Source: Curvibacter delicatus NBRC 14919
Lineage (GTDB): Bacteria > Pseudomonadota > Gammaproteobacteria > Burkholderiales > Burkholderiaceae_C
DNA: 62,941 nt
Direction: 5' to 3'
NCBI RefSeq assembly: GCF_001592265.1
Contig: NZ_BCWP01000024.1
Location: forward strand, 1 to 62,941
Position numbers and translations under genes: made by a program. Within the stretch, counting starts at the first letter, position 1. Each line of letters opens with the position of its first letter. This document shows, piece by piece, positions 1 to 62,941 of the stretch. The notes beneath the pieces were generated by a model. The model had not been told where the DNA came from, ran no database searches, and worked only from the letters and a program-made list of their open reading frames with translations.

Positions 1-2
1 CT

Positions 3-257
3 ACGCAGCAGAACGCAGCGCTGGTGGAGGAGATGGCGGCAGCGGCTTCGAGCCTGCGCAGCCAGGCGCAGGAGTTGGTCGCCACCGTGGCCCAATTCAA
101 ACTGGGCGACAGTGCCGACACGCTGGCCGGCCGCAAGGTGGTGGCGATGGCTCCCGTCGTGACGAGCCGCCCGCCGCCGGTGTCGGCTGCCAAACCGGCA
201 ACGCCTCCGGCGCAAGCGCTGGCCGCAAGCAGCCAGAATGATTGGGAAACCTTTTGA
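3..257 (+). CDS. Methyl-accepting chemotaxis protein, C-terminal fragment (5' end outside window)
   Basis: This is the last 84 codons of a chemoreceptor whose start lies left of the window. The reading frame is open from base 3 and begins TQQNAALVEEMAAAASSL, the conserved tail of the MCP signalling hairpin. A flexible Ala/Pro-rich linker follows (about residues 45-75), and the protein ends in DWETF. That closely matches the NWETF pentapeptide that tethers CheR and CheB to high-abundance enterobacterial receptors, so adaptation through this tether is likely. The other receptor in the window (12653-14614) lacks such a tail. The ligand-binding part is not visible, so no attractant can be proposed. 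Confidence 0.93.
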   Translation, partial: TQQNAALVEEMAAAASSLRSQAQELVATVAQFKLGDSADTLAGRKVVAMAPVVTSRPPPVSAAKPATPPAQALAASSQNDWETF

Positions 258-354
258 GCCCTGCGGTGTGCTCGGGGCTGAGTAGTTCCAGGCGGGCTGT
301 CGTTACCGTGCGTTGGGTGTTCATCTGCAACAAGGGCCAGGGGGAGGCGCGGGT

Positions 355-1626
355 ATGAAGCGAGCGTGGTGGCCATCGGGTCGGGCGTGCAGACTGGCCT
401 GGGCCTTGCCGCTGGTGATGCTGGCAGGCTGCGGCTGGTTCCAGCCGCGCAAGGTGGACGTCCATCTGCCCATCAGTGGCAACACCGTCGCGGCCATGCG
501 CAAAGTGGATGAGACGATGGTCGACATCCTGGAGACCATGGACATTCCCGGTGCCAGTCTGACGGTGGCACGCAACGGCAAGATCATCTACCAACGGGGT
601 TTTGGCTGGGCCAGCCGTGAAGCCCGTGAGGCCGTGCAGCCGGAGTCGCTGTTTCGCATTGCCAGTGTGAGCAAACCGATGACGGCGGTGGCGGTGCTCA
701 AGGCTTTTGAGCCGGAGCTGCCCGCGGCGCTGGATCGTCCGGTCTTCGGCCCGGGTGGTCTGCTCACCGGTTCGCGTTATGCATCCATCAAGGATGCGCG
801 TGTGCTGAAGATCAGACTGCGTGATTTGCTGCAGCACACGAATGGCTGGGATTCGGATGTCTATGAGCCGCAATACGATCTGGTCCAGATCGCGGCCGCC
901 CTCCAGCGACCGGCACCTGCCAGCGCCGCCGATGTGATCGAGTACATGCTGAAGTTCCGTGAGCTGCAGCGGGAGCCGGGCACGTATTTCAGCTACAGCA
1001 ATTTCGGCTACAACATCCTGGGCCGGGTGTTGGAGCAGAAAACCGGCTTGCCGTACGACGAGGCCATGCGCCGGCTGGTGTTCGATCCGATCGGCAGCCA
1101 GAGCCCCCGCATTGGCGGCGATACGCTGGCCGAACGCCGGTCCGGCGAAGTGGTTTATTACGATGACCCGCGCTGGCCCCCGGTACCGTCGCAAACCGGA
1201 CGCGGCAGCGGACCGGAGGCCTACAACGGCTTTCACCTCGCCGCCATGGACGCACACGGCGGTTGGGTCATGACCTCGGCCGACATGGTGCGTTTTGCCG
1301 ATGCCATTGATGGTCGCTCGGGTGTGCCACGCCTGTTGCAGCCTGCCACCGTGGCGCTGATGACGACCAGAGACCCGAAGATCCCGAACGCCAATGGCGG
1401 ACTCGGCTGGGTGGTTGACCCGGGTGGCTGGAACCATGCAGGCGCGCTGTCCACCGGCACCCACTCTTTCCTGGAGCGGCGTAGCGATGGCCTCACCTGG
1501 GCCGTGGTCTACAACCGCCTGCCGATCGACCCGGACAGCGGCCCGGCGTCATTGGCCGAGACATTCAAGACCACCTTGAAGGGCCTGCACGCCGCGATCC
1601 TGCGCAGCCAGGGGCTGACACCCTGA
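355..1626 (+). CDS. Serine hydrolase lipoprotein, class C beta-lactamase/penicillin-binding family
   Basis: The protein has 423 residues from the ATG at 355. An in-frame upstream ATG at 313 is less likely, because GGAGG sits about 8 nt before 355 and the signal peptide starts there. The N-terminus has basic residues, a hydrophobic stretch and the lipobox LAGC, so it is probably an outer-membrane or periplasmic lipoprotein. SVSK (SxxK nucleophile motif, within IASVSKPMTAV) and YSN (YxN motif, within YSNFGYN) identify the beta-lactamase/D-Ala-D-Ala carboxypeptidase-like fold. This family includes esterases and peptidases, and most members do not hydrolyse beta-lactams. The substrate is unknown. 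It stands alone between the chemoreceptor tail and the convergent LysE gene. Confidence 0.88.
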   Translation: MKRAWWPSGRACRLAWALPLVMLAGCGWFQPRKVDVHLPISGNTVAAMRKVDETMVDILETMDIPGASLTVARNGKIIYQRGFGWASREAREAVQPESLFRIASVSKPMTAVAVLKAFEPELPAALDRPVFGPGGLLTGSRYASIKDARVLKIRLRDLLQHTNGWDSDVYEPQYDLVQIAAALQRPAPASAADVIEYMLKFRELQREPGTYFSYSNFGYNILGRVLEQKTGLPYDEAMRRLVFDPIGSQSPRIGGDTLAERRSGEVVYYDDPRWPPVPSQTGRGSGPEAYNGFHLAAMDAHGGWVMTSADMVRFADAIDGRSGVPRLLQPATVALMTTRDPKIPNANGGLGWVVDPGGWNHAGALSTGTHSFLERRSDGLTWAVVYNRLPIDPDSGPASLAETFKTTLKGLHAAILRSQGLTP

Positions 1627-1653
1627 CCGTGCGCAAGATGAGGCGGCGTTGGC

Positions 1654-2286
1654 TCAAGGGTGGCTGCTGGACAAGACCAGCTTCACGCCCAAGCTCACCA
1701 TGACGCCACCGGCAGCACGGTCCATCCAGGTCTTGTAACGCAAATAGCGGGTGCGTGGACCGGTCGAGGACAGCGCCAGCGCCACCAGGACATACCAGCC
1801 GGCCTCAATGGCAAAAACCAGGCCTGCAATGGCCAGGTTGAAGAGCAGCGATGTGGTGGCAGGCAGAAAAGCGGCAAAGACGCTCGCGTACACGATGGCT
1901 GTTTTCGGGTTGCTCAGTTGGGTGGCAACTCCCAGCACCAAAGACCTCAGGGCTGTCGCACGATCCGACTTTGCTGGGGCCGGGGCGGCTGCCAGCGGTG
2001 TCTTGGCGCCACGCCAGATGCGAACACCCAGGTAGGCCAGGTACAGGCCACCTGCCACCTGAAGCATCCAGAAGAGCGATGGGGCCGCCAGCAGCAGGCC
2101 ATGGAGGCCGAGCAAGGACGCCAGTGCGAAGACCAGCCCGCCCAGTCCCATGCCCAGGGCAGCGCCAAGGCCGTCGGACCGCGAGGCCGCTGCCGTACGC
2201 GCCACCATGACGAAGCTGGGACCGGGGCTGGCGGCGCCGATTGAAATGGCGGCGGCAATACCAAGAAGTGCACTGAGTTCCTGCAT
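1654..2286 (-). CDS. LysE/RhtB family amino-acid exporter
   Basis: This 210-residue protein is of the usual length for LysE/RhtB exporters. The N-terminal segment carries the family signature around SPGPSFVMVAR, followed by a glycine-rich helix (GLGAALGMGLGG). About five or six hydrophobic segments place it in the inner membrane, where it would export an amino acid or related metabolite. The C-terminus (WMDRAAGGVMVSLGVKLVL) is also typical. It is convergent with the serine hydrolase, with a 27-nt gap. No adjacent regulator indicates the substrate. Confidence 0.88.
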   Translation of the reverse strand: MQELSALLGIAAAISIGAASPGPSFVMVARTAAASRSDGLGAALGMGLGGLVFALASLLGLHGLLLAAPSLFWMLQVAGGLYLAYLGVRIWRGAKTPLAAAPAPAKSDRATALRSLVLGVATQLSNPKTAIVYASVFAAFLPATTSLLFNLAIAGLVFAIEAGWYVLVALALSSTGPRTRYLRYKTWMDRAAGGVMVSLGVKLVLSSSHP

Positions 2287-2357
2287 GGACTTGCTCCTGG
2301 GTGAGGTGTGCGTGAGGTCAGGCGCTCAGCTGTTCACTGCCACCTAAGGCAACCCGA

Positions 2358-3506
2358 TCAGCCGCACACCTTGCGCGCGATCAGGTCCTTCATGATTTCG
2401 TTGGTGCCGCCGTAGATCTTCTGCACGCGCGCATCGGCATACAGGCGGGCAATCGGGTACTCGGCCATGTAGCCGTAGCCGCCGAAGAGCTGCAGGCATT
2501 CGTCGGTCACCTTGCACTGCTGCTCGGTGGTCCACCACTTGGCCATGTAGGCGGCCTCCACGTCCAGCGTGCCGTCGAGCAGGCGCTGGGTGCAATCGTT
2601 GACGAAAGTGCGTACCACGTGCGCCAGCGTGGCGCATTCGGCCAGCTTGAAGCGCGTGTTCTGGAAATCGACCACACGCTGGCCGAAGGCCTGGCGCTGC
2701 TGGGTGTAGGCCACCGTCAGCTCGACCGCGAGTTCGATGACCGCCGCGGCAGCCACCGCCAGCAACATGCGCTCGAAGGGCAGCTGGCTCATGAGGTGGG
2801 CAAAACCCTGGCCTTCCACGCCGCCGAGCAGGTTGGCCGCCGGGGCGCGCACGCCGTCGAAGAACAGCTCGCAGGTGTCGGAGGCGTGCATGCCGATCTT
2901 GTGCAGGATGTTGGCGCGAAAGCCCGGCAGGTTTTCGGTCTCCAGCACGATGAGCGACACGCCCTTGGCGCCGGCTTCACCGGTGCGCACCACCACCACC
3001 AGCAGGTTGGCGCTGTAGCCATTGGTGATGAAGACCTTGCTGCCGTCGATCACGTAGTCGTTGCCTTCGCGCCGGGCGCGCGTGCGCACCGCCTTGAGGT
3101 CGGAGCCGGCGCCGGGTTCGGTCATGGCGATGCCGGCGATCAGCTCGCCGCTGGCGAGTTTCGGCAACCAGCGTTGTTTCTGTTCTTCGGTGCCGTAGTC
3201 CAGGATGTAGTGCGCGGCGATGGTGTGCACGGCCACGGTGCCGGGGATCTCGACACGTGCCAGTTCGTCGGCCACCACCAGCTGGTAGGCGAGGCTGGCA
3301 CCGGAACCGCCATAGGCCTCCGGCATCTCGGGCAGCAAAAACCCCATTTCGCCAAACGGGCGCCACACCTCGCGCGGGATGTAACCCTGCTGGCGCCAGG
3401 TGGCCAAGTGCGGCACCAGTTCGGCGTTGACGTAGCGGCGGACCTGGTCGCGGAAAGCCTCGATGTCGGCATCCATCCAGGGGTGACGGTGAAGTTGCGG
3501 CAGCAT
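2358..3506 (-). CDS. Acyl-CoA dehydrogenase, long-chain (LCAD)-like
   Basis: I place the start at the ATG at 3506, giving 382 residues. An upstream extension to 3590 would run through the thiolase stop and does not look like family sequence. The protein shows the acyl-CoA dehydrogenase order: N-terminal helices, the FAD/substrate-binding segment (AMTEPGAGSDL) and the C-terminal bundle with DECLQLFGGYGYM. Near the C-terminus it has YGGTNEIMKDLIAR, where medium- and short-chain enzymes have a catalytic Glu in YEGT. In LCAD the base lies elsewhere, and FERMLLA offers that Glu here. It oxidises an acyl-CoA to the 2-enoyl-CoA and passes electrons to ETF. It lies 10 nt downstream of the thiolase gene, so the two are probably co-transcribed. 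Confidence 0.92.
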   Translation of the reverse strand: MLPQLHRHPWMDADIEAFRDQVRRYVNAELVPHLATWRQQGYIPREVWRPFGEMGFLLPEMPEAYGGSGASLAYQLVVADELARVEIPGTVAVHTIAAHYILDYGTEEQKQRWLPKLASGELIAGIAMTEPGAGSDLKAVRTRARREGNDYVIDGSKVFITNGYSANLLVVVVRTGEAGAKGVSLIVLETENLPGFRANILHKIGMHASDTCELFFDGVRAPAANLLGGVEGQGFAHLMSQLPFERMLLAVAAAAVIELAVELTVAYTQQRQAFGQRVVDFQNTRFKLAECATLAHVVRTFVNDCTQRLLDGTLDVEAAYMAKWWTTEQQCKVTDECLQLFGGYGYMAEYPIARLYADARVQKIYGGTNEIMKDLIARKVCG

Positions 3507-3516
3507 CAGAAATCCT

Positions 3517-4701
3517 TCAAACGCGTTCGTACAGGGTGACGACGCAAGCGCCGCCCAGGCCCAGGTTGTGTTGCAGCGCCAGCCGGGCATCGTTCACCTG
3601 GCGTGCGCCGGCCTGGCCGCGCAGTTGCTGGACCAGCTCGGTGCATTGCGCGAGACCCGTGGCACCCAGCGGGTGGCCCTTGCTCAGCAGGCCGCCGGAG
3701 GGGTTGGTGACGACCTGGCCGCCGTAGGTGTTGTCGCCATCCAGCACGAACTTCTCCGCGCCGCCTTCGGGGCACAGGCCCAGTGCCTCGTAGGTGATGA
3801 GTTCGTTCTGGGCAAAGCAGTCGTGCAGCTCCACCACGTCCACGTCCTGCGGGCCGATGCCGGCTTGCGCATAAACCTGCTGCGCGGCATCGCGCGCCAT
3901 GGAGAAGCCCACCACCTCGCGCATGTCGCGGGCCTCGAAGGTGACGGGTTTGTCGGTGGTCATGGCTTGCGCCTTGATGCGCACCGAGCGGTTCAGGCCG
4001 TGCTTTTGCGCGAAGGCGTCGGAGCAGATCACCGCCGCTGCCGCGCCGCAGGTGGGCGGGCAGGCCATCAGGCGCGTCAGCACGCCGTCCCACAGCATGG
4101 GCGAGGCCATCACTTCTTCGGTCGTGACTTCCTTGCGGAACAACGCCAGCGGGTTGTTGGCCGCATGGCGGCTGGCCTTGGCGCGGATGGCGGCAAAGGT
4201 CTCCAGCCTGGTGCCGTACTGCTGCATGTGGGCCAGGCCGGCGCCGCCGAAGTAACGCAGCGCCAGCGGAATCTCGCCATGGCCGACCAGTTCGTCGGTG
4301 GCTTCGTCAAAGCGGTCGAAGGGCGAGGGTCGGTCGGTAAACACGGCACCCAGCGCGCCCGGGCTCATGTGCTCGAAGCCCAATGCCAGCACGCAGTCGG
4401 CCGCGCCGCTGGCCACGGCCTGCCGGGCCAGGAACAGTGCGGTGGAGCCGGTGGAGCAGTTGTTGTTGACGTTGATGACCGGGATGCCGGTCATGCCCAC
4501 TTCGTACAGTGCGCGCTGGCCGGCGGTGGAGTCGCCGTAGACGTAGCCCACATAGGCCTGCTGCATGTGCTCGTAGCCAATACCGGCATCCGTCAAAGCG
4601 GCTTGTGTGGCCTGCGCGGCCATTTGCGGGTAGGGCAGGTTGGCGCCCGGTTTGGTGAAGGGGATCATGCCGACACCAGCAACCAAAACATCGCGGCTCA
4701 T
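3517..4701 (-). CDS. Thiolase family protein (SCP-x/lipid-transfer type acetyl-CoA acyltransferase)
   Basis: The 394-residue protein starts MSRDVLVAGVGMIPF and carries the N-terminal thiolase active site in NVNNNCSTGSTAL, with the nucleophilic Cys. Further thiolase hallmarks are VDVVELHDCFAQNELI, NPSGGLLSKGHPLGATG and the C-terminal LGLGGACVVTLYE. This composition matches the SCP-x-like subgroup, which cleaves branched or sterol-derived 3-ketoacyl-CoAs, rather than FadA-type thiolases. It precedes the acyl-CoA dehydrogenase in one transcription unit, which suggests a beta-oxidation step on an unusual acyl chain. Hydratase and 3-hydroxyacyl dehydrogenase partners are not adjacent. Confidence 0.9.
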   Translation of the reverse strand: MSRDVLVAGVGMIPFTKPGANLPYPQMAAQATQAALTDAGIGYEHMQQAYVGYVYGDSTAGQRALYEVGMTGIPVINVNNNCSTGSTALFLARQAVASGAADCVLALGFEHMSPGALGAVFTDRPSPFDRFDEATDELVGHGEIPLALRYFGGAGLAHMQQYGTRLETFAAIRAKASRHAANNPLALFRKEVTTEEVMASPMLWDGVLTRLMACPPTCGAAAAVICSDAFAQKHGLNRSVRIKAQAMTTDKPVTFEARDMREVVGFSMARDAAQQVYAQAGIGPQDVDVVELHDCFAQNELITYEALGLCPEGGAEKFVLDGDNTYGGQVVTNPSGGLLSKGHPLGATGLAQCTELVQQLRGQAGARQVNDARLALQHNLGLGGACVVTLYERV

Positions 4702-4783
4702 GGGGAACTCCTGAATCTGTGGGCCATAGCGTAGCGTTTTTTCGCCACCGTTTTCGGCGCCTGTGTTGCCCGGGTGACGCTGT

Positions 4784-5701
4784 TCAAGCCCAGCTGAGCT
4801 GGCGGCGGCTTTCGAAGCGGCGCGCCTCGCGGGTCACGGGGTCGGTGAAGGCGATGCTGCGTGCCAGCAACTGCAAGGGCTGGCTGTAGTCCTCTTCCGT
4901 CTGCCCTGGGCCGTGCACCACCTCGGGGTAGAACAGGTCACCGACGATCGGGCGGCCCAGTGCATGCATGTGCACACGCAGCTGGTGCGTTTTTCCGGTC
5001 ACGGGCGAGAGGCGGTAACGCGCCAGGTCGCCACGGGTTTCCAGCAACGCGAGGTGGGTTTCGCTGTTGGGTGCGCCTGGCACTTCGCGTTGGCGGAAGA
5101 ACTGTTCATCGGGTTCGATGCGGCTCACGTGCACGTTCGGCAGCGGCAGATCGGGACGCAGCGGCGCAATGGCTTCGTAGCTTTTCTCCACTACCTTGTC
5201 GCGGAACAGCGCCTGGTAGGCGCCGCGGTCCTGCGGGCGCACGCTGAACAACACTAGGCCGGCGGTCTCGCGGTCGATGCGGTGGATCGGACTCAGGGTC
5301 TCGATGCCCAGCTGGCGCTTGAGGCGCACCAGCAACGTCTGCTGCACAAAACGGCCGGTGGGCGTGACGGGCAGGAAGTGCGGCTTGTCGGCCACCAGCA
5401 GATGTTCGTCCTGGTAGAGCACGGCGGCTTCGAACGGGATCACCGGCTCGGCGCTCAGCTCGCGGTAGTAGTAGACGCGTGTCTGCGGCTGGAACGGGGC
5501 ATCGGGTGGCAGCGGCACGCCGTGCTCGTCGAGCACACGGCCCTGCGCCATGCGTTGTTGCCACTGGGCCTGCGACACGGCGGGCAGACGCTGTGCCAGA
5601 AAGTCCACCAGGAGTGGCCAGGGCCCGGCCGGCAGCGCAACGCAACTGGCGCTCACGCCCTCCAGCATGGGCGGCTTGTGGCTGTGGGGTGGACGGCTCA
5701 T
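4784..5701 (-). CDS. RluA-family pseudouridine synthase
   Basis: The protein has 305 residues. The catalytic motif HRIDRETAGLVLF contains the conserved Asp that attacks the target uridine. Other family blocks are LLVADKPHFLPVTPTG, KSYEAI and GKTHQLRVHMHALGRPIVGD. An S4-like N-terminal region (around AVSQAQWQQRMAQGRVLD) precedes the catalytic domain. The product isomerises uridine to pseudouridine in rRNA or tRNA. The exact target (RluA, RluC, RluD or TruC type) cannot be assigned from sequence alone. It is a single gene, separated from trmB by a dispersed repeat. Confidence 0.92.
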   Translation of the reverse strand: MSRPPHSHKPPMLEGVSASCVALPAGPWPLLVDFLAQRLPAVSQAQWQQRMAQGRVLDEHGVPLPPDAPFQPQTRVYYYRELSAEPVIPFEAAVLYQDEHLLVADKPHFLPVTPTGRFVQQTLLVRLKRQLGIETLSPIHRIDRETAGLVLFSVRPQDRGAYQALFRDKVVEKSYEAIAPLRPDLPLPNVHVSRIEPDEQFFRQREVPGAPNSETHLALLETRGDLARYRLSPVTGKTHQLRVHMHALGRPIVGDLFYPEVVHGPGQTEEDYSQPLQLLARSIAFTDPVTREARRFESRRQLSWA

Positions 5702-5757
5702 GCGGCAGAGCGTGGTTAATGTGTGTGGGTTCTACAGATTACGTCGGCTGAGATGTC

Positions 5758-5856
5758 CCAACTGGGAAACGCCGTGGAACCGGCTTGGCCGGGCCACTGG
5801 CGTTGCCCCTTTGAGGGGGTGGCGGAGCGACACGCAGTGCGCGCAGCCTGGGGGTG
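5758..5856 (-). repeat. GC-rich 3'-end repeat, family 2, copy A (downstream of trmB)
   Basis: This roughly 100-bp GC-rich element begins immediately after the trmB stop codon. Read on the minus strand it starts CACCCCCAGGCTGCGCGCAC and continues through CCGGCCAAGCCGG to GGCGTTTCCCAG. It matches the copy after ligC at 55391-55498 nearly base for base, and a diverged copy after the feruloyl-CoA synthase gene at 35231-35310. All three have the same orientation relative to the gene they follow. Internal complementary segments (CCCCTC with GAGGGG-like runs, and CCGGC with GCCGG) could form hairpins. Confidence 0.8.
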
Positions 5857-6654
5857 TCATTTCCGTACGAAAACCAAGTCCCACACGCCGTGACCCAGGC
5901 GCAGGCCGCGTTTTTCGAACTTGGTCAGCGGCCGGTAGTCGGGCTTGGGGGCGTAACCGTCGGCCGTGTTTTTCAAGAGCGGCTCGGCATTCAGCACTTC
6001 CAGCATCTGCTGGGCGTAGGGTTCCCAGTCGGTGGCGCAGTGCAGGTAGCCGCCGGGTTTCAGGCGCGCAGCCAGCTTGGCCACCAGCAGCGGCTGGATC
6101 AGGCGACGCTTGTGGTGTTTGGTCTTGTGCCAGGGGTCGGGGAAGAAGATGTGGATGCCGTCCAGGCTGCCTTCGGGCAGCATGTGGTCGATGACTTCCA
6201 CCGCGTCGTGCTGCAGGATGCGGATGTTGGTCAGCCCCTGTTCGCCGATGCGCTTGAGCAGCGCGCCCACGCCGGGTTCATGCACTTCGCAGCAGAGGAA
6301 ATTGGTCGAAGGCATCAGCGCCGCGATGTGTGCCGTGGCGTCGCCCATGCCGAAGCCGATCTCCAGGACCACGGGTGGGGTTTCAGCGCCTTTTTGGCCC
6401 TCCGGGCGCGTGGAATCTGCGAAAGCAGCTTCGAAATTGATAGCGCTTGGCGTATAGGGCAACACGAAGCGCGGGCCGAATTCCTCGAAGGCCTTGGCCT
6501 GGCCGGTGGTGGTGCGGCCGGCACGCTTGACGAAGCTCTTGATCGTCTTGGGGAATTCCACGCCGGGCGGTGGCAGGCGGCGCCGGTCTTTGGGCGCGGC
6601 CTCAGCAGGGGAGGCTGAATCTTGGGGGAGGGGAGTGGGGGTCGGGTCAGTCAC
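5857..6654 (-). CDS. trmB: tRNA (guanine-N7-)-methyltransferase
   Basis: TrmB transfers a methyl group from S-adenosylmethionine to N7 of G46 in the variable loop of tRNAs. The SAM-binding motif is [13 protein letters not shown] (about residues 97-109), followed by [33 protein letters not shown] (the TrmB signature FPDPW-K-HHKRR) and the C-terminal [17 protein letters not shown]. The length of 265 residues exceeds the usual 220-240. Part of the excess is residues about 70-90, just before the SAM motif, which are encoded by an in-frame copy of a dispersed repeat (6388-6446). The gene ends directly at a family-2 repeat. Confidence 0.96.
6388..6446 (-). repeat. Dispersed ~60-bp repeat (family 1), in-frame copy inside trmB
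   Basis: On the minus strand this reads CGCTATCAATTTCGAAGCTG, then CTTTCGCAGATTCCACG, then CCCGGAGGGCCAAAAAGGC. That parallels the intergenic copies at 57331-57408 and 61593-61670 (TGCTATCAAATTGGAAGCTG, CGCATATTCCATAAGG, GGCCAATTTT). It encodes about residues 70-90 of TrmB without breaking the frame. Confidence 0.75.
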
Positions 6655-6699
6655 CCGACAATTTTACCGGGCGGCCCTTGAGGGTGCTGTGCGGGCGCC

Positions 6700-7662
6700 T
6701 CAGCGGCGCCAGGCGTTCGCCCACTGCGCGGTGGCAGCGGCCAGCCAGTCGTTCACCGTCGTGCCTTGCACCTGCAGGCCCAGCACCGTGGCGGCGGCGT
6801 TCAGCGCAGCCAGCGGCTCGCGCGTGTCCAGCATCTGGGCGCCGTTTTGCTTGCTCAGTTTTTCGCCGTTGGGGCCGAGCACCAGCGGCGTGTGCAGGTA
6901 GGCCGGTGTCGGCAGGTTCAGGCAAGACTGCAGCAGGATCTGGCGCGCCGTGTTGTCGGCCAGGTCCTCGCCGCGCACGATGTGGGTGATGCCTTGCGCG
7001 CCGTCGTCCACCACCACCGCCAGCTGGTAGGCAAAGAGGCCATCGGCACGCTTGAGCACGAAGTCGCCGACTTCCGCTGCCACGTCCTGCGCCTGGGCAC
7101 CCAGGCGGCGGTCGCTCCAGCGGATGGGCCGCGGTGGGTTGTTGATTGCTCCTGAATTAATAGCTGTTGGCGCAATATTCACCTGGCCTGCAGCCTGATT
7201 TTGCATTGAATCCAGGGCGAGATCGGTGCGCAGGCGCCAGGCGCGTGCGGCCTGGCCGTGCAGGCCGCCACGGCAAGTGCCGGGGTAGACCAGCTCGCCG
7301 TGGCGGGTCTTGGGGCGTCCCAGCCGTTCCAGTGCAAGTTCGATGTCGCGCCGCGTGCAGGCGCAGGGGTAGGCCAGGTCGCGCGCCACCAGATCGTCGA
7401 GCGCCTGCTGGTACAGCGCGCTGCGCTGCGACTGGTACAGCGGCGGTTCATCTGGCAGCAAGCCGCAGTCGGCCAGCTGTTGCAGGATCAGGCGGTCGGC
7501 GCCCGGTACACAGCGCGGCTGGTCCACGTCTTCGACGCGCACCAGCCAGCGCCCGCCATGCGCACGGGCATCAAGCCAGCTGGCCAGCGCGGCCACCAGC
7601 GAGCCCGCGTGCAGCGGGCCGGTCGGGGAAGGCGCGAATCGTCCGACGTAGGTGGCAGGCAT
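6700..7662 (-). CDS. gluQ: Glutamyl-Q tRNA(Asp) synthetase
   Basis: This truncated glutamyl-tRNA synthetase paralogue ligates glutamate to the queuosine base at position 34 of tRNA-Asp. The class I motifs are [15 protein letters not shown] (HIGH-like, residues 8-22) and [10 protein letters not shown] (KMSKS-like). CAC near residue 100 and YPGTC near residue 130 supply the zinc-binding cysteines typical of GluQ/YadB. There is no C-terminal anticodon-binding domain. Its 320 residues exceed the family's usual 290-300, and about residues 153-174 ([20 protein letters not shown] onward) come from a dispersed repeat inserted in frame (7143-7205). It is followed by trmB, about 45 nt away. Confidence 0.95.
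7143..7205 (+). repeat. Dispersed ~60-bp repeat (family 1), in-frame copy inside gluQ
   Basis: The plus strand reads TGCTCCTGAATTAATAGCTG, then TTGGCGCAATATTCACC, then GCCTGATTTTGCATTG. This matches the intergenic copy at 57331 (TGCTATCAAATTGGAAGCTG, TTGGCGCATATTCCATAAGG, GGCCAATTTTCCATG). The gene lies on the opposite strand, so the repeat is translated from its complement, giving GluQ residues about 153-174 without a stop. Confidence 0.75.
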
Positions 7663-7787
7663 TCAACAAGCGCGGATGTTTCGCCGCCGGGCCGCTCCAA
7701 GGTCAAACGCGGCCCCACGCAAGCGAAGCGCAGGCTGACTCTGCGCCGGGGGCAGGGAGCACACGCAGTGAGCGACCGTGCGGGCCA

Positions 7788-8831
7788 TCACGCCACTTTC
7801 AGTGCCAGCTCCAGGCCCGAAAGGAAGGCATCTTCCACGCGGTGTCCCAGGCACCAGTCGCCGCAGACGCCGATGTTGGCCTTGGCGTCCCACAGGTGGC
7901 TGGCGCCCAGCGGCTTGGTGGTCTTGGCGTAGTGCCAGCGGTGCACGGTGGCAAAGGTGGGTTCGGCGCGGATGCCGGTGACCTCGGAGAAGGCTTTCAG
8001 CAATTTGTCCTGTACACGCAGCGGGTTGTCGTTCAGATGCTCCTGCGACCAGGTCGGGCTGGCCTGCACCGTCCAGCGTTCCAGTGTTTCACGTTGGGGT
8101 TTGCTCGATTCGCGTGCCACCCAGGCGATGCGGTGGTGCGTGCTGCGCGCCGCATTCCACTGCGGCCCGAGCGACACCATGCCCGGCTGCATGGCCTGCG
8201 GGAAGGCCGCCAGCAGCGTCCAGCACGGTGCCACCTCGACCTGGCCGATGCGTTGCCCCAGCTCTGGCGCGAGTTTCGAGTTTTTCAGCAATTCATGCGC
8301 CTGCACGGAGGGGATGGCCAGCAGCACGGCATCGAAGCCGGAGTAAACGCGATGGGCATCGTCTGCTCCTTCGGTCTGCAGCTGCCACTGCCGGGCGTTG
8401 AGCGCGTCGCGCTCGATGCGTACCACCAGGGTCTCCAGTTCCACCCGGCCAGCCTGCAGCAGGGGCTGTGCCCACTGCTTGACCAGCGCATTCATGCCGG
8501 GCACCGGCACCCAGTGCGATTCGCGCGTCGGCAGGGCGGCCGCGACCACATGGCCGAAGGCGTCGAGCACGCGCACGGCATTGGCGCTCCAGGGGCGGCA
8601 CAGGCCGGGCACGGTTTCCAGCGCCTTGGCAAAGCGCGCGTCGCGCACCGTGAAGTACTGCGTGCCGTGGTCGAAGCTGCCGAACTCGGTGCTGCGCGTG
8701 GCCATGCGGCCGCCCGGGCCGCGGCTTTTCTCGAACAGCGTCACCCGGTGGCCGGCCTGCACCAGGGTGCGGGCACAGGCCACGCCGGCCATGCCAGCGC
8801 CGATGATGGCGAAGTGTTTCGATGCGCTCAT
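7788..8831 (-). CDS. FAD/NAD(P)-dependent oxidoreductase, renalase/amine-oxidase-like
   Basis: The 347-residue protein opens with a dinucleotide-binding fold, FAIIGAGMAGVACAR, followed by EKSRGPGGRMATR, the GGR motif of the flavin amine oxidase/renalase group. A Gly/Asp-containing FAD segment lies near the C-terminus (NIGVCGDWCLGHRVEDAFLSG). No signal peptide is present, so it should be cytoplasmic. Bacterial members oxidise aberrant dihydronicotinamide isomers or remain uncharacterised, and I cannot name the substrate here. It sits downstream of and in the same direction as the LysR gene, 33 nt from it, and may share its transcript. Confidence 0.85.
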   Translation of the reverse strand: MSASKHFAIIGAGMAGVACARTLVQAGHRVTLFEKSRGPGGRMATRSTEFGSFDHGTQYFTVRDARFAKALETVPGLCRPWSANAVRVLDAFGHVVAAALPTRESHWVPVPGMNALVKQWAQPLLQAGRVELETLVVRIERDALNARQWQLQTEGADDAHRVYSGFDAVLLAIPSVQAHELLKNSKLAPELGQRIGQVEVAPCWTLLAAFPQAMQPGMVSLGPQWNAARSTHHRIAWVARESSKPQRETLERWTVQASPTWSQEHLNDNPLRVQDKLLKAFSEVTGIRAEPTFATVHRWHYAKTTKPLGASHLWDAKANIGVCGDWCLGHRVEDAFLSGLELALKVA

Positions 8832-8864
8832 GGGCTCGCTCTCCTAAGGGTTGGGTTTCACACT

Positions 8865-9806
8865 TTACCTGTTGTGCCGCTGGTCCAGTAATGCGGCCCG
8901 CGTGGCCGGGCTTTCCAGCTGCTTGAGCCACCATTGCAAGGCCCGGCCCTGGCCCCTTGGCGCGGCGGCGCGCCAGGCGTAACTGACACGCACCACGCGC
9001 TGTGGCCGTTCGGTTTTTTTCACCACCAGGTGGCCGGCCTCCACATAACCTTGCGCCATGCATTCAGGCAGGAAGCCGCCGCCCAGACCGCGCAACTGGG
9101 CATCGAGCTTGGCCGCCATGTCGGCGACGGTGAAGACGTCCTGCCCGCCCAGCAGGCCGAAGGTGAGGCCGTTGCCGCGCTGGGACGAGTCGGCCACCGC
9201 CACAGCGCGGTGGTGCAGCAGCAGTTCGTCGGTCAACGGCTCGGGGGCGGCCGCCAGCGGGTGATGCGGTGCCACGGCATAGACAAAGCTGACCGAGCCG
9301 AGGGGTTTGCCCTGGATGCCGGCACTGGTGGAGGGCTCCAGCACCACGCCGAGCGCCAGGTCGGCTTGGCCACTGGTGAGGGCCTCCAGCGTGCCGGAGA
9401 GTGTTTCATCGCGCAGTTTGATGCGGGTGGGTGCGCCCAGGGTGAAGAAACTCTCGCACAACTCCATCACGGTGGCGCGGGCAATGATGCCGTCGATGGC
9501 CAGCGTGAGTTGCGATTCCCAGCCGGTGGCCACGCGCTTGACGCGGTTGGCCACGGCATCGATCTCGCTCAGCAGGCGGCCGCCTTCGCGCAGCAGTTCG
9601 GTGCCGGCCGCGGTGAGCTTGGCCTGGCGCGAGCTGCGGTCGTACAGCAGCACGTCCAGCGCATCCTCGATCTGGCGCACCCGGTAGGTCAGGGCGCTGG
9701 GCACCACGCCGAGCTCGCGCGCCGCAGCGGCAAAGCTGCCAGCGTTCTCGATGGCTTGCAGCATGGCAAGCGCGTCCGGGGTCAGGACATCACGGGCAGT
9801 TTGCAT
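8865..9806 (-). CDS. LysR-family transcriptional regulator
   Basis: The N-terminal winged helix-turn-helix reads AMLQAIENAGSFAAAARELG then ALTYRVRQIEDAL, and a LysR effector domain follows. I use the ATG at 9806 (313 residues). The frame extends to a TTG at 9827, but that codon lies within a palindrome that is probably an operator. The gene is divergent from the pirin/DoxX/flavodoxin run at 9945-12608, the usual arrangement for a LysR regulator and its target. YhaJ of E. coli, next to the pirin yhaK, has a similar setting and responds to aromatic electrophiles; the parallel is an inference from layout. Confidence 0.93.
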   Translation of the reverse strand: MQTARDVLTPDALAMLQAIENAGSFAAAARELGVVPSALTYRVRQIEDALDVLLYDRSSRQAKLTAAGTELLREGGRLLSEIDAVANRVKRVATGWESQLTLAIDGIIARATVMELCESFFTLGAPTRIKLRDETLSGTLEALTSGQADLALGVVLEPSTSAGIQGKPLGSVSFVYAVAPHHPLAAAPEPLTDELLLHHRAVAVADSSQRGNGLTFGLLGGQDVFTVADMAAKLDAQLRGLGGGFLPECMAQGYVEAGHLVVKKTERPQRVVRVSYAWRAAAPRGQGRALQWWLKQLESPATRAALLDQRHNR

Positions 9807-9821
9807 GGTTGGATTCTTTAA

Positions 9822-9838
9822 ATTCAAATATTTTGAAT
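9822..9838. promoter_or_regulatory. Perfect 7-bp inverted repeat, probable LysR operator
   Basis: ATTCAAA and TTTGAAT flank the spacer TAT. The site also satisfies the T-N11-A form (TTCAAATATTTTGAA) common to LysR boxes. It lies 16 bp upstream of the chosen LysR start and about 107 bp upstream of the pirin start, in the divergent promoter region. Direct binding is inferred. Confidence 0.55.
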
Positions 9839-9944
9839 CATGCCATCAAACGTCATGCATCGCAAAAGCCGGGTGGGGGCCTAAAGTTCATTCCATCGCA
9901 GGACACATCCTGCCAACTCACAGAACACAGAAGGAGTACCCACC

Positions 9945-10646
<702 letters not shown>

Positions 10647-10678
10647 GTTTTTTGTTCCATTCACCCAAGGAATTCATC

Positions 10679-11089
10679 ATGTTTACATCCCTGCAAAACC
10701 CCCTGTCCCTCGCCGGCCGCCTGCTGCTGGCGGCCCTGTTCCTGCCGGCCGGTATCGGCAAGCTCACCGGTTTTGCCGGCACCGTCGGCTATATCTCGTC
10801 AGTCGGCCTGCCGCTGCCCACCGTGGCTGCGGTTGTGGCCCTGGTGGTGGAAATCGTCGGCAGCTTGGCCTTGATCGCCGGTTTCGGCACGCGCCTGGCC
10901 GCACTGGTGCTGGCGCTGTTCACGCTGGTCGCCAGCTTCTTCTTCCACAACTACTGGGGTGTGCCGGCTGAGCAGGCTTTCGTCCAGCAGCTGCTGTTCT
11001 TCAAGAACATCGGTGTGGTGGGTGGCCTGTTCGTGCTGGTGGCCCATGGTGCCGGTGCCTGGAGCCTGGACGCCAAGCGTTCGGCCTGA
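10679..11089 (+). CDS. DoxX family membrane protein
   Basis: The 136-residue protein has four predicted membrane segments. The start MFTSLQNPLSLAGRLLLAAL follows AAGGAA at 10667-10672, and I prefer it to an in-frame upstream codon at 10652. The first helix and FLPAGIGKLTGFAGT are the DoxX signature. NYWGVPAEQAFVQQLLFFKN is a second conserved block, preceding the last helix. DoxX proteins are small integral membrane proteins related to subunits of thiosulfate:quinone oxidoreductase, and many respond to oxidative or quinone stress. No catalytic partner subunit is adjacent. It is co-oriented with two pirins and a flavodoxin. Confidence 0.9.
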   Translation: MFTSLQNPLSLAGRLLLAALFLPAGIGKLTGFAGTVGYISSVGLPLPTVAAVVALVVEIVGSLALIAGFGTRLAALVLALFTLVASFFFHNYWGVPAEQAFVQQLLFFKNIGVVGGLFVLVAHGAGAWSLDAKRSA

Positions 11090-11134
11090 GATTCAAGTTT
11101 TCTTTCATCCGTTTTTTTCAAAAGGAAGTTCATC

Positions 11135-11689
11135 ATGTCTAAAGTTGCTGTTGTTTTTCATTCGGGTTATGGCCACACCCAACGCCTAGCGCAAGCCGTG
11201 GCCGAAGGTGCCGGCGCCGAGCTGATTGCCATTGACGCCGAGGGCAACCTGCCCGAGGGCGGCTGGGAGACGCTGGCTGCAGCCGACGCCATCATCATGG
11301 GCAGCCCGACCTACATGGGCAACGTGAGCTGGCAGTTCAAGAAGTTTGCCGATGCCTCCAGCAAAGCCTGGTTCACCCGTGCTTGGCAGGACAAGGTGTT
11401 TGGTGGCTTCACCAACAGCGCCAGCCTGAACGGCGACAAGGGCACCACCCTGCTGTACCTTGCCACGCTCGCGGCTCAGCATGGCGGCCTGTGGGTCAGC
11501 TTGGGGTTGTTGCCGTCCAATGCCAAGGCCTCGGGTCGCAACGACGTCAACAACCTGGGCGGCTCGGTCGGCCTGCTGGGCCACACCCCGTCGGATGCTG
11601 CACCGGCTGAGATGATCGACGGTGACTTCGAAACCGCACGCCGCTACGGCAAGCGCGTCGCCGAGGTGGCCGCCAAGCTGCGCGGCTGA
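11135..11689 (+). CDS. Flavodoxin-fold NAD(P)H:quinone oxidoreductase (WrbA-like)
   Basis: The 184-residue protein has a flavodoxin fold: an N-terminal beta strand VAVVFHSGYGHTQRLA containing the FMN phosphate loop, and AIIMGSPTYMGNVSWQFK, the 50s-loop motif of the WrbA/NADPH-dependent FMN reductase group. KVFGGFTNSASLNGDKGTT continues the pattern. Such enzymes make two-electron reductions of quinones and avoid semiquinone formation. AAAAGGAAG lies 7 nt upstream of the start. It is the third gene of the pirin cluster, which strengthens a quinone/electrophile-detoxification reading of that run. Confidence 0.92.
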   Translation: MSKVAVVFHSGYGHTQRLAQAVAEGAGAELIAIDAEGNLPEGGWETLAAADAIIMGSPTYMGNVSWQFKKFADASSKAWFTRAWQDKVFGGFTNSASLNGDKGTTLLYLATLAAQHGGLWVSLGLLPSNAKASGRNDVNNLGGSVGLLGHTPSDAAPAEMIDGDFETARRYGKRVAEVAAKLRG

Positions 11690-11726
11690 TACAGTCCGGC
11701 AGTCCAATATCAGGAGGGCCGTTGCC

Positions 11727-12608
11727 ATGAATCCGTCACTGCAGCTGCTTGCGGGCCACCAGAAGGACCTGGGTGGCGGTTTCCTGGTGCGGCGCCTGTT
11801 GCCGGCGGCGGCCCGGCGTTCGGTTGGGCCGTTCGTTTTTTTCGACCACTTCGGTCCTTCACTGGAGACGCCCGACGTCAACCATGACGTGCGGCCGCAC
11901 CCGCACATCGGTCTGGCCACTGTCACCTACCTGTTCGAGGGCGCGCAGATGCACCGCGACAGCGTCGGTTCGCTGCAGCTGATCGAACCCGGCGCCATCA
12001 ACTGGATGACGGCCGGTCGCGGCATCGTGCATTCCGAACGACGCCCCGAATCGTTGCGCGACACGTCCTACGTCAACCACGGCTTGCAGCTGTGGGTGGC
12101 TTTGCCGCGCGAGGCCGAGGAGGCGGAGCCGTCCTTCGAGCACACGCCGGCCGCGGCCATTCCCGAACTGCGTGTGGGCGATGCGACGGTACGTGTGCTG
12201 GTGGGCGAGGCCTTCGGTCAGCGCTCGCCGGTGCACACCCTGGCGTCCACGCTCTATCTGGATATCCAGCTGCCGGCCGGCGGCCAGTTCGAACTGCCGC
12301 CGTTGGCACCGGAGATGGCGCTGTATGCCGTGCAAGGTGCCCTGTGGGTTGATGGACAAGCCCTGCCAACGCAGCAGATGGCCGTGTTGGGCCCTGAGGC
12401 GGTGCACCTGTCAACGCCAGAGGCCACGCGCTTGGTGGTGATCGGCGGCTCGCCGCTCGATGGCCCACGGCACATGTGGTGGAACTTTGTCTCCTCGCGC
12501 CGCGAGCGCATCGCCCAGGCGGCCGACGACTGGCAGGCTCAGCGCCTGGGGCAGGTACCTGGGGAGACTGAGTTCATCCCGCTGCCCGAGACGCGCTTCC
12601 TGCCCTAG
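11727..12608 (+). CDS. Pirin family protein (second copy)
   Basis: I start at the ATG at 11727 (293 residues), which follows AGGAGGG at 11712-11718. The frame is open further upstream, but that part overlaps the flavodoxin gene and is not pirin-like. The cupin motifs are VGPFVFFDHFGP, VRPHPHIGLATVTYLFEG and GRGIVHSERRP. It ends with the pirin C-terminal cupin (GGSPLDGPRHMWWNFVSS). It is longer than the first pirin and belongs to a different subgroup, so the two are not recent duplicates. Two pirins around DoxX and a quinone reductase suggest one stress module. Confidence 0.93.
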   Translation: MNPSLQLLAGHQKDLGGGFLVRRLLPAAARRSVGPFVFFDHFGPSLETPDVNHDVRPHPHIGLATVTYLFEGAQMHRDSVGSLQLIEPGAINWMTAGRGIVHSERRPESLRDTSYVNHGLQLWVALPREAEEAEPSFEHTPAAAIPELRVGDATVRVLVGEAFGQRSPVHTLASTLYLDIQLPAGGQFELPPLAPEMALYAVQGALWVDGQALPTQQMAVLGPEAVHLSTPEATRLVVIGGSPLDGPRHMWWNFVSSRRERIAQAADDWQAQRLGQVPGETEFIPLPETRFLP

Positions 12609-12652
12609 CGCCATGTGAGCGCCGGGGCGCGTGAATCGCCCCGGGCCGATGT

Positions 12653-14614
12653 TCAGGATTTCAGATGGAAGACGCTGACCATCTCGTTGAGACGGCCGGC
12701 CTGATCGCGCATGCTGGACGCGGCGGCCGCAGACTCTTCCACCAGCGCCGAGTTCTGCTGCGTCATCTGGTCCAGGCCGGCAATGGAGTCGTTGACCTTG
12801 GCAATGCCCGAGGCCTGCTCCACCGTGGCGGCACTGATCTCGCCGATCAGGTCGGTCACGCGCTTGACCTGCGCCACGATCTCGTCCATGGTGCTGCCGG
12901 CGTCGCCTACCAGGCGCGAGCCGTTGTCCACCTGGGCCACGCTGTCGGAGATCAGGGCCTTGATTTCCTTGGCGGCTTCGGCACTGCGGCCGGCCAGGCT
13001 GCGCACTTCACCGGCCACCACGGCAAAACCACGCCCTTGTTCGCCGGCACGCGCCGCTTCCACGGCGGCGTTCAGCGCCAGGATGTTGGTCTGGAAGGCG
13101 ATGCCGTCGATCACGCTGATGATGTCGTTGATCTTCTGCGAGGCCTGCTGGATACCGGCCATGGTGTTGACCACTTCGCCCACGGCATGGCCACCGCGTG
13201 CGGCCACGTCGGAGGCGGTGGCCGCCAGTTGCGAGGCCTGGCGTGCGTTGTCGGCACTGTGCTGCACGGTGTGGGTCAGGCTGGCCATGGCGGAAGCGGT
13301 CTGTTCCAGCGAACCGGCCTGGGTCTCGGTGCGTGCGCTCAGGTCGGCATTACCCTGGGCGATTTCGGTCGAGGCGGTGGCAATCGACTCGGCCGCATGC
13401 TTGACGTTGCCGATGATGCCCATGAGCGAGCGGTCGGCCTGGCGCAGGTCCTGCATCAGGTCGGCGAATTCGTCGCGTGTGGTCGGCTCCGGCACGGTGC
13501 CGAGTTCGCCGGCGGCAATGGCGCGGCCGGCCTGCTTGGCCACCTGCATGGCGCCCGAGATGCCGAGGTACATGCCCATATAGAGGTAGATCGAGAGCAG
13601 CACGCCCACGCCCAGCACGATGCCCAGCACATTGCGCCGGGTGGCCGCGGCACTGGCACGCTCGACCAGCAACTCGTCCATCACCTTGCGGTTCTGCTCC
13701 ACCAGCGCCCAGGCGGCATCGATGGTGGGCTGGGCGGCCTGGCCGACCTGCTGCTGCGTCACGGTCACGCTGTCCTGGGTGGTGAAGTTCTTGCGCGTGA
13801 AGGCGATGAATTCCTTGGAACTGTTTTTCAGGTCGGTGAAGTTCTTGCTCAGCTTGGCTTCGACGTCCGGGTTGGCCTTCATGGCCTGCGACAGCATGTT
13901 TTCCACCGTGCCGAAGGTGTCGCTCAGGCGCGCTTCGGTGACTTCATAAAACACCTTGTCGTTGGGTTTGATCTCGCTGCGTGAGACGTTGAGCGTGGCG
14001 TAGGCCGCCATGCGCACGGCGATGCCGGCCGTGCTGGGCGTGTTGTTGGCCAGCGGGTAACCCAGGTAGAACAGGTCCAGGTCGGGGTCGAGCGCCATGC
14101 GCGACTTGTTGCCCATGTCGCGCATGAAGGCGTACAGGCGGCCGTATTCCGGCGCGTGGGCGGCAAAGGCCTTTTGCGGGAAGTCGGCATCCACCGGCAG
14201 GGCTTCCACCTTCTTCTGCAGTTCCCCCCAGCCGTCGCGCAGGCCCTTGGTTTCCTTCTCCATGTCGAACCAGGGGGCTGCAGCCTTCACGCCGTCTTCA
14301 ATGCGCTTGAGCACGGCTTCGACCGCCGTGGCGTTCTGCTTGAAGCGCTGGCGCACGGTTTCGTCGCCAGCGGCGGTGGTGATGGTGATGCGCCGGCTTT
14401 CGATCAGCACCTTGTTCCACTCCACCAGATCAGCCATGAGGCCGACCGCGGCGCGCTCGGAGGCGATCGTGCTGACCCGTTTTTGCTGGGAGGCCAGCTC
14501 GGAGACACCCATGTAGAGCAACAGGGCCAGGGCCACCAGGCCAGAGAGGGCGAATTTGAGGCTGAAACGCAGCTTGGCCATCAAGGCGGTGGCTGGGCCG
14601 AAAAAACCGGTCAT
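12653..14614 (-). CDS. Methyl-accepting chemotaxis protein
   Basis: This 653-residue receptor has a first membrane helix at about residues 19-40, a periplasmic sensor region to about 325, a second helix (around [19 protein letters not shown]), a HAMP region, and the cytoplasmic signalling domain. The hairpin tip is recognisable in [20 protein letters not shown] then [20 protein letters not shown]. The tail ends VSVFHLKS, with no NWETF-type tether, unlike the receptor at the left edge. The periplasmic domain is not one I recognise, so the ligand is unknown. It is a monocistronic gene transcribed toward the second pirin. Confidence 0.95.
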
Positions 14615-14750
14615 GCTTGGATCTCCAGGGTCAAGGGAATTGCTGGTTACTCTTATGAATTCGACCCATTCTGCCGGAAATTAAGCCCTGTTTTGCCCAG
14701 GACGCTTGTCGCGACGTCCTTGTGAAGCCGAAAACAGCCGGGCGCTGATG

Positions 14751-15488
14751 TCAGCGTTTCAGGGCCGACAGATCGGCATCCACACCCCGACGTTCGTCGA
14801 ACACGAAGCAGTTGCCGTGGTAGTGGGCGCCGCCGGTTTCCTCGAAGTATTTGAGGATGCCGCCTTCGAGCTGGTAGACGTGGTCCAGCCCGGCTTCTTG
14901 CATGAAGATGGCGGCCTTTTCGCAACGGATGCCGCCGGTACAGAAGCTCACCACGGTCTTGCCTGCCAGCTCGGCCCTGTGGTCCAGCACCGCCTGCGGA
15001 AACTCGGAAAACTTGCTGATGCGCCAGTCGATCGCATTGTCGAAGGTGCCCTGGTCGACCTCGAAGTCATTGCGCGTGTCCAGCGTCACCACCGGACGGC
15101 CTTCGTCGTCATGCCCTTGGTCGAGCCAGCGCTTCACCGTGGCCGCCGGCACTGCCGGCGCCCGCCCTTCGGCGGGGCGGATGGTAGGGTGGTTCATGCG
15201 GATGATCTCGGGCTTGACCTTGACCAGCATCTTGCGAAACGGCTGCTGTGCCGACCAGCTTTCCTTCGGTACGATGTCGGCAAAGCGCGCATCGGCGTGC
15301 AGATGCGCCACCAGGGCGCGCACCGCTTCTGCGGGGGCGGCCAGAAACAGGTTGATGCCTTCCTCGGCCAGCAAGATCGTGCCTTTCAGACCCAGGTCGA
15401 GCGTCAGTGCCTGAAGCTGTGTGCGCAGCTCGGTCGCATCGGGCAGGGGGACGAATTTGTAGGCGGAGATGTTGAGGATGTCGTTCAC
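14751..15488 (-). CDS. trhO: tRNA uridine(34) hydroxylase, rhodanese family
   Basis: The 245-residue protein matches the TrhO/YceA family. It has an N-terminal ferredoxin-like domain ([10 protein letters not shown], then [13 protein letters not shown]), the segment [12 protein letters not shown], and a C-terminal rhodanese domain ([12 protein letters not shown]) with the active-site loop [13 protein letters not shown] carrying the nucleophilic Cys. TrhO makes 5-hydroxyuridine at the wobble position of several tRNAs in an O2-dependent pathway, the first step toward cmo5U or mcmo5U. It is divergent from dnaE, with a 53-nt gap between start codons. Confidence 0.93.
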
Positions 15489-15541
15489 CCGCCAATTTTA
15501 AAAGAGCGGCATGCCGGACGGGCGGGTGGGGGAAAACTACA

Positions 15542-18500
15542 ATGGTTCCCATGTTTGCCCACCTGCGTCTCCACACCGAATTTTCCGTCGTCGACGGCAC
15601 CAACCGCATCGACGAGATCGTCAAGGCAGCCGCGGCTGACGGCCAGCCAGCGCTGGCGATCACCGACCTGAACAACCTGTTCGGAGCGGTCAAGTTCTAC
15701 AAGGAAGGGCGCGGCAAGGGCGTCAAGCCGGTCATCGGCGTGGAGATCCTGCTCGAGGGGCTGGGGCAGGACCCGACGGCTTTCTCCAAGATGCTGCTGC
15801 TGGTGCAGAACAAGCAGGGTTATCTGAACCTGTCCGAGATCCTGGCGCGCGCCTGGACGCAGAACGTGCACAAGGCGCAGGCCGTGATCAAGCTGGACTG
15901 GCTGAAAGAGCTGAATGAGGGCCTGATCGCCTTGTCCGGCGCGCAAGCAGGTGCTGTCGGGCAGGCCCTGGTGCAGGGAGATGATGCACGCGCCCACGAG
16001 CTGGCACTGCAACTGGGCTCCATCTTCACGCATCGCTTCTACATCGAGCTGCAACGTGCTGGCCGCGCCGATGACGAGGCCCATGTAACGGCCGCGGTGC
16101 AGCTGGCTGCACGCATGAAACTGCCGGTGGTGGCCACGCACCCGGTGCAGTTCGCCACCGAGGACGATTACGAAGCGCATGAGGCCCGTGTCTGTATTTC
16201 CGAGGGCGAAATCCTGGGCAACCCGCGGCGCGTGCGCAAGTTCACACGCGAGCAGTATTTCAAGAACACCGCCCAGATGGAGGCGCTGTTCGCCGATGTG
16301 CCGAGCGCCATTGCCAACACCCTGGAAATTGCCAAGCGCTGCAACCTCACGTTGGTGCTGGGCAAACCGCAGCTGCCCAACTTCCCGATTCCCGGCGGCC
16401 TGAGCATCGAGGAGTATTTCCGCAAGGTCTCGCTGGAGGGGCTGGAGGAGCGCCTGCAGTTGCTCTACCCGGATGTGGCGGAGCGCGACAAGCAACGTCC
16501 GCGCTACCTGGAGCGGCTGGAGTTCGAGATCGGCACCATCCTGAAGATGGGGTTCCCGGGTTACTTCCTGATCGTGGGTGACTTCATCCAGTGGGCCAAG
16601 ACCCATGGCTGTCCGGTTGGCCCGGGCCGGGGTTCCGGTGCCGGTTCGCTGGTGGCTTATGCGCTGAAGATCACCGACCTCGATCCACTGGAATACAACC
16701 TGCTGTTCGAACGTTTCCTGAACCCGGAACGTGTCTCGATGCCTGACTTCGACATCGACTTCTGCCAGGCCAACCGTGACCGCGTGATCGACTACGTGAA
16801 AGAGAAGTATGGCAAGGATGCGGTGAGCCAGATCGCCACCTTCGGCACCATGGCGGCGCGTGCCGCCATTCGTGACGTGGGCCGGGTGCTCGACATGAGC
16901 TACACCTTCTGCGACGGCATCAGCAAGCTGATTCCGAACAAGCCGGGCCAGCACATCACCATCGCCGGTGCCCTGGAGGCCGAACCGATTCTGGCCGAGC
17001 GGCTGGAGAAGGAAGACGAGGTCAAGACCCTGCTGGCACTGGCGCAGAAGCTCGAAGGCATGACACGCAACATCGGCATGCACGCCGGTGGCGTGCTGAT
17101 CGCGCCAGGCAAGCTGACCGACTTCTGCCCGCTTTACCAGCAGCCCGGCAGCGAGTCGGCGGTGAGCCAGTACGACAAGGACGATGTGGAGGCCATCGGC
17201 CTGGTGAAGTTCGACTTCTTGGGTCTGGCCACGCTGACCATCCTGGAGATCGCGCGTGAATTCATCATGGCGCGCCACAAGGGGCAGGAGAACTTCGCGT
17301 TTGAGACCATCCCCCTGAACGACAAGGCCACCTACCGCCTGTTCCAGGAGGGCAAGACCGAGGCCGTGTTCCAGTTTGAAAGCCGCGGCATGCAGGGCAT
17401 GCTGCGCGACGCCAAGCCCACGCGGCTGGAAGACCTGATCGCCCTGAACGCGCTGTACCGCCCGGGCCCGATGGACCTGATCCCGAGCTTCGTGGCGCGC
17501 AAGCACGGGCGCGAGGAAGTGGAGTACCCGCACCCGGCGGTGGCCGAGATGCTGAGTGAGACCTACGGCATCATGGTCTACCAGGAGCAGGTGATGCAGA
17601 CGGCACAGATCCTGGGCGGCTACTCGCTCGGCGGCGCCGACCTGCTGCGCCGCGCCATGGGCAAGAAGAAGGCCGAGGAGATGGCCGAGCACCGGGAGAA
17701 GTTCCGGGCCGGCGCGCTGGCTACCCACAACATTTCCCAGGACAAGGCCGACGAGGTCTTTGACCTGATGGAGAAGTTCGCCGGCTACGGCTTCAACAAG
17801 TCGCACGCCGCCGCCTATTCGCTGCTGGCCTACCACACCGCCTGGCTCAAGGTGCACTACACCGCCGAGTTCTTCTGCGCCAACATGACGGTGGAAATGG
17901 ACGACACCGACAAGCTGAAGGTGCTGTTCGAAGACGCGCTCAAGATGGGCATGACCTTTGAGGCGCCGGATGTGAACCGCGGCAACTACCGTTTCGAGCC
18001 GATCTCCGACACCGTCATCCGCTACGGCCTGGGCGCCGTCAAGGGCACCGGCCAGCAGGCGATCGAGGCCATCGTGAAAGCCCGCGAAGAAGGCGGCCCG
18101 TTCACCAGCCTGTACGACTTCTGCGTGCGGGTCGACCGTTCGCGCCTGAACAAGCGCACCATCGAGGCCTTGATCAAGGCCGGTGCCTTCGATGCGCTGC
18201 AGCTCAACCGCGCGTCCTTGATCGCCTCGATCGACCGCGCCTTCGACTTTGCGAACGCCACGGCGGCCAATGCCAACCAGGGCGGCCTGTTCGACATGAT
18301 GGGCGACGACAGCCATGGCTCCAGTACGCAGGAACCGGAGCTGGTGGACGTGCTGCCCTGGGGCGTGAAGGAACGCCTGACCAACGAGAAAACCGCGGTC
18401 GGCTTTTACCTCTCGGGCCACCTGTTCGACGAGGTGACACTGGAAGTACGCCGGTTCGTCAAGCGCTCGCTGGACGACCTGATCGACACGCGCGAGCCGC

Positions 18501-19027
18501 AGCTGCTGGCCGGCATCATTTCTGACTTTCGTGTCATCAACGGCCAGCGCGGCAAGCTGGGCCTGTTCAAGCTCGACGACAAATCGGCGGTGATTGACGC
18601 CCGCGTCGACGAGGCGCTGATGAATGCCAACAAACACCTGTTCAAGGACGATGAGCTCATCATTGTCATGGGCAAGGTGCAGCCCGACCGCTTTTCCGGC
18701 GGCCTGCAGCTCACCGTGAACCAGGTCTGGGACCTGGCTGCGGCGCGCTGTCGCTTTGGCAAGTACCTGCGCGTGGCGGTCAACGGCCGCGCGCCCGATA
18801 TCCGGCGCCTGGTGGCCGACTTCCCGCCGCAGCGCGAGATGACGGAGCAAGGAGAGCTGCTGCGCGGTCTGGGGGTGCGGCTGTCACTGCGGCGCGAGGG
18901 ATCGGGCATTGCGGCCGCGGCGGAGTTGCAGCTGGGGGAAGATGCCAAGTTCTTTCCCACGGATGCGGCACTGGCGGGGTGGATGGCGCAGGCTGATCAA
19001 GGCAAGGCCTTGATTGTTTATGAATGA
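15542..19027 (+). CDS. dnaE: DNA polymerase III subunit alpha
   Basis: This is the replicative polymerase subunit, 1161 residues, of normal DnaE length. The N-terminal PHP domain begins HLRLHTEFSVVDG. The three catalytic aspartates are visible as D402 and D404 in SMPDFDIDFC and D558 in VKFDFLGLATL. Further family blocks are GPGRGSGAGSLVAYAL, YRPGPMDLIPSFVARKHG and KSHAAAYSLLAYHTAWLK. An OB-fold region (LAGIISDFRVINGQRGKLGL) and a C-terminal tau-binding region follow. The start MVPMFAHL could alternatively be the second Met (15551). GGTGGGGGA lies upstream. It appears monocistronic, with a degenerate repeat just after the stop. Confidence 0.97.
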   Translation: MVPMFAHLRLHTEFSVVDGTNRIDEIVKAAAADGQPALAITDLNNLFGAVKFYKEGRGKGVKPVIGVEILLEGLGQDPTAFSKMLLLVQNKQGYLNLSEILARAWTQNVHKAQAVIKLDWLKELNEGLIALSGAQAGAVGQALVQGDDARAHELALQLGSIFTHRFYIELQRAGRADDEAHVTAAVQLAARMKLPVVATHPVQFATEDDYEAHEARVCISEGEILGNPRRVRKFTREQYFKNTAQMEALFADVPSAIANTLEIAKRCNLTLVLGKPQLPNFPIPGGLSIEEYFRKVSLEGLEERLQLLYPDVAERDKQRPRYLERLEFEIGTILKMGFPGYFLIVGDFIQWAKTHGCPVGPGRGSGAGSLVAYALKITDLDPLEYNLLFERFLNPERVSMPDFDIDFCQANRDRVIDYVKEKYGKDAVSQIATFGTMAARAAIRDVGRVLDMSYTFCDGISKLIPNKPGQHITIAGALEAEPILAERLEKEDEVKTLLALAQKLEGMTRNIGMHAGGVLIAPGKLTDFCPLYQQPGSESAVSQYDKDDVEAIGLVKFDFLGLATLTILEIAREFIMARHKGQENFAFETIPLNDKATYRLFQEGKTEAVFQFESRGMQGMLRDAKPTRLEDLIALNALYRPGPMDLIPSFVARKHGREEVEYPHPAVAEMLSETYGIMVYQEQVMQTAQILGGYSLGGADLLRRAMGKKKAEEMAEHREKFRAGALATHNISQDKADEVFDLMEKFAGYGFNKSHAAAYSLLAYHTAWLKVHYTAEFFCANMTVEMDDTDKLKVLFEDALKMGMTFEAPDVNRGNYRFEPISDTVIRYGLGAVKGTGQQAIEAIVKAREEGGPFTSLYDFCVRVDRSRLNKRTIEALIKAGAFDALQLNRASLIASIDRAFDFANATAANANQGGLFDMMGDDSHGSSTQEPELVDVLPWGVKERLTNEKTAVGFYLSGHLFDEVTLEVRRFVKRSLDDLIDTREPQLLAGIISDFRVINGQRGKLGLFKLDDKSAVIDARVDEALMNANKHLFKDDELIIVMGKVQPDRFSGGLQLTVNQVWDLAAARCRFGKYLRVAVNGRAPDIRRLVADFPPQREMTEQGELLRGLGVRLSLRREGSGIAAAAELQLGEDAKFFPTDAALAGWMAQADQGKALIVYE

Positions 19028-19400
19028 AATTGGGTTCCCGATTTTGTCATTCATGCGCCAGATGCTATTGAATTTGTAGCAAGCTCTGCGGTGCCATTGA
19101 ACTGACAAGAGGCGCTGTGCCAGCTTCCATCCCAGCGGGCAAGGCACTTTTTCTTGCAACGCCCGAGAGGGGGGAGGCCCGATTCCAATCTCCAGGCCAA
19201 TTGGGGGTAGCTGACAAGCTGTCCAGGGTTTTTGTAGTCGGTTGCAGCAATATGCACGTATAATCAAAAAAGCACGATCGTTCGTTTTTATTTGCTGTCG
19301 CCCGTGGCGCAGTCTGGGAACGCGGTGCCGAATAGAATCTCGTGATTGACGTACGCGTCAATCACAACAACTGAATTTGCAACTAGCTGGAGTGGCAGAA
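19028..19400. other. 373-bp intergenic region between dnaE and etfB
   Basis: I see no gene here. Just after dnaE (19040-19084) lies a degenerate minus-strand copy of the family-1 repeat (GCTACAAATTCAATAGC then CTGGCGCATGAATGAC). TATAAT at 19259-19264 is a candidate -10 box, but no convincing -35 hexamer sits at the right distance. ACGATCGT at 19274-19281 is a short palindrome. A perfect 10-bp inverted repeat precedes etfB and is listed separately. No U-tract terminator for dnaE is obvious. Confidence 0.6.
19342..19365. promoter_or_regulatory. Perfect 10-bp inverted repeat upstream of etfB, probable operator
   Basis: GTGATTGACG and its exact reverse complement CGTCAATCAC flank the spacer TACG. 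The site ends 35 bp before the etfB ATG. No T-run follows, so it is not a terminator. The core TTGACGTACGCGTCAA resembles the palindromes I recall for regulators of acyl-CoA and branched-chain amino-acid catabolism in Proteobacteria (LiuR/FadP-type). That assignment is from memory and unverified. Confidence 0.6.
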
Positions 19401-20150
19401 ATGAAAGTCCTGGTAGCCGTCAAACGCGTGGTGGACTACAACGTGAAGGTCCGAGTCAAGTCGGACAACACCGGTGTAGACATCGCCAACGTCAAAATGA
19501 GCATGAACCCGTTTGACGAGATCGCTGTGGAAGAGGCCGTGCGCCTGAAAGAAAAGGGTGCCGTCACCGAAGTCATCGCCGTCTCCTGCGGTGTGGCCCA
19601 GTGCCAGGAAACCCTGCGCACTGCCATGGCCATTGGCGCCGACCGCGCCATCCTGGTCGAGACCGCCGAAGAGCTGCAGCCCCTGGCCGTGGCCAAGCTG
19701 CTCAAGGCCCTGGTCGACAAGGAACAACCGGGCCTGGTGATCCTGGGCAAGCAGGCCATCGACGACGACTGCAACCAGACCGGCCAGATGCTGGCCGCCC
19801 TGGCCGACCTGCCGCAAGCCACCTTCGCCTCCAAGGTCGAAGTGGCCGATGGCAAGGCCAGCGTCACGCGTGAAGTCGACGGCGGTCTGGAGACCCTGAG
19901 CGTCAGCCTGCCGGCGGTCATCACCACCGACCTGCGCCTGAACGAGCCGCGTTACGTGACGCTGCCCAACATCATGAAGGCCAAGAAGAAGCAGCTCGAC
20001 ACCGTCAAGCCGGAAGACCTGGGCGTTGATGTCGCTCCGCGCATCAAGACCCTCAAAGTCATGGAGCCGCCCAAGCGCAGCGCCGGCATCAAGGTGCCCG
20101 ATGTCGCCACCTTGGTGGCCAAGCTGAAGAATGAAGCGAAAGTGATCTAA
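19401..20150 (+). CDS. etfB: Electron transfer flavoprotein subunit beta
   Basis: EtfB pairs with EtfA to carry electrons from acyl-CoA dehydrogenases to ETF:quinone oxidoreductase. The ATG at 19401 (249 residues) is preferred to a TTG at 19377, since GGAG lies 8-11 nt before it. The protein shows [31 protein letters not shown], and the ETF-beta signature around [20 protein letters not shown] followed by KAKKK. The AMP/nucleotide segment [20 protein letters not shown] is present. It is 13 nt from etfA and translated in the same operon. Nearby acyl-CoA dehydrogenases are natural partners. Confidence 0.97.
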
Positions 20151-20163
20151 GGAGTTGATGGAA

Positions 20164-21096
20164 ATGACTGCACTCGTTATTGCTGAACACGACAACGCTT
20201 CCATCAAGGGCGCGACCTTCAACACCGTCACCGCGGCCAAGGCCTGCGGTGGCGACGTCCATGTGCTGGTGGCTGGCCACAATGCCGGCGCTGCTGCTGC
20301 GGCGGCGGCCCAGATTGCCGGCGTGGCCAAGGTGATACATGCCGATGGCGCCCAGCTGGCCAACGGTCTGGCCGAGAACGTCGCGGCCCAGGTGCTGGCC
20401 ATCGCCGGCAACTACAGCCATATCCTGTTCCCGGCCACCGCCTCGGGCAAGAACGTGGCGCCGCGCGTCGCGGCCAAGCTCGATGTCGGCCAGATTTCCG
20501 ACATCACCAAGGTCGATGCCGCCGACACTTTCGAGCGCCCGATCTACGCCGGCAACGCCATTGCCACGGTGCAAAGTACCGATGCCACCAAGGTCATCAC
20601 CGTGCGTACCACGGGCTTTGACGCAGCGGCCGCCACCGGCGGTTCTGCCGCGGTGGAAACCGTGGCAGCGGCTGCCGACAGCGGCAAGAGCAGCTTTGTC
20701 GGCTCCGAGCTGGCCAAGAGCGATCGCCCCGAACTGACGGCGGCCAAGATCATCGTCTCCGGTGGTCGCGCGCTCGGTTCGAGCGAGAAGTTCAACGAAG
20801 TGATGACGCCGCTGGCCGACAAGCTCGGCGCCGCCATCGGCGCCAGCCGTGCCGCAGTGGACGCGGGCTACGCCGCCAATGACCTGCAGGTCGGCCAGAC
20901 CGGCAAGATCGTGGCGCCGCAGCTCTACATCGCCTGCGGCATCAGCGGTGCCATCCAGCACCTGGCCGGCATGAAGGATTCCAAGGTGATCGTGGCCATC
21001 AACAAGGACCCCGAAGCGCCGATCTTCAGCGTGGCCGACTACGGCCTGGAGGCTGATCTCTTCACCGCCGTGCCGGAACTGGTTGCGGCGCTTTAA
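20164..21096 (+). CDS. etfA: Electron transfer flavoprotein subunit alpha
   Basis: The FAD-carrying ETF subunit has 310 residues from the ATG at 20164. Two closer in-frame start codons (20155 TTG, 20158 ATG) lie too near AAGGAG at 20149-20154, whereas 20164 is spaced 9 nt. The C-terminal FAD domain is complete: [53 protein letters not shown] and [12 protein letters not shown]. It partners EtfB, immediately upstream. A strong intrinsic terminator follows at 21109-21136, ending the etfBA transcript before the acyl-CoA dehydrogenase. Confidence 0.97.
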
Positions 21097-21108
21097 GCCC
21101 TGCACCCC

Positions 21109-21136
21109 AAGGCATCGCGCGCGATGCCTTTTTTTT
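21109..21136 (+). terminator. Intrinsic terminator after etfA
   Basis: AAGGCATCGCG and CGCGATGCCTT form a perfect 22-bp palindrome (21109-21130), and eight consecutive T residues run from 21129 to 21136. It lies 12 nt after the etfA stop codon. Confidence 0.93.
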
Positions 21137-21171
21137 GACTTGTAGACCCTGAATTCGCTTGGAGCAAGACC

Positions 21172-22956
21172 ATGAGCTATGTCGCGCCTGTCAAGGACAT
21201 GCTGTTCAACATCAAACACTTGGCGCAGATCGACGAGATCGCCCGCATTCCCGGTTTCGAGGATGCCGGCTTCGACACGGCACAAGCGGTGCTGGAAGAA
21301 GCGGCCAAGTTCAACGAGCAGGTGATCGCGCCGCTGAACTGGGACGGCGACAAGAACCCTTCGAGCTGGAAGGATGGCCAGGTCACCACCACACCGGGCT
21401 TCAGTGATGCCTTCCGCCAGTTTGCTGAAGGCGGCTGGCAGGGCCTGCAGCACCCGGTCGACTTCGGCGGCCAGGGCCTGCCCAAGACCATCGGTGCGGC
21501 CTGCATCGAGATGTGCAACAGCGCCAACCTCAGCTTTGCGCTGTGCCCGCTGCTGACCGACGGCGCCATCGAGGCGCTGCTGACGGCCGGCTCGGATGAA
21601 CTCAAGGCGACCTACCTGGAAAAGCTGGTCAGCGGCGAGTGGACCGGCACCATGAACCTGACCGAACCGCAGGCCGGCTCCGACCTGTCGCTGGTGCGCA
21701 GCCGTGCCGAGCCGCAGCCTGACGGCAGCTACAAGGTGTTCGGCACCAAGATTTTCATCACCTACGGTGAGCACGACATGGCCGACAACATCGTCCATCT
21801 GGTGCTGGCACGCGTGACCGGCGCGCCCGAGGGCATCAAGGGCATCAGCCTGTTCGTGGTGCCGAAGTTCCTGGTGAACAAGGACGGCTCGCTGGGCGCA
21901 CGCAATGACGTGCACTGCGTCAGCATCGAGCACAAGATGGGCATCAAGGCCAGCCCGACCGCCGTGCTGCAGTATGGCGACCACGGTGGTGCCGTCGGTT
22001 ACCTAGTGGGTCAGGAGAACCGTGGCCTGGAGTACATGTTCATCATGATGAACGCCGCGCGTTATGCGGTGGGCATGCAGGGCATCGCCGTGGCCGAGCG
22101 CGCCTACCAGAAGGCCGTGGCCTACGCACGTGACCGCGTGCAGAGCCGCCCGGTTGATGGCTCCATCAAGGCCAGCGCGCCCATCATCCACCACCCGGAC
22201 GTACGGCGCATGCTCATGACCATGCGCGCCTACACCGAGGGCTGCCGTGCCATGGCGTCCGTCGCCGCTGCCGCCTACGATGCTGCGCACCACCACCCGG
22301 ATGCTGAGGTGCGCAAACAGAACCAGGCCTTCTACGAATTCATGGTGCCGCTGGTCAAGGGCTACAGCACCGAGATGAGCCTGGAAGTCACGTCGCTGGG
22401 CGTGCAGGTGCACGGCGGCATGGGTTTCATCGAGGAGACCGGCGTAGCGCAGTACTACCGCGATGCCAAGATCCTGACCATTTACGAGGGCACCACCGCC
22501 ATCCAGGCCAACGACCTGGTGGGGCGCAAGACGGCGCGCGACGGCGGCCAGACCGCCAAGGCGATTGCCAAGCAGATCGAAGCCACCGAGGCCGAGCTGA
22601 AGAAGCAAGGCAGTGCCGACGCGCTGGCCGTGGCCAAACGGCTGACAGCGGCACGCCTGGCGTTCATCGATGTGGTCGACTTCATGGCAGGCCAAGGCAA
22701 CCCGAACGACGTTTATGCCGGCAGCGTGCCCTACCTGATGCTGGCGGGCAACCTGATGGCGGGCTGGCAACTGGCGCGCGCGCTGCTGGTGGCACAGCAG
22801 CAACTGGCCCAGGGTGAAGATGCCGCCTTCATGCAGGCCAAGATCACGGTGGCGCGCTTTTATGCCGACCACATGCTGAGCCGTGCGCCCGGCGTGCGCG
22901 ACAGCATCGTGGAAGGGGCCGCCAGTGTGACGGCACTGGCGCTGGATGCTTTTTAA
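21172..22956 (+). CDS. Acyl-CoA dehydrogenase, large (DmdC-like) type
   Basis: The 594-residue protein belongs to the group of large acyl-CoA dehydrogenases with an extra C-terminal domain, which includes 3-methylmercaptopropionyl-CoA dehydrogenase DmdC and several fatty-acid enzymes. Visible blocks are LTEPQAGSDLSLVRSRAEP, KIFITYGEHDM, VHGGMGFIEETGVAQYYRD and YEGTTAIQANDLVGRK, where the Glu of YEGT is the catalytic base. The C-terminal extension runs from about residue 470. It follows etfBA but is separated by a terminator, so it has its own promoter. The actual acyl substrate is unknown. Confidence 0.93.
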   Translation: MSYVAPVKDMLFNIKHLAQIDEIARIPGFEDAGFDTAQAVLEEAAKFNEQVIAPLNWDGDKNPSSWKDGQVTTTPGFSDAFRQFAEGGWQGLQHPVDFGGQGLPKTIGAACIEMCNSANLSFALCPLLTDGAIEALLTAGSDELKATYLEKLVSGEWTGTMNLTEPQAGSDLSLVRSRAEPQPDGSYKVFGTKIFITYGEHDMADNIVHLVLARVTGAPEGIKGISLFVVPKFLVNKDGSLGARNDVHCVSIEHKMGIKASPTAVLQYGDHGGAVGYLVGQENRGLEYMFIMMNAARYAVGMQGIAVAERAYQKAVAYARDRVQSRPVDGSIKASAPIIHHPDVRRMLMTMRAYTEGCRAMASVAAAAYDAAHHHPDAEVRKQNQAFYEFMVPLVKGYSTEMSLEVTSLGVQVHGGMGFIEETGVAQYYRDAKILTIYEGTTAIQANDLVGRKTARDGGQTAKAIAKQIEATEAELKKQGSADALAVAKRLTAARLAFIDVVDFMAGQGNPNDVYAGSVPYLMLAGNLMAGWQLARALLVAQQQLAQGEDAAFMQAKITVARFYADHMLSRAPGVRDSIVEGAASVTALALDAF

Positions 22957-22958
22957 AT

Positions 22959-23013
22959 CACTATAAAAAGAATAGCGGCTGTCGCCCGATTGACAAGGGC
23001 TACAGTCGTTTTT
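22959..23013 (+). repeat. Dispersed ~60-bp repeat (family 1), copy after acyl-CoA dehydrogenase
   Basis: Reads CACTATAAAAAGAATAGCGG, then CTGTCGCCCGATTGACAAGG, then GCTACAGTCGTTTTT. It aligns with the consensus GCTAT-AAATT-ATAGCTG-GGCGCAT-ATT-ACAAGGGCT seen elsewhere in the window. It starts 3 nt after the stop codon and includes a short T-run at its end. Confidence 0.6.
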
Positions 23014-23049
23014 CATTAATATTTATTTCAATAAGTTACTGGAGGCAAG

Positions 23050-24018
23050 ATGTCCAAGCTCCCCGCTACTCTGCAAAACCTGCCGCTGCCCATCATCGGC
23101 TCGCCGTTGTTCATCATCAGCAACCCCAAGCTGGTGATTGCCCAGTGCATTGCCGGTGTGGTGGGGTCGATGCCGGCGCTCAATGCGCGTCCGGCCTCGC
23201 AGCTTGACGAGTGGCTGGCCGAGATCACGGAAGCGCTGGCGGCGCATAACAAGGCCCATCCCGACCGCCCGGCGGCACCGTTCGCCATCAACCAGATCGT
23301 GCACAAGTCCAACGACCGGCTGGAGCACGACATGGCGCTGTGCGTGAAGTACAAGGTGCCGGTCATCATCACCTCGCTTGGCGCGCGCGAGGAGATCAAC
23401 CAGGCGGCGCACAGCTATGGCGCCGTGGTGCTGCACGACATCATCAACAACAAGTTCGCGCACAAGGCGATCGAAAAGGGCGCCGACGGCCTGATTGCGG
23501 TGGCGGCCGGTGCCGGTGGCCATGCGGGCGTGAAGAGCCCGTTTGCGCTGGTGCAGGAGATCCGCCAGTGGTTCGACGGCCCGCTGGCGTTGAGCGGCTC
23601 GATTGCCAGTGGCGCTGCCGTGCTGGCGGCGCAGGCCATGGGGGCTGACTTTGCCTACATGGGTTCTGCCTTCATTGCCACCAATGAGGCGCGCGCGGCC
23701 GAGGCCTACAAGCAGGCCATCATCGACGGCAACTCGGACGACATCGTCTACAGCAACCTCTTCACCGGCGTGCACGGCAACTACCTGGCGCCCAGCATTC
23801 GCGCAGCCGGCCTGGACCCCGAGAATCTGCCCGAGAGCGATCCGAGCAAGATGAATTTCGGCGGTGATGCCAAGAAGGCGTGGAAGGACATCTGGGGCTG
23901 CGGTCAGGGCATTGGTGCCATCAACAAGATCCAGAGCACCGCCGAGTTCGTGGACCAGCTGCGCCGTGAATACCGGCAGGCCCGTGAGCGCTTGCTGGCC
24001 ATGCCTTACGTGGTGTGA
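23050..24018 (+). CDS. Nitronate monooxygenase family flavoprotein
   Basis: This 322-residue TIM-barrel FMN protein belongs to the nitronate monooxygenase (2-nitropropane dioxygenase) family. Characteristic pieces are LPIIGSPLFIISNPKLVIAQ at the N-terminus, AVAAGAGGHAG (phosphate-binding loop), LSGSIASGAAVLAAQAMGAD, and FAYMGSAFIATNEARA. Characterised members oxidise alkyl nitronates, and some relatives are enoyl reductases or denitrifying enzymes. The conserved His of class I enzymes lies around AGAGGHAGV. The start follows TTACTGGAGGCAAG, a strong ribosome-binding site. No nitro-compound genes are adjacent, so the true substrate is open. Confidence 0.9.
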   Translation: MSKLPATLQNLPLPIIGSPLFIISNPKLVIAQCIAGVVGSMPALNARPASQLDEWLAEITEALAAHNKAHPDRPAAPFAINQIVHKSNDRLEHDMALCVKYKVPVIITSLGAREEINQAAHSYGAVVLHDIINNKFAHKAIEKGADGLIAVAAGAGGHAGVKSPFALVQEIRQWFDGPLALSGSIASGAAVLAAQAMGADFAYMGSAFIATNEARAAEAYKQAIIDGNSDDIVYSNLFTGVHGNYLAPSIRAAGLDPENLPESDPSKMNFGGDAKKAWKDIWGCGQGIGAINKIQSTAEFVDQLRREYRQARERLLAMPYVV

Positions 24019-24050
24019 TGCTGCAGTTGCAACACGGTGGCTGGTCCCGC

Positions 24051-24728
24051 TCAGTGCGGGAGCAGTTCAGTCAGCGATGAAGGCGCCCAGGCGTGGAAGG
24101 AACTGAAGGGGTTGAGCAACTGCGGTAGCTGAGATGACTGGCGCAGCAGTGCCAGGACATCTTGTGCGCTGAGCCACCACAGGCCAACCACCACAGCGCC
24201 GCACAGCACAAACAAGAGGGCGTTCTGCCGCAGGTTGGCCAGCAGGGGAATGCGCCGGACCGGCAGGCGCCAGAGCCAGAGTGCCGGCAGCAGGCCGAGT
24301 ACCAGGAACAGGCCGGCCAGTTGCCAGCTGGCGGCATGACGCACTTGCGCGGCTGGGGTCGACAACCCGGCACTGAGGTCGATGGCGCCGGCCTGACCCA
24401 GCATCAGTGGCGTATTGAGTGCACTCAGCAGCAGCAGCAACAGGGCTGCCGGCTTGAGGGTTCTGCGCCAGCACAGCAGGCTCAGCAGGGCCATCAATGC
24501 AAACACCATGATCAGACCCAGCCGCAGACCGAGCCACCAGAGCTGGCCGGTTTCCAATGGCAGGCGGGAGAGTTCGCGCCACAAGGGGATATTGCACACC
24601 ACGGTCAGCCAGAGGCAGGTCAGGGACAAAACCGTGACAGGGTGAGTTGCCTCCCGCTGGGTTTCCGGCGACAGGTAGGCCGATTCCGCAAATTCTGTGA
24701 CATGAAACAGTTTGATTGTCATGGCCAA
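24051..24728 (-). CDS. Orphan EptA-type N-terminal membrane domain (DUF1705-like), no catalytic domain
   Basis: The 225-residue protein has about five hydrophobic segments (near residues 30-48, 65-85, 91-110, 134-152 and 166-186). Segments such as LTCLWLTVVCNIPLWREL, GLFLVLGLLPALWLWRLPVR and LLNPFSSFHA follow the pattern of the membrane domain of lipid A phosphoethanolamine transferases (EptA/MCR type). Those enzymes are about 540 residues and continue into a periplasmic sulfatase-fold domain. Here the frame stops after the membrane part, and no sulfatase domain follows. It is either a decayed gene or a free-standing membrane domain. Its stop lies 32 nt from the convergent nitronate monooxygenase gene. 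Confidence 0.65.
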   Translation of the reverse strand: MAMTIKLFHVTEFAESAYLSPETQREATHPVTVLSLTCLWLTVVCNIPLWRELSRLPLETGQLWWLGLRLGLIMVFALMALLSLLCWRRTLKPAALLLLLLSALNTPLMLGQAGAIDLSAGLSTPAAQVRHAASWQLAGLFLVLGLLPALWLWRLPVRRIPLLANLRQNALLFVLCGAVVVGLWWLSAQDVLALLRQSSQLPQLLNPFSSFHAWAPSSLTELLPH

Positions 24729-24806
24729 GTATTGTTAGGGATCACAGCCCCGTAGCGTAACAGGCCGTAACGGGTGCCAGTTCATGCCAACAGGCGTCAA
24801 CCGGCA

Positions 24807-26171
24807 TCAAGTCGGCCAGGTGGAGCCGTGTTCCGGCACCATGGCACGCCAGCCCAGATCGTGCTTGATGCGTTTGCGCAATTCGTCGGCCGGCCCCATC
24901 TCACCGTGCACGACATAGACCTGATCCGGTCGCTCCGGCATGGTGCGCAGCCAGTCCATCAATTGGCTGGCGTCGGCATGGGCCGATGCGGATTGCAGCT
25001 GCACCACCTCGGCATTGACGCTGACGTCCTGACCATGGATGCGGACCGACTTGGCGCCGCTGGCCAGCGTGGCGCCGCGCGTGCCGGGGGCCTGGAAGCC
25101 GGTGAGGATGATCATGTTGCGGTGATTGCCGGCATGCAGGGCCAGGTGGTGCAGCACACGGCCGCCGGTGGCCATGCCGCTGGCCGCCAGGATCACCATC
25201 GGGCCGTGGCGGCGCCCCAGGGCCTTGGACTCATCAGGCGTGTTGACCATGGTGGCACAGTGGGTCAGGGCCCGTACCTGCTTGGTGGTCAGCCGGTGCT
25301 CGTGCGGGTAGTGTTCCACCAGGTGCGTACTGTGGATGGCCATCGGGCTGTCCAGGAACACCGGCAGCGAGTTGGGGATGTCGCCGCGGAGCTTGAGTTC
25401 GGCAATGGCATGCAGGATGGCCTGGGCCCGGCCGACGGCAAACACCGGCAGCACGGCCACGCCGCCGCGCGCCGCGACGCGGTGCAGGGCGGGCCCCAGT
25501 TCGGCCAGCACATCTTCGTCGGGGTGCTCGCGGTCGCCGTAGGTCGATTCGATCAGCACCGTGTCGGCCGCGGGTGCGCGGTCGGGCGGGTTCATGAGGA
25601 AGTCGTCGGTGCGGCCGAGGTCGCCTGAAAACAGGATGCGCCGGCCCGCCACTTCCAGCAGCAAACTGGCCGCGCCCAGGATGTGGCCGGCACGCGAGAA
25701 GGTGGCACGCCAGCCTGGGATGGGCTGGAAGGTGTGACCGAAATCCGTGGTCTTGATCAGCGACAGGCAGTCCAGCGCATCCTGGCGCGTGTACAGCGGC
25801 AGCGCCGGCGTGTGCTTGGAGAAACCATGGCGGTTGGCGAAGGCAGCGTCTTCTTCCTGGATGTGGCCGCTGTCGGGCAGCAGGATGCCGCACAGGTCGC
25901 GCGTGCCGGGCGTGGCATGGACATGGCCTTCAAAACCTTCGCGCGCCAGCAGCGGCAGGTAACCGCTGTGGTCGAGGTGGGCGTGGGTCAGGACCACGGC
26001 ATCGATCTGGCTGGGGGCCACCGGCAGCGGACTCCAGTTGCGCAGGCGCAGCTGCTTGTAGCCCTGGAACAGACCGCAATCCACCAGCAGGCTGTGCTTG
26101 TCATGCTGGACCAGGAATTTGGAGCCGGTAACGGTATCGGCCCCGCCGAGGAAGGTGATGTTGACGCTCAT
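24807..26171 (-). CDS. Metallo-beta-lactamase/beta-CASP RNA-processing exonuclease-like protein
   Basis: I start at the ATG at 26171 (454 residues), with GGAG 9 nt upstream. The metallo-beta-lactamase fold is shown by LTHAHLDHSGYLP (HxHxDH), RAGHILGAASLLLEV and LFSGDLGRTDDF. The beta-CASP domain is marked by ESTYGDREHP, VFAVGRAQAILHAIAELK and SGMATGGRVLHHL, and the C-terminal RMMBL-type segment by SAHADASQLMDWL. Bacterial proteins of this class resemble the CPSF-73 nuclease and RNase J, and are presumed RNA nucleases. It lies downstream of the dnaJ terminator and transcribes the same way. Confidence 0.92.
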   Translation of the reverse strand: MSVNITFLGGADTVTGSKFLVQHDKHSLLVDCGLFQGYKQLRLRNWSPLPVAPSQIDAVVLTHAHLDHSGYLPLLAREGFEGHVHATPGTRDLCGILLPDSGHIQEEDAAFANRHGFSKHTPALPLYTRQDALDCLSLIKTTDFGHTFQPIPGWRATFSRAGHILGAASLLLEVAGRRILFSGDLGRTDDFLMNPPDRAPAADTVLIESTYGDREHPDEDVLAELGPALHRVAARGGVAVLPVFAVGRAQAILHAIAELKLRGDIPNSLPVFLDSPMAIHSTHLVEHYPHEHRLTTKQVRALTHCATMVNTPDESKALGRRHGPMVILAASGMATGGRVLHHLALHAGNHRNMIILTGFQAPGTRGATLASGAKSVRIHGQDVSVNAEVVQLQSASAHADASQLMDWLRTMPERPDQVYVVHGEMGPADELRKRIKHDLGWRAMVPEHGSTWPT

Positions 26172-26213
26172 GCAGAGAAACTCCGTTGTGGCTGCCATGT
26201 TAGCGCGTCAGAT

Positions 26214-26250
26214 AAGAAAAAAGCCGCGGAGTTGGTGAAACTCCGCGGCT
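26214..26250 (-). terminator. Intrinsic terminator after dnaJ
   Basis: Perfect 12-bp arms AGCCGCGGAGTT (26222-26233) and AACTCCGCGGCT (26239-26250) flank a 5-nt loop. On the minus strand they are followed by a U-rich run (the complement of AAGAAAAAA at 26214-26222). It ends the grpE-dnaK-dnaJ transcript, 29 nt past the dnaJ stop codon. Confidence 0.93.
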
Positions 26251-26278
26251 GATGGGATGTGCAGCTCCGTTGGACGGA

Positions 26279-27415
26279 TCAGCTGAAGAAGCTCTTCAGC
26301 CGGTCGGTCCAGCTGTCTTCGCTGGGCGAATGCTTGGCGCCGCCTTTCTTGAGCGACTCGTCGAGTTCGCGCAGCAGCTTGCGCTGGTGCTCGGTCAGCT
26401 TGACCGGTGTTTCCACCGTGATGTGGCAGTACAGGTCGCCCGGGTAGCTGGAGCGGATGCCCTTGATGCCCTTGCCGCGCAGGCGGAACTGCTTGCCGGT
26501 CTGCGTGCCCTCGGGGATGTCGATCGCGGCCTTGCCGGCCAGTGTCGGCACCTCGATCTCGCCGCCCAGCGATGCGGTCACGATGCTGATCGGCACTGCG
26601 CAGTGCAGGTCGTCGCCATCGCGCTCGAAGATGTCGTGCTTGCGCAGCCGGATCTCGATGTAGAGATCGCCCGGCGGGCCGCCGTTGGTGCCGGGCTCGC
26701 CGTTGCCGGCGCTGCGGATGCGCATGCCGTCGTCGATACCGGCCGGAATCTTCACTTCCAGCGTCTTCTGGCGCTTGATGCGGCCCTGGCCATGGCAACT
26801 GGTGCAGGGCTCGGGAATGATCTTGCCGCTGCCGTGGCAATGCGGGCAGGTCTGCTGCACGCTGAAGAAGCCCTGGCGCATCTGCACCGAGCCGGAGCCG
26901 TGGCAGGTGGAGCAGGTCTTGACCTGGGTGCCGGGCTTGGCGCCGCTGCCATGGCAGGTGCTGCAGTTGTCCCAGCTCGGCACGCGGATCTGCGCATCCT
27001 TGCCACGCGCGGCTTCCTCCAGCGTGATTTCCATCGCGTAGCTGAGATCGCTGCCGCGGTAGACCTGACGGCCACCGGCACCGCGTCCGCGCTGTTGGCC
27101 GAACATGTCGCCGAAGATGTCGCCGAAGGCTTCAGCGAATCCGCCGGAGAAACCTTCACCGGGGCCGCCGCCGCGCATGTTGGGGTCGACGCCGGCATGG
27201 CCGTACTGGTCGTAGGCGGCACGCTTTTGCGCATCGGACAGCATCTCGTAGGCCTCTTTGGCCTCCTTGAACTTCTCTTCCGCCACCTTGGCACTGTCCC
27301 CCTGGTTGCGGTCAGGGTGGTGCTTCATCGCCAGCTTGCGATAGGCCTTCTTGATGTCATCCTCGGACGCGTTCTTCGGCACGCCCAGGATTTCGTAAAA
27401 GTCTCTTTTTGCCAT
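26279..27415 (-). CDS. dnaJ: Chaperone DnaJ
   Basis: DnaJ is the Hsp40 partner that loads clients on DnaK and stimulates its ATPase. In 378 residues it shows the complete type I layout: J domain ([23 protein letters not shown] motif in HHPDRNQGD), Gly/Phe-rich linker ([16 protein letters not shown]), and four zinc-finger repeats [24 protein letters not shown] and CTSCHGQG. The C-terminal client-binding domains follow. It is the last gene of grpE-dnaK-dnaJ, about 95 nt after dnaK, and ends at a strong terminator. Confidence 0.98.
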
Positions 27416-27509
27416 TGGGGTTCTCGGGAGTCAGTGACGCAAAACGCCGCGCCGATGGTCCTGGCGGACCATGCGGACGCGGCGCGCAGGGTGGCACACA
27501 GCCTGCGCC

Positions 27510-29465
<1,956 letters not shown>

Positions 29466-29546
29466 GTTTTTACTCCTGCTATTTTGAAAAATTCAGATAT
29501 TCGTCACGTGTGGATAACCTGAGCAATTTCAAGTATCCGGGGGCGC

Positions 29547-30089
29547 TTATTTGGGTGCGGCCACGGTCACCAGGGCCGGGCGCAACACGCGATCGGCGAT
29601 CAGGTAACCCTTTTGCAGCACGCCCACCACGGTGTTGGCCTCCTGCTCGGCCGGCACCATGCTGATGGCCTGGTGTTGGTGCGGATCGAACTTGGCACCG
29701 GCGGCCGGGTTGATGGCAATCACCTTGTTGCGCTCCAGCGCAGCAACCAGTTGGCGCAGCGTGGCCTCGGCGCCTTCGCGGATCTGCTGCGGCGTGGCGT
29801 CCTTGATGGCCAGGCCGGCTTCCAGGCTGTCGGCCACGGGCAGCAGGCTGTCGGCAAAGCTTTCCACGGCGAATTTGCGGCTCTTGGAGATTTCGTCCTC
29901 GGCACGGCGGCGGGCATTTTCGGCTTCCGCTTTGGCGCGCAGGAATTGGTCAGCCAGTTCGGCGCTTTTCGCCTTGAGTTCGGCCAGTTCGGCCTGCGCC
30001 TGGCTCAGCAGATCGGCCTCGTGGGCGGCGACGATGTCTTCGCCGCTGGGCTCGCCGGCTTGGGAAGGGGTAGGGGTGGTGTCAGACAT
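29547..30089 (-). CDS. grpE: Nucleotide exchange factor GrpE
   Basis: GrpE accelerates ADP release from DnaK. The 180-residue protein has the long N-terminal coiled coil ([36 protein letters not shown]) followed by the beta domain with the family signature [12 protein letters not shown] and [16 protein letters not shown]. It is the first gene of grpE-dnaK-dnaJ. Its upstream region carries a near-consensus heat-shock promoter. Confidence 0.97.
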
Positions 30090-30123
30090 GCGAATAAGTC
30101 GTGGATACGGGGTTCATGCGCGG

Positions 30124-30151
30124 ATATGGGGGCCACCGCGACCGTTTCAAG
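30124..30151 (-). promoter_or_regulatory. Sigma-32-type heat-shock promoter upstream of grpE
   Basis: On the minus strand, CTTGAA (30151-30146) is followed after 14 nt by CCCCATAT (30131-30124). This fits the sigma-32 consensus CTTGAA-N13-15-CCCCATNT. The -10 element ends 34 bp before the grpE start codon. No CIRCE element was noticed. Confidence 0.87.
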
Positions 30152-30213
30152 AGGAGCGGCGGCTTGACATGGCGGGGCACCGGGCCCCGCCGTGAGTCGG
30201 CCCGAAGTGGGGC

Positions 30214-30567
30214 TCAGCCCGACAGGCCGAGCAGTTCGACGTCGAACTTGAGCGTGGCGTTGGGCGGGATCACGCCGCCGGCACCGCGGGCGCCATAGCC
30301 CAGCTCGGCCGGGATGATCAGGGTGCGGGTGCCGCCGATCTTCATGCCGGCCACGCCTTCGTCCCAGCCACGGATCACCATGCCGGCACCGAGGGAGAAG
30401 CGGAACGGATCGTTGCGGTCCTTGCTGGAGTCGAACTTGGCGCCCTGCACGCCGTTGCTGTAGAGCCAGCCGGTGTAGTGGACGGTGACGTCCTGGCCGC
30501 GCGTGGCTTCAGCGCCGGTACCGACGGTGGTGTCTTCGTACTGCAGGCCGGAAGGGGTGGTGATCAT
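30214..30567 (-). CDS. FKBP-type peptidyl-prolyl cis-trans isomerase
   Basis: This compact 117-residue single-domain FKBP catalyses proline cis/trans isomerisation. It has VTVHYTGWLYSNG, FDSSKDRNDPFRFSLG, VIRGWDEGVAGMKIGG, RTLIIPAELGYGARG and IPPNATLKFDVELL, all standard FKBP active-site segments. It has no signal peptide, so it is cytoplasmic. It lies upstream of grpE in the same direction but ahead of the heat-shock promoter, so it is probably a separate transcript. A family-1 repeat begins 12 nt upstream of the start. Confidence 0.95.
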   Translation of the reverse strand: MITTPSGLQYEDTTVGTGAEATRGQDVTVHYTGWLYSNGVQGAKFDSSKDRNDPFRFSLGAGMVIRGWDEGVAGMKIGGTRTLIIPAELGYGARGAGGVIPPNATLKFDVELLGLSG

Positions 30568-30578
30568 GGTGCGGTCCT

Positions 30579-30639
30579 TTTTGCTATTGATTTGATAGCT
30601 GGTGGCGCCTGATGGACGAGGCGCAACATCCAGAAAACC
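30579..30639 (+). repeat. Dispersed ~60-bp repeat (family 1), copy upstream of the FKBP gene
   Basis: Reads TTTTGCTATTGATTTGATAG, then CTGGTGGCGCCTGATGGACG, then AGGCGCAACATCCAGAAAAC. It shares the core GCTAT...ATAGCTG.TGGCGC with the other copies. It fills most of the gap between the FKBP gene and the HxlR gene, so it overlaps the FKBP leader or promoter. Confidence 0.6.
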
Positions 30640-30678
30640 GCAAATTATGCCAGCAGGCCCCGGTGCCGGGGCTGCATC

Positions 30679-30990
30679 TCAGCGCGCTTTTTTCGCCTGG
30701 CTGGCGGCCCATTTGCTGGCGAAAGCCTGCAGGTCGCCCAGTCGCTTGAGCAGATCGAGGCCGGTGCTGGTGAGCAGGTAACCGTCGCTGCCATGGTTGA
30801 GCAGGCCGGCTTCGCGCAATTCCTTGATACGGGTGTTCAATGTGTTGGGGGTGATGCCACCCACGCTGTCCTGCAGCAGCCGGAAGGTCTGGGCATGGCC
30901 GTCGCGCAGAGCCCACAGCACGCGAATCGCGTAGCGGGACTCCAGCAGGCCAAGCAGCTGACCGATGGCGGCGTTTTCTTTGGAACTCAT
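30679..30990 (-). CDS. HxlR-family winged-helix transcriptional regulator
   Basis: The 103-residue protein is one winged helix-turn-helix domain of HxlR type: YAIRVLWALRDGHAQTFRLL, GITPNTLNTRIKELREAG (recognition helix region) and YLLTSTGLDLLKRLGDL. HxlR proteins are small dimeric regulators, often of redox or aldehyde responses. The N-terminal Cys common in redox-sensing members is absent. The targets are unknown; the neighbouring genes on either side are not obviously linked to it. Confidence 0.85.
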   Translation of the reverse strand: MSSKENAAIGQLLGLLESRYAIRVLWALRDGHAQTFRLLQDSVGGITPNTLNTRIKELREAGLLNHGSDGYLLTSTGLDLLKRLGDLQAFASKWAASQAKKAR

Positions 30991-31098
30991 TGAACAGCAC
31001 TCCTCAAAGCGTGAATCGGGCGCCGGGCGGGTCTCCCTGTGCCAAGTCCGGTGCTACAGACCGGGGCTTGTCGACGCGAGCGCCGACTATAGCGTAGT

Positions 31099-31145
31099 TT
31101 TTTGCCTGCTACAAGTTTCATAGCTGATGATGGCTGACATACAAC
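31099..31145 (+). repeat. Dispersed repeat (family 1), degenerate copy
   Basis: Reads TTTTTGCCTGCTACAAGTTT, then CATAGCTGATGATGGCTGAC. It keeps the GCTA(C/T)...TAGCTGATG core of family 1 but diverges afterward. It lies between the HxlR and MarR genes, with no other recognisable feature in that 187-bp gap. Confidence 0.45.
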
Positions 31146-31177
31146 AGCATCGGGCCGCGTGGCTGAACAAGCCGGGT

Positions 31178-31642
31178 TCAGGCGTAGATTTTTCGCAGCA
31201 GTTGCATCAGGGTCCGGCGCTCCGCGGCGCTCAGGCGCGCGGTGGCGTCTTCCTCCAGTTGGGTGACGGTCTGTTCAGCCTGGCGCACCAGTTTCTTCCC
31301 GGTGGGCGTCAGGTGCAGCCCCACGGCGCGGGCGTCGTGGGGGTGCGGTTGGCGCGTGATGAGTTCGCGTTTTTCCAGCGTGTTGACCATGCCCACCAGA
31401 TTGGGGGGCTGGATGTTCAGGGTGGTGCACAGCTGGCGCGAGGTGATGCCGGGGTTGTGCGCGATCAGTGACAGCACCGAGAAGTCGACCAGCCGCAACT
31501 CGAACACGGCCATGTGCTTGAGAAAGGACTCGGCAATGACCAGAGTGGCACGGCGCGCGTTGTAGCCGACCAGGCTTTCCAGATAGCTGGTGTCAACCTT
31601 GTCGACGGCGGGCACGGTGCTTTTGTCTTGCGTGGAACTCAT
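31178..31642 (-). CDS. MarR-family transcriptional regulator (PhdR/CouR-like position)
   Basis: The 154-residue protein has the MarR winged helix: LRLVDFSVLSLIAHNPGITS, QLCTTLNIQPPNLVGMVNTL and the wing ITRQPHPHDARAVGLHLTPT. MarR proteins are dimeric repressors released by small aromatic ligands. It is the last gene of the minus-strand phenylpropanoid cluster, and its ATG overlaps the acyl-CoA dehydrogenase stop by 4 nt. MarR regulators that sense hydroxycinnamoyl-CoA control the equivalent cou and phd clusters of Actinobacteria. By position, this protein is the likely repressor here. Confidence 0.93.
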   Translation of the reverse strand: MSSTQDKSTVPAVDKVDTSYLESLVGYNARRATLVIAESFLKHMAVFELRLVDFSVLSLIAHNPGITSRQLCTTLNIQPPNLVGMVNTLEKRELITRQPHPHDARAVGLHLTPTGKKLVRQAEQTVTQLEEDATARLSAAERRTLMQLLRKIYA

Positions 31643-33363
31643 GCGGCCAGCATAGCCTGTGCACCTGCCTGTGTCAGCTGTTCCCGGATGATCTGCTGAC
31701 GCATCTCAAACTCGGGCAGGATCCAGTGTTGCAGGGCGCGCGCCGGGGCTGCCCAGCGAATCCCCGTCGTGCCGTTGGCCGCGCCGATCCGGGTCCAGGC
31801 CCAGCCCAGCAGGGCCAAGGCCACGGCGCGCAGGAAGTCGTCAGCCACCCAATAGGCCAGTTCGGCCTGCTGTGCGTTCGCCTGCGACAGCTGCACCGCC
31901 AATTTGCGGACGGCGTCGAAGCGGTGCAGCACCGCCGCCTGGGCCGCCTGGCTGGCATCCATCTCTTGCGCCAGCTCGTCCAGCAGGGCCGATAGTGCGG
32001 CGCCGCCATCCGGCAGCACCTTGCGCACCAGCAGGTCGATCGCCTGGATTTCGTTGGTGCCTTCGTAAATCATGGCCACGCGCGCGTCGCGCACGATCTG
32101 CTCGATGCCCCACTCGCGCACATAACCGTGGCCGCCGAACACCTGAAGGCATTCGCTGGCACCATGGAAGGCTTGGTGGGTCCAGGCGGACTTGAGCACT
32201 GGCGTCACCAGGCTGCACCAGCGCTGTGCGCGTTCACGGCGTGCAGCATCGGCATGGTGTTTGGCAATGTCGAGTTCCACCGCCGTGCGGTAGGCCAGCA
32301 CGCGGCCGCCGTCGATCCAGGCGCGCTGCGTGTCCAGCATGCGCTGGATGGCCGGGTGTTCCGCAATCAGGTCAGCCGCTTCGTTGCTCTTGCGTGGTCC
32401 GGGCGCGCGCATCTGCCGCCGCTCCTGCGCATAGGCGCTGGCTTTCTGCCAGGCGGCTTCCAGCAGGCCGATGCCTTGCAGGCCCACATGCATGCGTGCG
32501 GCGTTCATCATGACGAACATCGCATTCAGGCCGCGGTTGGGTTCACCCACCAGCCAGCCGGTGGCTGCATCAAAGCGCATCACACAGGTCGGGCTGCCGT
32601 GCAGCCCCATTTTTTCCTCGATGCGCTCGCACACAACGGGGTTGCGGCTGCCGTCCGGCAGGAACTTCGGTGCCAGGAACAGCGACAGGCCTTTGGGGCC
32701 GGCCGGTGCATCCGGCAGACGCGCCAGCACCAGGTGCACGATGTTGTCGCTCAGGTCGTGCTCGCCACCGGAGATGAAGATCTTGGTGCCGCTGATGCGG
32801 TAGCTGTCGTCGCCCTGTGGCGTAGCCTTTGTGCGCACCAGGCCGAGGTCGCTGCCTGCGTGCGGTTCCGTCAGGCACATGGTGGCCAGCCACTCGCCGG
32901 TCGCGATCTTTTCCAGATAGCGTGTTTTCAGTTCCTCGCTGCCATGGTGCTTGAGGCACTCGTAAGCGCCGTGCAGCAGGCCCGGGGCCATGGTCCAGCC
33001 ATGGTTGGCCGCGCTCAGCATTTCGTACAGCACGGCTTCCAGCACGGACGGCAGCCCCTGGCCGCCGTCTTCTGTTGCACAGGCCAACGAGGGCCAGCCA
33101 CCCTGCCAGAAGGCCTGGTAGGCCTGGCGGAAGCCCGGCGGTGCCGTGACCACCCCCGCGTCGAAACGACAGCCGGTCTCGTCACCGATGCGCTGCAAGG
33201 GCGCAATCTCGCTGGCGACGAATTTCCCCGCTTCTTCCTGCACCTGCTGCATGAGGTCGGTATCGACTTCAGCAAAGGGTGGCAGGGCTTGCAGCTGGGC
33301 CGGGGCGTCCAGCACCGCCGTCAGGATGTGCTGGATGTCGTCAAGACGCGGTTGGTAGTCCAT
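31639..33363 (-). CDS. Acyl-CoA dehydrogenase, large (DmdC-like) type, in phenylpropanoid cluster
   Basis: The 574-residue protein is of the same large subgroup as the enzyme at 21172. It shows MCLTEPHAGSDLGLVRTKA, KIFISGGEHDL, VFGGHGYVREWGIEQIVRD and YEGTNEIQAIDLLVRK with the catalytic Glu. It lies between the TctC gene (6-nt gap) and marR (4-nt overlap), so it is translationally linked to the cluster. A likely job, by analogy with phdD of Corynebacterium, is to desaturate arylpropionyl-CoAs (dihydro-hydroxycinnamates) to the cinnamoyl-CoAs used by the hydratase. The substrate is inferred from context only. Confidence 0.92.
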   Translation of the reverse strand: MDYQPRLDDIQHILTAVLDAPAQLQALPPFAEVDTDLMQQVQEEAGKFVASEIAPLQRIGDETGCRFDAGVVTAPPGFRQAYQAFWQGGWPSLACATEDGGQGLPSVLEAVLYEMLSAANHGWTMAPGLLHGAYECLKHHGSEELKTRYLEKIATGEWLATMCLTEPHAGSDLGLVRTKATPQGDDSYRISGTKIFISGGEHDLSDNIVHLVLARLPDAPAGPKGLSLFLAPKFLPDGSRNPVVCERIEEKMGLHGSPTCVMRFDAATGWLVGEPNRGLNAMFVMMNAARMHVGLQGIGLLEAAWQKASAYAQERRQMRAPGPRKSNEAADLIAEHPAIQRMLDTQRAWIDGGRVLAYRTAVELDIAKHHADAARRERAQRWCSLVTPVLKSAWTHQAFHGASECLQVFGGHGYVREWGIEQIVRDARVAMIYEGTNEIQAIDLLVRKVLPDGGAALSALLDELAQEMDASQAAQAAVLHRFDAVRKLAVQLSQANAQQAELAYWVADDFLRAVALALLGWAWTRIGAANGTTGIRWAAPARALQHWILPEFEMRQQIIREQLTQAGAQAMLAA

Positions 33364-33369
33364 GGCCGA

Positions 33370-34359
33370 TCAGGACTCCGCAGTGAAGCCGATCTTCTTG
33401 ATCAGCGGACCCCAGTGCTTGGCTTCTGCTGCCTGGGAGGCAGCCATTTCCTCCATGGTCGAGCCGCGCGGGATCAGGCCGACAATGGCCAGGCTGTCGA
33501 TGACGGACTTCTCTTTCAGCGCGGCATTGATGGCGGCATTGGCGGCCTGCAGCACGTTCTTCGGTGTCTTGGCCGGTGCATAGAAGCCGAACCATTCTTC
33601 GGTGGTCAGCTCGGGGAAGCCCTGCTCTGCAAAGGTCGGCACCTCAGGCACATAAGGCGAGCGCTTCGGGCCGGAGGTGGCCAGAATGCGCAGCTTGCCG
33701 GCCTTGTAGTTGGCGATGAAGTCGCCGTGTGGCGTCACCATGGCGGCGATCTGGCCGCCGACCACGTCGGTCACGCCCGGCACCGAGCCGCGATAGGGCA
33801 CGTGCTTGAGTTCGGTGCCGCTGTTGATGCCCAGCAGTGCGCCCAGGAAGTGCGGCGTGGAGCCAGCACCGGGCGAGCCGTAGCTGGCATCCTTCGGATT
33901 GGCCTTGGCCCAGGCCAGGAAATCCTTGACGGTTTTCACATTGGCTGGCACCAGCGGACCCACGGCCAGGCCGTGGTGCATGACGGCGCCGATGGAGATC
34001 GGGGCGAAGTCCTGCGGGACGTAGTTCATCTTGCTGTAGATGTACGGGTAGTTGGCCAATGCCGAGACCTGGGCCAGGGCCAGCACGGAACCATCTGCGG
34101 GAGCGGCCTTGAGCGTTTCCAGCGCGATGCGGCCGCCGGCGCCGGGTTTGTTTTCGACCACTGCGGCATTTTTGGTGAAGGCCGAGCCGGCCATCTTCTC
34201 GCCGACGCGGCGTGCCACGCTGTCACCGGAGCTGCCGGCGGGGAAGCCGTAGAGGATCTTGACCTGGTCCAGGGCTTGGGCAAAAGCCGAGAACGGGCCG
34301 AGGGCGCCGAGCGCGGCAGCGCCGGCAGCGGCTTGGACGAAGTTGCGACGTGTGGTCAT
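33370..34359 (-). CDS. Tripartite tricarboxylate transporter substrate-binding protein (Bug/TctC family)
   Basis: The 329-residue extracytoplasmic binding protein has a twin-arginine-like leader (TTRRNFVQAAAGAAAL) ending near AFAQA. Bug-family features follow: YGFPAGSSGDSVARRVGEKM, VVENKPGAGGRIALETLKAA, PHFLGALLGINSGTELKHVP, and APAKTPKNVLQAANAAIN. The ligand is probably a carboxylate such as a hydroxycinnamate, judging from the operon. No TctA or TctB membrane genes are present anywhere in the window, so the protein must work with distant transporter subunits or serve as a sensor. Confidence 0.93.
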   Translation of the reverse strand: MTTRRNFVQAAAGAAALGALGPFSAFAQALDQVKILYGFPAGSSGDSVARRVGEKMAGSAFTKNAAVVENKPGAGGRIALETLKAAPADGSVLALAQVSALANYPYIYSKMNYVPQDFAPISIGAVMHHGLAVGPLVPANVKTVKDFLAWAKANPKDASYGSPGAGSTPHFLGALLGINSGTELKHVPYRGSVPGVTDVVGGQIAAMVTPHGDFIANYKAGKLRILATSGPKRSPYVPEVPTFAEQGFPELTTEEWFGFYAPAKTPKNVLQAANAAINAALKEKSVIDSLAIVGLIPRGSTMEEMAASQAAEAKHWGPLIKKIGFTAES

Positions 34360-34404
34360 GGTGTTGTCTCCTTTTGTAGGTGGATGGGACGGGGGAAAAT
34401 CGAA

Positions 34405-35169
34405 TCAGCGCGGCGCCATGCGCAGAGCGCCATCCAGACGGATCACCTCGCCATTGAGGTGGCCGTTGGTCACGATGTGACAGGCCAGTTGGGCAAACTC
34501 CTCGGGTTTGCCCAAGCGCGACGGGAAGGGAATGGACGCGGCCAACGATGCCTGCACCGCCTCCGGCAGTTCCTTCATCAGCGGCGTGGCAAACAGGCCG
34601 GGTGCCACGGTGCAGACGCGGATGCCGTGCTGCGCCAGATCGCGTGCCATGGGCAGCGTCATGCCGACCAGACCGCCTTTGGAGGCGCTGTAGGCCTGCT
34701 GACCCACTTGGCCGTCGAAGGCCGCCACCGAAGCGGTGAACATCATCACGCCGCGTTCGCCGTCTTCCAGCGGGCTGAGCTTGACGCATTCGGCCGCGAA
34801 CAAGCGGCTGATGTTGTAGCTGCCGATCAGGTTGACGTTGATGACGCGGGAAAAGTCTTCCAGCGGTGCCGGCGCACCATCGCGGCCGACCACGCGCTTG
34901 GCGGTGCCAATGCCGGCAATGTTCATCAGGATGCGGGCCGGGCCATGAACGGCCGTGGCTTTGGCCAGGGCGGCGAGCACGCTGTCGGTGTTGGTGATGT
35001 CGCACTGGCAGGCGACGCCGCCGATGTCGGCCGCGACTTTCTCGGCGAGCGCGACGTTAACATCGAGCACGGCCACCTTGGCGCCCAGGCGTGCCAGCTC
35101 GCGTGCGGTGGCCTCGCCAAGGCCGGAAGCGCCGCCGGTGACGAGTGCCGCTTGTCCTTTGATATCCAT
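34405..35169 (-). CDS. SDR-family 3-hydroxyacyl-CoA dehydrogenase
   Basis: The 254-residue short-chain dehydrogenase has the nucleotide motif VTGGASGLGEATARELARLG, NIAG, the catalytic Ser in FTASVAAFDGQVG and YSASK. It matches the type II 3-hydroxyacyl-CoA dehydrogenase (HSD17B10-like) subgroup, with DITNTDSV and a C-terminal NGEVIRLDGALRM. In this cluster it would oxidise the 3-hydroxy-3-arylpropanoyl-CoA made by the crotonase to the 3-keto thioester, the step done by CouN or PhdB in Actinobacteria. It is separated from fcs by 141 nt containing a family-2 repeat and lies 45 nt upstream of tctC. Confidence 0.92.
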   Translation of the reverse strand: MDIKGQAALVTGGASGLGEATARELARLGAKVAVLDVNVALAEKVAADIGGVACQCDITNTDSVLAALAKATAVHGPARILMNIAGIGTAKRVVGRDGAPAPLEDFSRVINVNLIGSYNISRLFAAECVKLSPLEDGERGVMMFTASVAAFDGQVGQQAYSASKGGLVGMTLPMARDLAQHGIRVCTVAPGLFATPLMKELPEAVQASLAASIPFPSRLGKPEEFAQLACHIVTNGHLNGEVIRLDGALRMAPR

Positions 35170-35230
35170 GTCAGTGGTCCTTGATGTGGCGCGTCTGTCG
35201 TGACGCGGGGAAGAAATGCGCCCATTCGGA

Positions 35231-35310
35231 GGCGCCCGCGGAATCGGCTTCGCCGGGCCGCTGGGTGCGCCCCCTTGAGGGAGAGGCGCCGAAGGCGCTT
35301 CGGGGGTGCT
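35231..35310 (-). repeat. GC-rich 3'-end repeat, family 2, copy B (downstream of fcs)
   Basis: On the minus strand, starting directly after the fcs stop codon, it reads CACCCCCGAAGCGCCTTCGG, then CGCCTCTCCCTCAAGGGGGC, then CCCGGCGAAGCCGATTCCGC. It has the same order of elements as copies A and C but is more diverged. GAAGCGCCTTCGGCGC and the CCGGCGAAGCCG segment can form hairpins. Confidence 0.7.
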
Positions 35311-37188
35311 TCATGCCTGCGGTTTGATGATGCCGGGCGCGCTGTCATCGTGCAGGGCCTGCACCAGGGCGTCACGGTGTTTCAGAACGGCACGTTGGTT
35401 GAGCGAGCCCTTGTCCGTGACCTCGCCCTTGTCGATGGAAGGCGGCTCGGCCAGCAGCAGAGCACGCGCAATGCGGTTGGCGCTGCCGGTGGCTTCGCGT
35501 GCCAGCTGGTTGATGACGGCCTGCAGGCGCAGGCGTACCGGCTCGCTGGCGAGCACGTCTTCCCATGGTGCGTCGGCGCCCAGGCCGCTGACGGTGCGGC
35601 AGGCGGGCGAGGGGAAAATCAAGGCGCCGACTTCCTTCATGTTCAGGCCGGTCAGCACGACATCCTGCACATAGGGCGCGCCGGTGACGATGACCTTGGC
35701 GCGCATCGGTCCGACGCTGACAAAGGTGCCGGTGGCGAGTTTGAAGTCTTCCGCAATGCGACCGTCGAACTTGAGGCCGCGGTGGATGTTGTCGGGGTCG
35801 ATCCACTGCACGGCGTCGCCAGTGCAAAGGTAGCCCTCTTCGTCGAACACATCGCGGGTGGCCTGCTCGGAACGCCAGTAGCCCGGTGTGACGTTGGGGC
35901 CTCGGTAACGCACCTCGATCTTGCCGTCCACATCCACCAGCTTGAGCGTCATGCCCGGCACCGGTGCACCGATGTCGCCGGCTTTCACATTGGGGCTGTT
36001 GGTGAACATGGCCGACGGGGCGGACTCGGTCATACCCAGGCCGGTGGCCATGACAATGCGCTCGCCCACCTCGGCCTCGGCTGTCTCGTGCAGGCTGTCC
36101 CACACCGGTTGCGCCAGGCCGGCACCGGAGTAGAAGAACATGCGCACGCGAGACAGCAGGTTGCGGCGCAGCTCGGCGTCGGTTTTCATCGCTTGGGCGA
36201 TCATCTCGAAGCCGGTCGGCACATTGAAATAAAGCGTCGGCGCGATTTCACGCAGATTGCGCAGCGTCTCATTGATCAGGGCTGCCGTGGGCTTGCCGTC
36301 GTCAATGTAGAGCGTGCCACCGTGCTGCAAAGTCAGGCCGACGTTGTGGTTGCCGCCGAACGTGTGGTTCCACGGCAGCCAGTCGACGAACACCGGCGGT
36401 GCCTCGGCCAGCACCGGCATGGACAGGGTGATCTGCTGCAGGTTGGCGCACCACATGCGATGGGTGTTGATCACCGGCTTGGGCATCTTGGTCGAGCCCG
36501 AGGTGAAGAGGAACTTGGCGATGGTGTCGGGGCGCACGGCGTGCATGGCGTCATCCACGGCGGTCGTGGCTGAGGTGTTGCGCAGTGTGTCGAAAGACGT
36601 GCTCTTGCGTCCCTCGATCGACCCCTGGGCCAATACCACTTCGACGTCGGCGCCGACCGTCGTCTGGATGGCGCGGCCGTAGCGTGCGCCATCGGCGGCG
36701 AACACCAGGCCCGGGGTCAGCGTGTCCAGCACGTGGCGCAGCTTGTCGTAGTCCTGGCTCACGGTGGCATAGGCCGGCGAGACCGGGCAGTAGGGCACCC
36801 CGGCGTAAATGCAGCCCAGCGACATCAACGCATGCTCGAGCGTGTTTTCACTGAGGATCACCACCGGGCGTTCGGGGGAGAGCTTGCGGTCCAGCAGCGC
36901 CTGGCCGATACGACGCGCGCTGTCCAGCGCCTGGGCGTAGCTGATGCGCTGCCAGTCGCCGGTACGGCCATCGCCCAGCTGGGCACGACGTGCCATGAAA
37001 GTTCGGTCGGGTTCGGCTTCAGCCCAGTGCACCAGAAAGTCGCTCAGTCGCCGGGCAAAGGCGCCCAGCGGCAGTTCCGCCTGCACGTAGCGCACGCCGG
37101 GCGCACCTTCGCGCACGCTGACGCGTGTGACGCCGAAATTCACCGGACGATAGCGCGGTGTGGGGGTGGAGTTGATGGTCTCGCTCAT
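35311..37188 (-). CDS. fcs: Feruloyl-CoA synthase (hydroxycinnamate-CoA ligase)
   Basis: This 625-residue AMP-forming acyl-CoA synthetase activates ferulate or related hydroxycinnamates with ATP and CoA. The AMP-binding loop is LFTSGSTKMPKPVINTHRM, and later motifs are PTLYFNVPTGFEMIA, YSGAGLAQPVWDSLHE, MATGLGMTESAP, YLCTGDAVQWIDP and KFDGRIAEDFKLATGTFVSV. NQRAVLKHRDALVQAL at the C-terminus resembles the feruloyl-CoA synthase ending, with a lysine available for catalysis. It lies 35 nt downstream of the crotonase gene. No vanillin dehydrogenase gene accompanies it in the window. Confidence 0.93.
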   Translation of the reverse strand: MSETINSTPTPRYRPVNFGVTRVSVREGAPGVRYVQAELPLGAFARRLSDFLVHWAEAEPDRTFMARRAQLGDGRTGDWQRISYAQALDSARRIGQALLDRKLSPERPVVILSENTLEHALMSLGCIYAGVPYCPVSPAYATVSQDYDKLRHVLDTLTPGLVFAADGARYGRAIQTTVGADVEVVLAQGSIEGRKSTSFDTLRNTSATTAVDDAMHAVRPDTIAKFLFTSGSTKMPKPVINTHRMWCANLQQITLSMPVLAEAPPVFVDWLPWNHTFGGNHNVGLTLQHGGTLYIDDGKPTAALINETLRNLREIAPTLYFNVPTGFEMIAQAMKTDAELRRNLLSRVRMFFYSGAGLAQPVWDSLHETAEAEVGERIVMATGLGMTESAPSAMFTNSPNVKAGDIGAPVPGMTLKLVDVDGKIEVRYRGPNVTPGYWRSEQATRDVFDEEGYLCTGDAVQWIDPDNIHRGLKFDGRIAEDFKLATGTFVSVGPMRAKVIVTGAPYVQDVVLTGLNMKEVGALIFPSPACRTVSGLGADAPWEDVLASEPVRLRLQAVINQLAREATGSANRIARALLLAEPPSIDKGEVTDKGSLNQRAVLKHRDALVQALHDDSAPGIIKPQA

Positions 37189-37223
37189 GGGTTTCTTGTC
37201 TGCAATCAGTGGGAGGCGTGGCT

Positions 37224-38006
37224 TCAGCCTTTGCTGACCTTGGCGGCCTTGCCTTCAAGGAAGGCACGCACGCGTTCCTTGGCTTCCGGTGCGCTTTGCG
37301 CGATGGCGGCCATCATGGCCTCCGTCAGGAAGCCCTGGTCGGCCGGCTGCTCGGCGATGCGCGGCAGGGCGTGGATCAGGGCGTAGTTGGTCAGCGGCGC
37401 GTTCTGGGCCACACGCACGGCGAGTTCGAAGGCCTTGTCAAAGGCGGAACCCTGCGGGACCAGGTACTGGGCGAAGCCAGCTTTTTCACCGTCCTGGGCG
37501 TTGTAGACGCGGCCGGTCAGCATCATGTCGGTCATGCGTGCAGCACCAATCAGGCGCGGGATGCGCACCGCACCGCCGCCGCCGACGAAGATGCCGCGCG
37601 AGCCTTCGGGCAGGGCGTAGAAGGTGGATTCGTCGGCCACGCGGATATGGCAGGCGCTGGCCAGCTCCAGGCCCCCGCCGACCACGGCGCCGTGCAGCGC
37701 AGCAATCACCGGAACCGGGCCGTACTGTACGCACTCCAGCGCGGCGTGCCACATGCGCGAATGGTGCAGGCCCTGGCCGGCGTCGCGTTCCTTCAGCTCG
37801 CTCAGGTCGAGACCGGCGCAGAAGTGCTCGCCATCGCCGTCGATCACGGCGGCACGCACGCCTTCAGGCATGTTCTCAAACAGGTTGCGAATGGCGAGAA
37901 TCAGGCCGTCGTTGAGCGCGTTGCGCTTGGCGGGACGGGTGAGGCGGATGACGGCGACTTCCTGGTGTTCGCCGCGGCGCTCGAAATGAATGTCTTGTTG
38001 GCTCAT
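37224..38006 (-). CDS. Enoyl-CoA hydratase/crotonase, probable hydroxycinnamoyl-CoA hydratase
   Basis: The 260-residue crotonase has the oxyanion-hole segments HFCAGLDLSEL and ALHGAVVGGGLELASACH. The two Glu positions used by rat enoyl-CoA hydratase (E144 and E164) are both Glu here, in GGGLELA and ALPEGSRG. In the vanillin-forming HCHL enzymes I recall, the first position is Ser (GGGFS), so this looks like a hydratase without retro-aldol cleavage. It is the first gene of the minus-strand cluster, preceded by a palindrome in the divergent promoter. The substrate is inferred from fcs next door. Confidence 0.9.
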   Translation of the reverse strand: MSQQDIHFERRGEHQEVAVIRLTRPAKRNALNDGLILAIRNLFENMPEGVRAAVIDGDGEHFCAGLDLSELKERDAGQGLHHSRMWHAALECVQYGPVPVIAALHGAVVGGGLELASACHIRVADESTFYALPEGSRGIFVGGGGAVRIPRLIGAARMTDMMLTGRVYNAQDGEKAGFAQYLVPQGSAFDKAFELAVRVAQNAPLTNYALIHALPRIAEQPADQGFLTEAMMAAIAQSAPEAKERVRAFLEGKAAKVSKG

Positions 38007-38031
38007 GGTTGCGTTTCTTTCTGGAATCGAT

Positions 38032-38054
38032 TATGGTTATGAAATATAACCATA
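38032..38054. promoter_or_regulatory. Perfect 9-bp inverted repeat in the divergent promoter of the phenylpropanoid cluster
   Basis: TATGGTTAT and ATAACCATA flank the spacer GAAAT. The AT-rich dyad lies 26 bp before the crotonase start and 70 bp before the divergent amidohydrolase start. It is of the size and symmetry expected for a MarR dimer, and the cluster ends in a marR gene. Binding is inferred. Confidence 0.6.
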
Positions 38055-38124
38055 TCAAGCGCGCCGGGGCCGTTTTTTCTCGGTGTTTACCCTAGGGCTT
38101 GCCCGCTAACAAAAGGAGACGGTC

Positions 38125-38988
38125 ATGGACCACAAGAACCTGATTGCCATCGACATTCACACCCATGCCGAGGTGAGTTGCTGGAATCCGTTTGACAACT
38201 ACGGCGAGGAGTACGACCGCGCGGCCGACAAGTATTTCCGCTCCAGCCGCCGCCCGACGATTGCCGAGACGATTGCCTACTACCGCGAGCGCAAGATTGG
38301 TCTGGTGATGTTCACGGTGGACAGCGAGTCGCAGCTCGGACGCCGGCGCATCCCGAATGAGGAGATCGCCGAAGCGGCCAAGGCCAACAGCGACATGATG
38401 ATGGCCTTCGCCAGCATCGATCCGCACAAGGGCAAGATGGGCGCACGCGAGGCGCGCCGCCTGATCGAGGAGCACGGCATCAAGGGTTTCAAGTTCCACC
38501 CCACGGTGCAGGGCTGCTACCCGCAGGACAAGATGGCCTGGCCGATCTACGAGGTGATCGCCGAGTACAAGATGCCGGCCATCTTCCACACCGGGCACAG
38601 CGGCATCGGCAGCGGCATGCGCTGTGGCGGTGGCCTGCGGCTGGAGTACAGCAACCCGATGCACCTCGATGATGTGGCGATCGATTTTCCCGACATGCAG
38701 ATTGTCATGGCGCACCCGAGCTTCCCGTGGCAGGACGAGGCACTGAGCGTGGCCACGCACAAGCCCAATGTCTGGATCGACCTGTCTGGCTGGAGCCCGA
38801 AGTACTTCCCGAAACAGCTGGTGCAGTACGCCAACACCCTGTTGAAGGACCGCGTGCTGTTCGGCTCCGACTACCCGCTCATCACGCCCGAACGCTGGAT
38901 GAAGGATTTCGAAGAAGCCGGCTTCAAGCCGGAGGTGATGCCCGGCATTCTGAAGGACAACGCGGTGCGCCTGCTGGGGCTGAAGTAG
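38125..38988 (+). CDS. Amidohydrolase-family protein (amidohydrolase 2), candidate arylketoacyl-CoA hydrolase
   Basis: The 287-residue TIM-barrel metal-dependent hydrolase begins with the metal-binding IDIHTHAEVS and continues with IKGFKFHPTVQG, IFHTGHSG, MAHPSFPW and LFGSDYPLITPERW, all in positions typical of amidohydrolase-2 enzymes such as gamma-resorcylate decarboxylase and LigI/LigJ. It starts after AAAAGGAGACGGTC and is divergent from the crotonase/fcs operon. By analogy with CouO/PhdC-type proteins it may cleave the 3-keto-3-arylpropanoyl-CoA to a benzoate and acetyl-CoA. A decarboxylase role is the alternative. Confidence 0.85.
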   Translation: MDHKNLIAIDIHTHAEVSCWNPFDNYGEEYDRAADKYFRSSRRPTIAETIAYYRERKIGLVMFTVDSESQLGRRRIPNEEIAEAAKANSDMMMAFASIDPHKGKMGAREARRLIEEHGIKGFKFHPTVQGCYPQDKMAWPIYEVIAEYKMPAIFHTGHSGIGSGMRCGGGLRLEYSNPMHLDDVAIDFPDMQIVMAHPSFPWQDEALSVATHKPNVWIDLSGWSPKYFPKQLVQYANTLLKDRVLFGSDYPLITPERWMKDFEEAGFKPEVMPGILKDNAVRLLGLK

Positions 38989-39094
38989 GCGAGAGACGGG
39001 GCCTACGGCCCCGGCCCGTTCTCTGGGAGCCGGGAGCGCTTGTCATGCGCAGTGTGAACTGCTAAGGTCTCCAGTCGAAGGAATGGAGGCTTTC

Positions 39095-39412
39095 ATGATC
39101 AGCAACTTCGAGCAGGTTCATAACCATTACGAGCGCCTGGTATTCGAGGAGGTCGTTCGCCGTGCGCCGCGGCATCCGGGGTTCACGCCCGACATGCTGG
39201 CGGATGTGGCCTGCGTGGCCTTGAATCGCTTGCCGGCGCGGTATGTCCGGCATGACGTGGATCTGATGTTCTACCTGACCGAGCAGGAGCGCCACGCCAT
39301 TGAACAGTCCATGGCCGCAGCCATGGACTATGCCTTTGCCCTGGTCAGCAGCCGCAGTGCCAAAGGCACCGCTGCTGCCAACGCCAATCAGGCCTTGCCC
39401 CAGACTTCCTGA
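39095..39412 (+). CDS. ComFB-family protein
   Basis: The 105-residue protein starts at the ATG at 39095, with GGAGG about 6 nt upstream. The alternative ATG at 39083 lacks a correctly spaced site. NHYERLVFEEV and DVACVALNRLPARYVRHDVD are the two conserved blocks of the late-competence ComFB family. Proteins of this family in cyanobacteria bind cyclic dinucleotides, so a signalling role is possible. The Cys residues seen in some family members are reduced here to one, in VACVALN. Its last 25 nt overlap the convergent MetE-like gene. Confidence 0.7.
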   Translation: MISNFEQVHNHYERLVFEEVVRRAPRHPGFTPDMLADVACVALNRLPARYVRHDVDLMFYLTEQERHAIEQSMAAAMDYAFALVSSRSAKGTAAANANQALPQTS

Positions 39413-40515
39413 GCCGTTTCGATCACCAGGCGCAGCTTGGCGCGCTGGGCTTCGACCGCGATGTCGTTGCCGTGCACCGTGCTGGAGAAGCCGCACTGCG
39501 GCGACAGGCACAGCTGTTCCAGCGGGGCGTACTGGGCGGCTTCGTCAATGCGGCGCTTGAGGTCGTCCTTGGACTCCATGGCGCCGAACTTGGTGGTCAC
39601 CAGACCCAGCACCACGATCTTGCCCTTGGGCAGGAAGCGCAGGGGGCGGAAGTCGCCGCTGCGGTCATCGTCGTACTCCAGGAAGTAGGCGTCCAGGTTC
39701 ATCTCCGACAGCAGGGCCTCGGCCACTGGCTCGTAGTTGCCGGAGGCAGCGTGCGTGCTCTTGAAGTTGCCGCGGCACAGGTGCATGGCCAGCGTCATGC
39801 CGGCCGGCTTCTGCGCCACCACCTTGTTGATGAACTTGGCGTAACGATGCGGCAGCTCGTTGGGGTCGTCGCCGCGCTGACGGGCCGCTTCACGCATTTT
39901 CTCGTCGCACAGGTAGGCCAGGTTGGTGTCGTCCATCTGCACATAGGTGCAGCCGGCGGCGGCCAGTGAACGCAGCTCGTCGCCGTAAGCCTGGGCCACG
40001 TCGTCATAGAACGTTGGTTCCAGTTCGGGGTAGTGTTCCTTGCTGATGCCGGCACGGCCGCCGCGGAAGTGCAGCATGGTGGGCGAGGGAATGGTGACCT
40101 TGGCCACGCTGCCGCGGCCCGGGGTGATCTGGCTCTTGAGGTACTGGAAGTCGGCGAGCTGGATGTCCTTCACATGGCGCACCTTGTCGACCACGCGCAT
40201 GACGGGCGGGGCCAGTTCCTGGGTGCCATCCGGTTTGACGATGGTGACGGGAATGTCGGACTTCACGCCGCCGATCTGCTCCAGGAAGTCGACGTGGAAG
40301 TAGGTGCGGCGGAATTCGCCGTCGGTGATGCTTTGCAGGCCGACGTCTTCCTGAAACCTGACGATTTCAGTGATGGCCTTGTCTTCCACCTTGCGCAGCT
40401 GCTCGACGGTGATTTCGCCTTTGGCTTTCTGCTCGCGCGCTTCGAGCAGGAATTTGGGGCGCAGGAAGCTGCCGACGTGGTCGGCGCGGAAGGGCGGGGT
40501 GGTGCGTAGTGTCAT
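39388..40515 (-). CDS. MetE-like cobalamin-independent methionine synthase family protein (YxjG/YxjH type)
   Basis: I start at the ATG at 40515 (375 residues), preceded by GGAG at 7 nt. It is half the length of MetE and corresponds to the catalytic C-terminal barrel. It begins PFRADHVGSFLRP and has the segments ITDGEFRRTYFHVDFLEQIG, YVQMDDTNLAYLC, MHLCRGN and LCLSPQCGFSSTVHG, in which His and Cys residues suit the zinc site of MetE-type methyltransferases. The substrate is uncertain: homocysteine methylation, or another thiol or methyl transfer. Its location in an aromatic-catabolism region could be incidental. Confidence 0.85.
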   Translation of the reverse strand: MTLRTTPPFRADHVGSFLRPKFLLEAREQKAKGEITVEQLRKVEDKAITEIVRFQEDVGLQSITDGEFRRTYFHVDFLEQIGGVKSDIPVTIVKPDGTQELAPPVMRVVDKVRHVKDIQLADFQYLKSQITPGRGSVAKVTIPSPTMLHFRGGRAGISKEHYPELEPTFYDDVAQAYGDELRSLAAAGCTYVQMDDTNLAYLCDEKMREAARQRGDDPNELPHRYAKFINKVVAQKPAGMTLAMHLCRGNFKSTHAASGNYEPVAEALLSEMNLDAYFLEYDDDRSGDFRPLRFLPKGKIVVLGLVTTKFGAMESKDDLKRRIDEAAQYAPLEQLCLSPQCGFSSTVHGNDIAVEAQRAKLRLVIETAQEVWGKA

Positions 40516-40833
40516 GGGAGTCTCCAGGAGAATCGTTGGATGGGTTAACAGCAAGCCGCCGGCATTATGGCATTCAGGGTACGGATTGCGGACGTGACGC
40601 GGTAGGAGGACTATAGTGATCAGCGCTGTCCATGCAACGGTTCTGTCCGTAGATAATGGAACGCGGTGGTTGGCTGTCTGGTTATCGCAATTTGTTATAT
40701 CAATCAGTCTGAAATTGGACTTGCGAATGAATAAATTTGCGGCGACAGTTACGCGCCTTCGTCATTACGCTGTTTGGGGCTTCGCTAGCCTGAACAGTCG
40801 GGTGAAGTCATAACTCATATTAGGAGTCCCCCC
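40516..40833. other. 318-bp intergenic region between the MetE-like gene and the ABC binding-protein gene
   Basis: This divergent control region must hold promoters for both flanking genes. I find no ORF with family resemblance, no tRNA, and no perfect palindrome longer than a few bases. The stretch from about 40680 to 40740 is locally AT-rich. TTAGGAG at 40820-40826 is the ribosome-binding site of the downstream gene. Confidence 0.5.
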
Positions 40834-42009
40834 ATGAAAAAACGAGTGTTCCTCAGCGCCTCCGCCTTGGCGGTCATGGCCTTGTCCTCAGCTGCCGTGC
40901 TGGCCCAGGACAACACATTCAAGATCGGCCTGATCCTGCCCATGACCGGTCAGCAGGCTTCGACCGGCCGCCAGATCGAGGCCGCCGCGAAGCTGTACAT
41001 GGCGCAGAACGGCGACACCGTGGCGGGCAAGAAGATCCAGCTGATCGTCAAGGACGACACCAGCATTCCTGACGTGACCAAGCGCATGGCGCAGGAACTG
41101 GTCGTGAACGAAAAGGTCAACGTACTGGCCGGCTTCGGTATCACGCCCTCGGCCCTGGCCACGGCACCGATCGCTACCCAGTCCAAGACTCCGGCCATCG
41201 TGATGGCGGCCGCCACCTCCAGCATTACCCAGGCTTCGCCCTACATCGTGCGCACCAGCTTCACGCTGCCGCAGGCTTCGGTCTCCATGGCCGACTGGGC
41301 TGCCAGCAAGGGGGGCATGAAGAAGGTGGTGACCCTGGTGAGCGACTACGGCCCGGGCATTGACGCCGAAAAGTTCTTCAAGGACCGCTTCATTTTCAAC
41401 GGTGGCACCATCGTCGAGAGCCTGCGCGTGCCGATGCGCAACCCCGACTTCGCGCCCTTCCTGCAGAAGGTGCGTGATGCCAAGCCCGACGCTCTGTTCG
41501 TCTTCGTGCCGTCCGGCGCTGGCGCTGCGGTCATGAAGCAGTTCCTGGAGCGCGGCATGGACAAGGCCGGCATCAAGCTGATCGGCACCGGCGACATCAC
41601 CGATGACGATCAACTGAACGACATGGGCGATGGCGCCCTGGGCGTGGTCACGGCACACCACTATGCTGCTGCCCACCCTTCGGCCATGAACAAGAAGTTC
41701 GTGGAAGCCTTCAAGAAGGCCAACAAGGGCATGCGCCCCAACTTCATGGCCGTGGGTGGCTATGACGGCATGCGCGTGATCTACGAAGCGCTCAAGGCCA
41801 CCAAGGGTCAGGGCGGTGGCGATGCCCTGCTGGCAGCCATGAAGGGTCAGACCTTTGAAAGCCCGCGCGGCCCGATGTTCATCGATGCGCAGACCCGTGA
41901 CGTGGTCCAGAACATCTACCTGCGCAAGGTGGAGCGTGTCGGCGGCGAGCTGCACAACGTGGAATTTGACGTGATCAAGGACGTCAAGGACCCGGGCAAG
42001 TCCAAGTGA
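40834..42009 (+). CDS. Branched-chain/aromatic-acid type ABC transporter substrate-binding protein (LivK-like)
   Basis: This 391-residue periplasmic binding protein of the leucine-binding (peripla_BP_6) fold has a Sec leader (KKRVFLSASALAVMAL then VLAQDN, cleavage near AQ-DN). FKIGLILPMTGQQASTGRQ, GGTIVESLRVPMRNPDFAPF and VGGYDGMRVIYEALKAT are typical. Family members bind branched-chain amino acids, amides or aromatic acids. Its operon (permeases, two ATPases, TctC protein) sits between the hydroxycinnamate and lig clusters, so an aromatic acid is plausible. A hairpin with a T-run follows and separates it from the permease genes. Confidence 0.93.
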   Translation: MKKRVFLSASALAVMALSSAAVLAQDNTFKIGLILPMTGQQASTGRQIEAAAKLYMAQNGDTVAGKKIQLIVKDDTSIPDVTKRMAQELVVNEKVNVLAGFGITPSALATAPIATQSKTPAIVMAAATSSITQASPYIVRTSFTLPQASVSMADWAASKGGMKKVVTLVSDYGPGIDAEKFFKDRFIFNGGTIVESLRVPMRNPDFAPFLQKVRDAKPDALFVFVPSGAGAAVMKQFLERGMDKAGIKLIGTGDITDDDQLNDMGDGALGVVTAHHYAAAHPSAMNKKFVEAFKKANKGMRPNFMAVGGYDGMRVIYEALKATKGQGGGDALLAAMKGQTFESPRGPMFIDAQTRDVVQNIYLRKVERVGGELHNVEFDVIKDVKDPGKSK

Positions 42010-42017
42010 TACGCCGT

Positions 42018-42059
42018 CCATGGATGTCGCCTTCCTGGCGGCATCCATGGATTTTTTTT
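42018..42059 (+). terminator. Intrinsic (probably leaky) terminator between binding protein and permease genes
   Basis: CCATGGATG (42018-42026) and CATCCATGG (42042-42050) are perfect arms. They extend inward by TCGCC against GGCGG, with one wobble pair, over a 5-nt loop. Eight T residues follow at 42052-42059. It lies 9 nt after the binding-protein stop and 25 nt before livH, so partial readthrough would set a high binding-protein to permease ratio. Confidence 0.88.
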
Positions 42060-42083
42060 GCCTTGACCTGACGTGAAGAGTTC

Positions 42084-42959
42084 ATGCTGACGATTCTGTT
42101 TGATGGCATTGCCTACGGCATGCTGCTGTTTATCCTGGCGGTCGGTCTGGCCGTGACCATGGGTTTGATGAACTTCATCAACCTGGCGCACGGTGCCTTC
42201 GCCATGGTGGGGGGCTACACCACGGTGGTGCTGATGCAGCGCTACGATGTGCCTTTCCTTCTGTGCCTGCCGATCGCCTTTGTGGTCGTGGCCTTGCTGG
42301 GTGCCGTGCTGGAACGCACGCTGTACCGGCCCATGTACCGCAAGCCGCACCTGGACCAGGTGCTGTTTTCCATCGGCCTGACCTTCATGGCCGTGGCGGC
42401 CATGGACTACTTCATGACCTCCAGCCAGCAGATCGTCCAGCTGCCCGAGTGGCTCAAGGGACGTACCGAGCTGGGCGAGGGCGCCCTGATGCTGGGCATG
42501 GGTCACTACCGCCTGTTCATCATTGCCGTCTGCGCTGCCTTGACGGTGGCCTTGCAGTACATCCTGGCCAAGACCCGTTTCGGCAGCCGTCTGCGTGCGT
42601 CGGTGGACGACCAGCGCGTCGCCGCCGGCCTGGGTATTAATGTCAACGTGGTGTTCCTCTCGACGTTCGCCGTCGGCTCCGGTCTGGCGGGCCTCGGTGG
42701 CGCGCTGGGTGCCGAAGTGATGGGCATGGATCCCAGTTTCCCCTTGAAAAACATGGTCTATTTTCTGATCGTGGTGGCCGTGGGTGGTACCTCGTCCATC
42801 ACCGGCCCGTTGCTGGCCGCGCTGCTGCTGGGCATCGCGGATGTGGCGGGCAAGTACTACATTCCGACCTTCGGTGCCTTCATCGTCTATGCGCTGATGA
42901 TCGCCATCCTGATCTGGCGCCCGCAAGGCCTGTTCGTGCGCAAGGGGGGCAAGGCATGA
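42084..42959 (+). CDS. livH: Branched-chain type ABC transporter permease LivH
   Basis: The 291-residue inner-membrane permease begins LTILFDGIAYGMLLFILAVG and has the family segment MGLMNFINLAHGAFAMVGGY. The loop FGSRLRASVDDQRVAAGLGI is the cytoplasmic coupling region that contacts the ATPases. About eight hydrophobic segments are present. It overlaps livM by 4 nt, so the two permeases are translationally coupled. The substrate class follows the binding protein upstream. Confidence 0.93.
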   Translation: MLTILFDGIAYGMLLFILAVGLAVTMGLMNFINLAHGAFAMVGGYTTVVLMQRYDVPFLLCLPIAFVVVALLGAVLERTLYRPMYRKPHLDQVLFSIGLTFMAVAAMDYFMTSSQQIVQLPEWLKGRTELGEGALMLGMGHYRLFIIAVCAALTVALQYILAKTRFGSRLRASVDDQRVAAGLGINVNVVFLSTFAVGSGLAGLGGALGAEVMGMDPSFPLKNMVYFLIVVAVGGTSSITGPLLAALLLGIADVAGKYYIPTFGAFIVYALMIAILIWRPQGLFVRKGGKA

Positions 42960-43917
42960 TGAATGCACAGCAATCCCTGTACAACAGCCGTCGCTGGAAG
43001 GTCTGGGAGCCGGTGCTCTGGCTGCTGGCCCTGGCGCTGCCCTACGTGCTGGGCAGCCACGCGCTGATCATCAACGAAATCGCCATCGTCGCGCTGTTTG
43101 CCGTCTCGCTGGACCTGATCCTCGGCTACACCGGCATCGTTTCACTCGGTCATGCCGCCTTCTTCGGCATGGGGGCCTATGCGGCGGCCCTGTTCGCCAA
43201 GCTGGTGATGCCCGATCCGCTGGTCGGCCTGGCTTTCGGCATTGCGGTCGCCACGTTGCTGGGCGCGCTGTGCTCCTTCACCATCATGCGCGGCTCCGAC
43301 CTGACCCGCCTGATGGTGACGCTGGGTGTGGGCATGCTTCTGATGGAGCTGGCCAACAAGCTGGACTGGCTGACCGGCGGTGCCGACGGCCTGCAGGGCG
43401 TGCTGATGGGGCCCGTGCTCGGTCGTTTCGAATTCGACCTGCAGGGCCAGGTGGCTGCCTGGTACTCGATTTCCGTCACGCTGGTGTTCCTTTTCCTGGT
43501 GCGACGCCTGGTGAACTCGCCGTTTGGCGCCACGCTGACCGCCATCCGCGACAACCGCCTGCGCGCCATGGCCATCGGCATTCCGGTGACCTCGCGTCTG
43601 GCCGTGATCTACACCATTGCTGCCGGCGTGGCCGGTGCGGCTGGCGCCCTGCTGGCGCAGACCACCGGTTTTGCCTCGATTGATGTGTTCGCCTTCGACC
43701 GCTCGGCTGATCTCGTGTTGCTGCTGGTGATTGGCGGTACCGGCTGGCTGTACGGCGGCGTGGCCGGCGCGATCGTGTTCAAGATCATGCAGGACCTGAT
43801 TTCATCCATCACACCGCAGTACTGGACCTTCTGGATCGGCCTGTTCCTGGTCGTTCTGATGCTGGTCGGTCGTGAGCGTCTGATCCGTCCCTGGACCTGG
43901 TTTGGGGGCAAAAAGTA

Positions 43918-43918
<1 letters not shown>
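42956..43918 (+). CDS. livM: Branched-chain type ABC transporter permease LivM
   Basis: The 320-residue second permease subunit has FAVSLDLILGYTGIVSLGHA followed by AFFGMGAYAAALFAK, the LivM/BPD_transp_2 signature, and the coupling loop SPFGATLTAIRDNRLRAMAI. Two Met codons begin the frame; the first overlaps the livH stop. LLLVIGGTGWLYGGVAGAIV is a further conserved region. It overlaps livG by one nucleotide (TAATG), making a tight operon. Confidence 0.93.
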
Positions 43919-44680
<762 letters not shown>

Positions 44681-44688
<8 letters not shown>

Positions 44689-45385
44689 TCTGCTCAAAGT
44701 CGAAAACCTGAGCGCCGGCTACGGCGAAGCCGTGGTGTTGCACGACGTGTCGGTGTCCCTGAAGCAGGGCGACACGCTGGCGCTGCTCGGTCGCAACGGC
44801 ACCGGCAAGACCACCTTCATGAACACCCTGGCCGGCGCCACGCGCCAGCACGGCGGCACCATCACGCTCGACGGCGTGGCCCTGCACAAGGTGCCGCTGC
44901 ACGAGCGTGCCGGTGCCGGCATTGGCTGGGTGCCGCAAGAGCGCAACATCTTCAAGTCGCTCACGGTGGACGAGAACCTGACCGCCGTGGCCCGTCCCGG
45001 TGCCTGGACGCCGGCGCGCGTGTACGAGATGTTCCCGCGTCTGGCCGAGCGCAAGACCAACCTGGGCACCCAGCTCTCGGGTGGCGAGCAGCAGATGCTG
45101 GCCGTCGGCCGCGCGCTGGTGCTCAATCCCAAGTTGCTGCTGCTGGACGAGCCGCTTGAAGGCCTGGCGCCCATCATCGTGCAGGAACTGCTGCGCGCCA
45201 TCCGCCGCATCACGCGCGAAGAGGGCCTCTCGGCCATCATCGTCGAGCAGCATCCGCAGGCCATCCTGGCCATCTCGGATGTGGCCGCCGTGCTGGACCG
45301 CGGCACCGTGGTGCATGCCAGCAGCGCCAGGGCGCTGCAGGAACAACCCGAACTGCTGGATCGACTGCTGGGCGTGGCACGCTGA
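44681..45385 (+). CDS. livF: Branched-chain type ABC transporter ATP-binding protein LivF
   Basis: I start at the ATG at 44681 (234 residues), which overlaps the livG end by 8 nt; longer frames upstream are not LivF-like. Walker A is GRNGTGKTTF, the signature LSGGEQQMLAVGRAL, Walker B LLLLDEPLEGLAP, and the switch His lies in IIVEQHPQAIL. It completes the importer. A short palindromic family-1 repeat follows the stop, before the TctC gene. Confidence 0.94.
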
Positions 45386-45388
45386 CCT

Positions 45389-45425
45389 TGCTATCAAAAG
45401 GGTAGCTGTTCGCGCCCTTTTGATG
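45389..45425 (+). repeat. Family-1 repeat, short hairpin-forming copy between livF and tctC
   Basis: ATCAAAAGGG (45393-45402) and CCCTTTTGAT (45415-45424) are exact reverse complements around the 12-nt loop TAGCTGTTCGCG. The element begins TTGCTATCAAA like the longer copies but lacks their second half. It could form a stable hairpin in the livF-tctC intergenic mRNA. Confidence 0.65.
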
Positions 45426-45436
45426 AGGGGTAGAGC

Positions 45437-46408
45437 ATGATTTCGACAATGTTTCGGTGTGTGGCCGGCGTGCTGCTGGCCGGCGTGCTGGCCACGCAGG
45501 CTGGCGCACAAGGCTTTCCGAGCAAACCCATTCGCCTGGTGGTGCCCAACGCGCCCGGTGGTGCGGCCGACCTGACCGCGCGCGCCGTCGGCCAGAAGCT
45601 TGGCGAGACGCTGGGCCAGCCGGTGGTGATCGACAACAAACCCGGCGCTGGCGGCGTGGCCGCTGGCGAGGCGGTGGCCAAGGCCGTGCCCGACGGCCAC
45701 ACCCTGTTGCTGATTTCGAGCGGCACCGCCGTCAGTGCCTCGCTCTTCAAGTCGCTGCCCTTCGACACCGTGAAAGACTTCATCCCGGTCGCGCCGCTGG
45801 CCACCTTCGATCTGGTGATCGTGGCACCTGAAGGCGGGCGCTTCAAGACCTTGGGAGAACTCGTGGCCTATGCGCGCGCCAACCCGGGCAAGCTCAACAT
45901 CGGCACACCCAACATCGGCACCACGCAGAACCTGGCGGCCGAGCTGTTCAAGTCGGCCGCTGGCATCGACGTGCAGATCGTGCCCTTCAACGGCACGCCG
46001 GCGGTGATCAACGCGCTGCGTGGTGGCCAGATCGATGCCGGCCTCGACATCCTCAGTCCGCTGCTGGCGCAGATCAAGGCGCGTGCACTGCACCCGCTGG
46101 CCATCACCGGTGACAAGCGCTCGCGCGTGCTGCCGGATGTTCCCACCGCCCGGGAAGCCGGCGTCAACGGGTTTGTGGCCGCGTCCTGGAACGGCCTGGC
46201 GGTGCCGGCGAAGACGCCGAAGGAGGTGGTAGCGCGCCTGAACCGCGACGTGGTTGCCGCGCTGAAGGACCCGGTGGTGAAGAAGAAGCTGGAAGACCTC
46301 AACCTTGACCCGCACCCCGGCACGCCCGAGCAGGCGGCAGCCCTGCTGAACGACGACATCCGCCGCTGGGGCGGTGTCATCGAGCGCGCCAAGCTGCCGA
46401 AGCAATAA
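45437..46408 (+). CDS. Tripartite tricarboxylate transporter substrate-binding protein (Bug/TctC family)
   Basis: The 323-residue binding protein has a Sec leader (VAGVLLAGVLATQAGAQG). It carries the Bug motifs RLVVPNAPGGAADLTARAVG, VVIDNKPGAGGVAAGEAVAK and VPAKTPKEVVARLNRDVVAA. It is the fifth gene after the Liv permeases and ATPases, 51 nt past livF, in the same direction. No TctA/TctB partners are nearby. Candidate ligands are aromatic or dicarboxylic acids linked to the protocatechuate pathway downstream. Confidence 0.92.
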   Translation: MISTMFRCVAGVLLAGVLATQAGAQGFPSKPIRLVVPNAPGGAADLTARAVGQKLGETLGQPVVIDNKPGAGGVAAGEAVAKAVPDGHTLLLISSGTAVSASLFKSLPFDTVKDFIPVAPLATFDLVIVAPEGGRFKTLGELVAYARANPGKLNIGTPNIGTTQNLAAELFKSAAGIDVQIVPFNGTPAVINALRGGQIDAGLDILSPLLAQIKARALHPLAITGDKRSRVLPDVPTAREAGVNGFVAASWNGLAVPAKTPKEVVARLNRDVVAALKDPVVKKKLEDLNLDPHPGTPEQAAALLNDDIRRWGGVIERAKLPKQ

Positions 46409-46512
46409 GGCCTGGGCACGGGGAAGCACAAGGGGGGCGTTGTCGTCACGTGCCGGTGTGTCTGACGGCATCGGCAAAGCGGCGCGTTGGCAGGACCACG
46501 CCGATCGCCTGC

Positions 46513-46580
46513 TGCTACAGGCGCTACAAAATAGATAGCGCCTGGCGCATATTCAACAAGGGATGAAGCCGGATTTTGTT
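46513..46580 (+). repeat. Dispersed ~60-bp repeat (family 1), copy between tctC and aroE
   Basis: Reads GCTACAGGCGCTACAAAATA, then GATAGCGCCTGGCGCATATT, then CAACAAGGGATGAAGCCGGA and TTTTGTT. It is one of the best-preserved copies: the GGCGCATATTCAACAAGG core and the GCCGGATTTTG end are intact. It lies between two convergent genes. Confidence 0.72.
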
Positions 46581-46594
46581 CTGGTCTGAGGCGC

Positions 46595-47437
46595 TTACAG
46601 CGTGGCTTCCACCATGCGTCGCAATTCCGGCGTGAGCGCTGGCATGAGACCGAACCACGCCTGGAACGCCGGGCGCGCCTGGTTCAGCAACATGCCCAGG
46701 CCGTTGACGGTGGCGTTGCCGCGCTGGCGTGCGGCAGCCAGCAGCGGCGTTTCCAGCGGCACGTAGATGATGTCCGACACCAGGGCGTGCTTGGGCAGGT
46801 GGTCGAGCGAGAGTTCCAGCGGGTCCTGGCCCTTCATGCCCAGGCTGGTGGTGTTGACCAGCAGCGCCACGTCGGCCAGCGCCTCATGCCGCTGTTCCCA
46901 CGGAACGGCCTTCACCGGTGCGCCGAATTCCTGTGCCAGCGCCAGCGCCTTGTCCCCGCTGCGGTTGCACAGACGGATCTCCTTCGCGCCGCGTTCGGCC
47001 AGTGCCACCAGGATGGCGCGCGAAGCGCCGCCGGCGCCCAGCACCGTCACCGGGCCGGCATCGGCGCGCCAGCCGGGTTGGGCGTCGAGCAGGCTCTGGA
47101 TGAAACCGAAAGCATCAGTGTTGTAGCCGCTCAGGGCGCCGTCGGCCTCCACTACCACGGTGTTGATGGCGCCGATGCGCTGGGCCAGCGGGTCGATGCG
47201 GTCCACCAGCGGCATGGCGGCCACCTTGTGCGGAATGGTGATGTTGCAGCCGGCAAAACCCAGGGCGCGCAGGCCGCGCACGGCGTCGCCAATCAGTTCG
47301 GGCTGCACCGGCAGCAGCACGTAGCTGCCATTCAGACCGTACTGGCGGATCCAGTGGTTGTGGATGGCGGGGGAGCGCGAGTGCGCCACCGGCCAGCCCA
47401 TCACGCCGGCCAGGGTGTAGTTGTTGTCAGTTGCCAT
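46595..47437 (-). CDS. aroE: Shikimate dehydrogenase
   Basis: The 280-residue enzyme reduces 3-dehydroshikimate with NADPH, or oxidises shikimate or quinate in catabolic relatives. GVMGWPVAHSRSPAIHNHWI is the substrate site, NITIPHKVAA holds the catalytic Lys, NTDAFGFIQSL the paired Asp, and VLGAGGASRAILVALAERGA the nucleotide loop. It lies 21 nt downstream of the LysR regulator on the minus strand, divergent from the lig operon. That position suggests a catabolic AroE-like role, possibly feeding protocatechuate from shikimate or quinate. A housekeeping aroE cannot be ruled out. Confidence 0.93.
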   Translation of the reverse strand: MATDNNYTLAGVMGWPVAHSRSPAIHNHWIRQYGLNGSYVLLPVQPELIGDAVRGLRALGFAGCNITIPHKVAAMPLVDRIDPLAQRIGAINTVVVEADGALSGYNTDAFGFIQSLLDAQPGWRADAGPVTVLGAGGASRAILVALAERGAKEIRLCNRSGDKALALAQEFGAPVKAVPWEQRHEALADVALLVNTTSLGMKGQDPLELSLDHLPKHALVSDIIYVPLETPLLAAARQRGNATVNGLGMLLNQARPAFQAWFGLMPALTPELRRMVEATL

Positions 47438-47458
47438 GGTGTTCTCGCTCAGGGGTCG

Positions 47459-48373
47459 TTATTGTGCCGTCCGCTCGGTGGCGCCGAACACCTGGCCAGC
47501 CACCTCCTGGATGAGTTCCAGCATGGCCTGCTGCGTCATGGTGGTGGTGCGGCTGGCGGCCGTGGCCAGCGCCAGCTTGCTGCTCAGCCTGGGCTTGACG
47601 ATGGGGCGGGCCAGGTAGGCCTCGGGCTGGGTCGAGGTCGTCAGTGCGTATTTCGACAGGATGGCGTGGCCCGCGCCGTCGGCCACCAGGTCGAGGATGG
47701 CGGCCACGCCGTCGATCTCCAGACTGATGTTGGGTTTGCAGCCGATGCCGGCCATCTCGGTCTCCACCGTCATGCGGATGGCGTTCGGGCGGCTCGGAAT
47801 CACCAGCGGCAAGGCGCTCACTTCCTTCAGGCTGACTGGCGTGGCTCTGGCCTTGGCTTCGCGTGGGCCGATCAGGAACAGCTCTTCCTCCATCAGCGGC
47901 AGGGTGTCAAGTTCGGGGGTGGGCGAGGGGTTGTAGAGCAAGGCAATGTCCAGCCGTCCGGTCAACAGCCCCTCCTGCATGGAAATCGTCAGGCCTTCAC
48001 TGATGGACAGCGCCGCGTTGGGCAGGCGCTTGCGGAATTCGCGCGTCAGCGGCACCGTCATCATCTTGGCAATGCTGGGTGGCAGGCCCACGGCCACGCG
48101 GCCTGCCAGGGCGCCGCGCACCCGGCCCAGGTCTTCGCGGGCACGCTCCACCTGGTGCAGGATGCCGCGGCCGTGCTCCAGCAGCAGTTTGCCGGCCTCG
48201 GTGGTGGTGACGCCGCGGCCGTTGCGCAGCAGCAGGTTCTGCCGCAACTCCACCTCCAGCAGGCGCACCTGGCGGCTCAGCGCCGGCTGGGCGATGTCCA
48301 GCACGCTGGAGGCGCGGGTGAAACTGCCGAGTTCGGCCACCCGGACGAAGTATTCAAGTTGCTTGAGGTCCAC
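47459..48373 (-). CDS. LysR-family regulator of the protocatechuate 4,5-cleavage operon (PmdR/LigR position)
   Basis: The frame is open to a TTG at 48400, but I use the GTG at 48373 (304 residues), because LysR proteins of this type begin (M/V)DLKQLEYF. The helix-turn-helix is LGSFTRASSVLDIAQPALSR then QVRLLEVEL, followed by a LysR effector domain. It is divergent from the lig genes, which start 128 bp away, and upstream of aroE. In Comamonas, the equivalent PmdR activates the pmd operon from the same position. The start codon is uncertain, as no clear ribosome-binding site precedes either candidate. Confidence 0.92.
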   Translation of the reverse strand: MDLKQLEYFVRVAELGSFTRASSVLDIAQPALSRQVRLLEVELRQNLLLRNGRGVTTTEAGKLLLEHGRGILHQVERAREDLGRVRGALAGRVAVGLPPSIAKMMTVPLTREFRKRLPNAALSISEGLTISMQEGLLTGRLDIALLYNPSPTPELDTLPLMEEELFLIGPREAKARATPVSLKEVSALPLVIPSRPNAIRMTVETEMAGIGCKPNISLEIDGVAAILDLVADGAGHAILSKYALTTSTQPEAYLARPIVKPRLSSKLALATAASRTTTMTQQAMLELIQEVAGQVFGATERTAQ

Positions 48374-48437
48374 TTTTTTTAGGGCATAGCTTTCTCGCAA
48401 TTATGCCGAATTGTGATACCTGCTAGAAACCGCCACA

Positions 48438-48461
48438 CCTTGGCGCCAACCCTTGCCAAGG
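48438..48461 (+). promoter_or_regulatory. 7-bp inverted repeat in the leader region before the lig operon
   Basis: CCTTGGC (48438-48444) and GCCAAGG (48455-48461) are exact reverse complements separated by 10 nt, about 40 bp before the ATG at 48501. It could be a regulator site or an mRNA hairpin. The function is unknown. Confidence 0.4.
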
Positions 48462-48500
48462 CCACAATCCCTGGGTTCATCCTAGAAGCTGGCAGTGTTC

Positions 48501-49196
48501 ATGACGACCGAAATCAAAGGCATCTCTTCCATGGCCACCCGTTTGGTGCTGGCCGAGCTGGTGGACGCGTTCCAGCGCCGCACCGGCAACCGTGTAGCCA
48601 TCGAATCGGTGGGCGGGGTGGACGCCGCCAAGCGCGTGCAGGCTGGCGAGGCGTTTGACGTCGTCATCCTGGCCTCCGACGCCATCGACAAGCTGATCGC
48701 CTCCGGCCATGTGCAGCCTGACAGCAAGGTCGACTTGGTGCGCTCGGGCGTGGCGGTGGCCGTGCGCGCCGGGGCACCCAAGCCCGACATCTCAAGCGAA
48801 GACGCGGTGCGTGCCGCTGTGCTGGCCGCACGCAACATCAGTTATTCCACCGGCCCGAGCGGCGTGGCGCTGGCCAAGCTGTTCGAGCGCTGGGGCATTG
48901 CAGAAGAAATCAAGGACCGCATCGTCACCCCGCCGCCGGGCACCCCGGTCGGCAGCCTGGTGGCCAAGGGCGAGGTCGAGCTGGGTTTCCAGCAGCTGAG
49001 CGAACTGATCAACCTCGAGGGCATCACTGTGCTCGGCCCGCTGCCGGCGGCGATCCAGATCATCACCACTTTCTCGGCCGGTGTGTGTGCCGGCAGCCAG
49101 CAGGGCGATGCCGTGCGTGCCATGCTGACCGACATGAACACCCCCGAGGCTGCGGCAGCCAAACTGCGCCAAGGCATGGAGCCAGCCGCGGCCTGA
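48501..49196 (+). CDS. Leaderless ModA-like (type 2 periplasmic-binding fold) protein, first gene of the lig operon
   Basis: The 231-residue protein starts at the ATG at 48501 (an in-frame GTG lies 6 nt upstream). Segments such as LVLAELVDAFQRRTGNRVAI, GEAFDVVILASDAIDKLIAS and ISYSTGPSGVALAKLFERWG resemble molybdate-binding ModA proteins. However, it has no signal peptide, so it should remain in the cytoplasm. It occupies the first position of the operon, where Comamonas has the 4-oxalomesaconate tautomerase gene pmdU. No other tautomerase-like protein lies in the window. It could therefore be an unconventional isomerase or a ligand sensor; both are inferences. Confidence 0.8.
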   Translation: MTTEIKGISSMATRLVLAELVDAFQRRTGNRVAIESVGGVDAAKRVQAGEAFDVVILASDAIDKLIASGHVQPDSKVDLVRSGVAVAVRAGAPKPDISSEDAVRAAVLAARNISYSTGPSGVALAKLFERWGIAEEIKDRIVTPPPGTPVGSLVAKGEVELGFQQLSELINLEGITVLGPLPAAIQIITTFSAGVCAGSQQGDAVRAMLTDMNTPEAAAAKLRQGMEPAAA

Positions 49197-49226
49197 TGAA
49201 TTGCATTTGAATCCCAGGAGACTTTT

Positions 49227-50267
49227 ATGAAACAACCCATGATCATCGACTGCCACGGCCACTACACCACCGCACCGAAGGCGCTGGAGAACTGGCGCAA
49301 CCAGCAGATTGCCGGCATCAAGGACCCGGCTGTCATGCCGAAGGTGGCCGACCTCAAGATCAGCGACGACGAGCTGCGCGAGTCGATCGAGACCAACCAG
49401 TTGCGTCTGATGAAAGAGCGCGGCTCCGACCTCACCATCTTCAGCCCGCGCGCCAGCTTCATGGCGCATCACATCGGCGACTTCAATGTGTCGTCCACCT
49501 GGGCTGCCATCTGCAACGAGCTCTGCTACCGCGTCAGCCAGCTGTTCCCGGACAACTTCGTGCCGGCCGCCATGCTGCCGCAGTCGCCCGGCGTTGATCC
49601 TGCCACCTGCATTCCCGAGCTGGAGAAGTGCGTCAAGGAATACGGCAACGTCGGCATCAACCTGAACCCCGATCCGAGTGGCGGCCACTGGACCAGCCCG
49701 CCGCTGACCGACCGGCAGTGGTACCCCATCTACGAAAAGATGGTGGAGTACGACATCCCGGCCATGATCCACGTCTCCACCAGCTGCAATGCCTGCTTCC
49801 ACACCACCGGCGCGCACTACCTGAACGCCGACACCACGGCCTTCATGCAGCTGATCCAGGGCGACCTGTTCAAGGACTTCCCGACGCTGAAGTTCATCAT
49901 TCCCCATGGCGGCGGCGCCGTGCCTTACCACTGGGGCCGTTTCCGTGGTCTGGCGCAGGAAATGAAAAAGCCGCTGCTGAAGGACCACCTGCTGAACAAC
50001 GTCTTCTTCGACACCTGTGTCTACCACCAGCCCGGCATCGACCTGCTGACCAAGGTGATCCCGGTCGACAACATCCTGTTCGCCTCCGAGATGATCGGTG
50101 CCGTGCGCGGCATCGACCCCGAGACCGGCAACTACTACGACGACACCAAGCGCTACATCCAGGCTTCCAACATCCTGAACGACGAGCACCGCTACAAGGT
50201 CTATGAAGGCAATGCCCGCCGCGTGTTCCCGCGCCTGGACGCCGCCCTCAAGGCCAAGGGCAAATAA
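49227..50267 (+). CDS. ligJ: 4-oxalomesaconate hydratase
   Basis: The 346-residue amidohydrolase-superfamily enzyme adds water to 4-oxalomesaconate, giving 4-carboxy-4-hydroxy-2-oxoadipate. MIIDCHGHYTTAPKALENWR has the metal-binding HxH. MIHVSTSCNACFHTTGAHYL, FIIPHGGGAVPYHWGRFRG and ILFASEMIGAVRGIDPETG match LigJ/PmdE. It is the second gene of the lig operon, 30 nt after the ModA-like gene, with AGGAG upstream. It supplies the substrate of LigK, which follows. Confidence 0.95.
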   Translation: MKQPMIIDCHGHYTTAPKALENWRNQQIAGIKDPAVMPKVADLKISDDELRESIETNQLRLMKERGSDLTIFSPRASFMAHHIGDFNVSSTWAAICNELCYRVSQLFPDNFVPAAMLPQSPGVDPATCIPELEKCVKEYGNVGINLNPDPSGGHWTSPPLTDRQWYPIYEKMVEYDIPAMIHVSTSCNACFHTTGAHYLNADTTAFMQLIQGDLFKDFPTLKFIIPHGGGAVPYHWGRFRGLAQEMKKPLLKDHLLNNVFFDTCVYHQPGIDLLTKVIPVDNILFASEMIGAVRGIDPETGNYYDDTKRYIQASNILNDEHRYKVYEGNARRVFPRLDAALKAKGK

Positions 50268-50309
50268 GCCCACGCAACCCATCCAAGAACCCCCTACGAG
50301 GACAACACC

Positions 50310-51002
50310 ATGAGCATCAACGGACCCCTGGGCATCGTCAAACGCAACATCGTGCGCGCCGATGCCGCCGCCACTGACAAACTGGGCAAGTACGGTGTGG
50401 CCACCGTGCACGAGGCGCAAGGCCGTGTCGGCCTGATGCAGTCCTACATGCGTCCCATCTACGCCGGCGCCAAGATCTCCGGCACCGCCGTCACCGTGCT
50501 GCTGCACCCCGGTGACAACTGGATGCTGCACGTCGTCGCCGAGCAGATCAAACCCGGCGACATCGTCGTGGCCGCGCTCTCTGCCCCCAACACCGACGGC
50601 TTCTTTGGTGACCTGTTGGCCACCAGCTTCAAGGCCCGCGGCGCCCGCGGCCTGATCATCGACGGCGGCTGCCGCGACGTGGCCGAACTCAAGGCCATGG
50701 ACTTCCCGGTCTGGAGCCGCGCCATCAGCGCCAAAGGCACCATCAAGGCCACGCTCGGCTCGGTCAATGTCCCGGTGGTGTGCGCCGGCATGATCGTCAA
50801 CCCCGGTGATGCCATCGTGGCCGATGACGACGGTGTCGTCGTGGTCAATGCTGCCGACGCCCAGAAGGTGGCCGATGCCGCCGAGGCGCGCGAAGCCAAC
50901 GAAGGCGAGAAACGCGCCAAGCTGGCCGCTGGCGTGCTGGGGCTGGACATGTACAAGTTCCGCGAGCCGCTGGAAAAGCTAGGCCTGAAGTACATCGACT
51001 GA
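50310..51002 (+). CDS. ligK: 4-carboxy-4-hydroxy-2-oxoadipate aldolase/oxaloacetate decarboxylase
   Basis: The 230-residue class II aldolase of the RraA-like (HMG/CHA aldolase) fold cleaves 4-carboxy-4-hydroxy-2-oxoadipate to pyruvate and oxaloacetate, and usually also decarboxylates oxaloacetate. [20 protein letters not shown] at the N-terminus, [20 protein letters not shown] and [18 protein letters not shown], with the conserved Arg and Asp, identify it. [15 protein letters not shown] is the metal-proximal segment. It completes the pathway to central metabolites. It is 42 nt after ligJ and 113 nt before tctC. Confidence 0.95.
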
Positions 51003-51115
51003 GCTACGCAGCAAGGGCGCTCGCGCGCATGCCACGGCTGGCCGCTTCATCCAAGGCGGCCGCGGGCGGCGAGCAAGGCGTTCTGACAGTCCTACATCAC
51101 GAGGAGAAGCACATC

Positions 51116-52105
51116 ATGGTCGGAGTCGGTTTTCAGCAGGCACGTCGCCAAGCCTTCTGCTGGGTGGTGGGCATCCTTACCTTGGCCAGTCCGCTTGCGC
51201 AAGCCCAGCAGTTCCCGACCAGGCCGGTGAAGATCGTTGTCGGTTATTCCGCCGGCGGCGCCGTGGACGCCGTGGCCCGTGCCGTGGGGCAGGCCATGTC
51301 GACCAGCCTGGGCCAGTCCTTCGTGATTGAGAACAAGCCGGGTGCCGGCACCAACATCGCCGTCAAGTCGGTGATCGCCGCTGAGCCCGATGGCTACACC
51401 CTGATGATGGCGGCCAATGCACTGGCGGCCAACATGGCGCTGTACCAGCCGGCCCCGTTCGACGCCGAGCGTGACCTGGTGCCGGTGTCCCTTGTCGGGC
51501 GTGTGCCGGTAGTGATTGCGGCCAATGCCAACGCACCCTACGCCAACATTGCCCAGCTGATCGCCGCGGCCAAGGCCAAGCCGGGCAGCATTTCCTTTGC
51601 CTCGCCGGGCAATGGCTCCACGCCGCACATGGCGATCGAGTTCTTCAAGCGTGCCGCTGGCATCTCCCTGCTGCACATTCCCTACCGCGGCGGCTCACAG
51701 GCGTTGACGGACGTGATCGGCGGCCAGCTGCCACTGGCAGCCATGAATGCGCTGGAAGTACAGCCGCACGTGAAAAGCGGCAAGCTGAAAGTCCTGGCCG
51801 TGCTGAGCCCGAACCGCACCGTGATCTTCCCCGACGCACCGACCATTGCCGAGTCCGGCTACCCCGGCTTCGAAGCCTCGGTCTGGTACGGCCTGGTGGC
51901 ACCGGCCGCCACTCCCAAGGCGGTGGTGGCCAAGCTGCACGCTGAAGTGCAGAAGGCCTTGCAGACCAAGGAAGTGCGCGAGCGCATGACGGCCGTGGGT
52001 GGCGAGGTCATTCCCGGCAGCGCCGAGCAGTTTGGTGCCCTGATCCGCTCCGAGCGCCAGCGCTACGAGAAGCTGGTACGCGAAGCCAACATCAAACCCG
52101 ATTGA
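51116..52105 (+). CDS. Tripartite tricarboxylate transporter substrate-binding protein (Bug/TctC family)
   Basis: I start at the ATG at 51116 (329 residues), preceded by GAGGAGAAG; the upstream open frame is not family-like. The leader WVVGILTLASPLAQAQQF is a Sec signal. Bug motifs include KIVVGYSAGGAVDAVARAVG, VIENKPGAGTNIAVKSVIAA and LHIPYRGGSQALTDVIGGQL. It lies within the lig operon, between ligK and ligI, where it may bind protocatechuate or a pathway intermediate. No transporter membrane subunits accompany it. Confidence 0.93.
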   Translation: MVGVGFQQARRQAFCWVVGILTLASPLAQAQQFPTRPVKIVVGYSAGGAVDAVARAVGQAMSTSLGQSFVIENKPGAGTNIAVKSVIAAEPDGYTLMMAANALAANMALYQPAPFDAERDLVPVSLVGRVPVVIAANANAPYANIAQLIAAAKAKPGSISFASPGNGSTPHMAIEFFKRAAGISLLHIPYRGGSQALTDVIGGQLPLAAMNALEVQPHVKSGKLKVLAVLSPNRTVIFPDAPTIAESGYPGFEASVWYGLVAPAATPKAVVAKLHAEVQKALQTKEVRERMTAVGGEVIPGSAEQFGALIRSERQRYEKLVREANIKPD

Positions 52106-52131
52106 AATCCAACTGAGAGAGCAAGACTGCA

Positions 52132-53067
52132 ATGAGCAAACCGACAACAGGCCCGTTCGAAAAAACCGCCGGCTGGATGGACTGGTACACCGGCCCGAGC
52201 AAGCCGCGCTTCCAGCTGCCCGCAGGCGCGGTGGACGCACACTGCCACGTGTTCGGCCCCGGTGCCGAGTTTCCCTACGCCCCTGAGCGCAAGTACACCC
52301 CGTGTGACGCCTCCAAGGCCCAGCTGTTCGCCCTGCGCGACCACCTGGGTTTTGCGCGCAACGTGATCGTGCAGGCCACCTGCCACGGTGCCGACAACCG
52401 CGCCATGGTGGACGCCTGCGTGTCGTCGAACGGCAAGGCCCGTGGCGTGGCCACCGTCAAGCGCAGCGTCACCGACCAGGAACTTCAGGCCATGCACGAC
52501 GCCGGTGTGCGCGGCGTGCGCTTCAACTTCGTCAAGCGCCTGGTGGACTTCACGCCCAAGGACGAGCTGATGGAGATCGCCGGCCGTATTGCCAAGTTCG
52601 GCTGGCATGTGGTGATCTATTTCGAGGCGGTGGACCTGCCCGAACTGTGGGACTTCTTCACCGCGCTGCCCACCACTGTGGTGGTGGACCACATGGGCCG
52701 ACCCGATGTGAGCAAGCCGATCGATGGTCCCGAGTTCGAACTGTTCGTGAAGTTCATGCGCGAGCACAAGAACGTGTGGAGCAAGGTGAGCTGCCCGGAG
52801 CGCCTGTCGGTCACCGGCCCCAAGGCACTGAACGGCGAGCAGGCCGCCTACCGCGACGTGGTACCGTTTGCCAAGCGCATCGTGGAAGAGTTCCCCGACC
52901 GCGTGCTGTGGGGTACTGACTGGCCGCACCCCAACCTGAAGGACCACATGCCCGACGATGGCCTGCTGGTGGATTTCATTCCCCACATCGCCCCCACGGC
53001 CGAGCTGCAGAAGAAGCTGCTGGTGGACAATCCCATGCGCCTGTACTGGCCCGAGGAAGTGAAATAA
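52132..53067 (+). CDS. ligI: 2-pyrone-4,6-dicarboxylate hydrolase
   Basis: The 311-residue amidohydrolase hydrolyses 2-pyrone-4,6-dicarboxylate to 4-oxalomesaconate. LigI features are VDAHCHVFGPGAEFPYAPER, VQATCHGADNRAMVDACV, VRGVRFNFVKRLVDF, VVVDHMGRPDV and WGTDWPHPN, with the catalytic Asp in the last. Unlike most amidohydrolases, LigI does not need a divalent metal, a family property I do not see directly. It follows tctC by 26 nt and precedes ligA by 9 nt. Confidence 0.96.
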   Translation: MSKPTTGPFEKTAGWMDWYTGPSKPRFQLPAGAVDAHCHVFGPGAEFPYAPERKYTPCDASKAQLFALRDHLGFARNVIVQATCHGADNRAMVDACVSSNGKARGVATVKRSVTDQELQAMHDAGVRGVRFNFVKRLVDFTPKDELMEIAGRIAKFGWHVVIYFEAVDLPELWDFFTALPTTVVVDHMGRPDVSKPIDGPEFELFVKFMREHKNVWSKVSCPERLSVTGPKALNGEQAAYRDVVPFAKRIVEEFPDRVLWGTDWPHPNLKDHMPDDGLLVDFIPHIAPTAELQKKLLVDNPMRLYWPEEVK

Positions 53068-53076
53068 GGAGCCCGT

Positions 53077-54400
<1,324 letters not shown>

Positions 54401-54432
54401 GCCGCAAGGCGGATGCGCTACAAGGAGTACCT

Positions 54433-55386
54433 ATGAGCAAAACCATCAAAGTCGCCCTGGCGGGCGCCGGTGCCTTCGGCATCAAACACCTGGACGGCAT
54501 CAAGAACATCGACGGCGTGGAAGTCGTTTCGCTGATCAGCCGCGACCTGGAGAAAACCAAGGAAGTGGCCGACAAGTACGGCATTGGCCACGTCACCACC
54601 AAGCTGGAAGACAGCTTGGCGCTGAAGGAGGTGGACGCCGTCATCCTGTGCACGCCGACGCAGATGCACGCCTCGCAAAGCATTGCCTGCCTGAAGGCCG
54701 GCAAGCACGTGCAGGTGGAGATTCCGCTGGCCGACAGCTGGAAAGATGCACAGGAAGTGGTGGAGCTGCAGAAGAAGACCGGGCTGGTCGCCATGTGCGG
54801 CCACACCCGCCGCTTCAACCCCAGCCACCAGTACGTGCACAAGAAGATCCAGGCCGGTGAATTCAACATCCAGCAGATGGATGTGCAGACCTATTTCTTC
54901 CGCCGCACCAACATGAACGCGCTGGGCCAGGCCCGCAGCTGGACCGACCACCTGCTGTGGCACCACGCCGCTCACACCGTGGACCTGTTCGCCTACCAGT
55001 GCGGCAGCCCGATCGTGAAGGCCAACGCCATCCAGGGCCCGATCCACCCGACGCTGGGCATCGCCATGGACATGAGCATCCAGCTCAAGGCCGCCAACGG
55101 CGCCATCTGCACGCTGAGCCTGTCGTTCAACAACGACGGCCCTCTCGGCACCTTCTTCCGCTACATTGGCGACAGCGCGACCTACATCGCCCGTTACGAC
55201 GACCTGGTGAACGGCAAGGAAGAGAAGATCGACGTCTCCAAGGTCGATGTCTCCATGAACGGCATCGAGCTGCAGGACCGTGAGTTCTTCGCCGCCATCC
55301 GCGAAGGCCGCGAGCCCAACGCCAGCGTGGCGCAGGTGCTGCCGTGCTACCAGGTGCTGCACGACCTGGAGCAACAACTGAAATAG
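54433..55386 (+). CDS. ligC: 4-carboxy-2-hydroxymuconate-6-semialdehyde dehydrogenase
   Basis: I start at the ATG at 54433 (317 residues), after AAGGAG; a long upstream open frame overlaps ligB and is not coding. This Gfo/Idh/MocA-family enzyme oxidises the hemiacetal of the ring-cleavage product to 2-pyrone-4,6-dicarboxylate using NAD(P)+. The nucleotide loop is ALAGAGAFGIKHLDGI, followed by VILCTPTQMHASQSIACLKA, GKHVQVEIPLADS and CGHTRRFNPSHQYVHKKI. It is the last pathway gene, and a family-2 repeat starts just after its stop codon. Confidence 0.97.
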   Translation: MSKTIKVALAGAGAFGIKHLDGIKNIDGVEVVSLISRDLEKTKEVADKYGIGHVTTKLEDSLALKEVDAVILCTPTQMHASQSIACLKAGKHVQVEIPLADSWKDAQEVVELQKKTGLVAMCGHTRRFNPSHQYVHKKIQAGEFNIQQMDVQTYFFRRTNMNALGQARSWTDHLLWHHAAHTVDLFAYQCGSPIVKANAIQGPIHPTLGIAMDMSIQLKAANGAICTLSLSFNNDGPLGTFFRYIGDSATYIARYDDLVNGKEEKIDVSKVDVSMNGIELQDREFFAAIREGREPNASVAQVLPCYQVLHDLEQQLK

Positions 55387-55390
55387 TGTT

Positions 55391-55498
55391 GAACACCCCC
55401 AGGCTGCGCGCACTTCGTGTCGCTACGCCACCCCCCTTGCAGGGGGCAACGCCAGTGGCCCGGCGAAGCCGGTTCCACGGCGTTTCCCGGTTGGGGGC
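55391..55498 (+). repeat. GC-rich 3'-end repeat, family 2, copy C (downstream of ligC)
   Basis: Reads GAACACCCCCAGGCTGCGCG, then CACTTCGTGTCGCTACGCCA, then CCCCCCTTGCAGGGGGCAAC, and ends GGTTCCACGGCGTTTCCCGG. It is a near-identical partner of copy A, in the same orientation relative to the gene before it. CCCCCCTTGCAGGGGG and CCGGCGAAGCCGG are hairpin-forming segments, so the element may help end or stabilise the lig transcript. Confidence 0.82.
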
Positions 55499-55526
55499 AT
55501 ACGCCGAGGATCGTTCAAAGGAAAAT

Positions 55527-55566
55527 GGGGTCGGACTACTCGCCGCAGGCGATGTGCTCTGACCCC
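55527..55566. repeat. Imperfect inverted repeat upstream of the aldo/keto reductase gene
   Basis: GGGGTCGGA (55527-55535) can pair with TCTGACCCC (55558-55566), with one G-T wobble, around a 22-nt loop that itself contains CGCCGCAGGCG. The unit lies 27 bp before the reductase start. It resembles short GGGGTC/GACCCC palindromes seen in other Burkholderiales genomes, as I recall; mobility is not shown here. Confidence 0.55.
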
Positions 55567-55593
55567 GTTTCACGTTCCACGAGGAAAGCAACC

Positions 55594-56592
55594 ATGCAAC
55601 AAAGAAAACTCGGTCCCTTCGAAGTCTCCGCCCTCGCGCTGGGCTGCATGAGCCTGAGCTACGCCTACGGCGTGCCGCCGGCCCCTGAACACGGCGAGCG
55701 CGTGCTGCTCGCGGCGCTCGACGCCGGCATCACCCATTTCGACACTGCGGCCCTGTACGGCTTTGGCGTCAATGAGCAGTTGGTCGGCCGTGTGCTCAAG
55801 CGCTACCGCAGCGAAATCGTGCTCGCCAGCAAGGGCGGCATGGCTGGCGTGCAGTTCCCGGACGGCATCAAACGCGTCATCGACGGTCGGCCCGAGGCCA
55901 TTCGCCAGAACTGCGAAGACAGCCTGCGCCGCCTCGGCATCGATGTGATTGACCTCTATTACCTGCACCGCTGGGACAAGAAGGTGCCGATCGAAGACAG
56001 CGTCGGCGAGCTGTCGCGCCTGGTGGAGCGAGGCCTGGTGCGTTGCATCGGTCTGTCTGAAGTGTCGGCTAGCACCATCCGCAAGGCCCATGCCGTGCAC
56101 CCGCTGGCCGCCGTGCAGACCGAGTACTCGCTGTGGACGCGCAACCCTGAGATCGCGGTGCTGCAGACCTGCCGCGAGCTGGGCATCAGCTTCGTCGCCT
56201 TCAGCCCAGTGGCGCGCGGTTTCCTGTCGGCCAAGCTGCGTGACGTGGCCGCGCTGGACGCCAAGGACATCCGCCACGGCATGCCGCGCTTCGAGCCGGC
56301 CAACTACGCAGGCAACCTGAAACTGCTGCCGGCCTTTGAAGCGGTGGCGCAAGAGGCGGGTTGCACCCCGGCCCAACTGGCGCTGGCTTGGTTGCTGCAC
56401 AAGGACAACAACGTCATCCCGCTGTTCGGCACCACCAGCCTGGAGCACCTGGCGGAGAACGTGGCTGCGGCCAGCGTGAAGCTCAGCCCCGAGACCATGG
56501 CCAAGGCGGAAGCCGTCATCAACCAGCACACCGTGGTGGGCAACCGCTACAGCGAGCAGAGCAACCGCGAAGTCGATACGGAAGTCTTCTGA
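55594..56592 (+). CDS. Aldo/keto reductase
   Basis: I start at the ATG at 55594 (332 residues), preceded by GAGGAAAG; the longer frame upstream runs through repeats. It has the AKR barrel motifs HFDTAALYGFGVNEQLVG (Asp and Tyr of the catalytic tetrad), VLASKGGM (Lys), DLYYLHRWDKKV (His), and the NADPH segment PLFGTTSLEHLAENVAA. It reduces aldehydes or ketones with NADPH; the substrate is unknown. It is 2 nt from the following alpha/beta hydrolase gene, so the pair forms one unit, separate from the lig operon. Confidence 0.93.
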   Translation: MQQRKLGPFEVSALALGCMSLSYAYGVPPAPEHGERVLLAALDAGITHFDTAALYGFGVNEQLVGRVLKRYRSEIVLASKGGMAGVQFPDGIKRVIDGRPEAIRQNCEDSLRRLGIDVIDLYYLHRWDKKVPIEDSVGELSRLVERGLVRCIGLSEVSASTIRKAHAVHPLAAVQTEYSLWTRNPEIAVLQTCRELGISFVAFSPVARGFLSAKLRDVAALDAKDIRHGMPRFEPANYAGNLKLLPAFEAVAQEAGCTPAQLALAWLLHKDNNVIPLFGTTSLEHLAENVAAASVKLSPETMAKAEAVINQHTVVGNRYSEQSNREVDTEVF

Positions 56593-56594
56593 CC

Positions 56595-57302
56595 ATGACC
56601 ACCCTGATGCTCCTGCCCGGCCTGAACTGTGACGCCGCTGTCTGGGCGCCGCAGATGGCGGCACTCAAGAACGACGCCCGCTGTGTCGTGCCCGCCTGGG
56701 GCCTGCGCGACACCCTCACCGCCATGGCCGAGCAGGTGCTGGCCGAGGCGCCCACCGAGCGCTTCAGCGTGGCCGGCCACTCCATGGGCGGGCGCGTGGC
56801 GCTGGAAGTGTTCCGGCTGGCACCGCAGCGCGTCGAGCGACTGGCGTTGCTGAGCACTGGTGCCCATCCGCTGGCAGCGGGTGAGGCGGGCGAGAAGGAG
56901 CGCGCCGGGCGCATGGCGCTGCTGCAGATCGCCCGTACCCAGGGCATGCGCGCCATGGGCCAGCAGTGGGCGCGCGGCATGGTGCACCGCGACCGGCTGG
57001 ACACACCGGTGTTCGAACAAGTGCTGGACATGCTGGCACGCGGCGGCGCCGAGCAGTACGCGGCGCAGATCAACGCCTTGCTCACCCGGCCGGACGCTGG
57101 CCCGCTGCTGCCCACTATCGCGTGCCCCACACTCGTGCTGACCGGCCGTGACGACGCTTGGAGCGGCCCGGCCCAGCACGAGGTCATGGCCGCCGCCATT
57201 CCGAATGCGACGCTGGCCATCATCGAACACTGTGGACACATGTGCACCATGGAGCAACCCCAGGCGGTGAACGAGGCGCTGGCGGCCTGGCTGCAGCGCT
57301 GA
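56595..57302 (+). CDS. Alpha/beta hydrolase
   Basis: The 235-residue protein has the alpha/beta hydrolase fold. LMLLPGLNCDAAVWAPQ forms the oxyanion region, VAGHSMGGRVALEVF holds the nucleophilic Ser, LTGRDDAWSGPAQ the Asp and EHCGHMCTMEQP the His. No signal peptide is present. It starts 2 nt after the aldo/keto reductase stop. It may act on an ester, thioester or C-C bond of an aromatic side product. That link rests only on the neighbourhood. Confidence 0.9.
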   Translation: MTTLMLLPGLNCDAAVWAPQMAALKNDARCVVPAWGLRDTLTAMAEQVLAEAPTERFSVAGHSMGGRVALEVFRLAPQRVERLALLSTGAHPLAAGEAGEKERAGRMALLQIARTQGMRAMGQQWARGMVHRDRLDTPVFEQVLDMLARGGAEQYAAQINALLTRPDAGPLLPTIACPTLVLTGRDDAWSGPAQHEVMAAAIPNATLAIIEHCGHMCTMEQPQAVNEALAAWLQR

Positions 57303-57330
57303 GTGGGTGCAGCGTTGGCCCTGTGCGGGG

Positions 57331-57408
57331 TTTTTTGCTATCAAATTGGAAGCTGTTGGCGCATATTCCATAAGGGCTGATGGCCAATTTTCCATGTCAT
57401 TCTCTTGA
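57331..57408 (+). repeat. Dispersed repeat (family 1), left copy flanking arsA-mobA
   Basis: Starts TTTTTTGCTATCAAATTGGA, continues AGCTGTTGGCGCATATTCCA, TAAGGGCTGATGGCCAATTT and TCCATGTCATTCTCTTGAG. It pairs with the direct copy at 61593-61670, with the first 25 bases identical. Together the two bracket arsA and mobA. Confidence 0.82.
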
Positions 57409-57475
57409 GGCCCAGGCGCTGCGTGGCTGACCTGCATCAGTGCAACCCCCGGCTCGAATGTGCGATGCTTGGCGC

Positions 57476-59302
57476 ATGAGCACTGCACCTTCTGCCACAC
57501 CGGGCTTTTTGCTGGCCCCCACGCGTTTTCTGTTTTTCACCGGCAAGGGTGGGGTGGGCAAGACCTCGCTCTCTACGGCGGCGGCCATCGCGTTGGCCGA
57601 TGCCGGCGAGCGCGTGCTGCTGGTCAGCACCGACGCCGCCTCCAACCTCGACGAGATGCTGGGTGTGCCGCTTTCCAACCACGCCACGCCCGTGCCCGGC
57701 GTGCCGGGCCTGAGCCTGCTCAACATCGACCCCGATGCCGCCGCCGAGGCCTACCGCCAGCGTGTGCTGGCGCAGATGGAGATCAGCGCCACGCCGGAGG
57801 AACGCGCGACCGTGCGCGAGCAGCTCTCAGGCGCCTGCACCACCGAGATTGCTGCCTTCGACGAATTCGCCGCCCTGCTGGCGAACGAGGCCAACGAAGC
57901 GCAAGCGGGGGAGGGCGAGGCGCCGCTCTACGACCATGTCATCTTCGACACCGCGCCCACCGGCCACACCCTGCGCCTCTTGAGCCTGCCCAAGGCCTGG
58001 ACCGGCTTTCTGGCTGGCAACGACCGCGGTGCCTCCTGCCTCGGCCCGCACTCGGGCCTGAAGATGCAGGAAGCGCGCTTCAACGCTGCGCTGCAGACCC
58101 TGAGCAACCCGGCGCTGACCACCGTGGTGCTGGTTACCCGGCCCGACCCGCTGCCCATGCGCGAGGCCGCGCGTACCGCCGAAGAGCTGAGCACGCTGGG
58201 CCTGGCCAACCAGCGCCTGGCCATCAACGGCGTGTTCCATGCCAGCCAGCCGCACGACCCGGTGGCCAAGGCCATCGAAGCGCTGGGCCGCCAGGCCATG
58301 GAGTCGCTGCCAGACGAACTGGCCCGCCTGCCGCGCGACGAAGTGCCGCTGCGCGCGTTTGACACCGTGGGCCTGCCGGCACTGCGCGCGCTCTTGGGCA
58401 ACGCACCGGCACCCAAAGCGGAAACGACAAATGCATCAAGCGCCCCGGCCTTGCCCGCGGAACCCCTGAGCCGCCTGGCCGACGAGCTGGCCGCTGTCGG
58501 CCACGGCCTCATCATGGTCATGGGCAAGGGCGGCGTGGGTAAGACCACGATTGCCGCCGCGCTGGCTGTGGGCCTGGTGCAGCGCGGCCACAGCGTGCAC
58601 CTCACCACCACCGACCCCGCCGCCCACGTGGCCAGCGCCCTGAACGGCAGCCTGCCCAACCTCAAGGTCGGCCGTATCGACCCCAAGGCCGAGACTGACG
58701 CCTACATCAGCAAGATCATGGCGACCAAAGGCCGCGAGCTGGACGAGCAGGGCCGTGCGCTGCTGCTGGAAGACCTGCAGTCGCCCTGCACCGAAGAGGT
58801 GGCTGTGTTCCATGCCTTCAGCCGCGTGGTGAACGAAGCGCGCAGCGCCTTTGTGGTGCTGGACACTGCGCCCACCGGTCACTCGCTCCTGTTGATGGAC
58901 GCCACCGGCGCCTACCACCGACAGATGACGCGCCAGTTTGAAGGCACGGCCAACGCCAACCACATCATCACCCCGCTCATGCGCCTGCAGGATGCAGAGA
59001 TGACGCGCGTTATCCTCGTCACCCTGCCCGAGGTCACGCCGGTGAGCCAGGCCAGTGCGCTGCAGGATGACCTGCGCCGCGCCCACATCGAGCCCTGGGC
59101 CTGGGTCATCAACAAGAGCGTAGCGGCGACTGGCACCACGGACCCGCTGCTGCAAGCCCGTCTGGCCGGTGAGTTCCGCCAGACCGAACGCATTGCCAAC
59201 GGGCTGGCCCGTCGCACCTTTGTGCTGCCCTGGCTGCCTGAGCCGCCGGTGGGGGTGCAGGCCTTGGGGGCGTTGACGGTTCCTGAAGCCGCTGCTGGGT
59301 AA
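57476..59302 (+). CDS. arsA: Arsenical pump-driving ATPase ArsA, double-domain
   Basis: I start at the ATG at 57476 (608 residues), close to the 583 of the plasmid enzyme. Two homologous halves each carry a P-loop (TGKGGVGKTSLSTAA near residue 23 and MGKGGVGKTTIAAAL near 349) and a DTAPTGH switch. The three As(III)-binding cysteines of the family appear at C121 (GACTTEIAAF), C188 (GASCLGP) and C438 (SPCTEEVAVF). ArsA normally energises the ArsB efflux channel, often with ArsD as chaperone. No arsB, arsD, arsR or arsC is present here, which is unusual. Confidence 0.93.
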   Translation: MSTAPSATPGFLLAPTRFLFFTGKGGVGKTSLSTAAAIALADAGERVLLVSTDAASNLDEMLGVPLSNHATPVPGVPGLSLLNIDPDAAAEAYRQRVLAQMEISATPEERATVREQLSGACTTEIAAFDEFAALLANEANEAQAGEGEAPLYDHVIFDTAPTGHTLRLLSLPKAWTGFLAGNDRGASCLGPHSGLKMQEARFNAALQTLSNPALTTVVLVTRPDPLPMREAARTAEELSTLGLANQRLAINGVFHASQPHDPVAKAIEALGRQAMESLPDELARLPRDEVPLRAFDTVGLPALRALLGNAPAPKAETTNASSAPALPAEPLSRLADELAAVGHGLIMVMGKGGVGKTTIAAALAVGLVQRGHSVHLTTTDPAAHVASALNGSLPNLKVGRIDPKAETDAYISKIMATKGRELDEQGRALLLEDLQSPCTEEVAVFHAFSRVVNEARSAFVVLDTAPTGHSLLLMDATGAYHRQMTRQFEGTANANHIITPLMRLQDAEMTRVILVTLPEVTPVSQASALQDDLRRAHIEPWAWVINKSVAATGTTDPLLQARLAGEFRQTERIANGLARRTFVLPWLPEPPVGVQALGALTVPEAAAG

Positions 59303-59415
59303 GGGGTGTCGAGCTAGCTACAAGCGCGAGAGCCGCCACCAGGGCAAGCCATCCGAGCGCTTCAAGTCAGATTTTTCTAGGGGAAATCCATGATGCCGTC
59401 CTGCTCTGCGCCCCG

Positions 59416-59450
59416 TTGACATCGGGCCTAATAGTAAGCATACTTATTAA
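59416..59450 (+). promoter_or_regulatory. Sigma-70-like promoter with overlapping dyad upstream of mobA
   Basis: TTGACA (59416-59421) is a consensus -35. A 17-nt spacer leads to CATACT (59439-59444), a 4-of-6 -10 match. The imperfect dyad TAAG-CATA-CTTA overlaps the -10 (59434-59445), with further partial symmetry outside. This is where a MarR-type repressor would block transcription. MobA genes in Comamonas are regulated by the MarR protein MobR, but no marR gene is adjacent here. Confidence 0.6.
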
Positions 59451-59552
59451 AAATTCACGCCGGCAAACGACCCATGCCAGGGTCGCAGCCGGAGCCCACA
59501 TGCAGACGTGCCTCCAGGGGCCGCCTGATCCAGAAAGACGAGGAGCCCATTC

Positions 59553-61478
59553 ATGCAGTTCTACCTAGATGGCGTCCGCGGACGCGACCCCTACATCACC
59601 GAGCCGTCCGAGTACGCCCAGGCCCACCCGCACACCGATGCTGTGCCCCAGGAACTCGACGTGCTCATCGTCGGCTGCGGCCCCGCTGGCTTGACGCTGG
59701 CCGCACAGCTCGCCGCTTTCCCGGACATCCGCACCGCCATCGTGGAGCAGAAGGATGTGCCGCTGCATCTGGGCCAGGCCGACGGCATTGCCTGCCGCAC
59801 CATGGAGATGTTCGAGGCCTTCGGCTTTGCTGACCAGGTGCAAAAAGAAGCGTGCTGGATCAACGAGGTCACGTTCTGGAAGCCGGACGACCAGAACCCG
59901 CAGAACATCACACGCCACGGCCGTGTGCAGGACACGGAAGACGGCCTGTCCGAGTTTCCACACGTGGTGCTGAACCAGGCGCGCGTGCATGACTTCTACC
60001 TCGATTTCATGCGCAACTCGCCCAGCCGGCTGGAGCCGCACTATTCGCGCAAGCTGCTGGACGTGACGGTTGACCCCAAGGCCAAGGACTACCCGGTGAC
60101 GGTGCGCATCGAGCGCACCGATGCCGCCCACGCGGGCCAGATCGAGACCGTGCGTGCGCGCTACGTGGTGGGCTGTGACGGCGCCCGCAGCGCGGTGCGC
60201 AAGTCCATGGGCCGCGAGCTGGTGGGCGACGCCGCCAACCAGGCCTGGGGCGTGATGGACGTGCTGGCGGTGACGGACTTTCCGGACATTCGCCACAAGG
60301 TGGCCGTGCAGTCCGCCAACGGCGGCAATCTGCTGATCATCCCGCGCGAGGGCGGCTACCTGGTGCGCCTGTACGTGGAGATGGACAAGCTGGGCGAAGA
60401 CGAACGCGTGGCCCAGCGCAACATCACGGTGGACAAGCTCATTGCCTCGGCGCAGCGCATCCTGCACCCCTACACGCTGGACGTGAAAGAGGTGGCTTGG
60501 TGGTCGGTGTACGAGATCGGCCATCGCATCTGCGACAAGTACGACGACGTGCCCGTGGCCGAGGTGCCCACGCGCCTGCCGCGCGTCTTCATCGCCGGTG
60601 ACGCCTGCCACACCCACAGCCCCAAGGCCGGGCAGGGCATGAACTTCTCCATGCAGGACACCTTCAACCTGGGCTGGAAGCTTGCCGCCGTGTTGCGGGG
60701 CCAGTGCCCGCCAGCGCTGCTGCACACCTACACCGAAGAGCGCCAGTTCATGGGCCATGCGCTCATCACCTTCGACCGCGAATGGGCCAAGATGATCAGC
60801 GACAAGCCCGCTGACGATGGCAGCGGCGGCGTCGACCCGAAAGAATTTCAGAAGTACTTCCAGCAGCATCTGCATTTCACGGCCGGCATGGGCACGGTGT
60901 ACCGCCCCTCGGTGATCTGTGGCGACACCACGCACCAGGCGTTGGCCACGGGTTTCGAGGTGGGCCGGCGCTTCCATTCCGCACCGGTGCTGCGCGTGTC
61001 AGACGCCAAACCGCTGCAGTTGGGCCATGTGCACCGGGCCGACGGCCGCTGGCGCCTCTACGCCTTTGCCGGCGCCCAAGACCTGAGCCAGCCCACCAGC
61101 GGCCTGCTCGGCCTGTGCAAATTCCTGCAGGAGTCGCCCGACTCACCGGTGCGCCAGTACACGCGCCCGGGGCAGGACGTGGACGCCGTGTTCGACCTGC
61201 GCGCCATCTTCCAGCAGCCGCACAACGAGGTGGCCATCGACACCCTGCCCACCATCCTGTTGCCGCAGAAGGGCCGCTACGGCCTGCGCGACTACGAGAA
61301 GGTGTTCTGCGCCGACCTGAAAAACGGCCCGGACATCTTCGACCTACGCGGCGTGAACCGCACGCAAGGCGCCCTGGTGGTGGTGCGGCCCGACCAGTAC
61401 ATTGCCCACGTGCTGCCGCTGGACGCGCACCAGGCCCTGGCGGCCTTCTTTGCCGGCTTCATGCTGCCGAATCGTTAA
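59553..61478 (+). CDS. mobA: FAD-dependent 3-hydroxybenzoate 4-monooxygenase (MobA-like)
   Basis: The 641-residue class A flavoprotein monooxygenase has the length of Comamonas testosteroni 3-hydroxybenzoate 4-hydroxylase (about 639). It has GCGPAGLTLAAQ (residues 41-52), the DG motif VVGCDGARSAVRKSMG, and the FAD ribityl motif VFIAGDACHTHSPKAGQGMN. The C-terminal thioredoxin-like domain follows from about residue 450. The enzyme would use NADPH and O2 to convert 3-hydroxybenzoate to protocatechuate, feeding LigAB. A phenol hydroxylase-like alternative substrate is possible. GAGGAG precedes the start. Confidence 0.9.
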   Translation: MQFYLDGVRGRDPYITEPSEYAQAHPHTDAVPQELDVLIVGCGPAGLTLAAQLAAFPDIRTAIVEQKDVPLHLGQADGIACRTMEMFEAFGFADQVQKEACWINEVTFWKPDDQNPQNITRHGRVQDTEDGLSEFPHVVLNQARVHDFYLDFMRNSPSRLEPHYSRKLLDVTVDPKAKDYPVTVRIERTDAAHAGQIETVRARYVVGCDGARSAVRKSMGRELVGDAANQAWGVMDVLAVTDFPDIRHKVAVQSANGGNLLIIPREGGYLVRLYVEMDKLGEDERVAQRNITVDKLIASAQRILHPYTLDVKEVAWWSVYEIGHRICDKYDDVPVAEVPTRLPRVFIAGDACHTHSPKAGQGMNFSMQDTFNLGWKLAAVLRGQCPPALLHTYTEERQFMGHALITFDREWAKMISDKPADDGSGGVDPKEFQKYFQQHLHFTAGMGTVYRPSVICGDTTHQALATGFEVGRRFHSAPVLRVSDAKPLQLGHVHRADGRWRLYAFAGAQDLSQPTSGLLGLCKFLQESPDSPVRQYTRPGQDVDAVFDLRAIFQQPHNEVAIDTLPTILLPQKGRYGLRDYEKVFCADLKNGPDIFDLRGVNRTQGALVVVRPDQYIAHVLPLDAHQALAAFFAGFMLPNR

Positions 61479-61592
61479 GGCGCTTGCTTTGGCGCTGTCG
61501 TCCGCGGCCCTGCCTCCAGGGCTACGGACGCTTGACGGAGGTTGAACGGGTGGCTGGGGCTGAGAGAGCCCGCTGCCACGCTGGGGTAGAGC

Positions 61593-61670
61593 TTTTTTGC
61601 TATCAAATTGGAAGCTGCTTGCGCATATTTGGCAAGGACTAAGTGCCAATTTGAGATGTAATTCTCTTTC
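61593..61670 (+). repeat. Dispersed repeat (family 1), right copy flanking arsA-mobA
   Basis: Starts TTTTTTGCTATCAAATTGGA, continues AGCTGCTTGCGCATATTTGG, CAAGGACTAAGTGCCAATTT and GAGATGTAATTCTCTTTCG. It is a direct repeat of 57331-57408, with roughly three quarters of bases identical along its length. It lies just before the restriction-modification locus. Confidence 0.82.
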
Positions 61671-61739
61671 GGATTGGCATGGGGCTGAACGCCTAGCTAC
61701 TCCGAAAGCTCAGAGGTAATGAGCGTGTAGGATTGCCCT

Positions 61740-62941
<1,202 letters not shown>

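Follow-up and report, generated by a model that had tools for sequence, protein, structure and literature searches.

A predicted operon for β-oxidative shortening of hydroxycinnamate side chains in Curvibacter delicatus

A gene cluster in Curvibacter delicatus NBRC 14919 that combines a crotonase with a CoA ligase of the feruloyl-CoA synthase type raises the question of whether hydroxycinnamates are degraded by way of vanillin or by β-oxidation of the side chain. In the literature we examined, betaproteobacteria are mostly described as degrading ferulate via vanillin, as in Paraburkholderia aromaticivorans (PMC9701309) and in Cupriavidus basilensis, for which a possible β-oxidative route is also mentioned (PMC3560178). 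For Comamonas serinivorans SP-35, vanillin was proposed for ferulate and β-oxidation for p-coumarate, the latter without named enzymes (PMC6307125). We analyzed a 62,941-nucleotide stretch of C. delicatus DNA (the window) and consider it quite probable that its cluster is a hydroxycinnamate side-chain shortening operon of the β-oxidative kind. Sequence comparison shows which genes are present, their homology and conserved residues, how they recur, and an alternation between amidohydrolase and thiolase in relatives; the substrates, reactions, and regulation are all predicted. The cluster most likely lets the bacterium feed on ferulate and other phenolic acids from plants, shortening the side chain in the manner of fatty-acid breakdown.

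Genes were identified from their open reading frames together with matches to Pfam and NCBIfam models. These matches bore out the gene content that the original prediction had assigned to positions 31178-38988, namely six minus-strand genes and a divergent amidohydrolase (Table 1).

Table 1. Features of the predicted operon and of the ring-cleavage genes in the window
Feature	Coordinates	Strand	Basis
MarR-family regulator	31178-31642	-	Pfam MarR
Acyl-CoA dehydrogenase, 574 aa	31639-33363	-	Pfam Acyl-CoA_dh N, M and 1
TctC-type periplasmic binding protein	33370-34359	-	Pfam TctC; twin-arginine signal match
Short-chain dehydrogenase (SDR)	34405-35169	-	Pfam adh_short
Feruloyl-CoA synthase-type CoA ligase	35311-37188	-	AMP-binding, PRK12582 group
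Crotonase	37224-38006	-	PRK08150 group, 425 bits, cut-off 232
Perfect 9-5-9 inverted repeat, crotonase/amidohydrolase intergenic region	38032-38054	unstranded	candidate MarR operator
Amidohydrolase-superfamily protein, divergent	38125-38988	+	Pfam Amidohydro_2
LigJ-like, Amidohydro_2	49227-50267	+	superfamily and position only
LigK	50310-51002	+	family model
TctC, protocatechuate 4,5-cleavage cluster	51029-52105	+	
LigI-like	52132-53067	+	superfamily and position only
LigA	53077-53517	+	family model
LigB	53531-54400	+	family model

In the proposed route, the ligase would convert ferulate or p-coumarate to feruloyl-CoA or p-coumaroyl-CoA, the crotonase would add water to the hydroxycinnamoyl-CoA, and the SDR would oxidize the 3-hydroxy group to give aroylacetyl-CoA, which the amidohydrolase would hydrolyze, releasing acetyl-CoA together with vanillate or 4-hydroxybenzoate. 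VanA-type and PobA proteins would then produce protocatechuate, whose ring a LigAB-type cluster would open. Protocatechuate 4,5-cleavage genes of this type lie in the same window (49227-54400, plus strand), with LigAB approximately 14 kb from the cluster. The genome also holds VanA_C, PobA, and LigB family genes, with the VanA-type and PobA proteins encoded elsewhere in the genome; the VanA-like protein drew no NCBIfam name at the thresholds used. The genes of the VanA, PobA, and LigAB types would be able to complete the route.

The original prediction had called for a search for the same gene set in relatives. In 16 of 20 neighborhoods from the same family, both a ligase and a crotonase lie next to the amidohydrolase. 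Among 200 family genomes, the ligase is present in 77 of the 80 that encode the amidohydrolase and in 46 of the 120 others (Fisher p 8e-19, uncorrected for phylogeny). The recurrent neighborhoods and the co-occurrence of ligase and amidohydrolase in the family argue that the gene set is not due to chance.

We compared the proteins with those of Agrobacterium salinitolerans locus L099 and of Rhodococcus plasmids. These took the place of the loci from A. fabrum C58 and R. jostii RHA1, strains that do not appear by name among the 80 loci retained from a genome scan. The ligase, which is 47% identical to the L099 ligase, scored 713.8 bits against the PRK12582 model, below the curated cut-off of 777. 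We predict that it belongs with the feruloyl-CoA synthases, a name that such ligases bear in annotated relatives where their neighbors match. Vanillin routes, too, employ this type of ligase, which counts against a β-oxidative role. The crotonase is probably a hydroxycinnamoyl-CoA hydratase, since Glu114 and Glu134 occupy the positions of the catalytic glutamates in an alignment with DmdD (PMC3660561). The SDR, 54% identical to its L099 counterpart, is probably a 3-hydroxy-3-arylpropionyl-CoA dehydrogenase, as judged by homology and gene context. At 60% identity or more, it occurs in 13 of the 16 family clusters of the amidohydrolase type and in 15 of the 16 of the thiolase type. Its lack in three of the amidohydrolase clusters counts against the β-oxidative reading; two of these genomes (G157 and G198) hold only 56-57% identical SDRs elsewhere and the third (G056) a 68% identical one.

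Could the crotonase instead be a hydratase-lyase that converts feruloyl-CoA to vanillin, with an unlinked aldehyde dehydrogenase oxidizing the vanillin and the SDR and amidohydrolase serving some other process? The nearest solved relative of the crotonase, 3HIN, comes from Rhodopseudomonas palustris (we do not equate it with R. palustris CouA), where the coumarate cluster has been termed non-β-oxidative (PMC3610893), although a review terms it β-oxidative (PMC10458429), and where RPA1786 was modeled as yielding aldehydes (PMC12366328). Moreover, three of 36 ligase loci carry ligase and crotonase and, within the stretches examined, no SDR, amidohydrolase, or thiolase, and the genome has 10 PF00171 (aldehyde dehydrogenase) places. 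However, the first of the two hydratase glutamates is absent from the three hydratase-lyases compared, all from sister genomes, while the crotonase retains both. No protein in the genome exceeds the PRK09120 cut-off for hydratase-lyases (best match, E 2.6e-39), a cut-off that is exceeded in four of the 200 family genomes. None of the PF00171 places is on the window's contig, which agrees with the earlier remark that no vanillin dehydrogenase is present here, and two aldehyde dehydrogenase queries had no match in 40 family stretches. As the SDR also accompanies 28 of the 32 family clusters that have an amidohydrolase or thiolase, we regard the hydratase-lyase explanation as quite unlikely. The earlier proposal of CoA-dependent β-oxidative shortening, ending with an amidohydrolase of the CouO/HpeF kind, is thus well supported by the retained glutamates, the genome's lack of an over-cut-off hydratase-lyase, and the lack of a linked aldehyde dehydrogenase. 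A β-oxidative operon might still act mainly on another arylpropanoid, such as cinnamate, phenylpropionate, dihydroferulate, or a lignin-dimer side chain. The acyl-CoA dehydrogenase in the cluster fits such a substrate, as does the kinship of the crotonase to DmdD, which acts on a non-aromatic acryloyl-CoA. The feruloyl-CoA synthase annotation of same-neighbor ligases, and the presence of VanA-type, PobA, and LigAB-type genes, into which vanillate and 4-hydroxybenzoate would be expected to flow, make this unlikely and favor hydroxycinnamates.

To assign the last step, we compared the amidohydrolase with homologs from the Agrobacterium locus and an hpe-like cluster as references for the CouO/HpeF kind. 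Although it had no NCBIfam match at the thresholds used, it is 62% identical to the L099 homolog and 52% identical to the one that ends the hpe-like cluster of Rhodococcus sp. JS3073 (L084). A 60.5% identical homolog in Rhizobium sp. Q54 is annotated as a 4-hydroxyphenyl-β-ketoacyl-CoA hydrolase. Residues H12, H14, H155, H197, and D249 are invariant across 40 aligned homologs. Thus, the amidohydrolase is probably an aroylacetyl-CoA (β-ketoacyl-CoA) hydrolase of the CouO/HpeF kind. A 56% identical homolog on an R. opacus plasmid (L079), which we did not take as a Cou stand-in, sits with a ligase, an SDR, and MaoC. Counting against the β-oxidative reading, 17 of 87 more distant amidohydrolase loci hold none of the cluster's other genes. 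In a tree of 35 sequences, on which no conclusion rests, the window's amidohydrolase fell in a supported clade of eight sequences from its own family; deeper forks were weak and the LigI/LigJ branches very long.

Some homologs raise the alternative of an amidohydrolase that works on aroylacetates independently, acting for example in acetophenone degradation, that is divergent from the operon by chance, with the operon's thiolase encoded elsewhere. Two lie in biotin-carboxylase clusters (L078 on a Pseudomonas plasmid, 76% identical, and L084). Two others, L051 and L056, stand alone; in those genomes the ligase cluster includes a thiolase. Among the 123 ligase-bearing genomes, however, amidohydrolase and cluster-type thiolase are strongly anti-correlated. 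Of the 77 that encode the amidohydrolase, nine also have the thiolase, compared with 33 of the 46 that lack the amidohydrolase (9 have both, 68 the amidohydrolase alone, 33 the thiolase alone, and 13 neither; Fisher p 2e-11). With one genome per genus, the sole phylogeny correction applied, the split was 6, 48, 20, and 12 (p 1e-6). Furthermore, the C. delicatus genome had no match to this thiolase at E 1e-140, and a conserved repeat sits between the crotonase and amidohydrolase genes. An independent amidohydrolase is therefore very unlikely.

Both the amidohydrolase and the thiolase fit the same 3-keto thioester. For the family as a whole, we think it fairly likely that unrelated last-step enzymes are exchanged within a conserved crotonase-ligase-SDR cluster, the amidohydrolase giving the free acid and the thiolase, sometimes with a CoA-transferase, giving aroyl-CoA, and that β-oxidation rather than the hydratase-lyase reaction is the main route for ferulate and p-coumarate. 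A partial literature search found no published statement of this alternation. The alternation lends itself to a clean comparative test; the thioester bond would be retained by one form and lost with the other. Ligase and amidohydrolase co-occur in 77 of the 200 family genomes, and 33 more have the ligase with the thiolase only. If the reading is right, many family members would bypass vanillin, and both pathway annotation and lignin-funnelling designs would change because no aldehyde is made.

Of the 16 amidohydrolase-bearing clusters in the family, only five have the acyl-CoA dehydrogenase at 60% identity or more; among the 87 more distant loci, 45 have it at 35% or more. Perhaps it feeds saturated dihydro-hydroxycinnamoyl-CoA into the route. 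The TctC-type protein is probably an uptake component, judging from its family, and binding-protein-dependent systems for hydroxycinnamate binding and uptake have been described in R. palustris (PMC3610893). Its use here had been put forward as distinctive, a view that the data do not support, as importers vary: TctC is found in 16 of 40 family loci and branched-chain-type ABC parts in 14, and the Rhizobium sp. Q54 locus has a TRAP importer.

Many related loci have a MarR homolog close to the corresponding enzymes. The best NCBIfam model for the C. delicatus protein, the Saro_0803 family, reached 81 bits against a cut-off of 200. By analogy with the published regulators CouR and HcaR, from which we infer the ligand, it is probably a repressor that would act at the inverted repeat until a hydroxycinnamoyl-CoA is present. 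The repeat core, GTTAT-N5-ATAAC, is exact in six of 15 aligned intergenic regions and, by eye, degenerate in five more; GGTTAT-N5-ATAACC occurs once in the window with zero mismatches. The repeat is a probable candidate for the MarR operator. A search of the window for the CouR box gave no match, which counts against the β-oxidative reading.

How does the cluster compare with known systems? The original prediction implied that the route would be new to proteobacteria, which is not supported: A. fabrum already uses it for ferulate (PMC7797058), the full complement of genes is present in L099, down to MarR and acyl-CoA dehydrogenase, and β-oxidation of p-coumarate had, as noted above, been proposed for C. 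serinivorans. The L099 order (MarR, amidohydrolase, LigM homolog, GntR-like gene, folate-type gene, crotonase, ligase, SDR, acyl-CoA dehydrogenase) is, the last gene aside, that published for A. fabrum Atu1422-Atu1415 (PMC7797058). Its enzymes are 37-62% identical to the window's; the Atu region itself was matched by description. The A. fabrum SpG8-1b region (Atu1415-Atu1422, HcaR) shares feruloyl-CoA synthase, enoyl-CoA hydratase, hydroxyacyl-CoA dehydrogenase, a β-keto-thioester cleaving enzyme, and a MarR repressor (PMC7797058). In contrast, the window's cluster has no LigM or folate gene, its VanA-type gene is elsewhere, and it has TctC, with MarR at the operon's far end. By description, the R. 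jostii RHA1 cou genes share CoA ligation (CouL), β-oxidative deacetylation, a last-step amidohydrolase (CouO), and a MarR repressor (CouR) (PMC4737184), but belong to another phylum. The C. glutamicum phd genes likewise share ligase PhdA, hydratase PhdE, 3-hydroxyacyl-CoA dehydrogenase PhdB, and ketohydrolase PhdC (PMC5479773). The HCHL/Ech, Vdh route has in common with the window the kind of CoA ligase and a crotonase, to which the window adds the SDR and amidohydrolase. Thus, the cluster is most likely one more good example of a route already described for Agrobacterium and for soil actinobacteria, and not a novel type of system. The end of the Rhodococcus acetovanillone pathway (HpeE/HpeF) is also similar, as HpeF, assigned through 95% identity to CouO, is a predicted β-ketoacyl-CoA hydrolase like the window's amidohydrolase (PMC9618137). 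There the β-keto acid arises by ketone carboxylation, whereas in the window it would arise from a hydroxycinnamate.

The seven genes at 31178-38988 were confirmed at their coordinates, and family models bore out the gene names of the original prediction (MarR, acyl-CoA dehydrogenase, TctC, SDR, ligase, crotonase, and amidohydrolase). The host genome is a 3.76-Mb draft in 108 contigs, for which the Comamonadaceae placement of the original prediction is plausible; its family is the one meant by "the family" here. The cluster is very probably a β-oxidative hydroxycinnamate cluster of known kind, with reactions that we infer; this type and a sister form that ends in a thiolase both appear to be common in the family.

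Features of the window, with family-model groups and other details
Feature	Position	Strand	Detail
Second large acyl-CoA dehydrogenase	21172-22956	+	acetyl-CoA-dehydrogenase-like C-terminal domain
Nitronate monooxygenase-like gene	23050		adjoins second acyl-CoA dehydrogenase
MarR	31178-31642	-	
Acyl-CoA dehydrogenase	31639-33363	-	574 residues
TctC	33370-34359	-	
SDR	34405-35169	-	
Ligase	35311-37188	-	PRK12582 group
Crotonase	37224-38006	-	PRK08150 group
Perfect inverted repeat	38032-38054		TATGGTTAT-GAAAT-ATAACCATA
Amidohydrolase	38125-38988	+	Amidohydro_2; divergent
Methionine-synthase-like protein	39388-40554	-	PRK06520 group, catalytic domain only; adjoins cluster
Protocatechuate 4,5-cleavage set	47459-54400		LysR, LigJ-like, LigK, TctC, LigI-like, LigA, LigB

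The crotonase resembles a hydratase rather than the hydratase-lyase (HCHL) of the vanillin-forming route. By sequence, its closest solved relatives are 3HIN, an enoyl-CoA hydratase from R. palustris, and DmdD, in which Glu121 and Glu141 form the catalytic pair (PMC3660561). Glu114 and Glu134 of the crotonase align with the DmdD pair, and the first glutamate is missing in three hydratase-lyases from sister genomes. Matches over the curated hydratase-lyase cut-off occurred in 4 of 200 family genomes, and none in the window's genome. Against the β-oxidative reading, 3HIN may originate from the coumarate cluster of R. palustris, which one paper describes as non-β-oxidative (PMC3610893); a review, in contrast, calls it β-oxidative (PMC10458429). 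In another R. palustris study, knockdown of RPA1786 hardly altered growth (PMC12366328).

Judged by sequence, the amidohydrolase is of the β-keto-thioester hydrolase kind. Residues H12, H14, H155, H197, and D249, of a type that we take to be metal ligands in this superfamily, did not vary across 40 aligned proteins. The closest solved structure by profile was 3IRS (BB4693), which is uncharacterised and, from its name, Bordetella-type. Among 251 matching plasmid records (tblastn, E 1e-5), the 60.5% identical homologue of Rhizobium sp. Q54 is annotated as 4-hydroxyphenyl-β-ketoacyl-CoA hydrolase and neighbors genes for an acyl-CoA dehydrogenase, an SDR-type dehydrogenase, feruloyl-CoA synthase, enoyl-CoA hydratase, MarR, and a TRAP transporter. 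At 87 loci selected for the amidohydrolase (80 from the genome scan and seven from plasmids), partners at ≥35% identity were the crotonase (68), ligase (58), SDR (49), and acyl-CoA dehydrogenase (45); 17 had none of the other genes sought. Short contig ends make up some of the 87 loci.

We scanned 200 family genomes for the amidohydrolase (E 1e-20), which matched in 87; 80 were kept (≥60% identity) and seven dropped (≤36%). The ligase (E 1e-100) was found in 123 genomes, six of them only under 50% identity, and occurred without the amidohydrolase in 46. Ligase loci were fetched from 20 of these 46, and 16 stretches held a thiolase like that of locus L172, located between ligase and SDR in 12 and accompanied by a CoA-transferase in five. 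Pfam thiolase domains were present in all three thiolases tested, as was a Pfam CoA-transferase domain in the one protein tested. Genome-wide, the cluster-type thiolase (E 1e-140) occurred in 43 of 200 genomes. The 123 ligase genomes divided into 68 with amidohydrolase only, 33 with thiolase only, nine with both, and 13 with neither (odds ratio 0.05, p 2e-11); when each genus was represented by a single genome (86 with ligase), the numbers were 48, 20, six, and 12 (p 1e-6). A 3-keto thioester suits both enzymes and the hydratase-lyase route makes none; the alternation therefore supports the β-oxidative reading.

The alternation is not strict. Both enzymes lay within one cluster in four of the nine genomes (G044, G087, G114, and G189). 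By coordinates, the amidohydrolase was apart from the thiolase-bearing ligase cluster in two (G082 and G121), and the thiolase adjoined a second, 44% identical ligase in three (G091, G168, and G193). The separate amidohydrolases of G121 (locus L051) and G082 (locus L056) are 94% and 91% identical to that of the window; they are possibly left over or have a second role.

Other counts among 40 family loci, hand-picked for spread (20 with amidohydrolase, 20 with ligase but no amidohydrolase), go against the β-oxidative reading. The SDR (≥60% identity) was missing from 3 of 16 amidohydrolase clusters, whose genomes had best SDRs elsewhere of 56-57% in two and 68% in the third, and from 1 of 16 thiolase clusters. 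Three of four ligase loci with neither amidohydrolase nor thiolase also lacked the SDR; the fourth (L186) did carry an SDR, together with a CoA-transferase and a weak thiolase-like match (28%). Only five of the 16 amidohydrolase clusters contained the acyl-CoA dehydrogenase, and 4 of 20 amidohydrolase loci had no ligase nearby. In the stretches fetched for L182, L189, and L190, the ligase and a crotonase that keeps both glutamates stand without an SDR, amidohydrolase, or thiolase.

Similar loci occur outside the family. A locus of Agrobacterium salinitolerans encodes MarR, amidohydrolase, a LigM homologue (E 5e-171 to a solved vanillate/3-O-methylgallate demethylase), and frames that we read as GntR-like and folate-type, the latter matching no Pfam family at E 1e-5, then crotonase, ligase, SDR, and acyl-CoA dehydrogenase. 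Except for the added acyl-CoA dehydrogenase, content and order equal those published for A. fabrum Atu1422-Atu1415 (PMC7797058). An amidohydrolase homologue with 52% identity stands at the end of an hpe-like cluster in Rhodococcus sp. JS3073. HpeF, assigned by homology to the hydroxyphenyl-β-ketopropionyl-CoA hydrolase step, is reported to be 95% identical to CouO (PMC9618137).

The inverted repeat lies between the divergent crotonase and amidohydrolase genes. When 15 intergenic regions were aligned, six of them, that of the window among them, had an exact GTTAT-N5-ATAAC core, and five others showed a degenerate form on visual inspection. The repeat shares 5-base spacing with the CouR box but differs in sequence (PMC4737184). 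Importers differed among the 40 loci (TctC in 16, ABC parts in 14); in same-genus locus L049, one of the 14, the ABC genes are the counterpart of the window's own, beyond the amidohydrolase.

For the fate of the product, the host genome encodes a VanA_C protein beside a frame that we read as a VanB-like reductase (NCBIfam gave no specific name for this frame or the VanA-like protein) and a PobA that passes its model's cut-off (687 bits against 538.7). LigA, LigB, and LigK are encoded in the window itself, and the 4,5-cleavage set starts about 8.5 kb from the cluster's end.

The methionine-synthase-like protein is 95% identical at the corresponding place in L049, 82% in L060, about 4 kb beyond the amidohydrolase, and 43% in L153, beside the crotonase. 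Amidohydrolase homologues also occurred in other settings. One with 76% identity, on a plasmid of Pseudomonas putida YC-AE1 (L078), follows a biotin-carboxylase and HAD-hydrolase cluster that recalls the acetovanillone/4-hydroxyacetophenone route. Four loci (L108, L110, L120, and L124) have the amidohydrolase close to an acetoacetate-CoA-ligase-like gene, and in Pelagibacterium (L109 and L111) two amidohydrolase-MarR pairs flank an acyl-CoA dehydrogenase-SDR-ligase-crotonase cluster. An archaeal homologue (40%) on a Haloferax gibbonsii plasmid (L083) adjoins enoyl-CoA hydratase/isomerase and phenylacetyl-CoA epoxidase genes.
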